Source: Escallonia rubra
Taxonomy: Eukaryota > Streptophyta > Magnoliopsida > Escalloniales > Escalloniaceae
Direction of reading: 5' to 3'
Assembly: GCA_033065855.1 (NCBI GenBank)
Contig: JAVXUO010002288.1
Location: 310,001 to 374,000 of the forward strand
Length of the DNA: 64,000 nucleotides
Position 1 is the stretch's first letter. Every line of letters begins with the position of its first letter. A program made the position numbers and the translations under genes. The notes beneath the pieces were generated by a model. That model did not search any database, had not been told where the DNA came from, and saw only the letters and a list, made by a program, of their open reading frames with translations. Below, piece after piece: positions 1 through 64,000 of this stretch.

Positions 1-117
1 TATGATCCTTATTCCTTGCATCCCTCCGCTTTTCCCTTTACTTCTCCATCCTACGAAATGAGCTTAAAGTGTACATAGTCAGGGGAGAGGAGTGGATCTG
101 GGACTAAGGGTTGAGTT

Positions 118-380
118 ATTTTTTTTTTTTGGGTGAAATGTCATTGTATTAATGAAAAAAGAATTATACAACAATATCCATATTCCAGCTATTCCTCAGC
201 TACACATTCTGTCTACATGCCAATTCTACCATCTCTGTTATTACAACTAATAAAAAAGAATGCGTACACTAATTCCCCAAACATTGCAAAGATTTCTGTT
301 TATGGCATTTCCAGGTATTTTTTCACATCCTCTTACTCTCCATTGGACCATTTACTTTATTATCTGTAGCAATGCTTCCT
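118..380 (-). mobile_element. 5'-truncated LINE tail (non-LTR retroposon)
   Basis: A 263-bp insertion lies between two copies of the 14-bp target-site duplication CTAAGGGTTGAGTT (104-117 and 381-394). It begins on the plus strand with a T run, so the element is inserted in minus orientation with its poly-A tail at the left. The sequence next to the tail (TTCATTAATACAATGACATTTCACCC on the minus strand, in pieces) has the look of plant L1-type LINE 3' ends. No coding sequence is left. The family call rests on the tail and the duplication; a SINE is less likely. Confidence 0.7.
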
Positions 381-394
381 CTAAGGGTTGAGTT

Positions 395-2001
395 TGAATA
401 TCTCTTACATTAATTTAACAAAATTTCACATCGGTACACAGCCCCCTAACAATTTCTTCTCGTTCCCGCCCATTCTGGGATGACACCTAACAGCCACATG
501 GGAAGCTTTTAAAACTTTTTCTTAAACGTCTGCCGATAGGGCAGCTTTACCATGATGCTAATTGCTAGATAGCTTAAATGAATCTTCTAAAGCATCACCT
601 TTTACCCTATCAAAACAATGAAATCTTATGTTAGTCATGAAGCATCTAATTTACTCTTTGCTTGTGCCATCTACCTATGAAATACTCACCCCTCTCTCAA
701 CTATCCATTAAAAAACCCACCCCAATGGTGAGAGAACAATGTCAAATGACACAAGTTCCCCTTCTTTGGGACAAGCTTGAAGCTTGTGGCCACACGTTGG
801 TGTTCCTCTAATGTTCCCTTAGATGTGTCTAGACATTCGTCAACAAACGCATATATGTATATCTAGAAGAAACTTTTATTAGCCACAAGCTTTGGCGTAA
901 GGAGGATATATGTGACGTGTAGACTGTAGTTTCACCGGGTTGAGGCTAGGTTGCAAGGATTGATCGTTTATTGCAGGTCATAATAAGATACAGCTGAAAT
1001 ACTTCATGAAAGCAAACTGTAATTAACCCCCTAGAAAATTAAATACAGAATCTGCAAGATCCTTTGTTCTATCCAATTGTTTGCAGGGTAAAGGACCAAA
1101 TTGCCACTTTGATAGGAATAAGGATTTTAACAAGACGGAACACCTAGAAGACAAAGAGCTTTGCTGACAAACTGTAGCATTGGGCAGCCACAGAGCATCT
1201 CCTATCAGCAACCACTTAGAACAAACAAATGCATGCCAGAAAGAACAAAGGGTCACTTGATATAGGTGAAGGTGAACAAGCACATCAAATATAGATGTAG
1301 CAACCTTGTGCATGAAGCACTAACAAACAAGATTTACAACACATGAAAACTATTTCAAGAATAACCCCATTGTAATAAGGCTGAATGCATATGCAACTTT
1401 TCAATCTCTTCTCGACTTATCGTTTCCTCTTTTCTTGATATTTGATGCCAGTTTCCAAGCAAACAACAAAATGAGAATCAAGGTTCCATTTCACACCAGA
1501 AAAGTCAGAGTCGGTTGAATATGCATTATCATGTAGAGATGACCCCCATGATATCTAACATAGGTGTGAATCTACTTGCGGCAAAATCATAATAGCCTGT
1601 TTGTCAATTCAAAGGGAAAAGCAGAAATCATGCTACTAAACACACACGTCAAAAAAGTAACAAAAGGGGGGAACTTAAAGAGATTAATAGTTCAGTGTAA
1701 ATGATTCCAGAGACAAGACTGCAAGTGCTGTGAGACAACAGAACAAGTATATTAAGACCAAACAGTAATATTTAAAAGTCTCCAAATTGAAGTTATCATC
1801 TGAACCAATTTGCATATACAAGCAACACTGGAACAGACATGGTCACTAAAACAGATTACCTTTTGCAAAGTCTAGGAAATAATACAAAAGCTTTGCACAC
1901 CCGAAAAAGGAATAAAGAAAGCGCCCCATTTGACTCCAAGCACTTGCAATCTAATTACAGTTAGGTCATGGCATTTCTAACACCGTATTTCCTGGAGTAC
2001 C
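395..2001. other. Intergenic DNA downstream of CENP-X
   Basis: I see no supported gene in this stretch. A 96-codon open frame on the minus strand (1023-1313) has no recognisable domain. The part next to 2001 should hold the CENP-X 3' untranslated region. Nothing repetitive was noticed apart from the LINE tail at its left. Confidence 0.5.
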
Positions 2002-5000
2002 TTAAAAGTCCAGCAGTAACTGTGGAAGAATCCTCTCGAGGTGAGTTGCTTCTATCTTACTAACACCCTCCGCTTCAGCTATAGTAGAAGCACGTTGAAT
2101 AGCCTCTGCATCACATGAGGACCTTTCTTAGATGGCGATGAAAAAAATACACAGAGCTCTAAGAAGCAAAGATCATATAACCTGCAACGAAGACTCGAAG
2201 AAGCTCACAGCTCAGCTTCAGTGCATTTGCATTGGCTGCATCAAATGTTCAAAATGGAAAAATACATTCAAATTGATTAATGAGAAACTTAAGCAAAATT
2301 TACCCTAATTTAATAGTAAATACATCCTACACTACGATCATTGTGACGGTTGGCGGTGGTCTCTTTTCTTTTTTGTGTTGGCAGTGAATATATTTGACCC
2401 TACAGTCAATGTCACGGTTGGGGGTGGTCTGAAGGGTTTGTTGGCATTAAACCTTTTCGGGGTTGATACCATGCTGAATATTTCATTATGAACGTGACAG
2501 TCTTTCCAGAGGATGGCACACATATATAATAAATAAATGATGAAAAATCGGATTGCAAGTTCTTATCTCTTAATCAGTCATTGTGTAATATTCAGTTTCT
2601 ATAGAAATTTGGTGGACATGAAGGGGCAATGGGGCCTGATGAGACAAGGTGTCCATGGAAAGGACGGCAAAGAGAGAGAAGAAACCAAGATAATTCATTT
2701 TACTTGGAAAGTTGTGCAGCTTTTGGTTTCAAATATTCTATTTTGTAATTAATTTAGAAATTAATTTTTGGTTTCGAATGCAGAAGGTAGTCGGATGAGC
2801 GGGATGGGCTGGCCTTGGATTCGGTTATGGGACTAATGGGATGGTGAGAGCAGTAGGGTTGTTTGTGTTGTTCTGATTGATGTGCTTTGGAGTGGTGGGA
2901 ATGCAGCAGAGTTATGGTTTTTGTTCGCTTTGTCCTGGCGTTGATAGTAATGTGACCATGAGGTTGCTGATGAGTTGCATAACAAACCTGCTGTTCTCTG
3001 GATTCACCCTCTTACTTTGGTAAGGTGCCAATCACATGTATTTCCATCCACTTATTGGACTTGATTAGGAAGGAAGGGTTAACATGCGGGGTCTCGTTGG
3101 TACTCATAACTCAGAGTATATGAGGACCCAAGCAATTGATTTGGTAAAAATTTAGGATTTTGCCATCAGACTGGGCCTCAGATAAAGTCACATCATATAG
3201 TGAATAACGTAGAAGAAGAGAGTCGATATACCGTAGCACCATTTATACTTTAGGAACCAAAGAGTACATCATAGAAGACTAGTACTCCAGTAAATTAGAC
3301 AATCCAGCATATATATCACTTTAAGAACTGATACTCACCGGAAGCAGGACGGTATTTCTTGGATGTCCCAGCTCCTACCTGTATTACATGATTGTAAAAC
3401 GTCAAGCATATGCCTTAAGCTGCAAAACACGAATACACTTCAGAGATTCTTCAGACCCGGCCACCTTGGTTCCAACCCATCAAGAACCTTTAGTGTATAC
3501 TACCATCAATATGTACACTAAACGGCAGATACAAGTGACGATCACAACACTAAGATAGACTATAACGTACGGTTGACTATTTTGTTACAAAACCAATCCT
3601 TATAGTATGGCATGATTGCATAATCCCCCCATTATAAATATGAAAATGCACCTCAGACCATGGCCAATCTTGAAACGTTATACCCTTGTCCAAAGTAGGA
3701 AAAGAAGTGTCAAACTGTGTTTTTATCCCAAACTAAGTGAGGGTACTTCTGGTGGGAAGGATGTGTAGTGAATATATAAATAAACTAAATGCGCCCAAAA
3801 GTTAAAGAAATGACATATAATACAAGGATAAAATTCTCCTAGAATGTGGAAGGTATATATGGCCCGCACACGTCAATGATTTTTCAAGATTTGTCTCTTT
3901 TGCTGCTGAGAAAAGAGAAAGCCGTAAAATGATCATTTCGGTCATCTTACAAACAAAAGAGAGAATTGTAAAAGAAAGATGAAAATAAGGAGTTGTAATA
4001 CCATATTCTGAGTATTTAGGTGACAATTATGTTAAGCTTCATCTCCCAAATTACGCAATTATTATCATAAGCTCATAACTCAACTCTAACCAATAATTAT
4101 TATTTAAATCGTGTACCAGCTTAATTTAGGGTGATTTCATTTGTTAAATCACAATTCACAACCTATCATGCCCTTCCTATCTCTGTCAAAACATAACATA
4201 ATCTTCCTGAACCTAATAAAGTACACTGACCAATCAAAATTTACATCATCCACCAATTAATGGTTAAGGCCATGTGAGTAATAATGCAAGACCAACTGGC
4301 AAACTTTGTGATTCATATCTCACGGATTGATATTTACAGTAAAATCTATTAAGAGTAATCACAAAACAAGTAAGATCAACCATTAAACGAATAATTACAG
4401 ATATGATAATGCAGTTGGTCTTAGACAAGGAAAGGGATATTAGCAAGTTCTGTTTACCATCTCAGGTGCTTGCTTTAGTGGGGGATTCCCGAGACTATCC
4501 TGATGCATGAAGCTTCCTGCTTGTGTTTGGATTTAAGCCTTGTAGAGCTTTTACTCCTTGTTTGGTTTAAATGCTTACCAGATATGTATAAAAACTAAAG
4601 GTTCATTACGTTTCTTTGAACATCATCACTAATTTTTACAAATACAATATAAGTCCTTGTAAGAACATGCTTGCACATGCACACCTTCATGCCTCGTTGT
4701 TGTGACCTTATCTAAGTGACATGACTAGATCTATTACTTTTAATCAATTTAGGTCATGTATCTAAAGATGCTTGAACAATATATTCTTGATTCAGAGTAG
4801 AAACTAAAACACTCGACCTTTACATGCTTAGTTGGGAACATCTACTTTGGAAGAGAAAGAAGTGAGGATCGAAAACCCTTAGGGCCACTTCTCATTATGC
4901 CTTTTCGGATCTTAGATAGTGCACGAATGAATGCATAGCACACGGAACACCTCTAATCTGACCCTCTTCCTTATTCATAGTTTAAAGCTTCTAGTCTTAG

Positions 5001-6065
5001 ATACTTAGCTCTGAAACTCCTCAATCGACTCTCCATTCTTTTTCCCGTTGACTTAAACTTTTTGCAAATTCCTAAGATAGCTTTAGTACCATGTAAACAC
5101 CACATTAAATTCAAAGAAATCTTGGATAAGTAAGTAGTGGTTGGCAAGTAAAGCTAGGGTAAAAACAATGCGTAATGCCAACACTTACGTGTACTAACTC
5201 TATCCTGGGATTTCGCAAAAGGTCAAATGCAGCAAATCAATGGAACTGAGGGAGTAGTTTATAGTTTATGCTTGTGATTAAATTTAACGTGTTATTACGG
5301 TCTCTCTCTTACTCGCTTAATTTTATTAAACATAACTACTCATTTCTTCCGATTCCCAACACACACACACACACACAAAATATTTGAATTAGGCTTCACA
5401 AATAAACATCATATATGGAAATAAAAACGAGTAGAGTTGTTTTTAGACAAGTGTTAACATTGTTGGTCCATTCTCTAACAATTTAAGTTTTTAGACAAGT
5501 GTTAACTTCAAATGATATCGTATATGTGGTTTGGTAAGGATTTGAGTTTAATTTTTCTTGCTTGCATATTTGGTTTCATTTGCTTTTTTTTTTTTTTAAA
5601 TACTTGGTAGTGGTGTATTTTGAAATGTCTCTCCACGTGCAATCAGGCTTGCACATGAGCGGGAGTTGGGGGAGTGTTAAGCATTATAACATTGTTAGGC
5701 TTTTAGAGCAAGTGGTAACTCAACAAGAGCAATCAATAAATGCATAATTCAATGTACCTCTCCATCCACCATGTCATTGCATTCGTTTTTCTCGCGCTCT
5801 GCAATGCACACAGAAGAATTTTTACATCAAAATCAAGCTTAAGCACCCATCAAAACACGGCAAAGTGAAACCGAGAAATTGACTCAAAATGAAACCTAGA
5901 GCTCTTTTCGTCCATACGAGCTTGAAGATTGAGTGAATTAAATCCTGCAAAAGTTACATCAAAAGATACCCAGATTTAACAAAAATTATACGCATTGTTC
6001 ATATGATTACACCTAGAGAAACAGGAAAAATACGAGAGTCGTACAGGATCAAAAGTATTGGTCAT
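2002..6065 (-). CDS. CENPX: CENP-X / MHF2 histone-fold protein, six exons
   Basis: CENP-X pairs with CENP-S in a histone-fold complex that works at kinetochores and with FANCM helicase in DNA repair and meiotic crossover control. Coding exons on the minus strand: 6045-6065, 5896-5944, 5758-5798, 3339-3378, 2182-2235 and 2002-2105. All junctions are GT-AG and the phases agree. They sum to 309 nt, giving 102 residues from ATG at 6063-6065 to TAA at 2002-2004. The N-terminal part reads DLIHSIFKLVW, the middle SCELLRVFVAEAIQRA, and the end HLERILPQLLLDF, the typical CENP-X C-terminus. A lysine-containing linker (VGAGTSKKYRP) joins the histone-fold helices. Introns of 2.4 kb and 1.1 kb hold no recognised gene. 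The tRNA-Thr gene starts 144 bp upstream on the other strand. The first exon is only 21 bp; its position is supported by frame and by the match of the next exon, but not by transcript data. Confidence 0.9.
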
Positions 6066-6208
6066 TGAAAGCAATGGCAACAGGAGAAGCAAGCAGTGTT
6101 TGTTTTGAAGCTCTGGCAAAGAGCGAAAAACAGTAGAAGAATATATATCAATTCGAATGATTTTTCCTTTATTAAATATAATAATTAGTCCTGTTCTTGG
6201 CCAAAGAA

Positions 6209-6280
6209 GCCCCTATAGCTCAGTGGTAGAGCGCCAGTCTTGTAAACTGGAGGTCTGTAGTTCGATCCTGCATGGGGGCA
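6209..6280 (+). tRNA. tRNA-Thr (anticodon TGT)
   Basis: A 72-nt gene folds into a full cloverleaf. The acceptor stem pairs GCCCCTA with TGGGGGC, followed by discriminator A at 6280. The anticodon stem is CCAGT/ACTGG (6234-6238/6246-6250) around the loop CTTGTAA, giving anticodon TGT at 6241-6243, which reads ACA threonine codons. The A box (TAGCTCAGTGG) and B box (AGTTCGATCC) of the internal RNA polymerase III promoter are intact. CCAA lies just upstream, AT-rich TATA-like sequence sits before it, and a T run near 6308 can serve as terminator. No intron. It is nuclear and cytosolic in type. Confidence 0.96.
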
Positions 6281-6945
6281 AAACCCCACTTAATATTTTC
6301 TCTCCATTTTTTTCTATTTTAATTTCAAGTGTACGACGGTTTGTGAATGAATTTAGTAAGACAACGTATATCTAACATGATATGTAAAACCTTCTATTCC
6401 ATCATTAGAATCAGGCAAAATGTTCACATGAGGTGGCTAGAGGCTGCCGTGTCGATTGTTAATTGCTCAGTTAACGCCTTCAGGTTTAACCTTACGTTCA
6501 GTCGCAGCTAGTTGTATGCCTAACTCGAAGTTTTTTGAATTGTGAACCTCCGATCATGGTTTAATTAAGAAACTTACATAAAAAATTGTCAAGTTTTTTA
6601 GTGATCTCCGGACTTGACTAAGAGGTGGCTAAGGTGGTAGTGAGGTTCAACAAAGATAGTTGCATGCTTGTGAGCGGCGAGTGTTGGCTACGGTATTTAG
6701 GCAAAAGGAAAGTCGTTGGAGTTAGTTTTGAGGCAGTGATTGGCGACATTAGTGTCGGCTCCATTTGGTGGCACTAGAAGTGGTTTAAACTAGTGGCATC
6801 TATGGTGAATAGAGAAAAGCAAAAAGAAGTGAATCGTAAATTCTAATCGATTAACCACACACCTACACTTGAAGGTTCATGATCTTGCTTTTTTCTTTTT
6901 TTCTTAGCATAATTTGAGAAAGTGGGTCATCCTAAATTAACTTAG
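6281..6945. other. Intergenic DNA after tRNA-Thr
   Basis: Apart from the T-rich terminator region near 6300-6320, I recognise nothing here. There is no long open frame on either strand, and no terminal repeats were found. Confidence 0.5.
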
Positions 6946-8190
6946 AATAAATTACATACGGCACTTTTGAGATTTACCCTAATATACACACGGCTCTACC
7001 TATCTTTTTTTATTACACTCCGCTTCCTGAGATTTGTACCCGCATTTCATGGAGCTACACAAACCTGACGGAAAGCCTGACTCAGTTTGGAGATTCTCTG
7101 ACAAACTATTTTTACTTTTTTTATACCCAATTTATCCTCCCTTTGTTAAGTCAAAACCAAGCTTGTCTTTTTAGGTTTTTAAACATCCAAATAATATTTG
7201 AAATTTAAATTGTATAACCAGCAATGCATGTCATACAACCAATAATGCACGTTGTACAACTACAGGAACAATTTACATTGCAAGTCTTATCAACCAAACC
7301 CAATAACATTGCTGCTAACCCCATCAATCCCACCCAATTTAGCACCACGGCCACCAAGCCTAAGCCGACAACACCCTCGACCAATCGCGACCCACTAACA
7401 GCCCCACCAACAACCATCACACAGCCCCGCGCCACCACCTACTGACAGGCCACCACCGCAACCACCACGATCCACCACTTGACAACACCATTCTGCAACA
7501 CCGCCGGCAACGTCCCACCTGGCAACACCCTGCAGCATCCCCAACGATACCCGCCAACGGCACCACCTTTAAAAACCTTATAGGATTAATTAGATTCCCT
7601 TTGTTAAGTCAAAACCAAGCTTGTCTTTTTGGGTTTTTAAACATCCAAATAATATTTGAAATTTAAATTGTATAACCAGCAATGCATGTTATACAACCAA
7701 TAATGCATGTTGTACAACTACAGGAACAATTTACATTGCAAGTCTTATTATCAACCAAACCCAATAACATTGCTGCTAACCCCATCAATCCCACCCAATT
7801 TAGCACCACGACCACCAAGCCTAAGCCGACAACACCCTCGACCAATCGCGACCCACTAACAGCCCCACCAACAACCATCACACAGCCCCGTGCCACCACC
7901 TACTGACAGGCCACCACCGCAACCACCACGATCCACCACTTGACAACACCATTCTGCAACACCGCTGGCAACGTCCCACCCGGCAACACCCTGCAGCATC
8001 CCCAACGATACCCGCCAACGCCCCCCCCCCCCCCTCTAAAAACCTTCTAGGATTAATTAGATTCCTCATTCCCCCCCCCCCGGCCGAATACAATTGTCTT
8101 GTTTGCAGTCTGCCCCTCACCAACTTTGAAAACCTTAAGTAGCCCCCTCAACTATAGATTCCTTACAGAGTTGGCCCCGTTTACCTAACA
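6946..8190. mobile_element. Degenerate non-autonomous MULE with internal tandem duplication
   Basis: The first 200 bp (6946-7150) match the terminal region of the 5.8-kb MULE at 52,655 in order: TAAATTACA, ATTACACTCCGC, TTTGTACCCGCAT, GGAGATTC and a CCCTTTGT block. They are clearly diverged. Then a unit of about 459 bp is present twice in tandem, 7140-7598 and 7599-8060, with only a few differences, ending in a C-run-interrupted stretch. Open frames on both strands (7205-7438, 7224-7445 and their repeats) are products of this unit and not genes. I could not find the matching right terminal repeat, so the right border is a guess. Confidence 0.55.
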
Positions 8191-8201
8191 GATAAATTCT
8201 T

Positions 8202-9511
8202 GGGCTAATTACACCTATGTCCCTGAGGTTTGGGGATAATTACACGCGAGGACATTAAGTTTCAAAATGTAACATACGTGACCAAAAACGTTAAAAAAAG
8301 TATCACTTCTATCCAACCGTCAGGATTCCGTCCAAAAAGTATAATTTTTGTCATTACGTATTTTGAAAATGGCAATACTATCCCCGTACAATATATCGTG
8401 AATAATTTTTATAATTTTCAAATTAGGATATCAAACCCTAATTTTATATCCTAATTTTCTCTCTCCACAATTTAAACCCTAGATCTGAAGTCACCGCTGG
8501 CAGCCCCCTGCCTCCGCCGCCAGCAGCCCCTTTCCCCCGCCCCACGCCGCCAGCAGCCCCCCTCGCCCCACCATCCGGTAGAACCACCCCACCACGTCGG
8601 TAAGCCCCTTGGCAAACCCAAGCTGCCGAGACGCCTCCGACAAGCGCCTTGGCAAACCCACGCCGCCAGCAGCCCCCCTCGCCCCACCATCCGGCAGAAC
8701 CACCCCACCACGTCGGTAAGCCCCTTGGCAAACCCAAGCTGCCGAGACGCCTCCGACAAGCGCCTTGGCAAACCCACGCCGCCGGCAGTCCCCCTCGCCC
8801 CACCATCCGAGAAAACAGAGATATTCACACAACCGCAAACACCACATATTGTCATCACATCCCTGCGCCACCCTCCCCCCCCCCGTAGCCGCCCCCCACC
8901 ATACCTACACACCATTGCGAACCACCATCCCAACTTCCGTGAGCCAACTACTCGGCACCACCGCCGTTACCCACCACCCCGTACCACTGCCATAACCCAC
9001 TTCTTTCTTCCCCAACCAAAACCCACCATCAATTCAACAGCCCAAGAAAGGCATCCTACCGTGATTCCGAGTTATGGCATGAAAGAGAGAGAGATGGGCG
9101 ATTCGTGGTGTCTTGCGGCAGAAAGGGGTCTTGCGGCATGGTGGGGAAGGAGGGATAGCGGCGACGTGTGGGGGAAAAGCGGGGGCGGGGCCGGCGTGGG
9201 GGTGCAAGGAGAGGTGGGGTGGGAGTACGGGGAAGCCGTGGCGTGGGATTGAATTTGAGAGATTGAATTTGAGAGAGAAAGGAGAGAGAACAAAAAAAAA
9301 AGATAAGATAAAAAAGAAAAATGGGAGGGGCAGAGTTTAAAGGGGCATAGTGAGTATTTTATTTTAAAGTCAAGGGCAATCAAGTCTTTTTGTCAAAACC
9401 GTTAAGTATTTTTGTATTCCGTTTGTCAACGGACATAAGTATTACATTTTAAAATTTTGTGTCCTCACGTGTAATTACCTCCAAATCTCAGGGACATAAG
9501 TGTAATTAGTC
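8202..9511. mobile_element. Non-autonomous MULE-type TIR element (1.31 kb)
   Basis: The ends are inverted repeats: left GGGCTAATTACACCTATG, right end on the other strand GACTAATTACACTTATG, with similarity running for over 80 bp including the CCCTGAG and GAGGACA blocks. The 10-bp direct repeat ATAAATTCTT flanks it (8192-8201, 9512-9521), which fits MULE target-site duplications. No transposase is present. The interior is GC-rich, with a 116-bp tandem repeat (copies start at 8541, 8657 and 8773). Long open frames on both strands here are low-complexity and not convincing genes. Its right end lies about 150 bp before the ATG16 start codon. Confidence 0.85.
8541..8810. repeat. 116-bp tandem repeat inside the MULE
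   Basis: Two full copies and a partial third begin at 8541, 8657 and 8773, each opening with CCCACGCCGCC. The spacing is 116 bp both times. The repeat is C-rich on the plus strand and explains the overlapping Gly/Ala/Trp-rich frames seen on the minus strand. Confidence 0.85.
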
Positions 9512-9664
9512 ATAAATTCTTTAGCTGTCACGTGCCTCGAACAAACCCCAAATATCGCTGCAATTTCTTGCAAGCCTTTCTTCTCCGCAACGCTTGATCA
9601 AAAAGCTTCGTTAGTCGTTCAATTTCAAAACCCTAAACCAACCGATTCTGGATTCCGTCATCAC

Positions 9665-12600
9665 ATGTAAGTACTTTAGCAAGCAGAACTCACTCGGTGT
9701 GTTACTATTTGCTCTCACATTACACAGAGCTTGTAGTTTATGATGATTGTTGATGTAAATTTCTAGGGCGCAGGAAGAAATCGCGATCGAAGCGATAAAG
9801 CACGCTGTGAAAGCGCTTCGGAAGCGGCATTTGCTCGAAGAAGGCGCTCACGGCCCTGCTTTTATTGCTCTTACCAGGCCTTTTGCTTCTCAGGTCAACA
9901 CTATATTTGTGTATGCTAAGAATAGGATTAATTTGATGTCATTTCCTTGCGTTGCCATATAATCATTATGGTGGACGTGAAAGTAGTATAGAGCTTTTTC
10001 CGAATTGTAAAGTTAATGGTTTATTTTTCCTATTTTGAGTAATACTGCGTTTAGTTGGATTTCCCCTTTAACTTTATGAAGTCCTAGGATAGGTTTTGAT
10101 ACATTTGAATACTAAATTGAACTCAGATATGAATCATAAACTAAATAAATATTGTTTGGCAAGTCAAGTTAGGGCAATAACAGTGAGTAAAGCTACGTTT
10201 ACATGAACTAAAAATGTCCTAGGAATTTACACAAAGTTAGAGAGGAAACATCTAATGGATAGGAGGGGTTGGTCTTATCCTTTTGATGAACTTTAACTCG
10301 TGTCTGCAGTTGCATCCATGTCCACATTAATGCCTGTGCTACATAGATTGCGACAAATTGCTAAGCCAGAAGACCTCAACTGCTCTGCTTGCTTTTTGGA
10401 AGACTATGTCTCTGTTTATGTTCCGTGAGCTTCATAAGCTGTTCTTAGAGTTCTGCTTGTGCATTGCTGGAACAAGCTGAATCTTAGTTCTCATTTATGA
10501 GCTTGTTGACCAAGGACCTGCCACAAGGTTCTTAAAATTTTTCTGCTGTTGGAGGGTGTTGAACATAGTTTGTTGTGGCATAGGTTGTTCCTAGTTAATT
10601 AAGGACCTAGATGGTTAAGAAGCAGCTTGGAAAGCAAGTTCAGATCATAAGAAGATGCTCATGTAATGACTTCTAATAAAAAGGTTCTGTAGCACTTAAG
10701 TCAAAATATTTACCAACTTTGGGAACTGCCTTCACATTTGTGGTTAGTTTCCTTGTAACCGGGCCATCTACATAGCATTCAGATGGTTGTTGCCTGCCAT
10801 GACTTGTTTCTACCTTTGAGGGTTTATAGGAATTCATTTTGCTTATCTTTGCTTTTTTTTCTCCTATAATTCTGCACAAAGGAAAGTTTGTTTGTTCTGA
10901 TCGAGTTTGTTGGTGTATTTCTTGAAGGGCTCGGAATGGAAAGAGAAAGCAGAAAACCTTGAACTTGAACTTCAGCAGTGTTATAAAGCTCAAGCTCGAT
11001 TATCTGAGCAGCTTGTAGTGGAAGTGGCCGAGTCAAGAGCTTCAAAAGCTTTAGCTGTAGAGAAGGAAGCTGGATTGACCAAAACGCAAAATGAGCTTAC
11101 TCAAGCAAGGTTCTAAGTCTGCCCCCGTACTTCTTCTCTTTCCCCTCACATGTTTGAGATGTGAGATTATTGTTGCAGGGATGAATGTTCTCGTTTAGCT
11201 GCACTTTTAGAAGAAAATACTAAAGGCCTAGATCTGCTTATAAGCGAGAACAAGGATCTTAAAGCACAACTTGAAGAGACGAAACAGAGAGCTAACAGTG
11301 CTGAGGCTGAAAATAGGATGTTAGTTGATCGTTGGATGTTGCAGAAAATGCAGGACGCCGAACGTCTTAATGAGGTAATCTTGGTATATTTGCAAATTGG
11401 ATATTAGTTATTTTATAAGTTCGACTTCATCTACGTAGGACCGTTATTGCTCGTTTATGACATTCACATTGCCTGAGAATCTGAGAAGTCACTATCGATT
11501 TATAGCAAGGTTGGACGTGATGAAAAAATGTAGAGCGACATGTAGTAGTTTCTTGGGAAAGTGACCTCCTTATTCGTCCGCAGAATGAAGAAGTTCGTGG
11601 CCACAATTTGGTCACTCCAAGCAGAACCTGAACATGCCATTTATGGCACAACCATGGGAGAGTCTACGGTGGTCCAAACCTCCTTCTGTACCGTGGCGGA
11701 TAGGAGCTTATATTTAAGATGAGTTGGATGAGATAATAGTAATAGTCCAGGGGAAACTGCAAGAAGCTTAGAGCTCCATGGATGGGCAAACCTGGTTGGG
11801 TATATGGAAGATGCGCATAAATGATGCTGTCTATAAACTAAGGTTGAAGTTGAATTGGCTGATCTAGGATCTGGTTTCCTTCGTGTAAGACCACCTTCGT
11901 GTTCTCAACTATTTTTCCATGCGTACTTTGGGCTACTACCTCACCATGAGGAAATGGTACCCAGGTTTTTTGTGTTTTCAATGAGAGATAAATGATTCCT
12001 AGCCAATTATTGGTAGCTTTGCCTTCCAGGAAAGAATACTGATCGTGTTTGCGGGGGATATTCTCTCAAAATTTTAGAGGCTCTGCTGATGGATCTCTAG
12101 GGGTGACTTGTTTGTTCTTTTTGTACGTTCTCGTTGAGAGCAAAAAATCCGGGGTAAACTTGAAATTTCACATCAAGGTTGAAGTTTACTGTGGGAGAAG
12201 GTTGAAGGGAAGCCTTTTCAGGTTACATGAGGTTCTTTTAGCTAGAAGACTTGATGGTGGGTGAGTTTGTTACCTCCCTACCCCGCACCCTTGCCGAAAG
12301 AACAAAGGAAACGGATAAATTATGAAAGAGAGGCTGCATTGTTTGCAGGGAAGGTGAGATTGAAGAGGAATGGATCTAACTGCGGCTTATAGTACTCAAA
12401 CCCAAAGGTGGTGGAGATGGTTTGCGGAAGTACATTGCTGGAGTAGTTTTCTAACACTCTTGAGTCCTATCAGGGGATCTGAGCGAGTTGTTGATTTAGA
12501 AAGAAGTAGTAGCCCTTTGAGCAGAGGTGTTGTGATTAATGCTATCTTCATTCATTTGAGTATTGTTTGTGCTTGGTCCATTTCACTGTGGAAGATTCCC

Positions 12601-14454
12601 ACCAAGAAACGGATACATGAGCCCTCTGTAATTGTTCTTCGAGGTTTACATGAATTTTTTTCGCTTTGATAACCAATTAAGACCACCATTAAGGCGTCTA
12701 CCTCCGAAAGGAACTGAAAACCATTTAGTTTGAGAGCAGCTTGGTTCACCCATACTTCTTTTCAGGAGCTAGTTGCCTTGCATTAGAGCTTCAGTGAAGG
12801 TACTGTCATGACAACGATAAAAAGACTGGATGTCGACCACCTTTGGTATATATTCTGAAGAGAAGCACACTGGCCAGGATTGAAAGGGCTGACACCCCTA
12901 GTTCTACAACCTTTGGTCTTCCTAGAAGGCTAGAAAACTGGTTATCTTTGCCAAGGAAGAAAGATGTTGGTTCAAGGCATCCTGTAAATGGTAAATGCTT
13001 GGTGACAATATGCAAGGTTGAACTTTGAACTTGCCATACCATCTAGGCTTGCATCTTACAAAGTCCCAACTCATAAGAACCCCTAGAGAAGTTTGAACTT
13101 ATTCTAACACCCAATGCTGGAAATCCATTTTGTATTTAGGAGTTCATACTTAGGCGTTCATGGAGACCTTCATAATACTACACCCTAACATTTTCTTCCA
13201 TTGTGACTGAGGCCAAGTCCAGAAACTGAAGGCAGTTATGTGACTATGCTTGTAGTTCATTCAGTTGTTAGCTGGTCGGAATCCTGGATCTCAATCACCA
13301 ATTGTGGGAGTTTCTTCACCCCCACCCAGTATCAGCATAGTATGTTTTTGTCTTTTGAGTAGAGTTTAGGTTTTTCAAATGTAGCTGTTGTGTATTAATA
13401 CACTCTACCATATATTTTCATCTTATATTAGGCGAATGCACTATATGAAGATATGCTTGATCAGCTCAAGGCCAGCAGTATAACCCAACATGCCCGTCAG
13501 CAAGTTGATGGTGTCGTCCGTCGAAGTGAAGAAGGAGCTGAATACTATGTGGAATCGACTGTTCCTGATACATGCAAGCACAAGATTCCTGCCCATGAAG
13601 GCGGCTGCGCTGCTATAATATTCGAGAACAATTCTGACAAAATAGTTAGCGGTGGGCAAGATCAGGCTGTTAAAATATGGGATGCCAACACTGGGTCCTT
13701 AAGTCGCACTCTCTATGGTTGTTTGGGCTCTGTTCTTGACCTTACTATTACCTATGATAACAGATCTGTTATTGCAGCTAGTAGCTCAAACAACTTGTAT
13801 GTATGGGATGCAATTTCGGGGAGGGTGCGTCATACACTCACAGGCCATATAGACAAAGTCTGTGCAGTTGATGTGAGCAAATTTTCAAGTCGACATGTTG
13901 TGAGTGCCGCTTATGATCGGACTATAAAAGTTTGGGATCTGAATAAAGGTTACTGCATCAACACTATTATTTTCCACAGCAATTGCAATGCTCTGTGTGT
14001 CAGCATGGATGGACTTACTATATGTTCAGGTCATGTTGATGGAAACCTTCGGATGTGGGATATTCAGACAGGAAAGCTAGTTAGCGAAGTTGCTGCTCAT
14101 TCGCTCGCGGTTACATCATTGTCTCTTTCTCGAAATGGAAATGTAATACTGACAAGCGGAAGAGACAACTTGCACAATTTATTCGATATGCGGAGTCTCG
14201 AAGTTTGTGGCACACTAAGAGCGAGTGGGAACAGAGTGGCATCTAATTGGAGTCGATCGTGTATTAGTGCAGATGACAATTACGTTGCGGCTGGATCTGC
14301 TGATGGGTCCGTCTCTATTTGGTCGATATCAAAAGCCAACATCGTGAGCACTCTAAAAGAACACACTTCTTCAGTTTTATGTTGTTCATGGAGTGGCCTT
14401 GGTAAACCCCTAGCAACCTCTGATAGGAATGGTGTCATCTGTACATGGACATGA
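9665..14454 (+). CDS. ATG16: Autophagy protein ATG16 (WD40), five coding exons
   Basis: ATG16 binds ATG5-ATG12 and positions the ligase that lipidates ATG8 on the growing autophagosome membrane. Coding exons: 9665-9666 (AT), 9767-9893, 10928-11109, 11179-11374, 13432-14454; all introns are GT-AG and in phase, giving 509 residues. The start ATG is split by the first intron: AT before it, G after it. The next codons give AQEEIAIEAIKHAVKALRKR, the conserved plant N-terminus with the ATG5-binding helix (about 1-45). A coiled coil follows (about 45-215), including MLVDRWMLQKMQDAERLNE. Seven WD40 repeats run from about residue 222 to 509, each ending in a WD-like pair (KIWD, YVWD, KVWD, RMWD, LFD, SIWS, CTW). 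Length and layout match Arabidopsis ATG16. The 2.06-kb intron 4 holds only short open frames I do not recognise. A MULE occupies the sequence just upstream of the short 5' leader. Confidence 0.95.
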
Positions 14455-16401
14455 CGGCTAAAGTGATGACATGGTATGTAAATTGAGTCTGTGTGGGCAT
14501 GCTTCATGTGTATAAGAAGAGAGAAAGTTGATATGCGGTGGCTTGAATTCGATTTCATTTTGTATAGAGGTGATATTTGCTTCTCTGCCTTTCCTCTGCT
14601 TCTGACTTGCGAGCAAAGAGTATCATTTTTATTCCAGTCTGTTTGATTGGGAGGCCAACGATATTCGTTCTATCTAAATTGGAGCATCCAGATTACCGGA
14701 AGATGGGAGGCAAGTTTCTCCGACTTGTGGATATTGGTGTCGAGGAAAGCACTTGCGTTGTAAGTTCTGGTACATATATTTTTCATTCACGATTAAAGGA
14801 AATTTGCTTGTCACTTTGTCTTGTACAAGTTGTTTAGTCTTGTGTTACTTTCTGCCTTTTCCACCAAAGGGGGAAGCAATGGCGCAACGATGATTATGCT
14901 CCATTATGACGTGGAACTCACGGCAGAAGCGGAATCAACCTTTGCTTTTTAGTGCTGGTAAGAGTATGTGCATCAACCTTTGTACTACTCAGCTGTGACT
15001 TCACTTCACGATTGGTCATAATACAGTCGAACTCTTTAGTAAGCGATAATCATGACAGATTAATAGTTTATTAAGGGCGAGTATTAAATTTGTACGCAAA
15101 AGTATACACCAAATTCGGCTCTAGTATTCACGGTTTTAATTGTACCGTCAGTACCTAGGTGTATTTACTTACCCAATTGAATTTGCCGTCTAATGAAGGG
15201 TAACAGCTGTTAAAAAATTTAGAGGTAAACCTGAAATTTTTAGAAAGGTATCCTGAATGCAAACCTTACTATTCTCTCTTTGACCAAGACCATGAGCTCA
15301 GTTCACCACAAACATAGATAGCCATGGCCCCTATATCAGCCTACCACCCATCACAACTCTGCCGTAGCACCACCCACCACCATAACCCTGCCACAACGAC
15401 AGCTCCAGCACCACCAGATCCCCGCCACAACCCCACCAACCGCCACAACCCCACCAACCGCAACAACCCTGCAACGACCCCAGCACCACTACAACTGTGC
15501 CAGAACCCCATTATCACCATATCCCTACCACAACCATAACCTCACCACAAGTGGTCGACTCACCTCCTCTTTCATAGTTACAACCACCAAACCACCACGG
15601 TTTGATATTCCCTTCTTTCTCTCTCTATCACCACCAAACCACCCATGCACCACTAGTCCCCACTAACACCACAATCTCGGGAGCCACCCAGCACCCACCC
15701 AACTCCATCATGATCATATCCAAATAAAAAATCCAACCACATTCACATCACAAATACTAGGCGCCACTAAATGTTTCTCTAAATTCATCCAAATCACAAA
15801 TCCATATTCGACTAGCAAAACTCATCTTCGCACCCACACAAAGGGTTGATACTGGGGTTGGATCGTGGCAGGAGGTGTGTGATGAGGTTTGTGTGGTAGA
15901 GGAATTGGGTGGTTCGTTTTGAGCGCAAGAAGTGTCGATGGGGTTTGGGTGGTAGTGCGGCGACAGGGTTAGGCAGGGTGGCTGGATCTGCATGGATATT
16001 GAGGTTGTTGATGGGGTTTGGATGGCAACGACATAGGGTTAGGATGGGTGGTTTGGTATGGGATACCGATAGGAGCGGAGGTGTTCATGGGGGGTTTTGG
16101 TGGCGGTCGTAGGGTAGGGATGTGTGGTTGGATCTTGGGTTTCAATGGCAATGAAGGTCTTGTGGCCTTTAGGTGGTAGCTGCATTGAGGAGATGCTGAT
16201 TCTAATTGGATACTAGTTATGGTGGTGGTGACTGGTGGGTTGTGTTAGCAGGGTGGTGCGGTGCGGCCATGAATTGGTGGGGTGTGAATTTATAATGTAG
16301 ATTAAGCTTTAAGGAGATAATTTTAGAATGAATGGTCAAAATTAATCTCGTTTCTTAGTTGTTCTTTCAGTACATGACCACAATCACATCAGAGCACAAA
16401 A
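14455..16401. other. ATG16 3' flank and strand-biased low-complexity DNA
   Basis: 14,455 to about 14,870 should include the ATG16 3' untranslated region. From 15,300 to 15,760 the plus strand is strongly C-rich (CCACCA-type triplets), and from 15,840 to 16,290 it is strongly G-rich (GGTGG, GGGTTAGG-like). Open frames in this part (15,324-15,539, 15,757-15,993, 15,909-16,112) follow that composition and have no domain. It may be a decayed TIR element, but I found no matching ends. Confidence 0.4.
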
Positions 16402-16409
16402 CCTACTGT

Positions 16410-17246
16410 CTATGAAGCATGGGTGCGACACTCTGAGTGAAGCACCAGCACCAGATACGCGTTGGGTGCGGCGTGTGTGCGTGTCCGGTATTTCTGATTT
16501 ATTTTTTTAATGTCTTAAATACCGGGTGCGGCTTGGGTACGTATCCGATCTGTGAATGCACAAGTTCCGGGTTGATCTGTTACAACCGGCGACCACCCCC
16601 AGGGACCACCGACAAGGATTCTAAGAGAAGAGAGGAGACCGGAGAGAAGAAGAAGAAGAAGCAACAGAAGGAGGAGGAGAAGGAAGAAGTACTCACCGGC
16701 AGGTGGCGACCCAAGGCGACATGTGGCGGGTAGAGTGCGGTGTTGTGGCATGTAGTGTTGTTCCAGAGAAGAAGATGAACATCTGATGTTATCGACGTGG
16801 CTGATCAGATATTTAATTGGTTGGCTTTTTGAGTATATACCCACAAATTTGCTATTTTATATAAGTATACTACTCCACAACTTTGGTGTTTTATTTAAAT
16901 ACCCACTTATTAACTTATTACTTAAACCAACTCCAATACGTCAAAGAAATAAAAGTAATACCACATACAAACTTTATTGTGTTCAGCTATATAATTTTAA
17001 TATTTACAAAACAACTCATTTAACTTAAAAACTCATTACTTTGGTTGGAATTTAATATTTTTTACATATATCTGATACATATTAAGATTCAAATTGTTTA
17101 GAAATTCAACACTAAGTGTATATATATTTTTTAAAAATATATTTACAAAATTTGTCATATTCCCGCTGCACCTGTTTCCTAAAATTTTTAAAAATACTGT
17201 ATATGCGTATCCGCGCCCGTGTCACATCCGCACCCGTGCTTCATAG
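16410..17246. mobile_element. Small TIR element (0.84 kb), hAT- or MULE-like
   Basis: The left end reads CTATGAAGCATGGGTGCG. The right end read on the other strand is CTATGAAGCACGGGTGCG, giving an 18-bp inverted repeat with one mismatch. CCTACTGT flanks both sides (16,402-16,409 and 17,247-17,254), with a further C matching at each side, so the duplication is 8 or 9 bp. No transposase is coded. The interior includes a GAAGAAG-type purine run near 16,645-16,690. An 8-bp duplication favours hAT and a 9-bp one MULE; I cannot decide. Confidence 0.75.
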
Positions 17247-19147
17247 CCTACTGTCAACGGGCATTAGAAGCCACCATTGCTGTCCTTTCCTTTAGAACCA
17301 GGGAATGAAGTCTTGAAATTCAAAACTAACCTAAATCTGGTGGTTGATTCCAAAATTATAGCCAGCACTTACAAATATTGGTGATGAAAAATCAGGCTGA
17401 AAAGAGGAATGAACTGGACCTAAAATGAGAAGATGAGTAAGAAAAGAAATGTAAAACTCAAACCATAATTGGGGATAAAATCCAAACCTCAATCATGGTG
17501 ATATAATTTGAAAAATTACCTAGCACTTGGGGGAATCATGAAAAGTGCTACAGAAGTAAATGAATAGTTCCATACTCCACCTTCACTTCAAAATGAAAAA
17601 TGAAACGTTTCGTCACATCCTAAGGGCATGCCCAGGATGTCTATTTGATGCTTAGGGCAAAATTCCAAGACTGCATGCGCCTGAGCCCGAGCCATGCCTT
17701 GTCACCTGAAGAATGCCTCAAAGCCTAGTGGAACGGTTATTTGAAGCTTAGGCGCATGTCCAAGATCACCTATGCATGCGCCCAAGCCACGCCTTACCGC
17801 CTGAAGAACGCCCTAAAGCCTAGTGTAATGCTTATTTAACGCCTCGCCAATCCGTTGGTCCGATTTATTTTTCTGATTGATTGATCGTCTGAAAGTGGTG
17901 TTTCGGATTCACGAGTTCCTTGGAGGTGGCCTAGCAACCCAGATCTGATACTGAAGTTGCTGGTGACGAGGTACATCGGATGGGTTTGGATCGTGACAGA
18001 TTTGTGGCTTAAGAGTTGGTCATTGAAAGAAGGTTGATGGTGATTGGAAACTGGCGGCGATGATGGCCGAGTAAGTGAAAGAAGTAGGCGTGAAGGGGGA
18101 CTGAAGTTGGACTGGAAAGTGATGGAGGGGTGTCATTGTTCTTAAAATGATGATTTGGTCCATGAATTTAGTTAACTTGAGAAAGGGTAAAGATGGAAGA
18201 GTACATAAGTTTCTTATCCCGAAATAGAAACTGAACCATATTTTTTGGACAGAGGGATCAAAAATAAAATCTAATCAATCTTTTTGAGACGGAAGGAGCA
18301 TTATTTGTGTCCGTGGTATTGCTAATTTTGGGCAATACCATGTTATTTGTTCTAACAATGCCATGTTCTTTATGGATAGCTAATTTTTTAGGAAAAAATT
18401 TGACTGTTACCTCGGTTGAAGGAATCTTCCTCCTACCCCTTATATAGCGACAATCAATCGTTTCTAAATATTTCTAGTGACGCTAAAAAAATGCTGCTAA
18501 TAATTATCACTGAAATGTTAAAAGAAAAGTCACTAGAAACATTTAATGACTATTGATTGTCACTATATACGAGGTTGAAAGAAGATTCCTATAATTTGAG
18601 TAGGAGCCAAAATTTGTTCATTTTTTTATGTTATTCGTTGCATATAATGTGGTCATCATCTGGGTATATTCCACATGCTTTTTGGGCTTATGCAAAGCAT
18701 AATATACGGTTTCCTATGCTTTCACTTCGACATGGGTGGTGGAGCTGAGGGGGTAGATGAAATGAGTTGTTCAGAATAGACTCGCAAATCAGCACGTTTA
18801 GGACTCATTCATTGCATTCATTAAGTATTTCTTTTATAAACATTTGCAAATTCGGGAAATTTTTAGCTAAGTGAACTGAGCTCAGTCATAGATCAAGCTC
18901 AAGCTCTCAAGCTAACTTTGTGAAAGGACCCAAACACGAATTTTTATTATTTTTAACTAAACAAGCTTGGGAAAAATATCAAAACGAACATGAGCAGACT
19001 CAATCACGAGCATATCTGAACGAGCACGAATCCGAGACATATAGAGCCCTGGGTACGTACGAGTAGTCTCAGCCAGCAATTTTTAAAAATGACGAGCTAG
19101 AGTTCGAAATTAGTGAGGTACCGAAGAGCTTATGACACTTGTCTATC
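17247..19147. other. Intergenic DNA with repeats
   Basis: No supported gene. A diverged tandem duplication of about 110 bp lies at 17,626-17,850 (both copies carry GCCTGAAGAA and AAAGCCTAGTG). A small inverted-repeat element is listed separately at 18,421-18,589. Sequence around 18,880-19,050 resembles decayed transposon sequence rich in AAGCTC/GAGCA words. The rest is featureless. Confidence 0.4.
18421..18589. mobile_element. MITE-like inverted repeat (169 bp)
   Basis: The left arm (GGAATCTTCCTCCTACC ... TATATAGCGACAATCAAT ... TTTCTAGTGAC) is repeated in inverse orientation at the right end (GTCACTAGAAACATT ... ATTGATTGTCACTATATA ... GAAGATTCC). The arms are about 65 bp each with scattered mismatches, so the whole element could fold into a hairpin. 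No coding sequence. A target-site duplication was not clear. Confidence 0.6.
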
Positions 19148-20519
19148 CTATTCGATATAATCTGGACAAGAATTTTGATACTCCATCGTAACCTGGTTGA
19201 TGCCCAGATCGAACCCAACTCGAAGGTTCCTCTGCTGGTACATGCCAAGCACTGACATCCCTTCGTGAGCTTCCACGATAGCCAAGCAATGTTGCCCATC
19301 AGTAACTTTTATCCAAGTGTTGCTTTTGCACAACGTTATCGCCATATGGTTGGCAAACCGAAGCTCAATTTCTGGCGGGTCGGGAGCATTTTCGTAGCAC
19401 AGCCCAAACTGAATATCATGATCAGTCTCGTAGAATGCATGCGGTTCCTGATCTAATACACTGTTAACTATCTTTCTTCTTAACGCTTTGAAAATTGGTG
19501 CATCAAGTACTGTATATGTCGTACCTGTATCAATCGTGAATCCCCCTTCATAGTGTTTGGTAATGATCCGAATAGCCGTAGAATATGTCCTGACCAGAGA
19601 CCATGATAGCTTTGAGCCTCAATAGGTAATGACCATAGTCGTTGGGCACTAACGGCGTTGTAGGTCCAGGAGTTGTTGCTATCAAACCAAAGTCGATCTC
19701 CCCATAGGTACCGCTACTATTTGTTGATACGTAATACGAAAATTGAGGGTATTCCAGCTGCCCAATCAATGACGAAGTGTGATTCGCTAAACCAATCACG
19801 CCAGGAAATCTAGTACCTTTATCGGTGTTTTGAGTACCGCATCCAAACATCATGTGTTCGAGGTTGGTTTCTCCAGTTATGCCATTATCGGCTAACGTAA
19901 TAGTATCTGTTCCGACATACCCGTCGGAGGTGAATCTGTCCATGTCGTCAGTGTGAAAGCGGCATGCACCCCAGGTCAACCAGTTGCATTGCGCACCTGG
20001 ATATGCATCACAACTAGGTCCACAAGGAATGGCTTCAAATGTCGATGGCTTCTCGTAGTTGTAGAAGGGCACACTTTGCTCATAGCAATGGACGCATGGC
20101 TGACACTGCAGCCAAATTACATGACTGGCAGTGTCAGCCACTCCGAATGTTTGGACAGGCGGGGTACCAATGCTGTAGCTCATGACAAAGTCCTTGCCAA
20201 TTACAGCAACGGGAGATAGTGCATACATCAGCGATTCTGATGGAACTGATTTTCGCTTACTGAAAACACGTGCTCGAGCCAAAGACGTACGGATGCCATT
20301 GCTGATAAGGTCTTCGTGTTTGGTGTTGGGATCATAGAATGGAGACTCGGGGGAAGTGCGGTGGATCAGAGGAGCTGTGAAGCCAATATTCTTGCGAGGA
20401 AAAGGGAGCGATGGCATGAAGGACGAGACAAAGTCTTGATCAGGGCGACTGCTCAGAGAGGAAGAGATCGTGAGAAAAAGTATCGTCACCATGAGCGGCA
20501 ATACTTGAGAGAAAGCCAT
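19148..20519 (-). pseudogene. Aspartic protease, CDR1/nepenthesin-like, copy 1 (frameshifted)
   Basis: Secreted A1B-type aspartic protease. Starting at ATG 20,517-20,519 the frame gives a signal peptide (1-23), a propeptide with HRTSPESPFYDP (about 53-64), the substrate-binding start YSIGTPP and the first catalytic motif, here DTAS at 129-132 instead of DTGS. The Cys-rich plant insert (LQCQPCVHCYEQSVPFYN) follows. This frame stops at 19,548. The rest of the protein, with the second catalytic motif (GGFTIDTGTTYTVLD), LGMYQQRN and the C-terminus CPDYIE, is open in another frame down to TAG at 19,148. Compared with copy 4, about 5 bp are missing at the break near 19,550, just before the second catalytic aspartate. 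No intron signal fits there. I read it as a recent pseudogene; a sequencing error is possible. Confidence 0.85.
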
Positions 20520-21733
20520 GGGAGAATATTGTGCTACCGAGTTTAGTTGTAATGAAACTGCTCATGCAAGATGATTTATTGTTTAATACTACATAACATC
20601 CGTGGGAGTCTTTGCATGGGGTTCTCAGTGCCAAGAATGTGGTATAAGTTGGTCATATGGCAAGCTTGATCATATGTAGTAACCAAATCTCTAGCTAAGC
20701 TTAATCATCGTGTCCATTTAAGCCGGAAAATGTTTTTGCGATTAGGAGGTACTTGCGAGTTCGTAACCTTCTTTTTCTTGGCACTCTGAGGACCAGAATA
20801 ACCATCAATTCCACATTGCCCCCTCCTTTCTCTTGCCTCTTTTTGCAATATAACGATTTTTTCTTACTTTTTTCTGGTAATTCTCATTAATTATAACTAT
20901 CTTTTCACCTCATTTTTGTTGTAAACTAAACGCTAGGACTTTCACTAGAAGATTATTTAGTTTCATGCTAACAAGTACAACTTAAACGTCATGCATTATT
21001 TTCCGATCCAAGTGATATGATTAACGAGAAAAGGACGTGTCATGTCGTTACACCGACTCGTTCTACCTTTCATCCAACCGTCGATGATCAAATATAATCT
21101 CCTCATCTTTAACTTGTTCTAGCTGCCAAAACTGGGCTGCAAGAAGCTACCAACACAAAAAATTCCGATGCGAACAATTAGTAAAACTCGTGCATACTTT
21201 TCCTACGTTATGAGCGGATCACCTATTTACAAGGCTTATACTACCAGTCCTCGTACCGAATACAAGTATTCTATGTGACGGCCATTCAAGTTGGTCAGCG
21301 AGCCACTTTTGGATCAATGTTTTCAGAAGAACTGCATGGAATAATGTCCTGGGCAAGGGCAAGATGAGTGCCACATACGGTTCCTTGTGCCATCAAAAGC
21401 CACCATGTGTCAAATAGGAATGATTTGAGAGGAAAATGGTCTGCTATCAATAGCCAATAGGCAACACACACCACTAAAGACATTTAGATGTTCCCACTCG
21501 CATTATAGTGACAAATGGAATCGAATTATCTGGGGATTTCTTCGTCTTTTAAAAATTGAAAAATGCCATTTGAACTGCTAGTGATAGTCGAAAAACATCG
21601 AGTTAGAATGTCAAGTAACATAAGGAGAGGGGAGGTTTGGGCGGGCTGCTGACTTGACTTCAGCCGTGATTGCAGTTGCCTTCCATGGCCTTTTCAATAT
21701 ATATATTTCTCTCGAATCTCAATCGTTATTGCT
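20520..21733. other. Upstream region of protease copy 1
   Basis: This spacer matches the corresponding spacers of the other copies. 20,600-20,860 resembles 33,990-34,670 (words such as GCTTGATCAT, CTTGGCA..TGAGGACCA, CCATCA..TTGCCCC). 21,590-21,690 resembles 36,640-36,740 (ATCGAGTTAGAAT..CAAGTAACAT, CAGCCGTGATTG). It therefore belongs to the duplicated block. No gene is seen. Confidence 0.6.
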
Positions 21734-22925
21734 CTAATACCACTCCTCTAACACCACTGGCTTTATAATGTGGTGGTGCTTAATCCGCACTCGCTTCTCC
21801 CACCACCATTTTGATGTGACGGCCTCAAGTGCTGCGGTGATATTGCCACTGCAATAAGAGAAAAGAAAATGGGATTAAGAAAAACACAAAAAACACGCAC
21901 ACACATTTGTATGAATTGCTTTCCTAGGAAAATGCTTAAATCGCTGAATTTTTTTATGAGAAGAACATGGTAACAAGAACGCGACATGACATAACGGTAA
22001 AGTTTCTCCTCTGTGACAAGCTGGCGGTCACGGTTTCGAACATCGGAAACCACCTTGGCCAAAATTAGGGATAAGCTGCTTGCGTGCATCAACCCTTGGA
22101 AAAGTTAATGACCGGTTGCATAAAATAAAAGAAAAAAATATTATAACAAACAAACACTACTGAAAACTGGAGACAACACTAATATCAGAAAAGAAAACAA
22201 GAAAAAGCGATAAAGAACTTGTAAGTTGGCCAGCAAACCAAACTTTCAAGTCCTCAGAGTTTAACCAGTCATCAATCACTCTCTCTCACGCTCTAAGTGA
22301 TTCTTAGACCCAAGTAGCCTTGTTAGGTGCGAAAACTTTCTCTAAACAAGTCAAGTTTTACATCTAGGTTTGATTTCAACATTGTGAAGTAAAAATAGGC
22401 AGAATAAACTGAGATTATGTCATGTCATGACATTTTTTCTTACTGAAATCGAGTCATGTAAAATAAATACCTCTCATACGCATCACGATTGCAGCTTCGG
22501 TTGCAACTTTCAGGGGTTGGCTTGAAACGGTGATACCGTTCAGTTGGCGTACGGTTGTAACAAAGCTCTGTACAAAAGCAGTACTTTTCCGCAAACGCTC
22601 TAAATCTGCCCTCTAACGTATCTATTAACTTTAGGTATTCCAAAAACTTGGGGCAGCGGCCGGGCCGAACCTTGGTGCAACGCCAAGCTTCACACATTTG
22701 GCTTACCGTGGTTTGGCAGTCGTTGGACACGGGTCTTGGAGGCACAAGTATTCTCAGTGCGCAGTTCTTGAACCCGGTACCGGTGCCATCTCCATCTTCT
22801 TCTGATTCTTGAAAACCGTGCAGTTCTGCTAATCGCAGTTGTTGGACGTAGGTCAATGAAGTTAGGAGGACGATCACGGCGATGATGGTGATGACTGCAA
22901 GTATTTTACCCAGAGAGGAGTTCAT
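21734..22925 (-). CDS. Cysteine-rich membrane-anchored or secreted protein, family unknown, copy A
   Basis: I do not recognise this family. Exon 1 is 22,471-22,925 and exon 2 is 21,734-21,848, joined by a GT-AG intron in phase 2, giving 189 residues. Residues about 8-30 form one hydrophobic helix (ILAVITIIAVIVLLTSLTYV), a signal anchor or signal peptide. An acidic stretch (ESEEDGDGTG) follows, then a domain with ten cysteines (from KNCAL to CNRSC), in which FCTELCYNRTPTERY and CNRSCNRDAYE stand out. Exon 2 adds GNITAALEAVTSKWWWEKR and a basic/His tail. The splice model is supported because copy B at 36.8-37.8 kb conserves exon length (455 nt), phase, donor, acceptor and the exon 2 peptide. 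The role could be a secreted peptide-like or receptor-associated protein, but nothing proves this. It sits directly upstream of a protease gene in both blocks. Confidence 0.75.
21975..22105 (+). mobile_element. Au-like SINE relic in the copy A intron
   Basis: A tRNA-like head with an A-box-like ATAACGGTAAAG and a B-box-like GGTTTCGAAC is followed by the Au SINE signature words TCGGAAACCACCTTGGCC, AGGGATAAGCTGC and GCGTGCATCAACCC. It lies antisense to the gene. The same relic sits at the matching place in the copy B intron, so insertion came before the gene duplication. The copy is old, with many changes. Confidence 0.6.
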
Positions 22926-24275
22926 GTTATACGTCCTTTCTTTGGGCAGTCTTTATGATAATGCCCGCACAAACAAATCACTCTCACATATATAGCCAGA
23001 AAGAGAACAAGGGTGGTTTGGACTCAATCTTTTCTACCAGGGCCAGAGCTTTACAATACGTTAATAGAGCTGACCTAGCTTTATGTTAACCTGATATTAA
23101 GTTTATCTCCTTCGTTTTCGATTTGTAAGTTTAAAATGCATGAGTTTGAATTCGTATGGGAAACAAACTTGAGGTATCTTGTAGTTGATTTTTGTGGACG
23201 GTCGAATCATATAACTTTTCTTTTTGTTAAAAAAAAGGCTGGAAGAAAGTATTGAGCCTTGAAATTCTACAAGGCTGTCATATACATCTGGACTCCCGAT
23301 TTCCACACCTACGTAGGGCCGAAGTGCATGAAAAATCCGCGTGTGGATGGGCAGGTCGGGTCGGATAGGATCATAGTACCACTTTCTACCTACTTTTCCC
23401 CATTATTGTAAGCCTAGAATATTCTGACAGGTCGGGTCGGATCATATTACCACTTTCTATTTACTATTCCCCATTATTGTAAGCCTAGAATATTTTCTCT
23501 CTCTCTCTCTCTCCTAAACTAACAGGGTGTTTGGGATTGATTTTGGGATTATCAAACAAAGTTTAATCTAAAATTAAATCAGTTGTGTGAGTGTTTGGCA
23601 AAAAAATTAAGAAATTTAATCTGCATTCAAATCTAAAAACAGATTAAATCCATAATCCTAAAAATTGAAGATTATGTAATAATCACTTTTCTCATAATCA
23701 GGTTTGACCTTCTAATTTACAATATTATCCTCATATTTCTCACAAAATCACATTTCATACCGTTTAACTATAATGATGCAAGATTGTAGGTGTTTTTAAT
23801 TTAAAATAAAAATAAACAAATTTTATAGGTGTGTGAAAATAACTTTTCAATAATTTATTTGTTTAGTATACTTAATTACAAATGAAAGTTATGTTAACAC
23901 TACCTTTCTAAATGGATACTATATTTATTAAGTGTCATCTATGATCCTTTTGTCATAGTAGAGTTGATTTAAACACTTTTTATCCAAACATTTTTTGTAA
24001 CTTTAAGCTAGTTTACAATTACTTTTGTCAAATTACAAACTAATTCTGCTTAAAGTAGATTAAATCTTATTTTGAAAATCAATTAAGATTTAAGTTGAAA
24101 TCTACTTTCTAGAATCAATCTAAAAAAGACTCTTAGTAATACAATTATTATTCCCCATTACCGTTTCTATCAGGCAAGTATTCTACCGAGAGAGGAGTTC
24201 AGGTTCTCTTCCTTCTTCTGGGCTGCCTTTATGGTAGTGTCTGCACAAACAAATCACTGTTACATATAAAGCTAA
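22926..24275. other. Flank of copy A with a MITE-like repeat and a relic of the same gene start
   Basis: 22,926-23,510 holds the upstream region of copy A, including a CT microsatellite (about 23,494-23,513) and a tandem duplicated 75-bp word (CAGGTCGGGTCGGAT..CATTATTGTAAGCCTAGAATATT). 23,520-24,135 is AT-rich with imperfect inverted ends (GGGTGTTTGGGATTGATTTTGG; GAGTCTTTTTTAGATTGATTCTAG on the other strand), like a MITE; a related stretch lies upstream of copy B at 38,100-38,560. 24,175-24,275 is a fragment of the 5' end of the cysteine-rich gene, matching 22,906-22,985 but with the start ATG changed to AGG. Confidence 0.55.
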
Positions 24276-25029
24276 AAACAGTGTTTTGGACTTGTTAAGA
24301 GTTCAGGTTCAAAGGTCGGAGGAAGATTTCTACAATCCTGTTAGCAGTCAAAGTTTGTTCACTCTGCACTCCCCTCCCACCATCCTCCTGTACCCATTTC
24401 ATTGTAATTGACCAGTTGGGTTCACTCCTAAACCCTAAGAGCATGACCAATTCTTTAGATTAGAACACATACCAAAGTCGAACGTATGGCACCTCTATGG
24501 TAAAACGTCAAGTTTGATAAAATGACAAAACGTGTCAATATGGCTACAACCAATTAATAATGCAACCTAAAAGAAAGGAAGAGAGGAAAATAGGCACAAT
24601 GAGATGCAGATTTACCTCGTATGGAAACGGTGAGATTCAGCGGAAGCGTGGAGGGAAATTGAGGTCGTGTCAATTAGCAAGTAAAAGCACCACCAAATGA
24701 AACCAATTTAATTTAAGTCATAACCCAAGTGAACGGTCACAATGTCTTTAGATCACACATTGCGTATGACATCATCTACACACTCAGAACTTGAACCCAG
24801 ATGAACTAAACATCAACCTCATCATAATCCTATCGTGCCTGATGATATCTTCGAAATTATCGACTATCATTATTTTTGTGATCAAAGAGATAGAAGCGAG
24901 TTATGGCCTGATTGAACTTGCTAATAACCTAAATGAAGACTATGCAAAACCCAAAGCGAACCTAATTAGTCCACCACCAGAAACAATGTCAATCCCGAAT
25001 AAGCAGGCATCTTCAACCAAGATCCCCCC
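24276..25029. other. Intergenic DNA
   Basis: I see no gene here. An open frame at 24,791-25,054 (87 codons) has no recognisable domain and is not supported by codon pattern or context. Confidence 0.4.
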
Positions 25030-26140
25030 ATCAAAATCTACACCTCAACCTTGATCTTCTTAACAGGAATGTAGTTCCTACATTCTAACTCCAAAGAAGT
25101 AGCACAAGAGGTGGGGGAGGAATAGATCGAGCTAGCGAGAAGTAAATTCTGGCTCAAAAGGAACTAGCCCCAATCTGACTCAATTGAATAGAGGCAAAAG
25201 GCGGTATCTCGATTCGCAGCAATAGAGAGCAGGAGATGAACTCTAACGATGCGAAAGGAAAGGTACATTTCGAAGCAGTAGAGACTCACGCAGAAACCCA
25301 CCCACCCGAGCTACGCGCTACTCCCACCTATAAGCCTATCCCCTCGCTTGATAAGACTCTAATTCAGTTAAGTGTAGTTTGTGGTTCAGGTCGACCAAAT
25401 CACCTCCTTGCTTTTCTTGAGGCAAAAGACTTTGTGATTGGATAAGGTCACTGCTCATAATTCCCGTAGTTCAGGTCATGCCAGGCTCTAGCTTCGCGCA
25501 CCAGCTGACATCTTTCGACGAAAAGAGATTTCACATACTGAACTAAGTACATAGTAGGCCTTCCAGATTGATTTCGCTAGCCTGGGGAAGAACATATGCT
25601 TCTTCTATGATGACATCTGGGCCTCGAGCTTGCTTCATCGCCTTGACGACAGATCTTGGTCCCTTCTTTTCGTCGTTACTTAAGTGACAAAGATGTGATA
25701 GATATTTGTAGCTTCAGATTAAGTGTAATAATAATATGAAGTCCAAATTATTGTAACAAAAATAAGTGAATTAGAATCCAAGATAAATTGTAATAATGAT
25801 AAGAAATTCAAATCATCATAACAACAATAAGTGGATTAGAAAACAAGCAATGTTGGATAAGCCCCACCTAGCCCCTAGGTTGGTGATAAATATCAACTCT
25901 CGTTATTTTCCCTATTCCCTATTCGACCAGCTTCAACAAATGCTTGTCTAGTCAAGCGGCGCTCATCCCTTTCTTGGCCACATAAGGTTTCGCTTCTGAA
26001 GTCGGTTACTGACTTGACTTCGTTCACTCAACAATCATTGAATCCAGATTGCCACTAGGTAGGAGCTCCTCTTTCCATTTAAACGAAATCAACTTTCTTG
26101 AAGCGGGTTAGCTAAGTACCATCCATTTAGCTAACGGATT
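25030..26140. other. Possible mitochondrial DNA insertion (NUMT)
   Basis: The composition changes abruptly here to the balanced, low-repeat style of plant mitochondrial intergenic DNA, with words such as GCTAGCGAGAAG, CTTTCTTGAAGCGGG, GCGCACCAGCTGACATC and CTTTCTTGGCCACATAAGG. No mitochondrial gene can be named in it. It is interrupted at about 25,690-25,860 by AT-rich sequence with a repeated AAATTATTGTAACAA word. This call is by style only and needs a similarity search. Confidence 0.35.
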
Positions 26141-26201
26141 ATGTTCAGATTAATCGTAACAATAATAAGATGTCCAAATTATTGTAAGAATAATACGTAT
26201 A

Positions 26202-27342
26202 TATACATGAGTGGAATAAGGCAACCATGGTGAAATATATATGGGATCTGGCTACCAAGAAAGACACTCTCTGGATTAAGTGGTATCATACCTATATAAT
26301 CAAAGGCCAAAATTTCTGGTTCTTCAAACCACCAGTTAAGCAGTCCTGGACATGGAGGAAGCTGATCCAATTGAGAGGTAAAATGCAGCCATTTATTAAA
26401 TATCATATTGGAAGTGGCAACAACACATGGTTCTGGTTTGACAACTGGTTGCCTAACATATCTATTATAAATCAATTTGGTACAAGAATAGTCTATGATG
26501 CTGCTAGCTCTATGAACCTAAAGGTAAGAAAGGTTTTGGTGCAAGGCAGATGAAATATACCTATAAGATCAGAAGATCTAAGGCAGTTAGCCAACCAATT
26601 ATCAGAACTCCCTAACAACAATGGCACTGAGGATCAAATCAAATGGATGGCACATCCTAGTGGTAAATTTAATATTCAATCAGCCTGGAATGCTATCAGA
26701 GTGCATAAGCCTATAGTCTCACGGTGGAAGATAATTTGGTTTCCTGGACAAATTCCAAAGTGTGGTTTCATATTGTGATTGTTGTGCAAGAAAAACCTAA
26801 GGACTAAAGATAAACTAAGGGCATGGAAATTTGTTGAAGATGATCACTGCAGTATGTACAATCAACATCAGGAGACAGTTGAATATCTCTTTATGGAGTG
26901 CAACAGGAGTAAAGAGATCTGGAATTAAGTGCTTAGCAAAATTCTAGTCTATGGGCAGTTCACCACAGCGTCTTAATTTCTACAATTTGCATGCAACAAA
27001 TTCAGGAGAAAGAGTTTTAGAGCTAGATTATGCAAGCTAACTTTGGGAGTTACCATATACAGCATATGGGAGGAAAGGAATCAAAGGATATTCAAGGGAG
27101 GAATGAGATTGTAGCAAAGATTCAGAAATGGATATTTTACAGAGTTTTGAGCTGGAAGAAGGCAATGGCATCTACAACTAATATACAACTATGTAAAAAC
27201 TGGGAGATACCTCTGAATGTGTTGCATCACTGAGAAACGAGTTAAAAATGTTTTCTTGTGTAAATTGTAGGCAAAGATTCAGATGTAAGATGACTTTGAA
27301 GTCTTTCACCGGTAAAGAAATGACCTTTTACCAACAAAAAAA
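26202..27342 (+). mobile_element. 5'-truncated LINE with reverse-transcriptase zinc-binding (zf-RVT) remnant
   Basis: The insertion is bounded by a perfect 16-bp target-site duplication AAGAATAATACGTATA (26,186-26,201 and 27,343-27,358) and ends in a poly-A tail (about 27,335-27,342). The coding remnant reads WIKWYHTYIIKGQNFWFF, then a WTWRKL..IGSGNNTWFWFDNWLP motif. Further on come IQSAWNAIR, SRWKIIWFPGQIPKC and VEYLFMEC. This is the zf-RVT domain and C-terminus of a plant L1-type ORF2. Endonuclease and reverse-transcriptase domains are missing through 5' truncation. Stops interrupt the frame at about 26,553, 26,776 and 26,926. The perfect duplication indicates a fairly young insertion of an already defective or since mutated copy. 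Confidence 0.88.
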
Positions 27343-27358
27343 AAGAATAATACGTATA

Positions 27359-28502
27359 AAAGCCCATGAATATTTTTGAACTTCATATTTAGGGACGCAA
27401 CTACAAAAGCGGTAAAAATTGAATTCCACCGCCAAATATCAATCATAAGTGTCCCAAATTACTAAATTTACTTTTATTTTTAGTGATCAAAAACATATTT
27501 TTTCTTGGACTAAGGTAACATATAGTTTTGGTTCAAACCAAGGTTGTAGCGAGCTGCAACATTCCATTTAGCAAGAAAAATAGATGGCATCATCACAACA
27601 TATAGATAGCGACTAATTAATATTAAGAGCATTAATTTTGCATCACTAATTTTGTCACTTGTCCTAATTTTGTTGTTTAGTTTACGCATTTTATATTGAT
27701 CTATATTTGCATTGGTTTTACTTCTTTTTTTCCTTACCACTAACATGCTTCCGTAGTTCGGATACGATTTTTATCACTTGCACTTCAACATTTGTCGCTA
27801 ATGCACATAAAAGTGTAACAAAAGCCCATGAATATTTTTTTGGTTTCAAATGTTTACAGAAGTGTAACTAAAGCCCATAATTTCTTTTTTAATTTCATAT
27901 ATTAGCTACATAAGAGTAGTTGAAGTGGTAAAAATTGAAGTCTATTGCCAAATATAAATCCAAAGGTGTCCCAAAACACTAATTTAATGTTACTTTGATT
28001 TTTAATGAATGAAGATAGAGTTTTTCTTTGACTAAGATTACGATAAACTTTGGCTTCATCTAACTTTGTATCAAAGCAGTAATTCCCATTTAGTGAGAAA
28101 ATAGCATTACAAAATAAAGAAATTGACGTTTTTGCATGCCTAGGATTTTTTATTTTGCGTCACTAATTTTGTCACTAACCATACTTTTGTCGTTTAGTTT
28201 TGCACGTTCTAATTGTAATAATAACATTGGAGATAACAAATAGATTAGGAGTCTAAATTGGCAACCTGAGACTTCACCACAAAAAAAAATTTGCATCACT
28301 AATTTCGTCACTAACCATACTTTTGTCTTTAGTTTTGCGCGTTCTAACTGTAATTATTACATTGGAAATAACAATAGATTAGGAATCTATTCATAATAAG
28401 CCGAGACTATTAATATATATATTAGAAGTCCAAAATTAAGGTAATCTGAAACTTCACCAGACAAGTGACAAAATTCCATAAAAGAACCCGTCTTTTATAT
28501 AG
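27359..28502. repeat. Degenerate tandem repeats, AT-rich
   Basis: The word AAGCCCATGAATATTTTT occurs near 27,361 and 27,823, and a shorter version near 27,872. GCATCACTAATTTTGTCAC occurs near 27,640, 28,154 (GCGTCACT) and 28,293 (the last with TTTCGTCAC). AAAAATTGAA..CCGCCAAATAT occurs near 27,413 and 27,930. The spacing is irregular (about 140-510 bp), so this is a decayed multi-copy repeat. No gene is supported. Confidence 0.55.
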
Positions 28503-28605
28503 TTATATCGATTGATATTGATTGATTGATATTGATAGATTGATCGATATTGAGATCAATATTTATTGATATTAATTGATTGATATTGATATTGATTTTT
28601 AACTG
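28503..28605. repeat. ATTGATTGAT-type minisatellite
   Basis: About 100 bp made of GATTGATATTGATT words with small changes, including GATCGATATTGAGATC. Beyond this, 28,606-28,940 is the 3' flank of protease copy 2, similar to 58,800-58,920. Confidence 0.85.
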
Positions 28606-29004
28606 TTCTAACACAAAAAGAAACTAATAACTACAAAGGGCTACTATAACCGGGTTAGGGAACAAAAGAGTACTTGGATAGCATACCATGAATAGACAAT
28701 TAAGGGCAGTGATTACTACAGCTCATTTGAAAAACAAAAAAAGGTACGAAGAATGTTATCATGGTCCTGTTTGAGTCGAGCCATAAGAATTTTTATGGAG
28801 ATTTAGGAAAAATGACAGAAAATTGAAGTTCCCCCCTGTTGCATCATGAGCAAATCAATGAGAACACAAAGCAGGGAGAAAGTGTTGGTATCAAACGTAA
28901 ACCGAAGTGCGTCTCGATGTTGATCGACAGTAATGCCGTAGCTTATTTCAGAGGCGGAGCTAGGCATGTACGAGAGGGGGCTATAGCCCCCTGTCAGATT
29001 TTGA

Positions 29005-29052
<48 letters not shown>

Positions 29053-29716
29053 TTTTTCACACTTTTCGGCTCTCTCTCTCTCTCTTCGGCTCTCTCTCTC
29101 TCTCCGGCGACGGGCGACCGGCCTCTCTCTTCTCAGTTCTCACCACCAGTCACCAACCGAGGGTCCGAGACACCGACCGGCGGCCGGCGCCTCACTCCGG
29201 CAGCCACGACGAACCCGGATCTACTTCGGCTCACTCCTCCCGTCGGCAGTCGGCACCCACGACACGACGAACGACGATTCGACGAACCCACGTCGGCAGA
29301 CGGCAGTCGACACCCACCTACGACGAACGGCGAACGCACTTCGGCGCGACGGGCGACGGCGCGGCCGGCGCCTCACGGTCACGGGCTCTTCAGTCTTCAC
29401 TCCAACGGATCTACGGCGACGGCGAGTCTGCGACGGAGAGACCGGCGACGGAGAGAGAGTCTTCAGTCTTCACAGTTCACTCCAATGGTCCACCGCCGGC
29501 GGCAAGGACCCAGTGACCCCGGATCTACGCCGACGGCGAGTCGGCGACTTCGGTTGTACACTTGTACTGTCTTCACTCCAACAGTTCACCGGCGGCTAAA
29601 CTCCGGCGACCGGCGGCCAAAACTCCGGCGACCGGCGACTGAATTGAATTGAGCTTTCAAACTCCAGTGACAAGTATGTTCCAACTTCCAAACTTTAATT
29701 TCACCTTTCATTGACT

Positions 29717-30065
29717 TGAGCATTGAATTGAATTATGGATAATCTTGAGCATTGAATTGAATTATGGATAATCTTGAGCATTGAATTGAATTATGGATAA
29801 TCTTGAGCATTGAATTGAATCAATTGATTATGGATAATGTTGAGCATTGATTATGGTTAATGTTTAGCATTGATTATGGATAATCTTGCGCATTGATTAT
29901 GGTTAATGTTTAGCATTGATTATGAATAATCTTGAGATATTGATTATGGTTAATGTTTAGCATTGATTATGGATAATCTTGAGATATTGATTATGATTAA
30001 TGTTTAATATTGATTATGGATAATCTTGAGATATTAATTATGGTTAATGTTTAGCATTGAGATAT
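29717..30065. repeat. Tandem repeats in the hAT leader intron
   Basis: First come about four copies of a 29-bp unit containing TTGAATTGAATTATGGATAATC. Then an alternating unit GCATTGATTATGGATAATCTTGAG / ATTGATTATGGTTAATGTTTA follows, with copies diverging toward the right. They lie within the predicted 5' leader intron of the transposase gene (donor near 29,671 GTATGT, acceptor CAG at 30,260-30,262). Confidence 0.85.
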
Positions 30066-30263
30066 TGAGATTGATGGAGGATGGGACCCAATTGGATTGA
30101 GATATCGAATGTGTGATTTAGTTGAATGGTGGGTTGAAATTAGGTTAACGCAATAATGAAACATGACTGAAAAAGTAAAAGAATAAAATATTTTGATTAA
30201 TTAGGTTATTTGATTGATAATTGATGGATTGATATTGAAAATAAAATGTGTTTTATTTTCAGA

Positions 30264-32702
30264 ATGGATAAGTACTATAAAAAGAAACCAAAGTTTGAAG
30301 AAGTGCAGCCTAGTAAGAATGAGCGTATAAATGAAGATACTATTCAACAGTCTATAATTCCAACAGTAAGGGACAAGGCTCCCATTGTGCACCGTGATGT
30401 TCTTTTCGGACATTCAAGTAGAATTAGCGATGAGTTCAACTCGGATGAACTTATTTCGGATCCTGGGTTGCGTCCAAATATTTGGGATTATGGTCCTAAT
30501 GTTCGAGATAAAGTCCGACGAGCGTATTGGTCGAAAGGTCCTTGCCAACCTCGTGACCACAGTTTTCCATTTACAAAAATCGGAACTCAGTCTCGTCGAT
30601 TTGTTTCTTCTTGGTTTGACATTTATTCGAGTTGGTTGGAGTATAGTATAGCAAAAGATGAAGCATTTTGTTTGTGTTGCTACTTGTTCGGAAGTGTTCA
30701 TGGGGAGCAAGGGGGTGGTGGTGCTTTTGTTAAGCATGGTTTTAAAGATTGGAGAAAGAAGGAAAAATTCCAAAGACATGTTGGAGAAGTTGGTAGTGCA
30801 CACAACATGGCTTTAACTAAGTGTCAAGCCTTTGATAACCCTAAGCAGAGTATTGAAGTAGTTTTGTCCAAGCAAACAGATGAAAGTAAGGTTCAATACC
30901 GTACTCGCTTGACTGCATCCGTTGATGTCATTCGGTTCCTCTTACGTCAAGGCTTGTCTTTCCGTGGACACATAGAATCTAATGAGTCTGAAAATCAGGG
31001 AAATTTTCTAGAACTTTTAGGGTTTCTTGCTGATCACAATGAAAACGTGAAAAAAGTCGCATTGTAAAACGCTCCTCAGAATCTGAAATTGACTTCACCA
31101 CAAGTTCAGAAAGAAATTGTTAGTGCCATTGCCGGAGAAATACGAGATGCAATTGTTGGAGACATGAAATCTGAATTATTTTCCATTTTAGTTGACGAGT
31201 GTCGTGATATTTCAGTCAAAGAACAAATGGGAGTTGTCTTCAGATATGTGGACAAAAGAGGACGTGTGATTGAACGTTTTTTTGGTATAGTCCATGTTGC
31301 TAGTACCACTGCCTCATCATTGAAAGACGCGATTGACAGTTTATTTGCAATGCATGAATTGAGCATTTCAAGGGTTCGTGGACAAGGCTATGATGGAGCA
31401 AGTAATATGCAAGGTGAATTCAATGGTCTTAAAACCTTAATTCAGAGGGAGAATGAAAGTGCTTATTATATTCATTGCTTTGCTCATCAACTTCAGCTAA
31501 CTCTTGTAGCCGTTGCAAAAAAACATGCTCAGATTGCATTGCTTTTTAATTTGGTTGCTAAGGTAGTCAACACTGTGGGAGTTTCATGCAAGCGAAGAGA
31601 TGCTATTCGAGAAAGTGAAGCCATTAGACTTGCTCGTGACCTTGAGAGTGGTGATATCGTCAGTGGTCGAGGTTTAAATCAAGAAACTAGCATCAAAAGA
31701 GCAGGAGAGACTCATTGGGGATCACATTACGGTGCATTATTGAATTTGAGTCAAATGTTTGATTCGGTGATACGTGTGCTTAATAAGGTTGTTGAGGATG
31801 CTACAGATTATGAACAGAGAGGTGAAGCATTGGGTCTTTTGAACTCGGTGCCAACTTATGATTTTGCCTTCAACATGTATTTGATGATAAATATTTTGGG
31901 GATGACGAATGAACTTTCACAAGCATTACAAAAGAAAGATCAAAACATTGTGAATGCAATGAAGTTGGTAAGTATAACAAAGCAACGATTGCAGGACTTT
32001 AGAGATCGAGGGTTGGAAAACTTGCTGGAAGAGGTTTCACAATTTTGTGTAAAACACGATATTGACGTATTGGACATGAGTGCGAGGTTTGTAGCTCCGG
32101 GGAGGCAAAGACGTAATGCTGAAGAAGGTACAAATTTTTACCATTATCGTGTTGATATTTTTTTAACGGTTGTTGATTTGCAAATCAGTGAGTTGAATAA
32201 TCGTTTCAGTGAGGTAACCACGGAGTTGCTTATGTGTATGGCATGTTTCGATCCAAGTGATGGTTTTTCTGCTTTTAATAAGCAAAAGTTGATACGTCTT
32301 GCACAGTTTTATCCATATGACTTTTCGCCGATAGAGCTTAGGGTACTTCAAAGTCAGCTCGAGACTTATATTATGGATGTGCGCTCCTGTGAAGAACTTT
32401 ATGAAGTCAGGGGAATTGGTGAACTTGTTATAAAGTTGGTTGAGTTGAAAAAGGATGTGATATATCCTTTGGTGTTCTTGCTTTTGAGATTGGTCTTACT
32501 TTTACCTGTTGCAACTGCTACTGTAGAAAGAGCTTTCTCTGCAATGAAGATAATAAAGACTCGACTTCGGAATCGCATGGGAGACGAATGGATGAATGAT
32601 AGCTTGGTTTGTTACATCGAGAAGAATGTCTTCAAAACTATTACAAATGAAGCTATTATCAAACGCTACCAATCTTCGGCGCCTCATCGAATAGTTATTT
32701 AG
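30264..32702 (+). pseudogene. hAT transposase, TTF zinc finger / DUF4371 / hAT dimerisation
   Basis: DNA-cutting enzyme of the surrounding hAT element, of the zinc-finger MYM-type-1-like plant group. I chose ATG 30,264 because a leader intron acceptor (TTTTATTTTCAG) ends one base before it; an in-frame ATG at 30,246 would lie in that intron. The frame is 812 codons long. A TTF-type zinc finger (FCLCCYLF near residue 133, then W and H residues) lies at about 85-185. DUF4371 and the RNase-H-like core carry the likely catalytic aspartates in LVDECRDIS and GYDGASNM. The C-terminal dimerisation region (PVATATVERAFSAMKIIKTR) is at about 720-800. One premature stop, TAA at 31,065-31,067 (codon 268), interrupts the frame; relatives have a sense codon before NAPQNLKLTS. 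Everything else is open. It could be a very young dead copy or a reading error. Confidence 0.93.
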
Positions 32703-32944
32703 TACTTTCGTTTGTAAACTCTGAAATATTTATTTTGTATTTGCTTTTGTTGTACTGTAAAGAGTCTTTAGTAGCTCTCATGAAATTAAATATGACTTTT
32801 TGGATGTTTTTTCGTATTAATTTGTGTTTTGTCGAAAAATGCATTTTTTTGTTGTTGCTATTTTACTAATAAAAATAATTATTAATTTCGATATATATTT
32901 AGCCCCCTCTCGGATGAAATCCTGGCTCCGCCCCTGGCTTATTT

Positions 32945-33143
32945 TATTCATATATTTACTCTATGGAACTCTATTGGTCCGGATAATATTTTGGGATCAA
33001 ATGAAACGTGCCTACATTTTGGTGTTCATGCTTTTGATATGTCTTCTGAATGAGTAGAACTATCCGCTAATTGATTCAACAACGATTTATTACATGATTT
33101 TAGTCGAGTATGAATTGAACAAGAATGAAAGGAACATCAAATC
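32945..33143. other. 3' flank of protease copy 2
   Basis: This stretch continues the flank that the hAT element split. Words such as ATTCAT..ATATT, GGAACT.TATTGGT..GGATAA.ATTT and AAATGAA.CG match 58,922-58,985 downstream of copy 4. No gene. Confidence 0.6.
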
Positions 33144-33939
33144 CTACTCGATATTATCTGGACAAGGTACTTTGTAATACATAGTAACCTGGTTGATGCT
33201 CAGATCATATCCAACTTGAAGGTGGTTTGGTATCTTTATCGACGTTTTCGGTACCGCATCCAAAAATCATGTCTTCGAGGATGGTTTCTCCCGTGATGCC
33301 GTTATCGGCTAAAGTAATAGTCTCTGTAGAGAGATCTCCATTAGAAGAGGACTTATCGATGTAATCGGCGTGGTAGCTACATGTTTCCCCCCAAATTGAC
33401 TTGGAGCATTTTGTATTGTCAACCGACTCACATCTCGGTCCACAAGGAATGCTTTTGTATGTCGAAGATTTGTAACGATTATAAAAGGGAATGCTTTGCT
33501 TGTAGCAGTGCCTGCATGGCTGACACTGCAACCAAATTATATGGCTGCCGGTGTCAGCGACTCCAAATGTTTTGACAGGTGGGGTACCAATGCTGTAGCT
33601 CATGACAAAGTCTATGCCAATTATCCTAACAGGAGATCGAGCATATATCAGTGATTCTGCTGGCACTGACGTACTTCTGCCCAAAAAATGTGCTCGAGCC
33701 AAAGAAGTACGAATACCATCTCTAATAAGATCGTCGTGTTTGGCCTTGGGATCGTAGAATGGAGACTCGGGAGAAGTGCGGTGGATAAGATGTGCCGTGA
33801 AGCTTATATTTTTGCGAGGATAGAGAAGGGGTGGCATGGACGTAGGTAGAGAGTCTTGATCAGGACGATTGCTTAAAGAGAAGGAGATCATGAGAAGAAG
33901 TAGTACTGCCATGCGTAGCATTGTTTGGGAGAAAGCCAT
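33144..33939 (-). pseudogene. Aspartic protease copy 2, internal deletion
   Basis: The frame opens at ATG 33,937-33,939 with the same signal peptide, propeptide (HRTSPESPFYDP) and first catalytic motif, here the normal DTGS, in VADTGSHIIWLQC. It continues through the Cys-rich insert and FGCGTEN, then ends at 33,205. About 0.57 kb is missing compared with copy 4: the middle of the protein, the second catalytic aspartate and most of the C-lobe. The deletion joins KPP to the C-terminal piece (LQVGYDLS..NQVTM in another frame, ending at TAG 33,144). One lobe alone cannot be an active enzyme. It is the left member of a nearly identical 1.5-kb tandem pair with copy 3. Confidence 0.9.
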
Positions 33940-36180
33940 TAGTGTGTACTGTATTGTGTTAATGAGCTAAGGGTAATGGTCTTTTTATATGCGCCCATGT
34001 GGGGAGTCTTTGCATGTGGTTCTCAGTTTCAAGAGTTATATTGTTCAAATTGGAAGCTTGATCATTACCTTTATAACGTAGCCCAGTTCTTAGGTAAGGT
34101 TAATCATCATCTTTATCTAAGCCATTTGACAAACGTATTTAACAGTAATGTGATCCTTATAAATATAACCATCATTCCACCTGCCCCCTAGCTTGTTATA
34201 AAAAGTAATCTTTTAATTAGGGTTTCTGAGAGTACCATTCTTTCCAGACATGTAGGGTTTCTCTGAGAACAAGAAAACCCTGTATATAGTTCTTTTCTTT
34301 GGATCAGTAATCCCCAGACAGGCATCAAATTATTGATATAATTGAAATGACCCAATACAAAATTGGTACACAAAAACCCATGCCCACTTAGTCAAAACTA
34401 AAGTGAGGTTCCACCAACTCCCAACTAAACACAGGATAACAAACCCAGATCTTTATCAATGTTCCATAAACTTATAGGTAGAAACCACCTACGCGAGTGC
34501 CTGATAACAAACTAAGAAACCTAGATAAGATAGATAGCACAAAAATGGATCTTTGTATGTTTTTGTAGTTAGGGGTCCTTAATTATAAGTTTGATCACAA
34601 TCGTTTTCTTGGCATTATGAGGACCAAAATAAACCATCATTTAACTTGCCCCTACTTTTTCTTGCCCTATTTATCGACGTTTGTAATACATAGTAAGCTG
34701 GTTGATGCTCAGATCATATCCAACACCAGGTGGTTTGGTATCTTTATCGACGTTTTCGGTACCGCATCCAAAAATCATGTCTTCGAGGATGGTTTCTCCC
34801 GTGATGCCGTTATCGGCTAAAGTAATAGTCTCTGTAGAGAGATCTCCATTAGAAGAGGACTTATCGATGTAATCGGCGTGGTAGCTACATGTTTCCCCCC
34901 AAATTGACTTGGAGCATTTTGTATTGTCAACCGACTCACATCTCGGTCCACAAGGAATGCTTTTGTATGTCGAAGATTTGTAACGATTATAAAAGGGAAT
35001 GCTTTGCTTGTAGCAGTGCCTGCATGGCTGACACTGCAACCAAATTATATGGCTGCCGGTGTCAGCGACTCCAAATGTTTTGACAGGTGGGGTACCAATG
35101 CTGTAGCTCATGACAAAGTCTATGCCAATTATCCTAACAGGAGATCGAGCATATATCAGTGATTCTGCTGGCACTGACGTACTTCTGCCCAAAAAATGTG
35201 CTCGAGCCAAAGAAGTACGAATACCATCTCTAATAAGATCGTCGTGTTTGGCCTTGGGATCGTAGAATGGAGACTCGGGAGAAGTGCGGTGGATAAGATG
35301 TGCCGTGAAGCTTATATTTTTGCGAGGATAGAGAAGGGGTGGCATGGACGTAGGTAGAGAGTCTTGATCAGGACGATTGCTTAAAGAGAAGGAGATCATG
35401 AGAAGAAGTAGTACTGCCATGCGTAGCATTGTTTGGGAGAAAGCCATTAGTGTGTACTGTATTGTGTTAATGAGCTAAGGGTAATGGTCTTTTTATATGC
35501 GCCCATGTGGGGAGTCTTTGCATGTGGTTCTCAGTTTCAAGAGTTATATTGTTCAAATTGGAAGCTTGATCATTACCTTTATAACGTAGCCCAGTTCTTA
35601 GGTAAGGTTAATCATCATCTTTATCTAAGCCATTTGACAAACGTATTTAACAGTAATGTGATCCTTATAAATATAACCATCATTCCACCTGCCCCCTAGC
35701 TTGTTATAAAAAGTAATCTTTTAATTAGGGTTTCTGAGAGTACCATTCTTTCCAGACATGTAGGGTTTCTCTGAGAACAAGAAAACCCTGTATATAGTTC
35801 TTTTCTTTGGATCAGTAATCCCCAGACAGGCATCAAATTATTGATATAATTGAAATGACCCAATACAAAATTGGTACACAAAAACCCATGCCCACTTAGT
35901 CAAAACTAAAGTGAGGTTCCACCAACTCCCAACTAAACACAGGATAACAAACCCAGATCTTTATCAATGTTCCATAAACTTATAGGTAGAAACCACCTAC
36001 GCGAGTGCCTGATAACAAACTAAGAAACCTAGATAAGATAGATAGCACAAAAATGGATCTTTGTATGTTTTTGTAGTTAGGGGTCCTTAATTATAAGTTT
36101 GATCACAATCGTTTTCTTGGCATTATGAGGACCAAAATAAACCATCATTTAACTTGCCCCTACTTTTTCTTGCCCTATTT
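33171..36180. repeat. 1.5-kb nearly identical tandem duplication (33,171-34,672 and 34,680-36,180)
   Basis: Two direct copies of about 1,502 bp carry protease copies 2 and 3 plus their upstream spacer. In all stretches I compared they are identical, except in the first 55 bp at the left end of each (a C/G change, and TTGAA versus CCAG at the deletion joint). The 7 bases ATCGACG between the units have no counterpart at the outer end. ATCGACGTTT also occurs inside each unit near its left end, hinting at a template-switch filler. Confidence 0.92.
34671..35447 (-). pseudogene. Aspartic protease copy 3, in-frame internal deletion
   Basis: 258 codons from ATG 35,445-35,447, identical to copy 2 through DTGS and the Cys-rich insert up to KPP. 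Here the joint reads PPGVGYDLSINQLTMYYK, so the N-terminal lobe is fused in frame to the last residues. The stop TAA (34,671-34,673) comes from sequence at the tandem-duplication joint. The second catalytic motif is gone, so no proteolytic activity is expected. A secreted one-lobe product that binds or competes is conceivable but unproven. Confidence 0.85.
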
Positions 36181-36752
36181 TGCAAAACGACTATATAAGT
36201 TTTCCTTTAGTCGATAACTTGTAGAACTATCTTCCAACTTCACTTTTTTGTAACCTCTAAGCCAGGAAGGAAAAACTTGTTTGAGAACTTCACGCACACG
36301 AGTGCATGATGCATCCTAGATGTCTTGTTTTTAGGTTCAAATGGATTTGAATTAGCAAAAAGATGTATCACGTTAATGCTGCGACTTGTTTGAAATTCAC
36401 CTAGGCGTCTGCGGTCAAATGAAAACGGGTCGTTGCATATGCATTCCAACATAAGCAGTTGCAAAACGAAGAATCAATGGAACTCATGGACATATTCTTC
36501 CATTATGAAACAAATGCAAATTTAGGATACTTGCAACAATGGAACAATTGCAAATTTAGGATGCTTGCTTGCAAAACCACTAATGACAAGCCTTAAGATG
36601 GTACAGCACTTCACGTCGAGTGTAAATATATCATGCAGTGAAATCGAGTTAGAATTCCAAGTAACATAGATGGGGAGCTGCTGATGACATGACATTCAGC
36701 CGTGATTGTAGTTGCTTTTTCTGGTCTTTTCTACACTCGTTTCTTTCTATCC
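36181..36752. other. Spacer between protease copy 3 and cysteine-rich gene copy B
   Basis: The right half (36,630-36,750) matches the 3' side of copy A (21,590-21,735), so it belongs to the duplicated block. 36,470-36,570 has a short tandem duplication (CAAATTTAGGAT.CTTGC twice). No gene is seen. Confidence 0.5.
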
Positions 36753-37814
36753 TTATTGCTCTGCCAGTGGCTTTCTGATGCGGTGGTGCTCTCTCCGCAC
36801 CCGCTTCTCCCACCACCATTTTGATGTGACGGCCTCTAGTGCTGCGGTGATATTGCCACTGCAAATAAGAGAAAGCAATTAAGAACGGAAAAAAAAACAC
36901 ACACACACACACAAAACACAACATAGACATACTTCATTCTATTTGTGTTCTAAGTTTCTTTTCACCGTATAAATGGATTTCCCAGGAAAGTGCTTAGAGT
37001 ACCGAAATTTTTTGTGAGAAAGAATGGCATTCTAAACTTTGTAATAAACAAAATTGCCACTCGACGCATCAATGAAGTTTCTCCACTGTGACATGATTGT
37101 CACGGGTTCAAACAATGGAAACGACCTGGCCAAAAGAAACTATATACGGTTAATGCTGCATGTGTTGGAAGCACACTCGGTCAACCTAGGAATAAGCTGG
37201 TTGTGTTCATCAACCCTCTGGGGTTGGCTACGTAATCGAAATCCAAACCATCGCGCTTTTTAAGATATTCTCACGAAGAAAATCCGATCTCAAATCATGA
37301 CTTTATAAAGAAAAAGAACAGAAATCCTGTATGGAAGATCATGTATGCAAAATCAATACCTCTTATACGCATCATGATTGCAGCTTCGGTTGCAAAATTT
37401 AGGGGTTGGCATGAAAAGCTGATACCGTTCGGTTGGCGTACGGTTGTAACAAAGCTCTGCACAAACGCAGTACTTTTCTGCAAACGCTCCAAATCTGCCC
37501 TTTAACGTGTCTAGCAGCTTTAGGTATTCCACAAACTTGGGGCAGTGGCCAGGCCGAATTTTGGTGCAACGCCAAGCTTCACAGATTTGGCTTACCATGG
37601 TCTGGCAGTGGTTGGACACAGGTCTTGGAGGTACTAGTAGCCTCAGTGCGCAGTTCTTGAACACAGGACCGGTGCCATCTCCATCTTCTTCCGATTCTTG
37701 AAAACTGCGCAGTTCTTCAAATCGCAGTAGCTGGACGTAGGTCAGTGAAGTTACGAGGAAGATCACGGTGATGATGGTGATGACTGCAAGTATTTTAAAG
37801 AGAGTGGACTTCAT
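36753..37814 (-). CDS. Cysteine-rich membrane-anchored or secreted protein, family unknown, copy B
   Basis: Paralogue of the gene at 21.7-22.9 kb. Exon 1 is 37,360-37,814 (455 nt) and exon 2 is 36,753-36,858, giving 186 residues. The hydrophobic N-terminal helix, the acidic ESEEDGDGTG stretch, the ten cysteines and the exon 2 block GNITAALEAVTSKWWWEKRVR are all kept. The tails differ (RREHHRIRKPLAEQ here). Changes are mostly substitutions without frameshift, which suggests selection on the protein. Without splicing the frame would end seven codons after the donor, so the intron matters. The intron carries the same SINE relic as copy A. Confidence 0.75.
37055..37215 (+). mobile_element. Au-like SINE relic in the copy B intron
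   Basis: It matches the relic in the copy A intron: GAAGTTTCTCC.CTGTGACA, GTCACGGGTTCAAACAATGGAAACGACC and GGAATAAGCTGGTTGTGTTCATCAACCC, read in pieces. About 50 bp extra sits in its middle. Antisense to the gene. Confidence 0.6.
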
Positions 37815-40800
37815 GTTCTCTTCCTTTTTCTGGGCAGCCTTTAGGCTAATGACTGCAAAAACAAATTGCTCTTTACATGTACGGCTAGGAAGAGAAAAAG
37901 GGTGGTTTGCACTCGGTATATTCTACCATGGCTAGAGCTTTTACAATGAACTAGAGCTGACCCGGCTTTATGTTAACCTGATGTAAGTTCATCACCTTCC
38001 AGTTTCGGATTTATGTAAAGTCAATCAGTTCAATTCCTACTCGGAAACAAACTCGAGGTAATTAAATCAAAACATGCTTATTGGATTTTCTCAATCAATC
38101 TTGACGAATGGCAACAGTTAATTTTGACACGATCAAACCTAATTTAATCATATCTACATTAAATTAAATTGTGCGGAGTTTAAAAAACACTCAAATTGAT
38201 TAAACCATCTTTCAAAAGCTAATAGATTGACTAAATCACAATTCAAGAAAACGGAGATTATGAATGAATCACTTTTCATAATTAAGCAGGTTTGACGTTT
38301 GACGAAGTAAAGCATAATATACCTATTACCTTCAAAAAAATAATTGCACATTTTACACAAGCATTAAACTTCTGGTCTTTTAGTAGTATTTGGAATTGCT
38401 TTTAGTACTTTTATCCGAACACTCTACATAGCTTTAAGTTAATTTTGCTAAAAATAGTTTAAATGTTATTAGAGTTAATTAAGATTAAAAATAGAATTAC
38501 CTTTTGAGAATGAATCGTAAACATGCTCATATTAGAGTAGAAACGTTTTGGGATACTATTGAAGCTTTTACGAAAACAATGTTTCTTTATTTGATGTGGT
38601 TGTACAACCTGCTTTCAAAACTATACCTAGCTTTACAAAAGTCATAAATGCTTTTGCGTTAGGACTAGCCTTTTATACATACTAGTAGGATGCACGTGCG
38701 ATGCACGTGATGTTAAGATGTGACAAAATAAGATTATATTATAAAAAAAGTCATAACACCGTATATTGTCTAGAATATGACAATCAATTTTCTATGGTTC
38801 ATATCCACATGTTAATTCAGTTGAATTCAAAATTGTAAGTTGAAATTGAGATTCAATTCATATGCATAAGTTGCTCCAAAAATATCATGAATTCATCTAA
38901 AGAATGTTATCTTTTAACTACCTTTATCTCACACAAATTTTATTAAATGCAAAATGTGTAAGGCGATTTGATGATAATGATAGTCCATATTTTATCATGG
39001 TCTTACCCACCATTCTTTTGAAGTAAAAACAATTACTTTAGAAAAAAAAGAGTAGTTAAACCGCCTGATCTTTTCATGGTCGAAGGGCTTTGTACCGCCT
39101 GATCTTTTAAATCGATGCATTTATTCTAAATTTAAAAGTATAAAGTTTAACGATCAATAAATTAATATTTTTATATCAGTATCCATATTTCAATTATTTT
39201 TTTTACTATTTATATCTACTATAGTCCAATCTCATGAACACATAGTTGTGGTGAATGCATCACAATCATCCTTTGTCACATTAATTCATTAAAAAATTAT
39301 ATTTAATTTGAAAAAAAAATGTTACTATAAGATTAGTATGTAACACATTTACTTTTTAGGAAAAAACTGCAATAAAAGTTTAGTAACTTCTAAACCAAAA
39401 ACATAACAAATGCATATCTATTTACAAATACAGGATCACTTTTCTGTAATTAATATTGTTATTAGAATTTCTTGTTACTAGAAAAAGGATTAGCCGTTGC
39501 AAAGTAAATAACAACCATGCTTCCAATCCTATTATTATAATCTTTTGTCGCCTAGAGCCCTTTAATGGTATTTATTAATTTCTCTTTTTACTTGTTATCG
39601 TTAAGTGATGAATCTTTTAATCTCTTGCTAAGAAAGTAGTAAATGCAGAATTTCGTTACAAAAAGATGCAACATTAAAAGATAAAACAAGTAAATAGAAA
39701 AAATCAAATTCTTGTATTGTTGAATCCAATTTAATTTGTTCGCTTTTATTTTTGGCAACATTAAAAGTGATATAGAAGAATTTTTTTTATATTCTAAATT
39801 TAAATTTCCGATTGCAAACATGTAGAATCGTCCATTCATATACTATATAGTTAGAGATTATCTAAATAGATAATGGTAGTGTACATAAAGATGAATAAGA
39901 AGTAAATTCATAATAACTTACTCTAACCAAAAGCATAATGAGTTATATTGTACCTGTGAAGTATTCATCAACATGCTTTGGGATACCTATATAAAGAAAA
40001 TAATAGATATCTACATTAACCTTTATTTTTAAGATTCAAATTTTAGAGAAGCGAAAAAGTTAGAGTCACCATTAGTTAAAAGGTTGCGTCGACAGTTAAT
40101 TAATAAATAATGTGAAAGGAGTAATTTCTAGATCTTAATTTTGAGTCATATCCACATCTATTACTAAATAGGAAAATGGTGAAAGTATTATGTATAACAA
40201 TCAAATTAAAGTAAGAAAAGGTAAGGTAAGTTAATCAATATTTTGAAATTTGTGTTGGAGAATAACTAACATTTGCATAGCCAAACCTATACAAACAAAA
40301 CATAGAGACACCCATATGTAATTGGACACAAATAAAATATTCACTCTTAAAGCCAAAAATAGGAAAGCTGAGGGAAATGATTTATCATGTCTAGTTTTAA
40401 TCTTTTTTGTTTGTTGAATCATATTAGTAAATTCCATCACCTAATTAAAAGGCTGAACCAATTATCCGTAAGTCAGCATAAGAGTAAAATTCACCTATCT
40501 TTAAAGAGGATTGTTACAATCTAATGGTCATTTGAAAAAAAGTTAATTATTCTACTTATGTCATAAGATATTATCATCAAAGGATTGCATGTCCTAATTT
40601 ATATAAAACATCAAGTTGTGGATGACAATTAACATATATACTTTTTTATTATTGTTGGATTTTATGAAAAATGAAAGAACCATCTAATTGTAGTATTTAT
40701 TAGTAGTGAAATAAATAGAATTGCTAGAATAATTTAGATTCAAAGCATGTTAATAATGTTTGAATGACAAAGAAGTGATTTTCAAATGTAACAATGGTAT

Positions 40801-41700
40801 TGTGGTCCAAATAATAATTTTCGAGGATCCACACTTTTAGCTGTAGTATAAATATGTTGTGGTAATTAGTTTTAGCGATCATATCAGCAACTCTATCGAA
40901 TTTCCATATGTTACAAGTCATACCAGAATCTTTAAGATTCGTAAGAAGTTACCCTTCCGTTATAACATTGTTTGTATTCTATAAGTCTTTTTGCTTATCT
41001 TAGCACATCATACTTTCAAAATGTCAATACAATCTTTTGTAATATATGCTTCACGCTTCAAAACAAGCACCCTAACTTTAACCTTCACCTTCTGCAAATT
41101 CAAGCCAAAAAATTCAACATTCACTCACTACACCACGAACCACCACGAAAGCCAACCACAACTGGTCACTATTCTCGTCACCACCACTGCAACCCTTCAC
41201 AAGTTGAACCGCCCACCAACATAGCACACGCGAAACGCCCTACCTACCACCTTAACCCATCGCTAGTCGTCTCTCTCCCAATGAACCCCCCTCCCCCCAC
41301 CCCCTCACACACACACACACACAGACAGAGAGAGACAGAAAGACATAGAGATAGAGATAGAGAGAGAGACGCACGGATGCGCAATCTAAAATCATGATGT
41401 GCCCAGATTGCCATTCAAGGCTCGCGAAATAGTGTCCACCCCCCCCCCCCCCCCCCACCCCTCTAATCTCCCCCACGCCCTAGTCCAGCAAACCATGATT
41501 TACTCCGCCTCAATCACCACCATCACCAATTGGCTGCCACCACCATCACCATTGACAACCCCATAAAGAAGCATCAACTTGAAGAACTACTAAAAACAAA
41601 AATAGTATGTGTTGTGTGTGCAGGCGCACGGGCAATTATGTGTGGATAAAAACGATGGGTATGCATATATGTGAATTCAATCAGTGTGTGTGCATGTGTG
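37815..41700. other. AT-rich intergenic DNA
   Basis: No supported gene. 38,100-38,560 is related to the MITE-like stretch upstream of copy A. 38,684-38,715 has ACTAGTAGGATGCACGTGCGATGCACGTG-like sequence typical of a plant repeat end. 38,720-40,950 is very AT-rich without recognisable coding. 41,270-41,375 has CA and GA microsatellites and 41,440-41,458 a poly-C run. 41,600-41,700 is GT-rich and continues on the other side of the CACTA insertion at 48,155. Confidence 0.5.
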
Positions 41701-42362
41701 CACTACAAGAAAGCAAGGATTTTGCGATGGACTTTTAGCGACGAAAGGAATTTCGTCGCTAAAATGTCTTTCAGTGACGGATAAAGCCGTCGGTAAATGT
41801 CGACCGTTAAAAACTTTTAGAGACGGACAACGTCGTAGGTAAAAGTTTTGCCGACGGACATTTACCGAAGGAATTGTACCGACTGATAATTCTGTCGCTA
41901 AAATTTTTAGCAAATTTTATAATTTTTGAAGGTTTTTAAAAACATTATAAGCGACGGAAATGTACCATCGCTAAAAATTATGTCGTTAAAGATAACTTTT
42001 GCCGACGGGCTTTTAGCGACAGTATCATTTCGTTGCTAAAACTCCTCATTAAAACACATCAGATCTGCTTTCTTCTTTCTCCCGTTTTTCTCTATGTCTC
42101 GAATCTCTCACCCACCAGTGACCCCCTTTACGGCGACCCACATCTCCGGCGACACCACTGTCCTCCCCCTGACGCTGTGCCACCTCCGGCGACAGCCCCG
42201 TCCTCCCCCCAACGTCGTGCCACCTCCGGCGACCTTCACGGTACTGCCCACTGCTCACCATTTTCTTTCATCAGCGTCCTTAACAAATTGCACTTATTGT
42301 CGGTAGAAAATTCACAATTTGTACAAATGCATGCCCATTTTGTTTAGTTTAATTGTTTGCTT

Positions 42363-42975
42363 CATAGAGTTTCTTAAAATTTTAGCAGTTACAATGATGT
42401 TGTAAACTTGCTCCACCATGCTGTTGTAAGATCCCTCAAAAAACGGAATAAATTCGTATGGCAAATCTGGGAAGCCTTTCATGATTTCTCCGAAGCTAGA
42501 CTTCAATTGAAAATCCAGTGTATGATACATGTTCTCAGCATTGACAAACTATTTGAAATGGGATGTAGTGGGCACACCGACTTTTAGAGGGGCATCGCTT
42601 GTGGAAAGAGCTTGTCATCTTTGAGTATGCCTAAATTGTTCGCTAGAGCACAAAACTTGCCCCAAGTTTTGAATAGAACAATTAATAGTACTATCATTGT
42701 CAGTGGCTGAGAACCCAAATCCACTGGGTAACAAACCAATATAACTCTTTCCGACCACATTGACAATCTGAAATTGATGTTCACGTGCTGTAGATAACTT
42801 TCGTTCACTGAATTGGACTTTACCGGTTAATCCATTGAAGTTAACGAGTGAAATAGTATGTTGTAACAAATTTTGGTCACCACCACTTCCCATGTTACTT
42901 CCATTCACTGCTAAAGCCATCATCCATGTTGCATCAAATGAAACGTTGTCGTTGGACCAAGGAATGGCCTCAGCC
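42363..42975 (-). pseudogene. Captured glutamate-receptor-like (GLR) gene fragment
   Basis: On the minus strand from 42,975: EAIPWSNDNVSFDATWMMAL, then NFNGLTGKVQFSERKLSTAR, FQIVNVVGKSYIG, GFGFSATD and IQNLGQVL. This is the end of the amino-terminal ligand domain of a plant GLR channel. Further along (42,590-42,363) come KVGVPTTSHFK and YEFIPFFEGSYNSMVEQVYN, the start of the glutamate-binding S1 lobe. The pore and membrane segments are absent. A stop and frame changes show it is not functional. It sits between the CACTA left end and the transposase remnants, so it was most likely picked up from a host gene. Confidence 0.75.
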
Positions 42976-43394
42976 TAGGTAAATTCATCTTATACAGTGA
43001 GACGGTCTCAATAAAAATATCGGAGAGAGGACAACATTCCCCAGAACAAACAAAATTAATTGAATAAGTATACTCAGAAGAAAGTAAAAAGTAAAAAAGA
43101 GATTGAGAGGGTTAAAAGGCGATACCTTTGTGCTTCTTGAAACAGATTAAAGAACAACTGCAAGTTAAAAATTCGAGTTCTTGATAACAACTGGAAAAGG
43201 TAATTAACTCTGAAACAACGAATTCAAAGTACAGAGGTAGAAGGGGGAAAACTGGTGGTGGGGGTGACTTACTAGGGAATGAGACCGGAGGGACACTTGT
43301 ATTTGGATTGTGCTTCGTCACATACTTGTGGCACCCATTTGCTGGATATCTATAGATTTGTGGAATTGTTGCACTGTACCCAGTTGGATTGATC

Positions 43395-44330
43395 GAGATA
43401 TCTGTGATTGCCTGAAATTGTCAGACTTCTTTATAACAATTTTTATTCTTTATATAATTTTGTTAACTGTGTATGGAGCATTTGAAAATTTGAGAATTGA
43501 GATTGTTGACTGTGCATTGAGAATTGAGATTGTTGACGGAGGATGGGACCCAATTGAATTAAGATATCTATTAGGTAGCACGGACATGGACACCGCGTCC
43601 GATTGACACCGACACCGATTTGCTTTATACTTGTGGATACTTCTTCAAGAGTTGTCTGACACTTCTTCCAGAGGTGTCTAACACGGTGTCCGATAATTAA
43701 AAATTAAATCAATATCTATGGACACCACTGAGAGGTGTCAGACACGTGTCCGGATGTGTCGGTGAGGTGTCGAGGTGTCAATAGGTCACGGACACCGTGT
43801 CTAATCGACACCGACACCGAAATGTCATATTTTGGCTTTATACTTGTGGACACTTCTTCAAGAGGTGTCCGGCACCTCTTCAAGGGGTGACCGACACGGT
43901 GTCCGACAATTAAAAAATAAATCAAAATCTTCGAACACCGTTGAGAGGTGTCGGACACGTGTCCAGAGTGTTGGACACGTGTCTAGACCCTATATGAGGT
44001 GTCGGTGCTTTTTAGGATATATGTGATTTAGTTGTAATTGTTAGACTTTTTTATATCAATTTTCATTCTTTATATAATTTTGTTAACTGTGCATTGAGCA
44101 TTTGAGAATTGAGATTGTTGACGGAGGATGGGACCCAATTGAATTGAGATATCTGTTAGGTAGCACGGACATGGACACCGCGTTCGATCGACACCGACAC
44201 CGAAATGTCATATTTTGGCTTTAGACTTGTGGACACTTCTTCAAGAGGTGTCCGGCACCTCTTCAAGGGGTGACCGACACAGTGTCCGGCAATTAAAAAA
44301 TAAATCAATATCTTCGGACACCTCTTTTTT
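43395..44330. repeat. Duplicated nested repeat inside the CACTA element
   Basis: A composite unit is present twice. One part reads TTGTTAACTGTG.ATTGAGC through GACGGAGGATGGGACCCAATTGA (near 43,530 and 44,115) and the other starts AGCACGGACATGGACACC (43,577 and 44,162). The second part is full of GGTGTC/GACACC words and has itself been partly repeated (43,640-43,740 and 43,846-43,960). Its far end GTGTCGGTGCT (near 44,000) is an inverse match to its AGCACGGACA start, so it may be a small TIR element nested in the CACTA. Confidence 0.7.
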
Positions 44331-44340
44331 GGCCTAAAAA

Positions 44341-45195
44341 TTGCCAAAAAAAGTCCGTAATAAAGCTCGGGTTAAGGGCTCAATTGCGGAGGCTTACGTA
44401 ATGGAAGAGCTTGTAAACTTTTGTATCCAATATTTTGGGCCTGATGTTGATACAAGGTTAAATCAACTAGGCAGAAATGACCCTGGATCAAGCATAAATT
44501 TGGAAGGGCAATTGTCAATATTCAAGCAGTCAGGTAGTCCGTTCGGTCGAATCTATACTCGATAGCTAACAGATGAAGAGTACAGTGCTGCAACAATATA
44601 TGCCCTTCTAAATTGTGATGAAGTTTCAGCATTCGTTGAGTAAGTTAATTTCTTAATTAAAAAAATTGTTGTACATAATTGAAAATGTGTGATAAGCGAG
44701 TCAACTATATTGATTTGCAGAGAGTTCAATGCGGAATCTTTAATCACTGATCCCGCTGGACTTGAATCTCATCAAAAATCATAATTTGTACAGTGGTTCA
44801 GAAGACGTGTAAGTTTTTAACGAAATTATATTATGTGTTATATACATTATGTGGCCAATTAGTATACTGATTTATCCTTAAATTTTACCGTCATCTACAA
44901 TAGGTTCAGTCAATGGATAAACCAGTAGCCTCTTGCTTGAAATTACTAGCTCAAGGCCCTAATAAACAAGCATCCTGTCATGGAGGCTATATCATCAACG
45001 GGTTTAAGTTTAACGTAAAAGATGATAACCGAACAAAAGAAACCCAAAATAGTGGAGTCTTAGTCAACGTCGACTGTTATTACGAGAATTGCATGGACTT
45101 TTATGGAGAGTTAGATGAGATTGTTGAGCTAGCATATTTGGGTTCTGAAAATCGCCTAGTAGTGTTCAAGTGTACATGGTTCGATGTCACATGCA
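44341..45195 (+). pseudogene. CACTA TNP2-type C-terminal remnant (DUF4218 / DUF4216)
   Basis: Reads KNKARVEGS-like sequence as NKARVKGSIAEAYVMEELVN, then VDTRLNQLGRNDPG: the DUF4218 region found after the catalytic core in plant TNP2 proteins. After small introns or gaps, GFKFNVKDDNRTKETQNSGV and LDEIVELAYLGSENRLVVFK..CTWFD give the DUF4216 domain at 44,913-45,195. Several stops break the reading. The N-terminal Transposase_21 catalytic domain is not upstream. Confidence 0.85.
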
Positions 45196-45441
45196 ATTGA
45201 GGAATCCGTGTTATCTCTTAAGGGATTGTAGATGTCAATGTCAAGTCAATACTTGCATCAGACGAGCCGTTTGTGTTTGCTAGTCAAGCTGCATAAGTCT
45301 TTTACGCGGAGTACGTCGCAAATCCCAAATCTCATTGGTATACAGTTATCAAGTCCAAGAAATTACTCGTCACATATGACAGTGAGCTAGACACCTTTCA
45401 AACCGACCAACCACATGTCTTGTTACATGTTGAGATGAACA

Positions 45442-45657
45442 ATGAGGAGGACGATCTTCCTTCCAACAACACTTCATGTAGGAGAAGAAGTCGTAGATGA
45501 TGACGTGGAAGACGTGGTAAGTGTTGAAGATGAAGTGACTGAATCTACTGATGAAGAGGATGAATTAAAATATGAAGAGGACAACGAGTCCCACGAAGAA
45601 GAGGATGACGAGTCTAGTGATAAAGATGATGATGATTCCCAAACTGAAAATGATTGA
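45442..45657 (+). pseudogene. Acidic C-terminal tail of the CACTA TNP2-type protein
   Basis: 71 codons very rich in Asp and Glu (VEDEVTESTDEEDELKYEED). In plant CACTA TNP2 proteins an acidic tail follows DUF4216, and the sequence before it (SHWYTVIKSKKLLVTYD near 45,335) fits that position. It continues the remnant at 44,341-45,195. Confidence 0.6.
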
Positions 45658-45819
45658 CTTGTAATGTTGTAACATCATGAAAAATATGTAATAACATTTT
45701 AGTACTTGGTTCATATTGTATTTTTATACTCGGTTCATATATATAGTGCTGATGATATTTTCTGTCAAATTATTGTTCTTAATGTGTTAATTTCTTTGCA
45801 ATTTATCTAGAAGTCAGTT

Positions 45820-47343
45820 ATGGGTAGAATACGGGCTATTCGTGGCCGGGGTGGACGCCGAGCTGCCTCTTCCCCGGTGGGTCCCACCTCGTCATTACCC
45901 ACTGATGATGAGGCACATAGTGCTCACGTACAGCAGACGGGGCCCCAGCTCCAGCTCTAGCCCTAGCCCCAGCCTCAGTCCTAGCCATTGCCCCAGATAT
46001 CGCCCCAGCCAGACGCCAATTCCTCCCACACGCGCGTTGATTCTCTTTCTTCTGTGGGTTCTACCTCAGGTATAGTTGATAACGGTGTTTAGTCAATTTT
46101 CACTAGCCTTATATTTAAATTATATTTGAACTGTATTAATGTATGTGTTTTGTAGGATCTCGACGAGGTCGTGGCCCGACACGCGGGGTACGCATCGACC
46201 CCCAGCGTAAACAGAGAGTTACACTCACCTAGGAGGGCCAGTAAGTAAAAAATATCACATCATGCCTTATATTTAAATTTTTGGGTGTCTTAATTTATAT
46301 TTGAACTGTATTAATGTATTTATTTACTTCTTTGGTAAGATCCTGAAGAATCAGGCGACGACGAAGATCGGCGTTCTAGTGAAGGGCCGATTCTTCGAGC
46401 CACGGCTGTACTGGAAGGACTAGGATGCCGGGACGAGAGAGTCCCTATGGGAGGAGTGGCTGGTACGGTGAACTATTTTTTTCTGCGTTAATATTTGTGT
46501 AATTGGATGCCTTGTAGGAGGGGTTCACGTTTGACTCGCCTGATCAGCAGGCGCTGGGGCGGCAGGCCTTTTTTGCATATATCGGCAAGAATTACCGCGG
46601 ATGGTAGTACGACGCACGGGACTGGGCGAAGAAGATGCTGCCCGAGGGTGCCCCGATGACGGAGTTGAAGAAATATCCCCCACATCGAATATCTACTACT
46701 GTATGTGGGCAGATGATTGATCGGTGGGTTACGAATCTAGGCTGGGACGCCAAGAGTAAGAGCGGGCCCAAGAACAGACGTGAGAAAGATCCGATGCACA
46801 CGGGGGGGTCGATGGCACACGACATCATCTGACACAAGAATGCAGTCAAGCACCCGGACCTGGAGGAGGATGAGGTCGTAGCTCTGACGTATAATCAGAT
46901 GCACGTGAGGAAGAAGGACAAGGACGAGGCGCACCGGGCGGGGGACTATGTTTCAGATATTGCCCGGTGGATCGATGTAAGTTCGAGTCAATTCGTTTGC
47001 TTTTTGTCTTTATATTCAATGTTTATTGTGTTAATGCCCTAACATATCTTTAAATCATTGTTTTTGCAGGCCTCAAATCATTGTTTTTGCAGTCTGGACA
47101 GCCATCAGCGTCCACTAGTACGAGTACGAGTACTGGGGTGTTGAAGGGATGGCTGGATACACGGGAGGTCGTCAATCGGCAGAAAGGCCGCATACGCGGC
47201 CTGCCTAGCACGATTGCACGTGTCGTGATAGGAGCGTCCCCACCCCCCGCTGCCCATCCACAAACACCGACTACGCAGCATCCGTTGGACGAGGAGGAGA
47301 TCCAGCGCATTGTTACAGTGGTGTTCAGGATGATCAAGGAGTA
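45820..47343 (+). pseudogene. Second CACTA gene remnant (Transposase_24 / TNP1-like)
   Basis: The start MGRIRAIRGRGGRRAASS is followed by a Pro/Ser/Gln-rich part, then YIGKNYRGW, MTELKKYPPHRISTTVCGQM and WVTNLGWDAKSKSGPKNRREK..HTGGSMAHD, and KDKDEAHRAGDYVSDIARW. This order is typical of the Ptta/En/Spm plant transposase_24 proteins encoded next to TNP2. Stops (for example near 45,958, 46,607 and 46,832) and probable introns interrupt it. Not functional. Confidence 0.8.
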
Positions 47344-48154
47344 GGATTAGCAGGGCACTACGGCTGCACATGCCGAGCCGGCTCCGGATCAGCAGGTCCA
47401 GATCGGGGACTCGGCAACCCTTGATGAGCCCCCTCTCGTGCCCTCCCAGCTTGTACCCCCATCCCGCTCTCGTGCCCTCTAGGCTTGTACTCTTCTCCCC
47501 TCCCTTAACCGATTGTATCCGGTTCCCGACTTGTACATTTTATTTTTCATTATAGTAATCATTTTTTTAAGTTATATATAGTTGTTTTGTGTCTGTTGTA
47601 AGGTTAAATAATTGATGATCGATAAGCAATTATTTAACCCTAATGTGCATTTGGGGATTGTGCCTTGTTGTTAAAACTTGAATTTGATTACATGTTTGGG
47701 CATTAAAAAAATAAAAAATATATTTTTAAAAAAATTGACTTTTAGCGACAAATTCATTCCGTCACTAAAGAGTATCCCTAAGTCTGCACTTTTACAACGG
47801 AATATTTCGTCGTTAAAAAGGACATTTAGCAACAGACCATCCGTCGCTAAAAAGTTCATTCCGTCGCTAAATATTTACCGTATAAATTATTTTTGAAAAA
47901 AAAGAAAATAAATTAAAATACGTAAAATATAATTAGCGACAGAATTTCTGTCGCTAATTAATGTATGAAGAAACCCGTCGCTGAAAGTCCAATATTAGAC
48001 GATGGATTTTTGAAATTTCGTCCAATATTTAGTGACGGGTTTTTATACGAGGGACTTTTAGCGACGGTGTTTCCATCGCTAAAAATTTTAGCGACAGAAT
48101 GTAGGCTTTTGACGACGAATTTTTCCGTCTCTAAAGGCCTTATTTCTTGTAGTG

Positions 48155-50161
48155 GTGCGTGTGTGTGAGTGAGTCTGATTCAATCAATGTGTGTGTGTGT
48201 GTGTGTGTATGTGTGTGCACGTGCGCATATGTATGTGATTGTGGGTGAATTGAGTTCGTTAGTTCTGTGTGCGTGTGCGTGTGAGAGTGTGTATTCAATA
48301 TGTGCGTGTATGTGCATGTGGCGTGTAATTCAATCAGAGTGTGTGCGCATACCCGCGCGTGTGACTGTTGGTGACTTGAATCAGTTAATGCGTGCATGCG
48401 TATGTGTTTGTGTAAAATCAAATTAAGTGTGTGTACGTGATTGCGTGTGTGAACAAATTGGTGCTCGTGCTTGGTGGTCGGTGGTGATGCCATGGTTGTG
48501 CTTGATGGTTGGTGGTGGTGTTGGACTTGAAGGGAGAAGACCAAGAGGACAACGGGTAGGGGTGTTCTGTTAGAATAAAAAAAGGGAAAGAAAAACAATA
48601 CGGCATATGTATAGAAAATTCAATACAAACAAAGGGATATGATCGTTTTTTGAACCAAAATGTTAAGTCCATATGTATTGCATCCTGTCAAAGGATGTAT
48701 TTGATGTTTTTCATAAACAATAGGCACACGTATAATTACTCCCTAACTTCAATGGGTTAACTGATATCATCCCTCGATTTTAATGGACTTTGACTTGAAA
48801 GTTGAAGACGCCCTACTTACGTCTTTCTCTCCTATATTTTGAGAGGGAGAAAGTGTAACGCCCCGAATTTTCGGAGCGTTAATATCAAATAATCAGATTT
48901 AAAAAAGCCTTAAAATATCGAAATGGTTCCCCAAGTGGTCATTTAGAGCATGTACTAATTAATCCCAAAGATACATCAATAAATGTCATAGCGGCCTAAA
49001 GCATTTATTTACTCCAAATTACTCTGACACGGAGTTCCAAAATAAATTTCAAATCCACATAGGTCCTCCTATTGTACTTTCTAAAAAATAACCAAACTAA
49101 ATGCAAAACTAAACTACTAATACTGATATAAAATTGCTAACTCCCAACGTACAGCTAGCCCCGCAATCCAGTCCCTTTTTTACTGATCACCTGAGAGGAA
49201 AACAATAAGGAAGTGAGCCAAATGCCCAGTAAGGTTGCTCAACGGACCAACCAAAAGGGATACAAAAAAATGTCTGAAGAACGAAATTTCGAAGGTACAA
49301 AACTTTAACGGAACAGATACGAGACAGAATTTTAAAGGGCCAAAATATATTTTCGTACAAAGACAGAATTTCAAAATGTCGAAAATACATCCTTGTACAG
49401 AGACAGACACCAGAGAGCCATTCAGAATAAAGTCACACTTGCCATCACTGACACGTGGAACCAGGTTCAGAAAATAAGATCGCGATTTCTAGGTCATCAC
49501 ACTGAGCTAGCACACGTTCCAATACACGTGAATAAGTCAGAAACTGATAGTCACATACACTGTGACATGACTCATAGAGTTTCCTATAAATGTGTTCAAT
49601 AAGCTCGACGAGACACCAAAATAAAAGTTTCCGATGTAAACTAATGGGTCATATACAACTCGTGGCCCGTTGCTCATAATAAATCACGCATAAGATACAC
49701 AAAGTTATTTCTAGAAGTTTAATAGATGTTTACAAACAATTCAAGCAGAGTATTGAGATAATTTTAGAACGCACTCAGAAATATAATTATATCAAAAAGA
49801 ACAAAATTACGAATTAAACGGAAGTTGAATCAACCAAATTAGAGCTTGTTTAAATAAATTACGGGGTATAATCAACCAGGTGATGAACTACATGGCAATG
49901 ACTAAGAATCAAATTCATGGTAATGAAAGGATCAACATGATGAATCATGTATGATAAATAGAATGGAGTAAAGGTCATGCATGTAAAGAAAGGTCTATTG
50001 GGCAGCTAGAGCATTAGAAGAATAATTCCCCAACAGGCCTAAATGACATTGTACAGAGTAGCATGAGGTCTTCCAACTAGCACGCAAAACGGGACAAAAC
50101 CTGTGACGTAATGAAAGGCTTCCGATTGAAACAAAAACAACAAATTTTTCTAGAGTAGATG
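48155..50161. other. GT-rich repeat flank and gene-free DNA
   Basis: 48,155-48,480 is a GT microsatellite-rich stretch with repeated TTCAATCA.TGTGTG words, the continuation of the flank left of the CACTA. At 48,855 the sequence TGTAACGCCCCGAATTTTCGG begins a stretch without coding that may be a fossil repeat edge. 49,270-49,400 has repeated GACAGAATTT.AAA words. No gene is supported. Confidence 0.45.
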
Positions 50162-50169
50162 GTGAACAA

Positions 50170-51498
50170 TAGACCTGGCAAAAATCGAATCGTACCCGCG
50201 GGTAGAACCGTACCTGGTCAAATATCCCGGGTACGGGTACATGTTTTGAATACCTGTCGAAAACAGACCCGTACCCGAATCGATCCATAATTTTCGGGTC
50301 GGATACGGGTTACCCGACCTACCCGAATTGTTCACTATATATAAGTGCTAGAATGCTAGGGTTTCATACTTTCAGTCATTTCTCTCATCTTCCTCATCGG
50401 CGCCGCTCCTCTTTCTCTCTCTCACGACGTCCCTCTCCACTTCCCTCTTTCTTTGAACTCTCTCGTCTCACCCACCATGCCACCATGATCAGATCTGTCT
50501 CTCGCTCTCGCCCAACATCGATCCACCGACGACCGCATCTCTCTCAGCCTCGCTCTCTATCTCTCACTCCCACCCACCGTCCACCAGAGTCAGATGTCTC
50601 TTAGTCTCAGACCCTTCTCTCTTATTCTCACGCCGCCTCAGTCATCTCTGATGTCGTCGCAGCCCCTCCCACTCGGAGATCTACCACAAACCGGCACTCT
50701 GTGTTAACCCTCACCCTAACAAGGCCACCGTTGACCGCCACCTAGCGTCAGATCTGCAGCCGCTGCCACTCTCTCTCTCTCTATCTCTCACCCTCACTTT
50801 ACTCCTCTCAGATCTGCGATCGCCACTCTTTCTCTATCCTTCATCCTCACTCTGTCAATCTCCTTTCGCAGCAGATCGGCCGCCGACGGCAACCAATCTT
50901 CCATTCCACCGCGGATCGTGAAGTTCACATCCCCACCATCGCTGTTCACTGCCGTTCGACACGAAGTTCTGCAAGGAATTAAAGATTTCATTTTGGATTA
51001 TTTGCTTGATGTAATTTTGTATCTTTGTTGAAATTTAGTTGTTGTATTTTGGATTATTAGTGGGAAATTGGGATTGCATATCTGTTAAAAATCGAACTTG
51101 TTTTATTTTGGATTCTGGGTGGGGAATGGATTATGGATCTATGGTGTATTTTACATGTCATTTGATATAATTTTTATTTTTTGTGGAATTGAAATCTAAC
51201 AACTATTAAAAATAAGAAACATGTTATCTAGCTGAAAAACAGTTAAAGAAACGAAAAGGAAAAAAAAGTTGGCTTACAAGTTGGTAGTTTATCAAAATGT
51301 AATAACTAAATTCTGTTTATTAAAAAAATAAGAAATTTAATTATTTACCCGCGGGTAATACCCGATCCGTAAGGGTAGGGTACGGGCATTGAAAATGACT
51401 ATCCGCAAAAAAATGGGTAAAATTTATCCGACCCGGTTTTATCCGTACTCGACCGGGTATTACCCGTATCCGACGGGTATACCCGTTTGCCGGGTCTA
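50170..51498. mobile_element. Non-autonomous hAT element (1.33 kb)
   Basis: The left end is TAGACCTGGCAAAAAT, the right end on the other strand TAGACCCGGCAAACGG. A perfect 8-bp duplication GTGAACAA flanks it (50,162-50,169 and 51,499-51,506). Both ends are dense in ACCCGCGGGTA- and TACGGGTA-type words, the likely transposase sites. The middle (50,350-50,960) is a CT-rich leader-like stretch ending in an AT-rich part, with no transposase. It looks like an internally deleted relative of an autonomous hAT. Confidence 0.93.
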
Positions 51499-51506
51499 GT
51501 GAACAA

Positions 51507-52644
51507 CATAGACATAGGCGTACAAGATATTGGCAGTTTCCAGGAGGCAACTGAAAAGTAAGCAATTGACCAATACAATTAAAGAAACCGATCTGCAGTG
51601 CATCGAAAACCAAGGAAGCAAAAAATTTAAAGAGGAAAAAGACGAATTTCTAATTTATGCAAAAAGGAGTGCGCCATAAGGAGAAGTGCACGGAACTAAA
51701 ACGCAAAAGGATTCAACTTCGAAACAATTAATCGAACTTAACGAAAATTTGGATCTTCAAAATCCTTACAAATATTGAATTGATCAGTCCAACGCTGATT
51801 CGAATTTCAAAAATAATAACCTTTACCTTCAATTGCACAAATCAACTCCAAGTTTTGATCTTCTCAAACAAATTGTATCAAATACCCTAATATAAAAATA
51901 ACCAAATTTCAATTGGACTTGTTTCTTATCGTGAATTTCAATCCCAAAATTAAAAATATATTCTTACCTCAAAGTGACGATCACAATCTCAAATCGTCTC
52001 TTTCAAAAGATGTTTTGGAGGCTCTGAAGTTTCTCCTACTCCTAGCAATGTACGTAAGTCATTATATATTAAACAACTAGAATTTCAAAAATACCCATTA
52101 AGTCCCCAAAGCTCTCGAACTTTATAAATAGGTCAAATTAAAGCCTAAATTTAAATTGCATCACCTAATCCAAAAAGTATAATTAACCCACTTTCTGAAA
52201 ACAAAAATCTGATTGTTTCTTAGATGCAAGCACTAAGAAATTTTTTTTTTTTTTTTTTAAGAAACGCCCTTAAAGACATAAGTTAAATTTAGGAATTTTT
52301 TTATTTTTAGCAGATTTAAATATTTGGGATTTAACAGAAAGAAAGAGACCGAGGGTAATTAAAGATGCCGTTATGATTTAGGATTCACTACGTGGTCAAA
52401 CTGGTGCAATTCCTAGAACAAGTTTTTGGAATCTCTCAATCAATCATGACTTAAAGTATATGTATAATGAGAATCTTTTGCTTATAAGTATCGATCTTTG
52501 GCTCGTCCTTTTTTGGGGTTAGATATATTACGAGGGAAAAAGAAAATTTATTCCAGCAGATGCTGGTTCTGCCCTTGCTAAAGCTAGACATACCTTTTAA
52601 GTTCTTAGCTTGGAACTTGTGTTCTGGAGGGTATATAAAGTGCA
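51507..52644. other. Intergenic DNA between two insertions
   Basis: No gene is seen. There is a poly-T tract at 52,241-52,258. The rest is AT-rich and unremarkable. Confidence 0.5.
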
Positions 52645-53003
52645 TATGATATTTGGGTAAATTACACTAAAACCCCCTGAGGTTTTACATAATTACACTT
52701 CACTACCGCTATCTTTAAAAATTACACTCCGCCCCCTAAGGTTTGTACCCGCATTATACACAACTACACAGATTTAACGGCCCGTCCAACTCCGTGAGGA
52801 GATTCCCTGACATACTCTTTTATGCAATTTTCATACCCAAAATACCCCCCCTTTGTCATTTACTCCCTTGTGTGATCTTCTTGTAATGTGGGTTTTTACA
52901 TAATTTCAGCCAACTCCACAGCAGCTTCTTCCTTTCCTTCACCTTCTGCTCATGCCCTTTTATCCCTAAAGTAAAATCAGACCCATCAATTTAAGGGGTA
53001 ACA

Positions 53004-53427
53004 ATGTCTTGGTCAGAAAGTAATGAAGAGTGGTTGGATCTAAGGTTTAGGTACAAGAATTGTTGGTGTAGAAAGAGGGCAAACTTGAGGATTGTTGAAT
53101 CTGATGAGAAGCCAAGTAAAGGTAAGTTGTTCTTCTCTTGTGCAAGTGGTGGATGTAAAATGTTCACTTGGTGCACACCTGATAGAGCAACAATGAAGCC
53201 AAGTGGAAGGTTAATGAAATGTTCATCTGAGTTTTCTGAAGAGATTCAAAGGCCCGAGATCAATGAAGAGGCAAAGATGCACTTTTTTTTATGGAAATGG
53301 AGTTGTAACAGGTCAAAAATTACAGTTGATTGAAGCTAATCAGGCAATGCTGAAGTTGTTGGTTATTTCTTCTCTAATTTCCTTATGGATGTGTATTATG
53401 GTGATGTTTTTTGTTGTCCGCAAATGA
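53004..53427 (+). pseudogene. GRF-type zinc finger plus membrane-helix protein, accessory MULE gene
   Basis: From ATG 53,004: a GRF-type zinc finger with CWCRKRANLRIVES, GKLFFSCASGGCK and MFTWCTP (about residues 18-58). This is a small nucleic-acid-binding fold common in plant uncharacterised proteins. The first frame runs to 53,333. In another frame entered at the T run near 53,282, the sequence continues LQLIEANQAMLKLLVISSLI and a hydrophobic helix SLWMCIMVMFFVV, ending at TGA 53,425. Plant GRF proteins often end in exactly such a coiled coil plus membrane helix, so I infer a one-base slip in the T run. It lies divergently from the transposase within the same element. Its role is unknown; an element-encoded regulator is a guess. 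Confidence 0.7.
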
Positions 53428-54589
53428 GGAATTTGGGTGTGTGTTTATGTACTGCAAGTAATGTGGGCTTCATTTTCCTTTCCAGAGCTCTTTTGTAATA
53501 TTTTGTAATGACTTTGTATGAAGAAGGTGAATGAATGTGATTTTCTAGGGTTTTCTCTGTATGGCCTTCTCTGATCTTTTTCGTCATGGGAGCTCAGTGT
53601 AATTAATGCAAACCTCATGGGAGTTCTGTGTAATTTGAAAAGTAACTATTTTTGCGCATGACATGCTGTGGATGAATATGATGCATGAATTGTTGAATTG
53701 GAGTGACCTTTCTGAAAAACAGCAAATCTGGACATGATCAAACACCCTGCTCAAAACTAGTGAACAAACAAACTGCACCCAAATCATGCCAGGGTATCAC
53801 CAACATATTGCAACCAACTCCATAAACAAAATGCACCACCACAGCAGTATGCACCAACACAGTGCAACCCACTGCTGTATTGCAACACACTGCATAAACT
53901 CAATGCAACAGACCAAATGAAGACAACCAAGTGCAACAAATCAAATACACAAACACATTGCACCAAACTGCAGTGTGCACACAAACTAATTGGTAAATTA
54001 CAAAAAGCACTGAGATTTAATACAACCATGGTTTCATTATCCAAAAATAGACAGTTTACATCATCCCCAAGATCTAAGCTTACATAATCCAAACTTGTGC
54101 ATGTGTTGACTGTAACCTAAACTTTACAAAGTGTACACATTGTCTATCAACATATTTGGGACCTAAAGCTAACATATTCCTTGGACTTCAACTTCAAAAA
54201 CTTGTATGTAGTCACAAGGTATTCACAATTTCTTCATTCAGCTTCGCAAAATAATCTTCACAATATCTTCAGTTAGCTTCACAAAATAATCTTCAATCTA
54301 TCTTCAACTAGCTTCACAAAATAATCATCATTCACAGCTTCACAAAATAATCTTCAATCTGTCTTCAACTAGCTTCACAAAAGAATCTTCATTCACAGCT
54401 TCACAAAAGTCATTTCATATCTACAAATACCCTTACCCTTCTCTGCAGCTTCAAGGCTGTGACTCCTGGGTTTGAGCCACCACCTCAGGTCCTCCCTGTT
54501 AAAAAAAACAGATTGGGAAAACTTGAGGAAAAAAATAATAAGTTAAAGTCTGAAAAACAAGTAAAAGAAATCAGTGGTTACCTGCTCAT
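53428..54589. other. MULE middle region with simple repeats
   Basis: 53,760-53,990 is rich in TGCAACACACTGC / GCACCAACACA words. 54,230-54,415 holds a tandem AGCTTCACAAAATAATCTTCA repeat (about six imperfect copies). No gene. Confidence 0.6.
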
Positions 54590-57086
54590 TCATGCTAACT
54601 TGGCTGCACCCAATCTGGCGGCGCCCAGCTTCGCTGCCTCTGCCTGGATGGCCCCTACCTTGACTGCCCATACCTTGCCTCCCCCCCTCACTGGTCTTGC
54701 AACATTGGCATTTCTATTACTTCCCACTGGTGCCCGTTGGTAGGTCCTTTTATTATGCCCAAATTGCTTACAATTTCCACACTTCAGAGTGCATGACCTT
54801 TTTCCTTCCCTAGCAGGTTCATCATCTGCCCTCTTCCTTTCCTTTCTTGGTCTTCCATGTAACCTCCTAAAAGGGGGAGGTTGCAAAGGATCCCCTGGAG
54901 CTGCCTCCTAGCTGGTCACATCATGCAATGGGCGCATAACATGACCATAAGCTTTCAAATAAGTATCCCCGCTGTAGCACCTATCCACAAACTCAACCAC
55001 ATTCAATCTCCTGGTGTTGATGCATGATGCTGCATGCTTGCAAGGTATGCATGTAAGATCCCAAACCCTACAACAACAACTTCTCCTCACTAAGTTCACA
55101 ACATGCACCTTCCCAAGGTCAGATACCTCAAACTCTGTACCCCCAGAACCCATGACTATTTTACAGCACCTAGATTCAGCAACTGCCAGTTTGCATTTCT
55201 TCATTATCCTTGGAGTTACTACTTCTTCCCAAGAAGCAGCCTTTTCAAACCTTTCATGTACCTTTACCATCAGCCTAGTTCTAATGTGATCAATCATGGA
55301 TAGCACAGGTTTTCCCCTCAATTTCCCTAGCCAGTTGTTGAAGGACTCCACCACATTACTGGTTACCTGGTCATTCTTAACAGCAGGGTCAAATGTATAC
55401 CTAGCCCAGCTCTCTACTTTATGACCTTTTAACCACTCAGCTGCTTCTGGTGACAAGTCTTCCATCTGTCTCATAGCTAGCTTAAAGTCATCCACATTGT
55501 ATGCCTTGGCAGCAGACCAAAAATAGCTTTTAAGCTTCATGCCAGTGTATCTAGACCTAAAATTGCAGAAAAGATGCCTACAACACCTTCTATGAGTTGC
55601 ATGTGGTATAATGTCTGCTAGGGCAATCTCAATACCCTTTTGTCCATCAGACATGATCACCCATGGCTTTGGATCAGGACCATCACCTATGATGGTATAA
55701 AGGTGATGTAGGAAAAACCTCCAACTCTGTGTGTTCTCACTCTCAACAACAGCAAATCCCATCTAAGCCCACAGCTAAAAATAATACACCTCCATAAGGC
55801 CTTTTAAGATGGCATCCATCAACTGCAAGAAATGGCCTACAACCATCCTTAAAGCCATTTTGCACAGCTGCAAATGAAAAGAACAGCCTATGGAAGTGAG
55901 GCAAATCCAGGTTAGGTTGAACTCTTTGAGTTTCAAGCTTGAACAAGCTCCCAGGGTTAGTCTTCATCACCTCATGCCCATACATCCACAGCTTCTTATA
56001 TGACTCAGCATGAGACCCCTCAATCTTTTCTAGTGCCTTCTTTTTTGCCCTGTACAACTGCATTCTATGGGCCTCTACACCATAGTTTTCTAGCAAAAGC
56101 TCTTGCAGCCCATTTATGGTAATATCAGGATTTCCCCTAATGTGCCCAAGCAGCTTCTGTGCAATCCAAGTGGAATTGGCCTCCTTGTTAGTAATGCCCA
56201 TTACACAAGAATGTTCAGGACCTAAGCTCTTGATTTTGTAATTTTTACCATTAGGAATAGGTGATGCAAATATCCTCCAACTACATCCAGGATTGCAACA
56301 GTGGGCAGCAACCCTGTTCTTTTCATTCCTATCTCTGACCAGCTTAAACCCAGTCTGAATACAATAATCCCTCAGAGTATTCCTAAAATGATTGACATCT
56401 TCAAACAACAAACCCTTGTACAGTTGAATAGTTTCAGCTGGACGATGTTCAAATAGCTCTCTCCTCATATATTTGTCTACATTTACTACTTCAACATCCA
56501 TGTTATCATTACTCTTGTACATAGGATTTTCATCGTCACAGTTGGACAACTCATGTTCACTTAATTGATCATCCTCTGTCACAGGCTCTTCATCACTTGC
56601 CTCTTCATCAGTCTCACTTAATTCTTCCCTTAATTCCCAATCATTATCCTCAGAATCAGAATCATCACTAGTGTGGTGCCACTCCTCCTCACTGCCATCT
56701 TCACTCTACCTCTCAGCTGCCCTACTACTCCCAGGTCTACCGTCATTTCTAGTAGCTGCCTGTACACTTGGTTCTGGATCAGTAACTACTGTAGGCTCTA
56801 CCCGACCTGTGTCTACGAACACCTGAATCTCCTATGAATTCTCATACAGCGCAAACATGTAAAGTAAGGACCTATCAGATGTTATTTCTTCCCTGACATT
56901 GGTTCCAGGCAAAGTATAGTATAGGGTAATAACTATACCTAAACTAGAGGGGAGGTCTTTCAACATAAGATCATTTACATCGGTAAGCAGATCCATATAG
57001 CTGTATCTGTCAGGATCCACATCAGCTATGCTATCAACAATGTTACAGTAGTGGACCCTCAGTTCATATATCCTTTCAGTGCCCAT
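54590..57086 (-). pseudogene. MuDR-type MULE transposase
   Basis: Start ATG at 57,084-57,086 (MGTERIYELRVHYC). An N-terminal PB1-like part with DRYSYMDLLTDV comes first, then an acidic linker, then the MuDR domain (NRVAAHCCNPGCSWRIFASP). The DDE core shows PFLAVDGCHLKRPYGG, VIMSDGQKGIEIAL and CRHLFCNF. A SWIM zinc finger (CRVWDLTCIPCKHAASC) and a C-terminal Arg-rich part with a zinc knuckle (CGNCKQFGH, last Cys replaced by Tyr) follow. Lesions: in-frame TAG at 56,832-56,834, 56,706-56,708 and 54,908-54,910, and a small deletion with frameshift near 55,750 between VGLDG and FAVVESE. Domains are otherwise complete and in order. The copy is dead but young. Confidence 0.9.
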
Positions 57087-57129
57087 TCTGTAGTACAAGG
57101 AAAAATAATTAGGGGTTAAATTAGGGCTA

Positions 57130-57880
57130 CAATTAGGGCATTCAATTTAGGGTTCATCAGCTGGGGCTAAGTGAATTAGGATATTCAATTAGGGTTCAAT
57201 TTGTTCAATTAGAGTACAATTGGTACAATTAGGGTTCAATTGGTTCAATTAAGGTCCAATTAGGGTTCAATTTGTTCAATTAGAGTTCAATGGGTTCAAT
57301 TAGGGTCCAATTAGGGTTCAATTTGTTCAATTAGAGTTCAATGGGTTCAATTAGGGTTCAATTTGTTCAATTAGGGTTCAATTAAGGTCCAATTTGTTCA
57401 ATTAGAGTTCAATTGGTTCAATTAGGTTTCTATTTGTTCAATTAGGGTCCAATTAGGGTTCAATTAGAGTTCAATTGGTTCAATTAGGGTCATTTTGTTC
57501 AATTAAGGTTCATTTAGGGTTCAATTTGTTCAATTGGTTCAATTAGGGTTCAATTGGTTACATTACGGTTCAATTATGGTTCAATTAGAGTTCAATTGGT
57601 TCGATTACGGTTCAATTAGGGTTCAATTTGTTCAATTACGGTCCAATTAGGGTTCAATTGGTTCAATTACGGTTCAATTGGTTACATTACGGTTCAATTA
57701 TGGTTCAATTAGAGTTCAATTGGTTCACTTACGATCCAATTAGGGTTCAATTGGTTCAATTAGGGTTCAATTGGTTACATTACGGTTCAATTAGGGTTCA
57801 ATTGGTTACATTACGGTTCAATTATGGTTCAATTAGAGTTCATTTGGTTCAATTACGGTCCAATTAGGGTTCAAAATGTG
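57130..57880. repeat. AT-rich minisatellite, GGTTCAATTAGGGTTCAATT type
   Basis: About 750 bp made of 10-11-bp words such as TTCAATTAGGG, TTCAATTGG, TTTGTTCAATTAGAG and GGTTACATTACGG, arranged in higher-order units of roughly 40-60 bp. It lies just upstream of the MULE transposase start and so could hold promoter sequence. The 79-codon open frame in it is a by-product. Confidence 0.9.
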
Positions 57881-58029
57881 TCTACGTGAATTAGGGCCTA
57901 AATCAGGGTCCAATTACGGGTTACATTATGCTATCAACTACGGAAATCATGCAAAAGAAGAAAGATCAGAAATGGGAAATAACGAGAAAAACGTGAAAGA
58001 CATGAAGGAGTTAGGAAAACATACCTTCA

Positions 58030-58165
58030 AGCAGATTCACCGGAAGTGGTTGTCGTCCCGCAGCACAGGTACACCGAAAATGTTGCGTCGTCCCGCAGCA
58101 CAGGTTCACCGGAAGTGGTTGCGTCGTCCCGCAGCACAGGTACACCGGAATTGGTTGCGTCGTCT
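58030..58165. repeat. 36-39-bp tandem repeat near the MULE right end
   Basis: Three to four copies of GTCGTCCCGCAGCACAGG followed by TACACCGGAAGTGGTTGC-like sequence. Small base changes separate the copies. Confidence 0.85.
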
Positions 58166-58504
58166 TTTTTATGAGATTAGGGTTGTGAAATGTTTGGCTC
58201 TGATTTTTTTCTAGGCTTCCCTTCCCCCGATCGCACAGTGACCCCCTACCTACCTCCTTCTCTGCCAACCTGTTTTTCCTCCTTCCCGAGAAGAAGTTTC
58301 CCTCCAATTCCCAAGAACAGGTTTTCCCTCCAAAATCTCAAGAAAATCGTAGGAGGGTATTCATGTCTTTTTGCATTCCAACTTTAACACCGTAAGAGAA
58401 AAAGTTTTTTTTTTTAGCGGAGTGTAATTTTTAAAGATAGCGGTAGTGGAGTGTAATTATGTAAAACCTCAGGGGGTTTTAGTGTAATTTACCCTATGAT
58501 ATTT

Positions 58505-59186
58505 GGGTCACACAGAGCTCTCAACTTTACTACAACTTTACAGAAGGAAGTTTGTGCCGAGCATTGGGCTCTACGCCTCTACCATCTAATTAGGCATGAA
58601 GTTCATTAAAGTTGGAGCGGTACCTCAACAGAGTTAGCACTGATGAATCCCGTTTGCTGGTTTTGTGCCTCTTACTCTTACCCTTCTGCTTTAATAAATT
58701 TTTAACTGCTCCAAGACAAAAAACTATCAACTACATGGGCTAATATATATACTGCGGCGTTAGGCTTTACTTGGAGAAAAAAAGCCTGAAGTTTTCCCTT
58801 CAACCACCATGAGCACATTAATCAGAACAAAACAAAAAAAAACCTGCATAAAGCTTGGTATCACATGTAGACCAAACCAAAGTGTGTCTGGGTGTTGATC
58901 GACACCGGTGTTGAAGGTTATTCATTCAAATATTAACTTTAGGAACTTTATTGGTAAGGATAACATTTCACACTTAAATGAATCGTTCCTTTGTTTGATG
59001 TTCAAGCTTCAATTATACTGACGTTTCTCTCAATAAGTAGAACTATTTTATTTTTTTTTTGGTACAAAAAAAAAAATAGTTCTACTTATTGAGAGAAACG
59101 TCAGTATAATTGAAGAAGTATATCCTAGTAACATTGTTCCATGGTTCTAGTTGAGTATAAAATACAAGTAAAGGAAACTTTTAATC
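58505..59186. other. 3' flank of protease copy 4
   Basis: 58,800-58,990 matches the flank of protease copy 2 on both sides of the hAT insertion, and so shows the empty site. An inverted repeat sits at 59,007-59,115. No gene. Confidence 0.6.
59007..59115. repeat. Perfect inverted repeat, about 42-bp arms
   Basis: CTTCAATTATACTGACG...CTCAATAAGTAGAACTATTT at 59,007-59,048 recurs in inverse orientation at 59,074-59,115. The spacer is a T run, GGTAC and an A run. The arms appear identical, which means the structure is recent. It would fold into a strong hairpin. Confidence 0.9.
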
Positions 59187-60537
59187 CTACTCGAAATTAT
59201 CCTGACAAGGTACTTGGTAATTCATAGTAACCTGGTTGACGCTCAAATCATATCCAACTTGAAGATGCCTCTGCTGGTACATGCCAAGAACTGATATCCC
59301 TACGGACGCTTTCAAAATGGCTAAGCAGTGCAGTCCATTAGAAACTTTTACCCAACTAACCCAAGTGTTACCTTTGCACAACATTAGCTCCATTTGATTA
59401 GCAAACTGAAACTCTACTTCTGGATAGTCGGGAACATTCTTGTAGCAAAATCTCGTTGTATGCCTGTGGTTCCTCATCATATACTTCGTACGCAATTTTT
59501 TTTCTCAAGGCGTTAAAAATTGGCTCATCAAGTACGGTATAGAGTGTACCGGTGTCAATCACAAACCCCCCGTCATATTCTGGCGCTTGGTTGTAGCTCG
59601 AAAAATCATAGTCTATATCTTCGCCAGAGACCATGAGCCCTACAAGACTCAAGCGGTAATTACCGAAATCATTGGGCAATAATGGCGTTCCAGGTCCTGA
59701 AGTCGTTGCTGATAAACCAAAATGAATCCACCCATGGGTGCCGGTGCTATTGGTGAATATGTAGTACGAAAATCGAGGATATGCTAGCTGCCCAATCAAT
59801 GAAGAGGTGCGATTACCTAAGCCAAGCACACCGGGTGGTTTGGGCTTGGTATCTCTATCGGTGTTCTCAGTACCGCATCCAAAAATCATGTCTTCGAGGA
59901 TGGTTTCTCCTCCGTTATCGCCTAAAGTTATAGTTTCCGTTGAGAGATATCCATTAGAAGAGGACTTTTCCATGTAATCGGAGTGATAGCGACATGTTGA
60001 ACCCCAGGGTGACGAGTAACATATTGTATCTCCACAAGGAAGACTTTTGTATGCCGATGATTCGTCACAATTATAAAAGGGAATACTTTGCTTATAGCAA
60101 TGGTCGCATGGCTGACACTGCAGCCAAATTACATGACTAGCAGTGTCAGCGATCCCAAATGTTTTGACGGGCGGGGTACCAATGCTGTAGCTCATGACAA
60201 AGTCTATGCCAATTACCCTAACGGGAGATCGAGCATCTATCAATGATTCTGCTAGTGCTGACGTACGCTTACCAAAGAAATGTGCTCGAGCCAAAGAAGT
60301 ACGAATACCATCTCCAATAAGATCGTAGCGTTTAGCATTGGGATCGTAGAATGGAGACTCGGGAGAAGTACGGTGGATGAGACGTGCCGTGAAGCTTACA
60401 TTTTTTCGAGGATAGAGGAGGGATGGCATGGAGGAAGAGATAGAATCTTGATCAGGGACATTGCTTGAAGAGGAAGAAATCATGAGAAGGAGAAGACGTA
60501 ATATTGCAACGCGCAGCATTATTTGTGAGCAAGCCAT
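59187..60537 (-). pseudogene. Aspartic protease copy 4, CDR1/nepenthesin-like (frameshifted C-terminus)
   Basis: The most complete copy. I chose ATG 60,535-60,537 (MACSQIMLRVAI) over the upstream in-frame ATG at 60,585 because it aligns with the other copies. It has a signal peptide (1-25), propeptide HRTSPESPFYDP, the first catalytic motif as DTAS (131-134, Gly to Ala), the Cys-rich insert, the C-lobe, and the second catalytic motif VIDTGTLYT (Asp about 328). The frame runs to 59,398, but the last part (FCYKNVPDYPEVEFQF, LGMYQQRHLQVGYDLSVNQVTM) lies in another frame ending at 59,187. Compared with copy 1, about 23 bp are missing near 59,455. The unbroken frame would give a 379-residue protein with a foreign tail. 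Probably non-functional. Confidence 0.85.
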
Positions 60538-60820
60538 TGGTGTATACTGTGTTAATGAGCTAGGTTTACTTGAAACTGCACCCACAAGGTAATGGTCTTT
60601 TTATTTTTCCAACATAGTTTTGACGTGCCTGTGGAGAGTCTTTGCATGTGGTTCTCGATCAGTTTCATGAATGAGGGCTATGTTGTGTACAACGTAAGCT
60701 TGATCACCACCTTTGTGACAACCGAGTCCTTAGCAGTTAGCAAGGTTGATCACCATCTTTTACTTGGTCGGGTAACACATGTATTTTATGAATACGAATA
60801 ATCCGTTGTATAACATTTCT
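60538..60820. promoter_or_regulatory. Upstream region of protease copy 4
   Basis: It shares words with the other protease upstream regions (GGTAATGGTCTTTTTAT, GGAGAGTCTTTGCATGTGGTTCTC, AAGCTTGATCA, GGTTGATCACCATCTTT). This conserved stretch likely includes the promoter and leader. It is cut by the retroposon at 60,821. Confidence 0.5.
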
Positions 60821-61180
60821 TTTTTCTTTTTTGGTAGAAAAGAGAATTGCATTTAAAGATAAATAAAGTTTTACAGTCTAGCTCCCAGGCTATACATAAT
60901 AAGTCATTACTATAATTGTCATGCTAACAACTAAAGAAGAGATAAAGCAGGTCTTAGAAGGCCTAACGACTAACGGCAATAAAAAAACAAAAGTAAGGAA
61001 AAGAGATCAAATACAACAAATTTCAGAAACCCAATCCTGATGAAAGGCTATGTGGGCCTGACAAACAAAAGCTGCTAGTGATCTCACCTCCTTTAACTGC
61101 AACCGTCTGGCCTGTCCCACACTGAACTGATGCATACTGACATTTATCTGTCAGAAGTCATACATTATAGGGGCTATAAC
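60821..61180 (-). mobile_element. Short non-LTR retroposon (LINE 3' end)
   Basis: A 360-bp insertion between copies of ATAACATTTCT (60,810-60,820 and 61,181-61,191). It starts on the plus strand with TTTTTCTTTTTTGG, an inverted poly-A tail, so it is in minus orientation. The tail-proximal word GGTAGAAAAGAGAATTGCATTTAA resembles LINE ends at 118 and 27,340. No clear coding is left. Confidence 0.65.
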
Positions 61181-61191
61181 ATAACATTTCT

Positions 61192-61433
61192 GATATAACA
61201 ATTTTAATGATAAAATATTATAACTAAAAATATTTCGTGGTGTTGCTCAAATTCCATACTTTATAGTCTACGTGCATCCTTGTAAGTTGATCATTATCTT
61301 ATTCTTGGCATTATGAGCTCCAAAATTAAACATCATTCCACGTACCTGCCCCTAGCTGTGCATTAACTACCACTATATGTGCTTTGCCTTACTTATTAGT
61401 AACCTCAAGGGTGACTAATTTCCCGCCCTAGCT
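61192..61433. other. Continuation of the protease copy 4 upstream region
   Basis: After the retroposon the protease-flank sequence resumes (CTTATTCTTGGCATTATGAG, CATCATTCCACG.ACCTGCCCCTAGC), matching 34,150-34,200 and 34,600-34,655. No gene. Confidence 0.5.
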
Positions 61434-61436
61434 ACG

Positions 61437-61735
61437 TTCTTGTGGTTAAACATGTTGTCCAACTCAAAAGCATGCTCAAGAGAAGGAGAAGTCCACCAGA
61501 TATAAGAACCAATCACAAACCCCATGTATTGTCTATGTGGGACTTGACACCCGCCTTCACGCGAAGCGTAGGAATAAGAGGTGGTCTCGTTGAATCGAAT
61601 GGGGCAGCAGGAGCCTAGATCTGATACCACGTTGAACCTGGTATCCAACTCAAAAGCATATTCAAGAGAATAAGAAGTCCACCAGATATAAGAATCAATC
61701 ACAAACCTCATGTATTGTCGATGTGGAGCTTGACA
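61437..61735 (-). mobile_element. TRIM-type LTR fossil
   Basis: Two direct repeats of roughly 100 bp, each beginning TGTCAAG on the minus strand and containing CACATCGACAATACATG or close relatives, lie at about 61,735-61,635 and 61,550-61,440. A primer-binding-like TGGTATCAGAT (methionine initiator tRNA type) follows the first. The internal part is under 100 bp and codes for nothing. This is the build of a terminal-repeat retrotransposon in miniature. The two repeats differ at several places, so it is not recent. I saw no clear target duplication. Confidence 0.65.
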
Positions 61736-62229
61736 CTTATAATCGCATTCTGTGAAATTTCACGTTAAAAAGTGTGACATGTCATAATGACCTTGTTTTG
61801 TTTGTGTTTTACTCCCATGCGATTCTCCCTCACCATTTTAATGCCACAGTATGCAATACAAAATTGATGGGGCTAAACTTGTTATATTCGGCTAAATCAA
61901 CACATAAAATGTTTGTTAAATTGATGTGCAAGAGATAAATTTTCAATTTTGACAATCCGGTGGTGCTACTCTTTAGCATATTAAATTTTTAAATGCCAAA
62001 ATGCATCGAAATGCAGACGTTGCCTCACCCTATAAAACCAGTGCTATGACGTGTATAACATCACCATATTTGTAAAAGTAAAACCAATGCTATGACGCAA
62101 ATAATACATTTAAGGTGAGGCCAATTCACATATTTTCTTGGCTGAATTCACACTAATTTATCCCAGTAGCGACAAAAGAACGTGAAATATTGCAAGTGAG
62201 ATTAGAATTTGACTTCACGCTACACTTAA
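61736..62229. other. Intergenic DNA
   Basis: A short repeat (CCAGTGCTATGACG / CCAATGCTATGACG near 62,038 and 62,086) is present. No gene is seen. Confidence 0.45.
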
Positions 62230-62665
62230 GGCTCTGTTTGATTTTCTTTTCGTTTTCAGTTTTTTCTAGAAAAAAAACGCTTTTAGCACATAGTTTTCGT
62301 TTTTTTTTTCCCTTCAGTTTTTAGAATAGGCTTGTTTTTTAAAACTCTCATTTATGAGTTTTGGTTTTTATTTTGAGACCACCACCAGCACCACCCTCCC
62401 ATCGCCACAGCCACCGGCCGGCCATCGTCGTCGGCCACTGCCACGCCCCAGTCCCCACCTCCGCCACCGTAAATCACCACCTAAGAAAAAACTCAAAATA
62501 AAAATTAGGTAATCAAACACCCAAAAGAAAAAAAACTCAAAATAAAAATTGGGTAATCAAATATCCATTTGTTTTTGTAAAAAATAAAAACTAAACTAAT
62601 TTTTATTTTTATTTATTTTTAAATGAAAAACCAAAACTGAAAGTAATTTCAAACGGCTACCTTGG
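62230..62665. mobile_element. MITE-like element with imperfect inverted ends
   Basis: The left end AAGGCTCTGTTTGATTTTC and the right end (other strand) AAGGTAGCCGTTTGAAATT are imperfect inverted repeats leading into TTTCAGTTTT on both sides. The inside has a C-rich patch (62,378-62,470) and a duplicated AACTCAAAATAAAAATTRGGTAATC word. No coding sequence and no clear target duplication. Confidence 0.45.
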
Positions 62666-64000
62666 TCAATGTAAAGTTGAATTCTTCTTCGTTACAGTCA
62701 CAATGGACAATAAACGTCATATCTTCGAAGTTTGTAGACCCAAGCAGAATAAAGGAACCGTACGATTCTTTTCCTTTTATTTTACTTGGATCAGTAAGCC
62801 CAAAGCAGGCATCAATATATTACTATGATCAAAATTTTACCAAAATACAAGATTGGCAGACAAAAGATCCTGTTATATTTGGTCTACGAATCAGTAATAT
62901 TTCAAAGCAAAAATCTAAATGCTTTCATCCCTTGTCTTACCCTTCCAATGTTGCTTCTATATAACTTGTGCAATAGTTACAATCCCACATTGAAAATTCA
63001 ATAGATTCTAAAGTTTATGTGTGTTTATACATTGCTTTTGTTATTCGGCTTAGTAACAAGCTAGTAAAAATAGATTTTTACGCACACTTATACCAGGTTT
63101 AGGCGCAAGCCATTCTGAGGCTAGTTTTAGAAATTCGACAGAGTACGTATTAGTTAACCGTGCACGTCACATGTGGCACTCTTTTGCTTGTATTTTGTTT
63201 ATCCTTCACTAGAATATTCTGAAGTTTTTCCCAAAATTTTCTCCCTCTTTTGTTGGCCTTCGTCATTTGAGTGGTCGTTAGCAAAACAGAAAATGTTGAA
63301 TTCTGGAGGGTAGTCATTCAAAACCTTGAACACCGAGATACTATTACTCTTGTTTTCTACAAGTTAGCAGTGTTACTATCGGCAAATCAGAGGTTGGTAT
63401 CCATCTATTTCTTTGTGTACTCGATCATGTACGTATACTAGTTGTTGTACTAAGAGCATAAGGAAATAAAGTTGCATACTTACGTACTAACATCAATTGC
63501 TTTTGATACTGTGATTAACGCTTGATCTTAGCAGTTACTTTATATTTAACATAATACTTTCCTACTTTATGACCTATGGATCGCGCACATTCGCATGGTA
63601 TAAACTAAGTCAGATTCCACTCTAACTCTTAACTAATATAGGATAACAACCCTATACCTTTATAATTGCTTCCATAAACTTCAAAGGAACAAGAAGCTAC
63701 GTAAATGGCTGCAGAGGATACTGATAACAGACTAGTAAATCTAGATAAGATAGCACAAAAATGGATCTTTGTATGTTATTGCTAGTAATAGGTCCTTATA
63801 GTTTAATCACAATCTTTTTCTTGGCACTATGAGGACCAAAATAAACCATAATTTCAGCTATCCCTTGCCCTATTTAGCAACATTTGGAACCAAATCCTTT
63901 AGGAATTGAAACTCAAACGGAATTTGAAAGTTAATGGGATTGAAATGAATTCTAATTTTTCTATTTGGAACAAATTGGAATTAAAATCCACAGATTTCTT
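62666..64000. repeat. Diverged extra copy of the protease upstream region
   Basis: 62,770-62,870 matches 34,285-34,380 (TTACTTGGATCAGTAAGCCC, CAGGCATCAA.TATT, CAAAATACAAGATTGG). 63,610-63,890 matches 34,390-34,672 (AGATAAGATAGCACAAAAATG, TCTTGGCACTATGAGGACC, TGCCCTATTTAGCAA). The protease itself is not beside it. The open frame at 62,662-62,964 arises from this copy and is not a gene. Nothing else is recognised to the window end. Confidence 0.55.

Follow-up and report, generated by a model that had tools for sequence, protein, structure and literature searches.

Two two-exon genes, copies A and B, lie on the minus strand of the window, the 64,000-nucleotide stretch of Escallonia rubra DNA analyzed here, and are with moderate confidence a local duplicate pair of real, probably functional genes that encode a lineage-restricted, cysteine-rich, tethered or secreted and possibly defensive protein. 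The main argument for a spliced two-exon coding gene is that conservation between the copies ends at each splice site and is regained in exon 2.

Gene models and conservation between the copies

Copy A consists of a 455-nt exon 1 (22471..22925, minus strand) encoding a hydrophobic N-terminal helix, an acidic linker and ten cysteines, a 622-nt phase 2 intron (21849..22470, minus strand) running from GT to TTGCAG, and a 115-nt exon 2 including the stop codon (21734..21848, minus strand) that encodes SGNITAALEAVTSKWWWEKR and a basic tail. In copy B, exon 1 (37360..37814, minus strand) is likewise 455 nt, the phase 2 intron (36859..37359, minus strand) is 501 nt with a TTGCAG acceptor, and exon 2 (36753..36858, minus strand) is 106 nt including the stop. 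The predicted spliced products of 189 aa (A) and 186 aa (B) are 78% identical, and the exon 1 length, coordinates, strand and product sizes agree with the initial annotation of this DNA. The donor GAG/GT at offset 455 (GAG/GTATTT in A) is the top-scoring GT between offsets 400 and 540 in both copies, as scored with an approximate matrix. An alternative in-frame donor at offset 446 was rejected on its score in this approximate matrix alone. Unspliced read-through was also rejected, as it would give A and B differing C-termini while conservation resumes at exon 2.

Exon 1 is 88.8% identical between the copies over 455 positions (51 of 455 differ, with no indels), and the first 91 nt of exon 2 are 91.2% identical, again with no indels; exon 2 as a whole is at 84.9% over 106 positions with one 9-nt indel. 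The intron is at 64.3% over 381 aligned positions, of which 136 differ, with eight indel events and 361 gapped nt. Identity is 77.4% over 243 positions in the 5′ flank (55 of 243 differ, six indel events), 71.4% over 112 positions in the 3′ flank (three indel events), and 75.5% over 707 positions in the coding segment of the adjoining protease (one 3-nt indel). The divergence of exon 1 differs from that of the intron with P about 2e-17 (Fisher), from that of the 5′ and 3′ flanks with P about 1e-4 and 2e-5, and from that of the protease with P about 1e-8. The absence of indels from the 546 nt made up of exon 1 and the first 91 nt of exon 2 has a chance of about 3e-6 at the noncoding indel rate. 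This exon-confined conservation supports a two-exon coding gene whose splicing is predicted, and the conserved two-exon structure proposed earlier is borne out by the comparison of A with B, in which conservation is confined to the exons and ends at the GT/AG sites.

The 5′ flank and UTR of copy A (22926..23176, minus strand), at 77% identity to B, are less diverged than the intron. A TATA-like CTATATATG is found about 65-70 nt upstream of the ATG in copy A, where the equivalent site reads CGTACATG in B and TTTATATG in fragment C, a start-less partial copy described below; copy B has no TATA-like element at this position. A scan for sigma-70 promoters in the 5′ flank gave no more than shuffles, using a bacterial model that is not applicable to a plant, and an Rfam scan of 19-40 kb of the window gave no matches at gathering scores.

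Across the whole coding sequence dN is 0.109 and dS 0.212 (NG86), a dN/dS of about 0.5. The values for exon 1 are 0.104 and 0.184 (NG86), other methods give a dS of 0.15 to 0.20, and the opening 22 codons of exon 2 have a dN of 0. Over the first 36 codons of the gene dN (0.155) exceeds dS (0.110), with small numbers of changes. Random placement of the 59 differences produced a mean of 41.7 amino-acid changes versus the 36 observed (P 0.046), left no stop in 7.7% of placements, and combined no stop with as few amino-acid changes in 0.6%; for exon 1 alone the amino-acid count was not significant (P 0.11). These figures, all from two sequences, point to real but moderate constraint, consistent with purifying selection. 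Synonymous divergence (0.15-0.21, by method) is lower than noncoding divergence (0.27-0.49), and gene conversion between A and B could therefore add to the exon identity.

Protein anatomy and comparison with known families

The N-terminal hydrophobic helix, acidic linker and ten cysteines proposed in the initial annotation were confirmed in both products, as was the short second exon with its WWWEKR block and basic tail. The top hydrophobic 19-residue window covers residues 8-26 in A (KD 2.6) and 4-22 in B (KD 2.5), preceded by a lysine and followed by acidic residues, and the acidic linker at residues 32-50 has a pI of 4.05. From residue 50 on, the pI is 9.2 in A and 9.6 in B, with values of 9.4 and 10.9 for the exon 2 tail. 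As positive charge precedes the helix and acidic residues follow it, the C-terminal domain would be lumenal or outside the cell. The cysteines occupy identical positions in A and B (55, 70, 78, 83, 91, 116, 118, 122, 141 and 145) in the pattern C-x14-C-x7-C-x4-C-x7-C-x24-C-x-C-x3-C-x18-C-x3-C, although their being unchanged is weak evidence when taken alone (P about 0.10). Three N-glycosylation sequons, NRT, NRS and NIT at residues 124, 142 and 154, are common to both copies, and at least three shared sequons arise in about 0.9% of shuffles (135 shared columns). Together, the shared cysteines, which are even in number, and the sequons suggest the ER lumen or the cell exterior. Copy A carries a fourth sequon at residue 2, before the helix, that is absent from B.

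Structure prediction, proposed earlier as a check, gave AlphaFold2 models from the two-sequence alignment that are helical but weak, with a mean pLDDT of 48.8 and pTM of 0.33 at full length and a mean pLDDT of 62.3 and pTM of 0.54 for residues 50-151. With such low mean pLDDT the fold is a weak prediction, and it may with caution be described as mostly helical. At an E limit of 10, two Foldseek searches of PDB returned 36 and 23 matches, whose best E-values of 2.7 and 4.8 fall well short of 0.001; the second used the full-length model, which is too weak to mean much, and the Foldseek matches are not used further.

The earlier statement that no known family can be assigned holds in the collections searched. 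Both spliced products matched no Pfam or NCBIfam family with hmmscan, where the Pfam search filters drop most matches above E 0.1, and neither of the two members of the A/B alignment matched in PHROGs. Sequence comparison with PDB at an E limit of 10 yields a single match, to a Tim10-type chain, which spans the CX3C part (E 1.2, chance level), and a PDB search with the two-sequence A/B profile gave nothing. Pattern searches of contigs from bacterial genomes and from viruses gave 48 and 7 matches, none of them confirmed and all in non-plant collections that carry little weight. None of six peptide strings from the A/B products occurred in the literature searched, and nothing turned up there under orphan or type II cysteine-rich wording; absence from print is not claimed beyond these searches. 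The label unrecognized is supported relative to Pfam, NCBIfam, PHROGs and PDB only.

The Prolamin_like/ECA1 family (Pfam PF05617) is ER-targeted and resembles A and B in comprising small plant cysteine-rich proteins, but the two copies differ from it in having no CC pair, another cysteine spacing and no Pfam match listed. An hhalign comparison of A/B with prolamin-like segments of the same genome scored 10.5 versus a shuffle median of 10.2, and homology was not detected with these segments, which came from 14 of 20 fetched loci, of 37 matches; the loci set aside were five probable duplicates and one match of shorter length.

Copy number and neighboring proteases

When the organism's own genome (566 Mb, 3222 contigs) was searched with three protein queries, from exon 1, the ten-cysteine domain and exon 2, each gave two matches, A and B, out of 4, 5 and 2 candidates respectively, and no further copy, in searches that score only their best candidates. 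With the DNA of copy A, four matches were obtained, namely A itself, the two exons of B and a fragment near 24.2 kb. The last is fragment C (24174..24266, minus strand), which matches copy A at 82% identity over 93 nt (E 3.9e-16) and comprises the 5′ UTR with ten codons from the start of the gene, after which homology ends short of the cysteine domain; it has CTG in place of the ATG of A and B. The third, start-less fragment reported in the initial annotation is real. A tblastn search with A across the window and 30 kb more of the contig, 10 kb at one end and 20 kb at the other, gave nothing else at E ≤1e-3, and a looser search within the window added only fragment C (E 3.1) besides rows at chance level, whose E-values begin at 0.11. 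Among 58 other fetched loci, tblastn with the domain returned only the two (L012 and L013) that correspond to exon 2 of A and B, the rest being at chance level with E at least 2.2. With a single genome contributing two genes and a fragment, all in the same cluster, family is a thin word.

Downstream of each of A and B, about 1.2-1.3 kb on and on the same strand, is a gene for a nepenthesin-type aspartic protease with a TAXi_N/Asp domain, an arrangement from which it follows that gene and protease were probably duplicated as a unit. The protease beside copy A (19427..20561, minus strand) has its frame broken near 19.56 kb, and the one beside B (34671..35447, minus strand) has lost the second catalytic lobe through an internal deletion and has a tandem duplicate (33205..33939, minus strand) that is 100% identical over the 300 nt compared, at a spacing of 1508. 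In a fourth copy at 59.2-60.6 kb, the C-terminal part lies in another frame. All four protease copies in the window are thus broken or without the second lobe, while the frames of A and B stay open; assembly errors could account for the two broken frames, though not for the deletion. The proteins are unrelated and share with A and B only the duplicated genomic unit. Across the genome there are 38 matches of the protease class at E up to 1e-20, four of them in this window, in a search that scores only the best candidates and gives lower bounds for large families. Other proteases of the class therefore exist elsewhere in the genome. The nepenthesin-type proteases and the transposons are in keeping with a plant genome.

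Alternative readings and biological meaning

Copies A and B share several features with alpha-hairpinins, for which the criteria published in PMC11591084 specify a 4C motif CX3CX4-20CX3C and exclude (Table 1) proteins with at least three cysteines outside the core, and for which the same source describes a 5C extension that places a further cysteine no more than 3 residues ahead of the motif. The 4C motif is present in both copies as C118-x3-C122-x18-C141-x3-C145 (n = 18), while 2.0% of 20,000 domain shuffles contain CX3CX4-20CX3C. C116 also fits the 5C extension and the models are helical, and these features would suit a large precursor from which the C-terminal CX3C-X18-CX3C is released as an antimicrobial or trypsin-inhibitor hairpin. 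Against this, six cysteines (55, 70, 78, 83, 91 and 116) precede the core and fall under the exclusion published in PMC11591084, five lie outside it even with C116 counted to a 5C core, and A and B further differ in their three sequons, probable membrane anchor and tryptophan/basic tail. On the signal peptide that the same criteria list (PMC11591084), the N-terminus of A and B is hydrophobic, a property that does not distinguish signal peptide from anchor. The PDB sequence and profile searches list no hairpinin, and a released hairpin of this kind is improbable. Classic alpha-hairpinin peptides also have a shorter loop than the n = 18 loop seen here. Far less probable is a mitochondrial intermembrane-space protein related to the small TIMs (Pfam PF02953), which are soluble and without a hydrophobic anchor. 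The twin CX3C is common to both, and the Tim10-type chain over this part was the only PDB sequence match, but its E-value is at chance level, the profile search was null, no Pfam match is listed, and a hydrophobic N-terminal helix, three sequons common to A and B and six additional cysteines are out of place in such a protein. An hhalign comparison with four small-TIM segments, from four of five loci of the same genome after one with an internal stop was left out, scored 13.4 with the CX3C units not aligned, a value within those of 60 cysteine-keeping shuffles (median 12.1, best 23.1), and homology is not detectable.

A role as partner of the adjoining proteases, whether as inhibitor, regulator or substrate, would suit the presence of a protease after each copy on the same strand and the probable duplication of the pair as a unit, and the atypical plant aspartic protease CDR1 is extracellular and was hypothesized to release a peptide elicitor (PMC7909840). 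With A and B open while all four local proteases have decayed, dependence on those proteases is unlikely, a partner that outlives the local protease being independent of it, and we regard this role as quite doubtful. Much the same low probability, if slightly lower, attaches to a decaying, functionless duplicate whose exon identity comes from gene conversion. A dN/dS that is not low would suit this, as would synonymous divergence below the noncoding level and the nearness of both the dead fragment C and the decaying proteases; however, two separate exons are conserved on either side of a diverged intron with no frame broken, and the joint probability of so few amino-acid changes and no stop is 0.006.

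For the favored reading, a duplicate pair of functional genes, the N-terminal helix would bring the protein into the ER, where an uncleaved type II anchor is likelier than a cleaved signal peptide, and an acidic flexible stalk would carry a small and mainly helical domain held together by as many as five disulfides and bearing up to three N-glycans, with the second exon supplying a terminal tryptophan-rich basic tail. The splicing, ER topology, disulfides and glycans are predicted from sequence. The site of action would most likely be the cell surface or apoplast, with the product acting as a binding protein, perhaps a ligand, an inhibitor or an antimicrobial-type defense protein. A role in defense or recognition is the common expectation for such cysteine-rich genes, and for A and B a defense or binding role is speculative. 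A bolder version, in which they belong to an undescribed, lineage-restricted, membrane-tethered family with a new ten-cysteine helical fold and a tryptophan-rich basic exon-2 tail that serves cell-surface defense or recognition and has outlived its co-duplicated proteases, is in our judgment unlikely.

Plant genomes hold many short cysteine-rich genes missed by family libraries. A and B are an orphan cysteine-rich pair under moderate constraint whose products, tethered or secreted, probably belong to the plant secretory pathway. Because the conserved sequence ends abruptly where the exons do, genome sequence by itself is enough to defend the pair as coding, and the two genes give a well-defined starting point for work on what may be a new disulfide-rich fold. 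Should the family prove widespread, the plant cysteine-rich secretome would gain a class; should it prove restricted, the pair would clearly illustrate how a young gene duplicated locally is retained while its duplicated neighbors decay.

Truncated and variant protease copies

Sequence comparison identified two truncated copies of the nepenthesin-type aspartic protease gene at 33205-33939 and 34671-35447, in both of which the homology ends at one common place. The 300 nt compared between them are identical, at a spacing of 1508, and together with the common end point this marks a truncated gene that was tandemly duplicated very recently; the C-termini of the predicted proteins differ slightly at the break. 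The fourth protease copy in the window (59187-60585) has its C-terminal part in another frame and shares with the copy at 20.5 kb a first catalytic motif that reads DTA, not DTG.

Transposase and WD40 reading frames

Two adjoining ORFs at 30246-32702 encode a DUF4371/hAT-type transposase and lie between the gene units of A and B, the paired cysteine-rich genes. Directly before them is a short tandem repeat array (29686-30060) with units of ~23-29 nt (ATTGATTATGG...). Another two adjoining ORFs, of MuDR/MULE transposase type, are located at 54908-56582. An uninterrupted WD40 ORF of 333 aa at 13453-14454, which resembles the C-terminal part of ATG16, is possibly a retrocopy.

Possible haplotype retention in the assembly

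Own-genome searches found no second contig copy of A or B, unlike the prolamin-like genes L049-L059 (contigs C1334, C2331 and C1507), which appear in pairs on two contigs with equal or near-equal scores, so that both haplotypes may have been retained in parts of the assembly.
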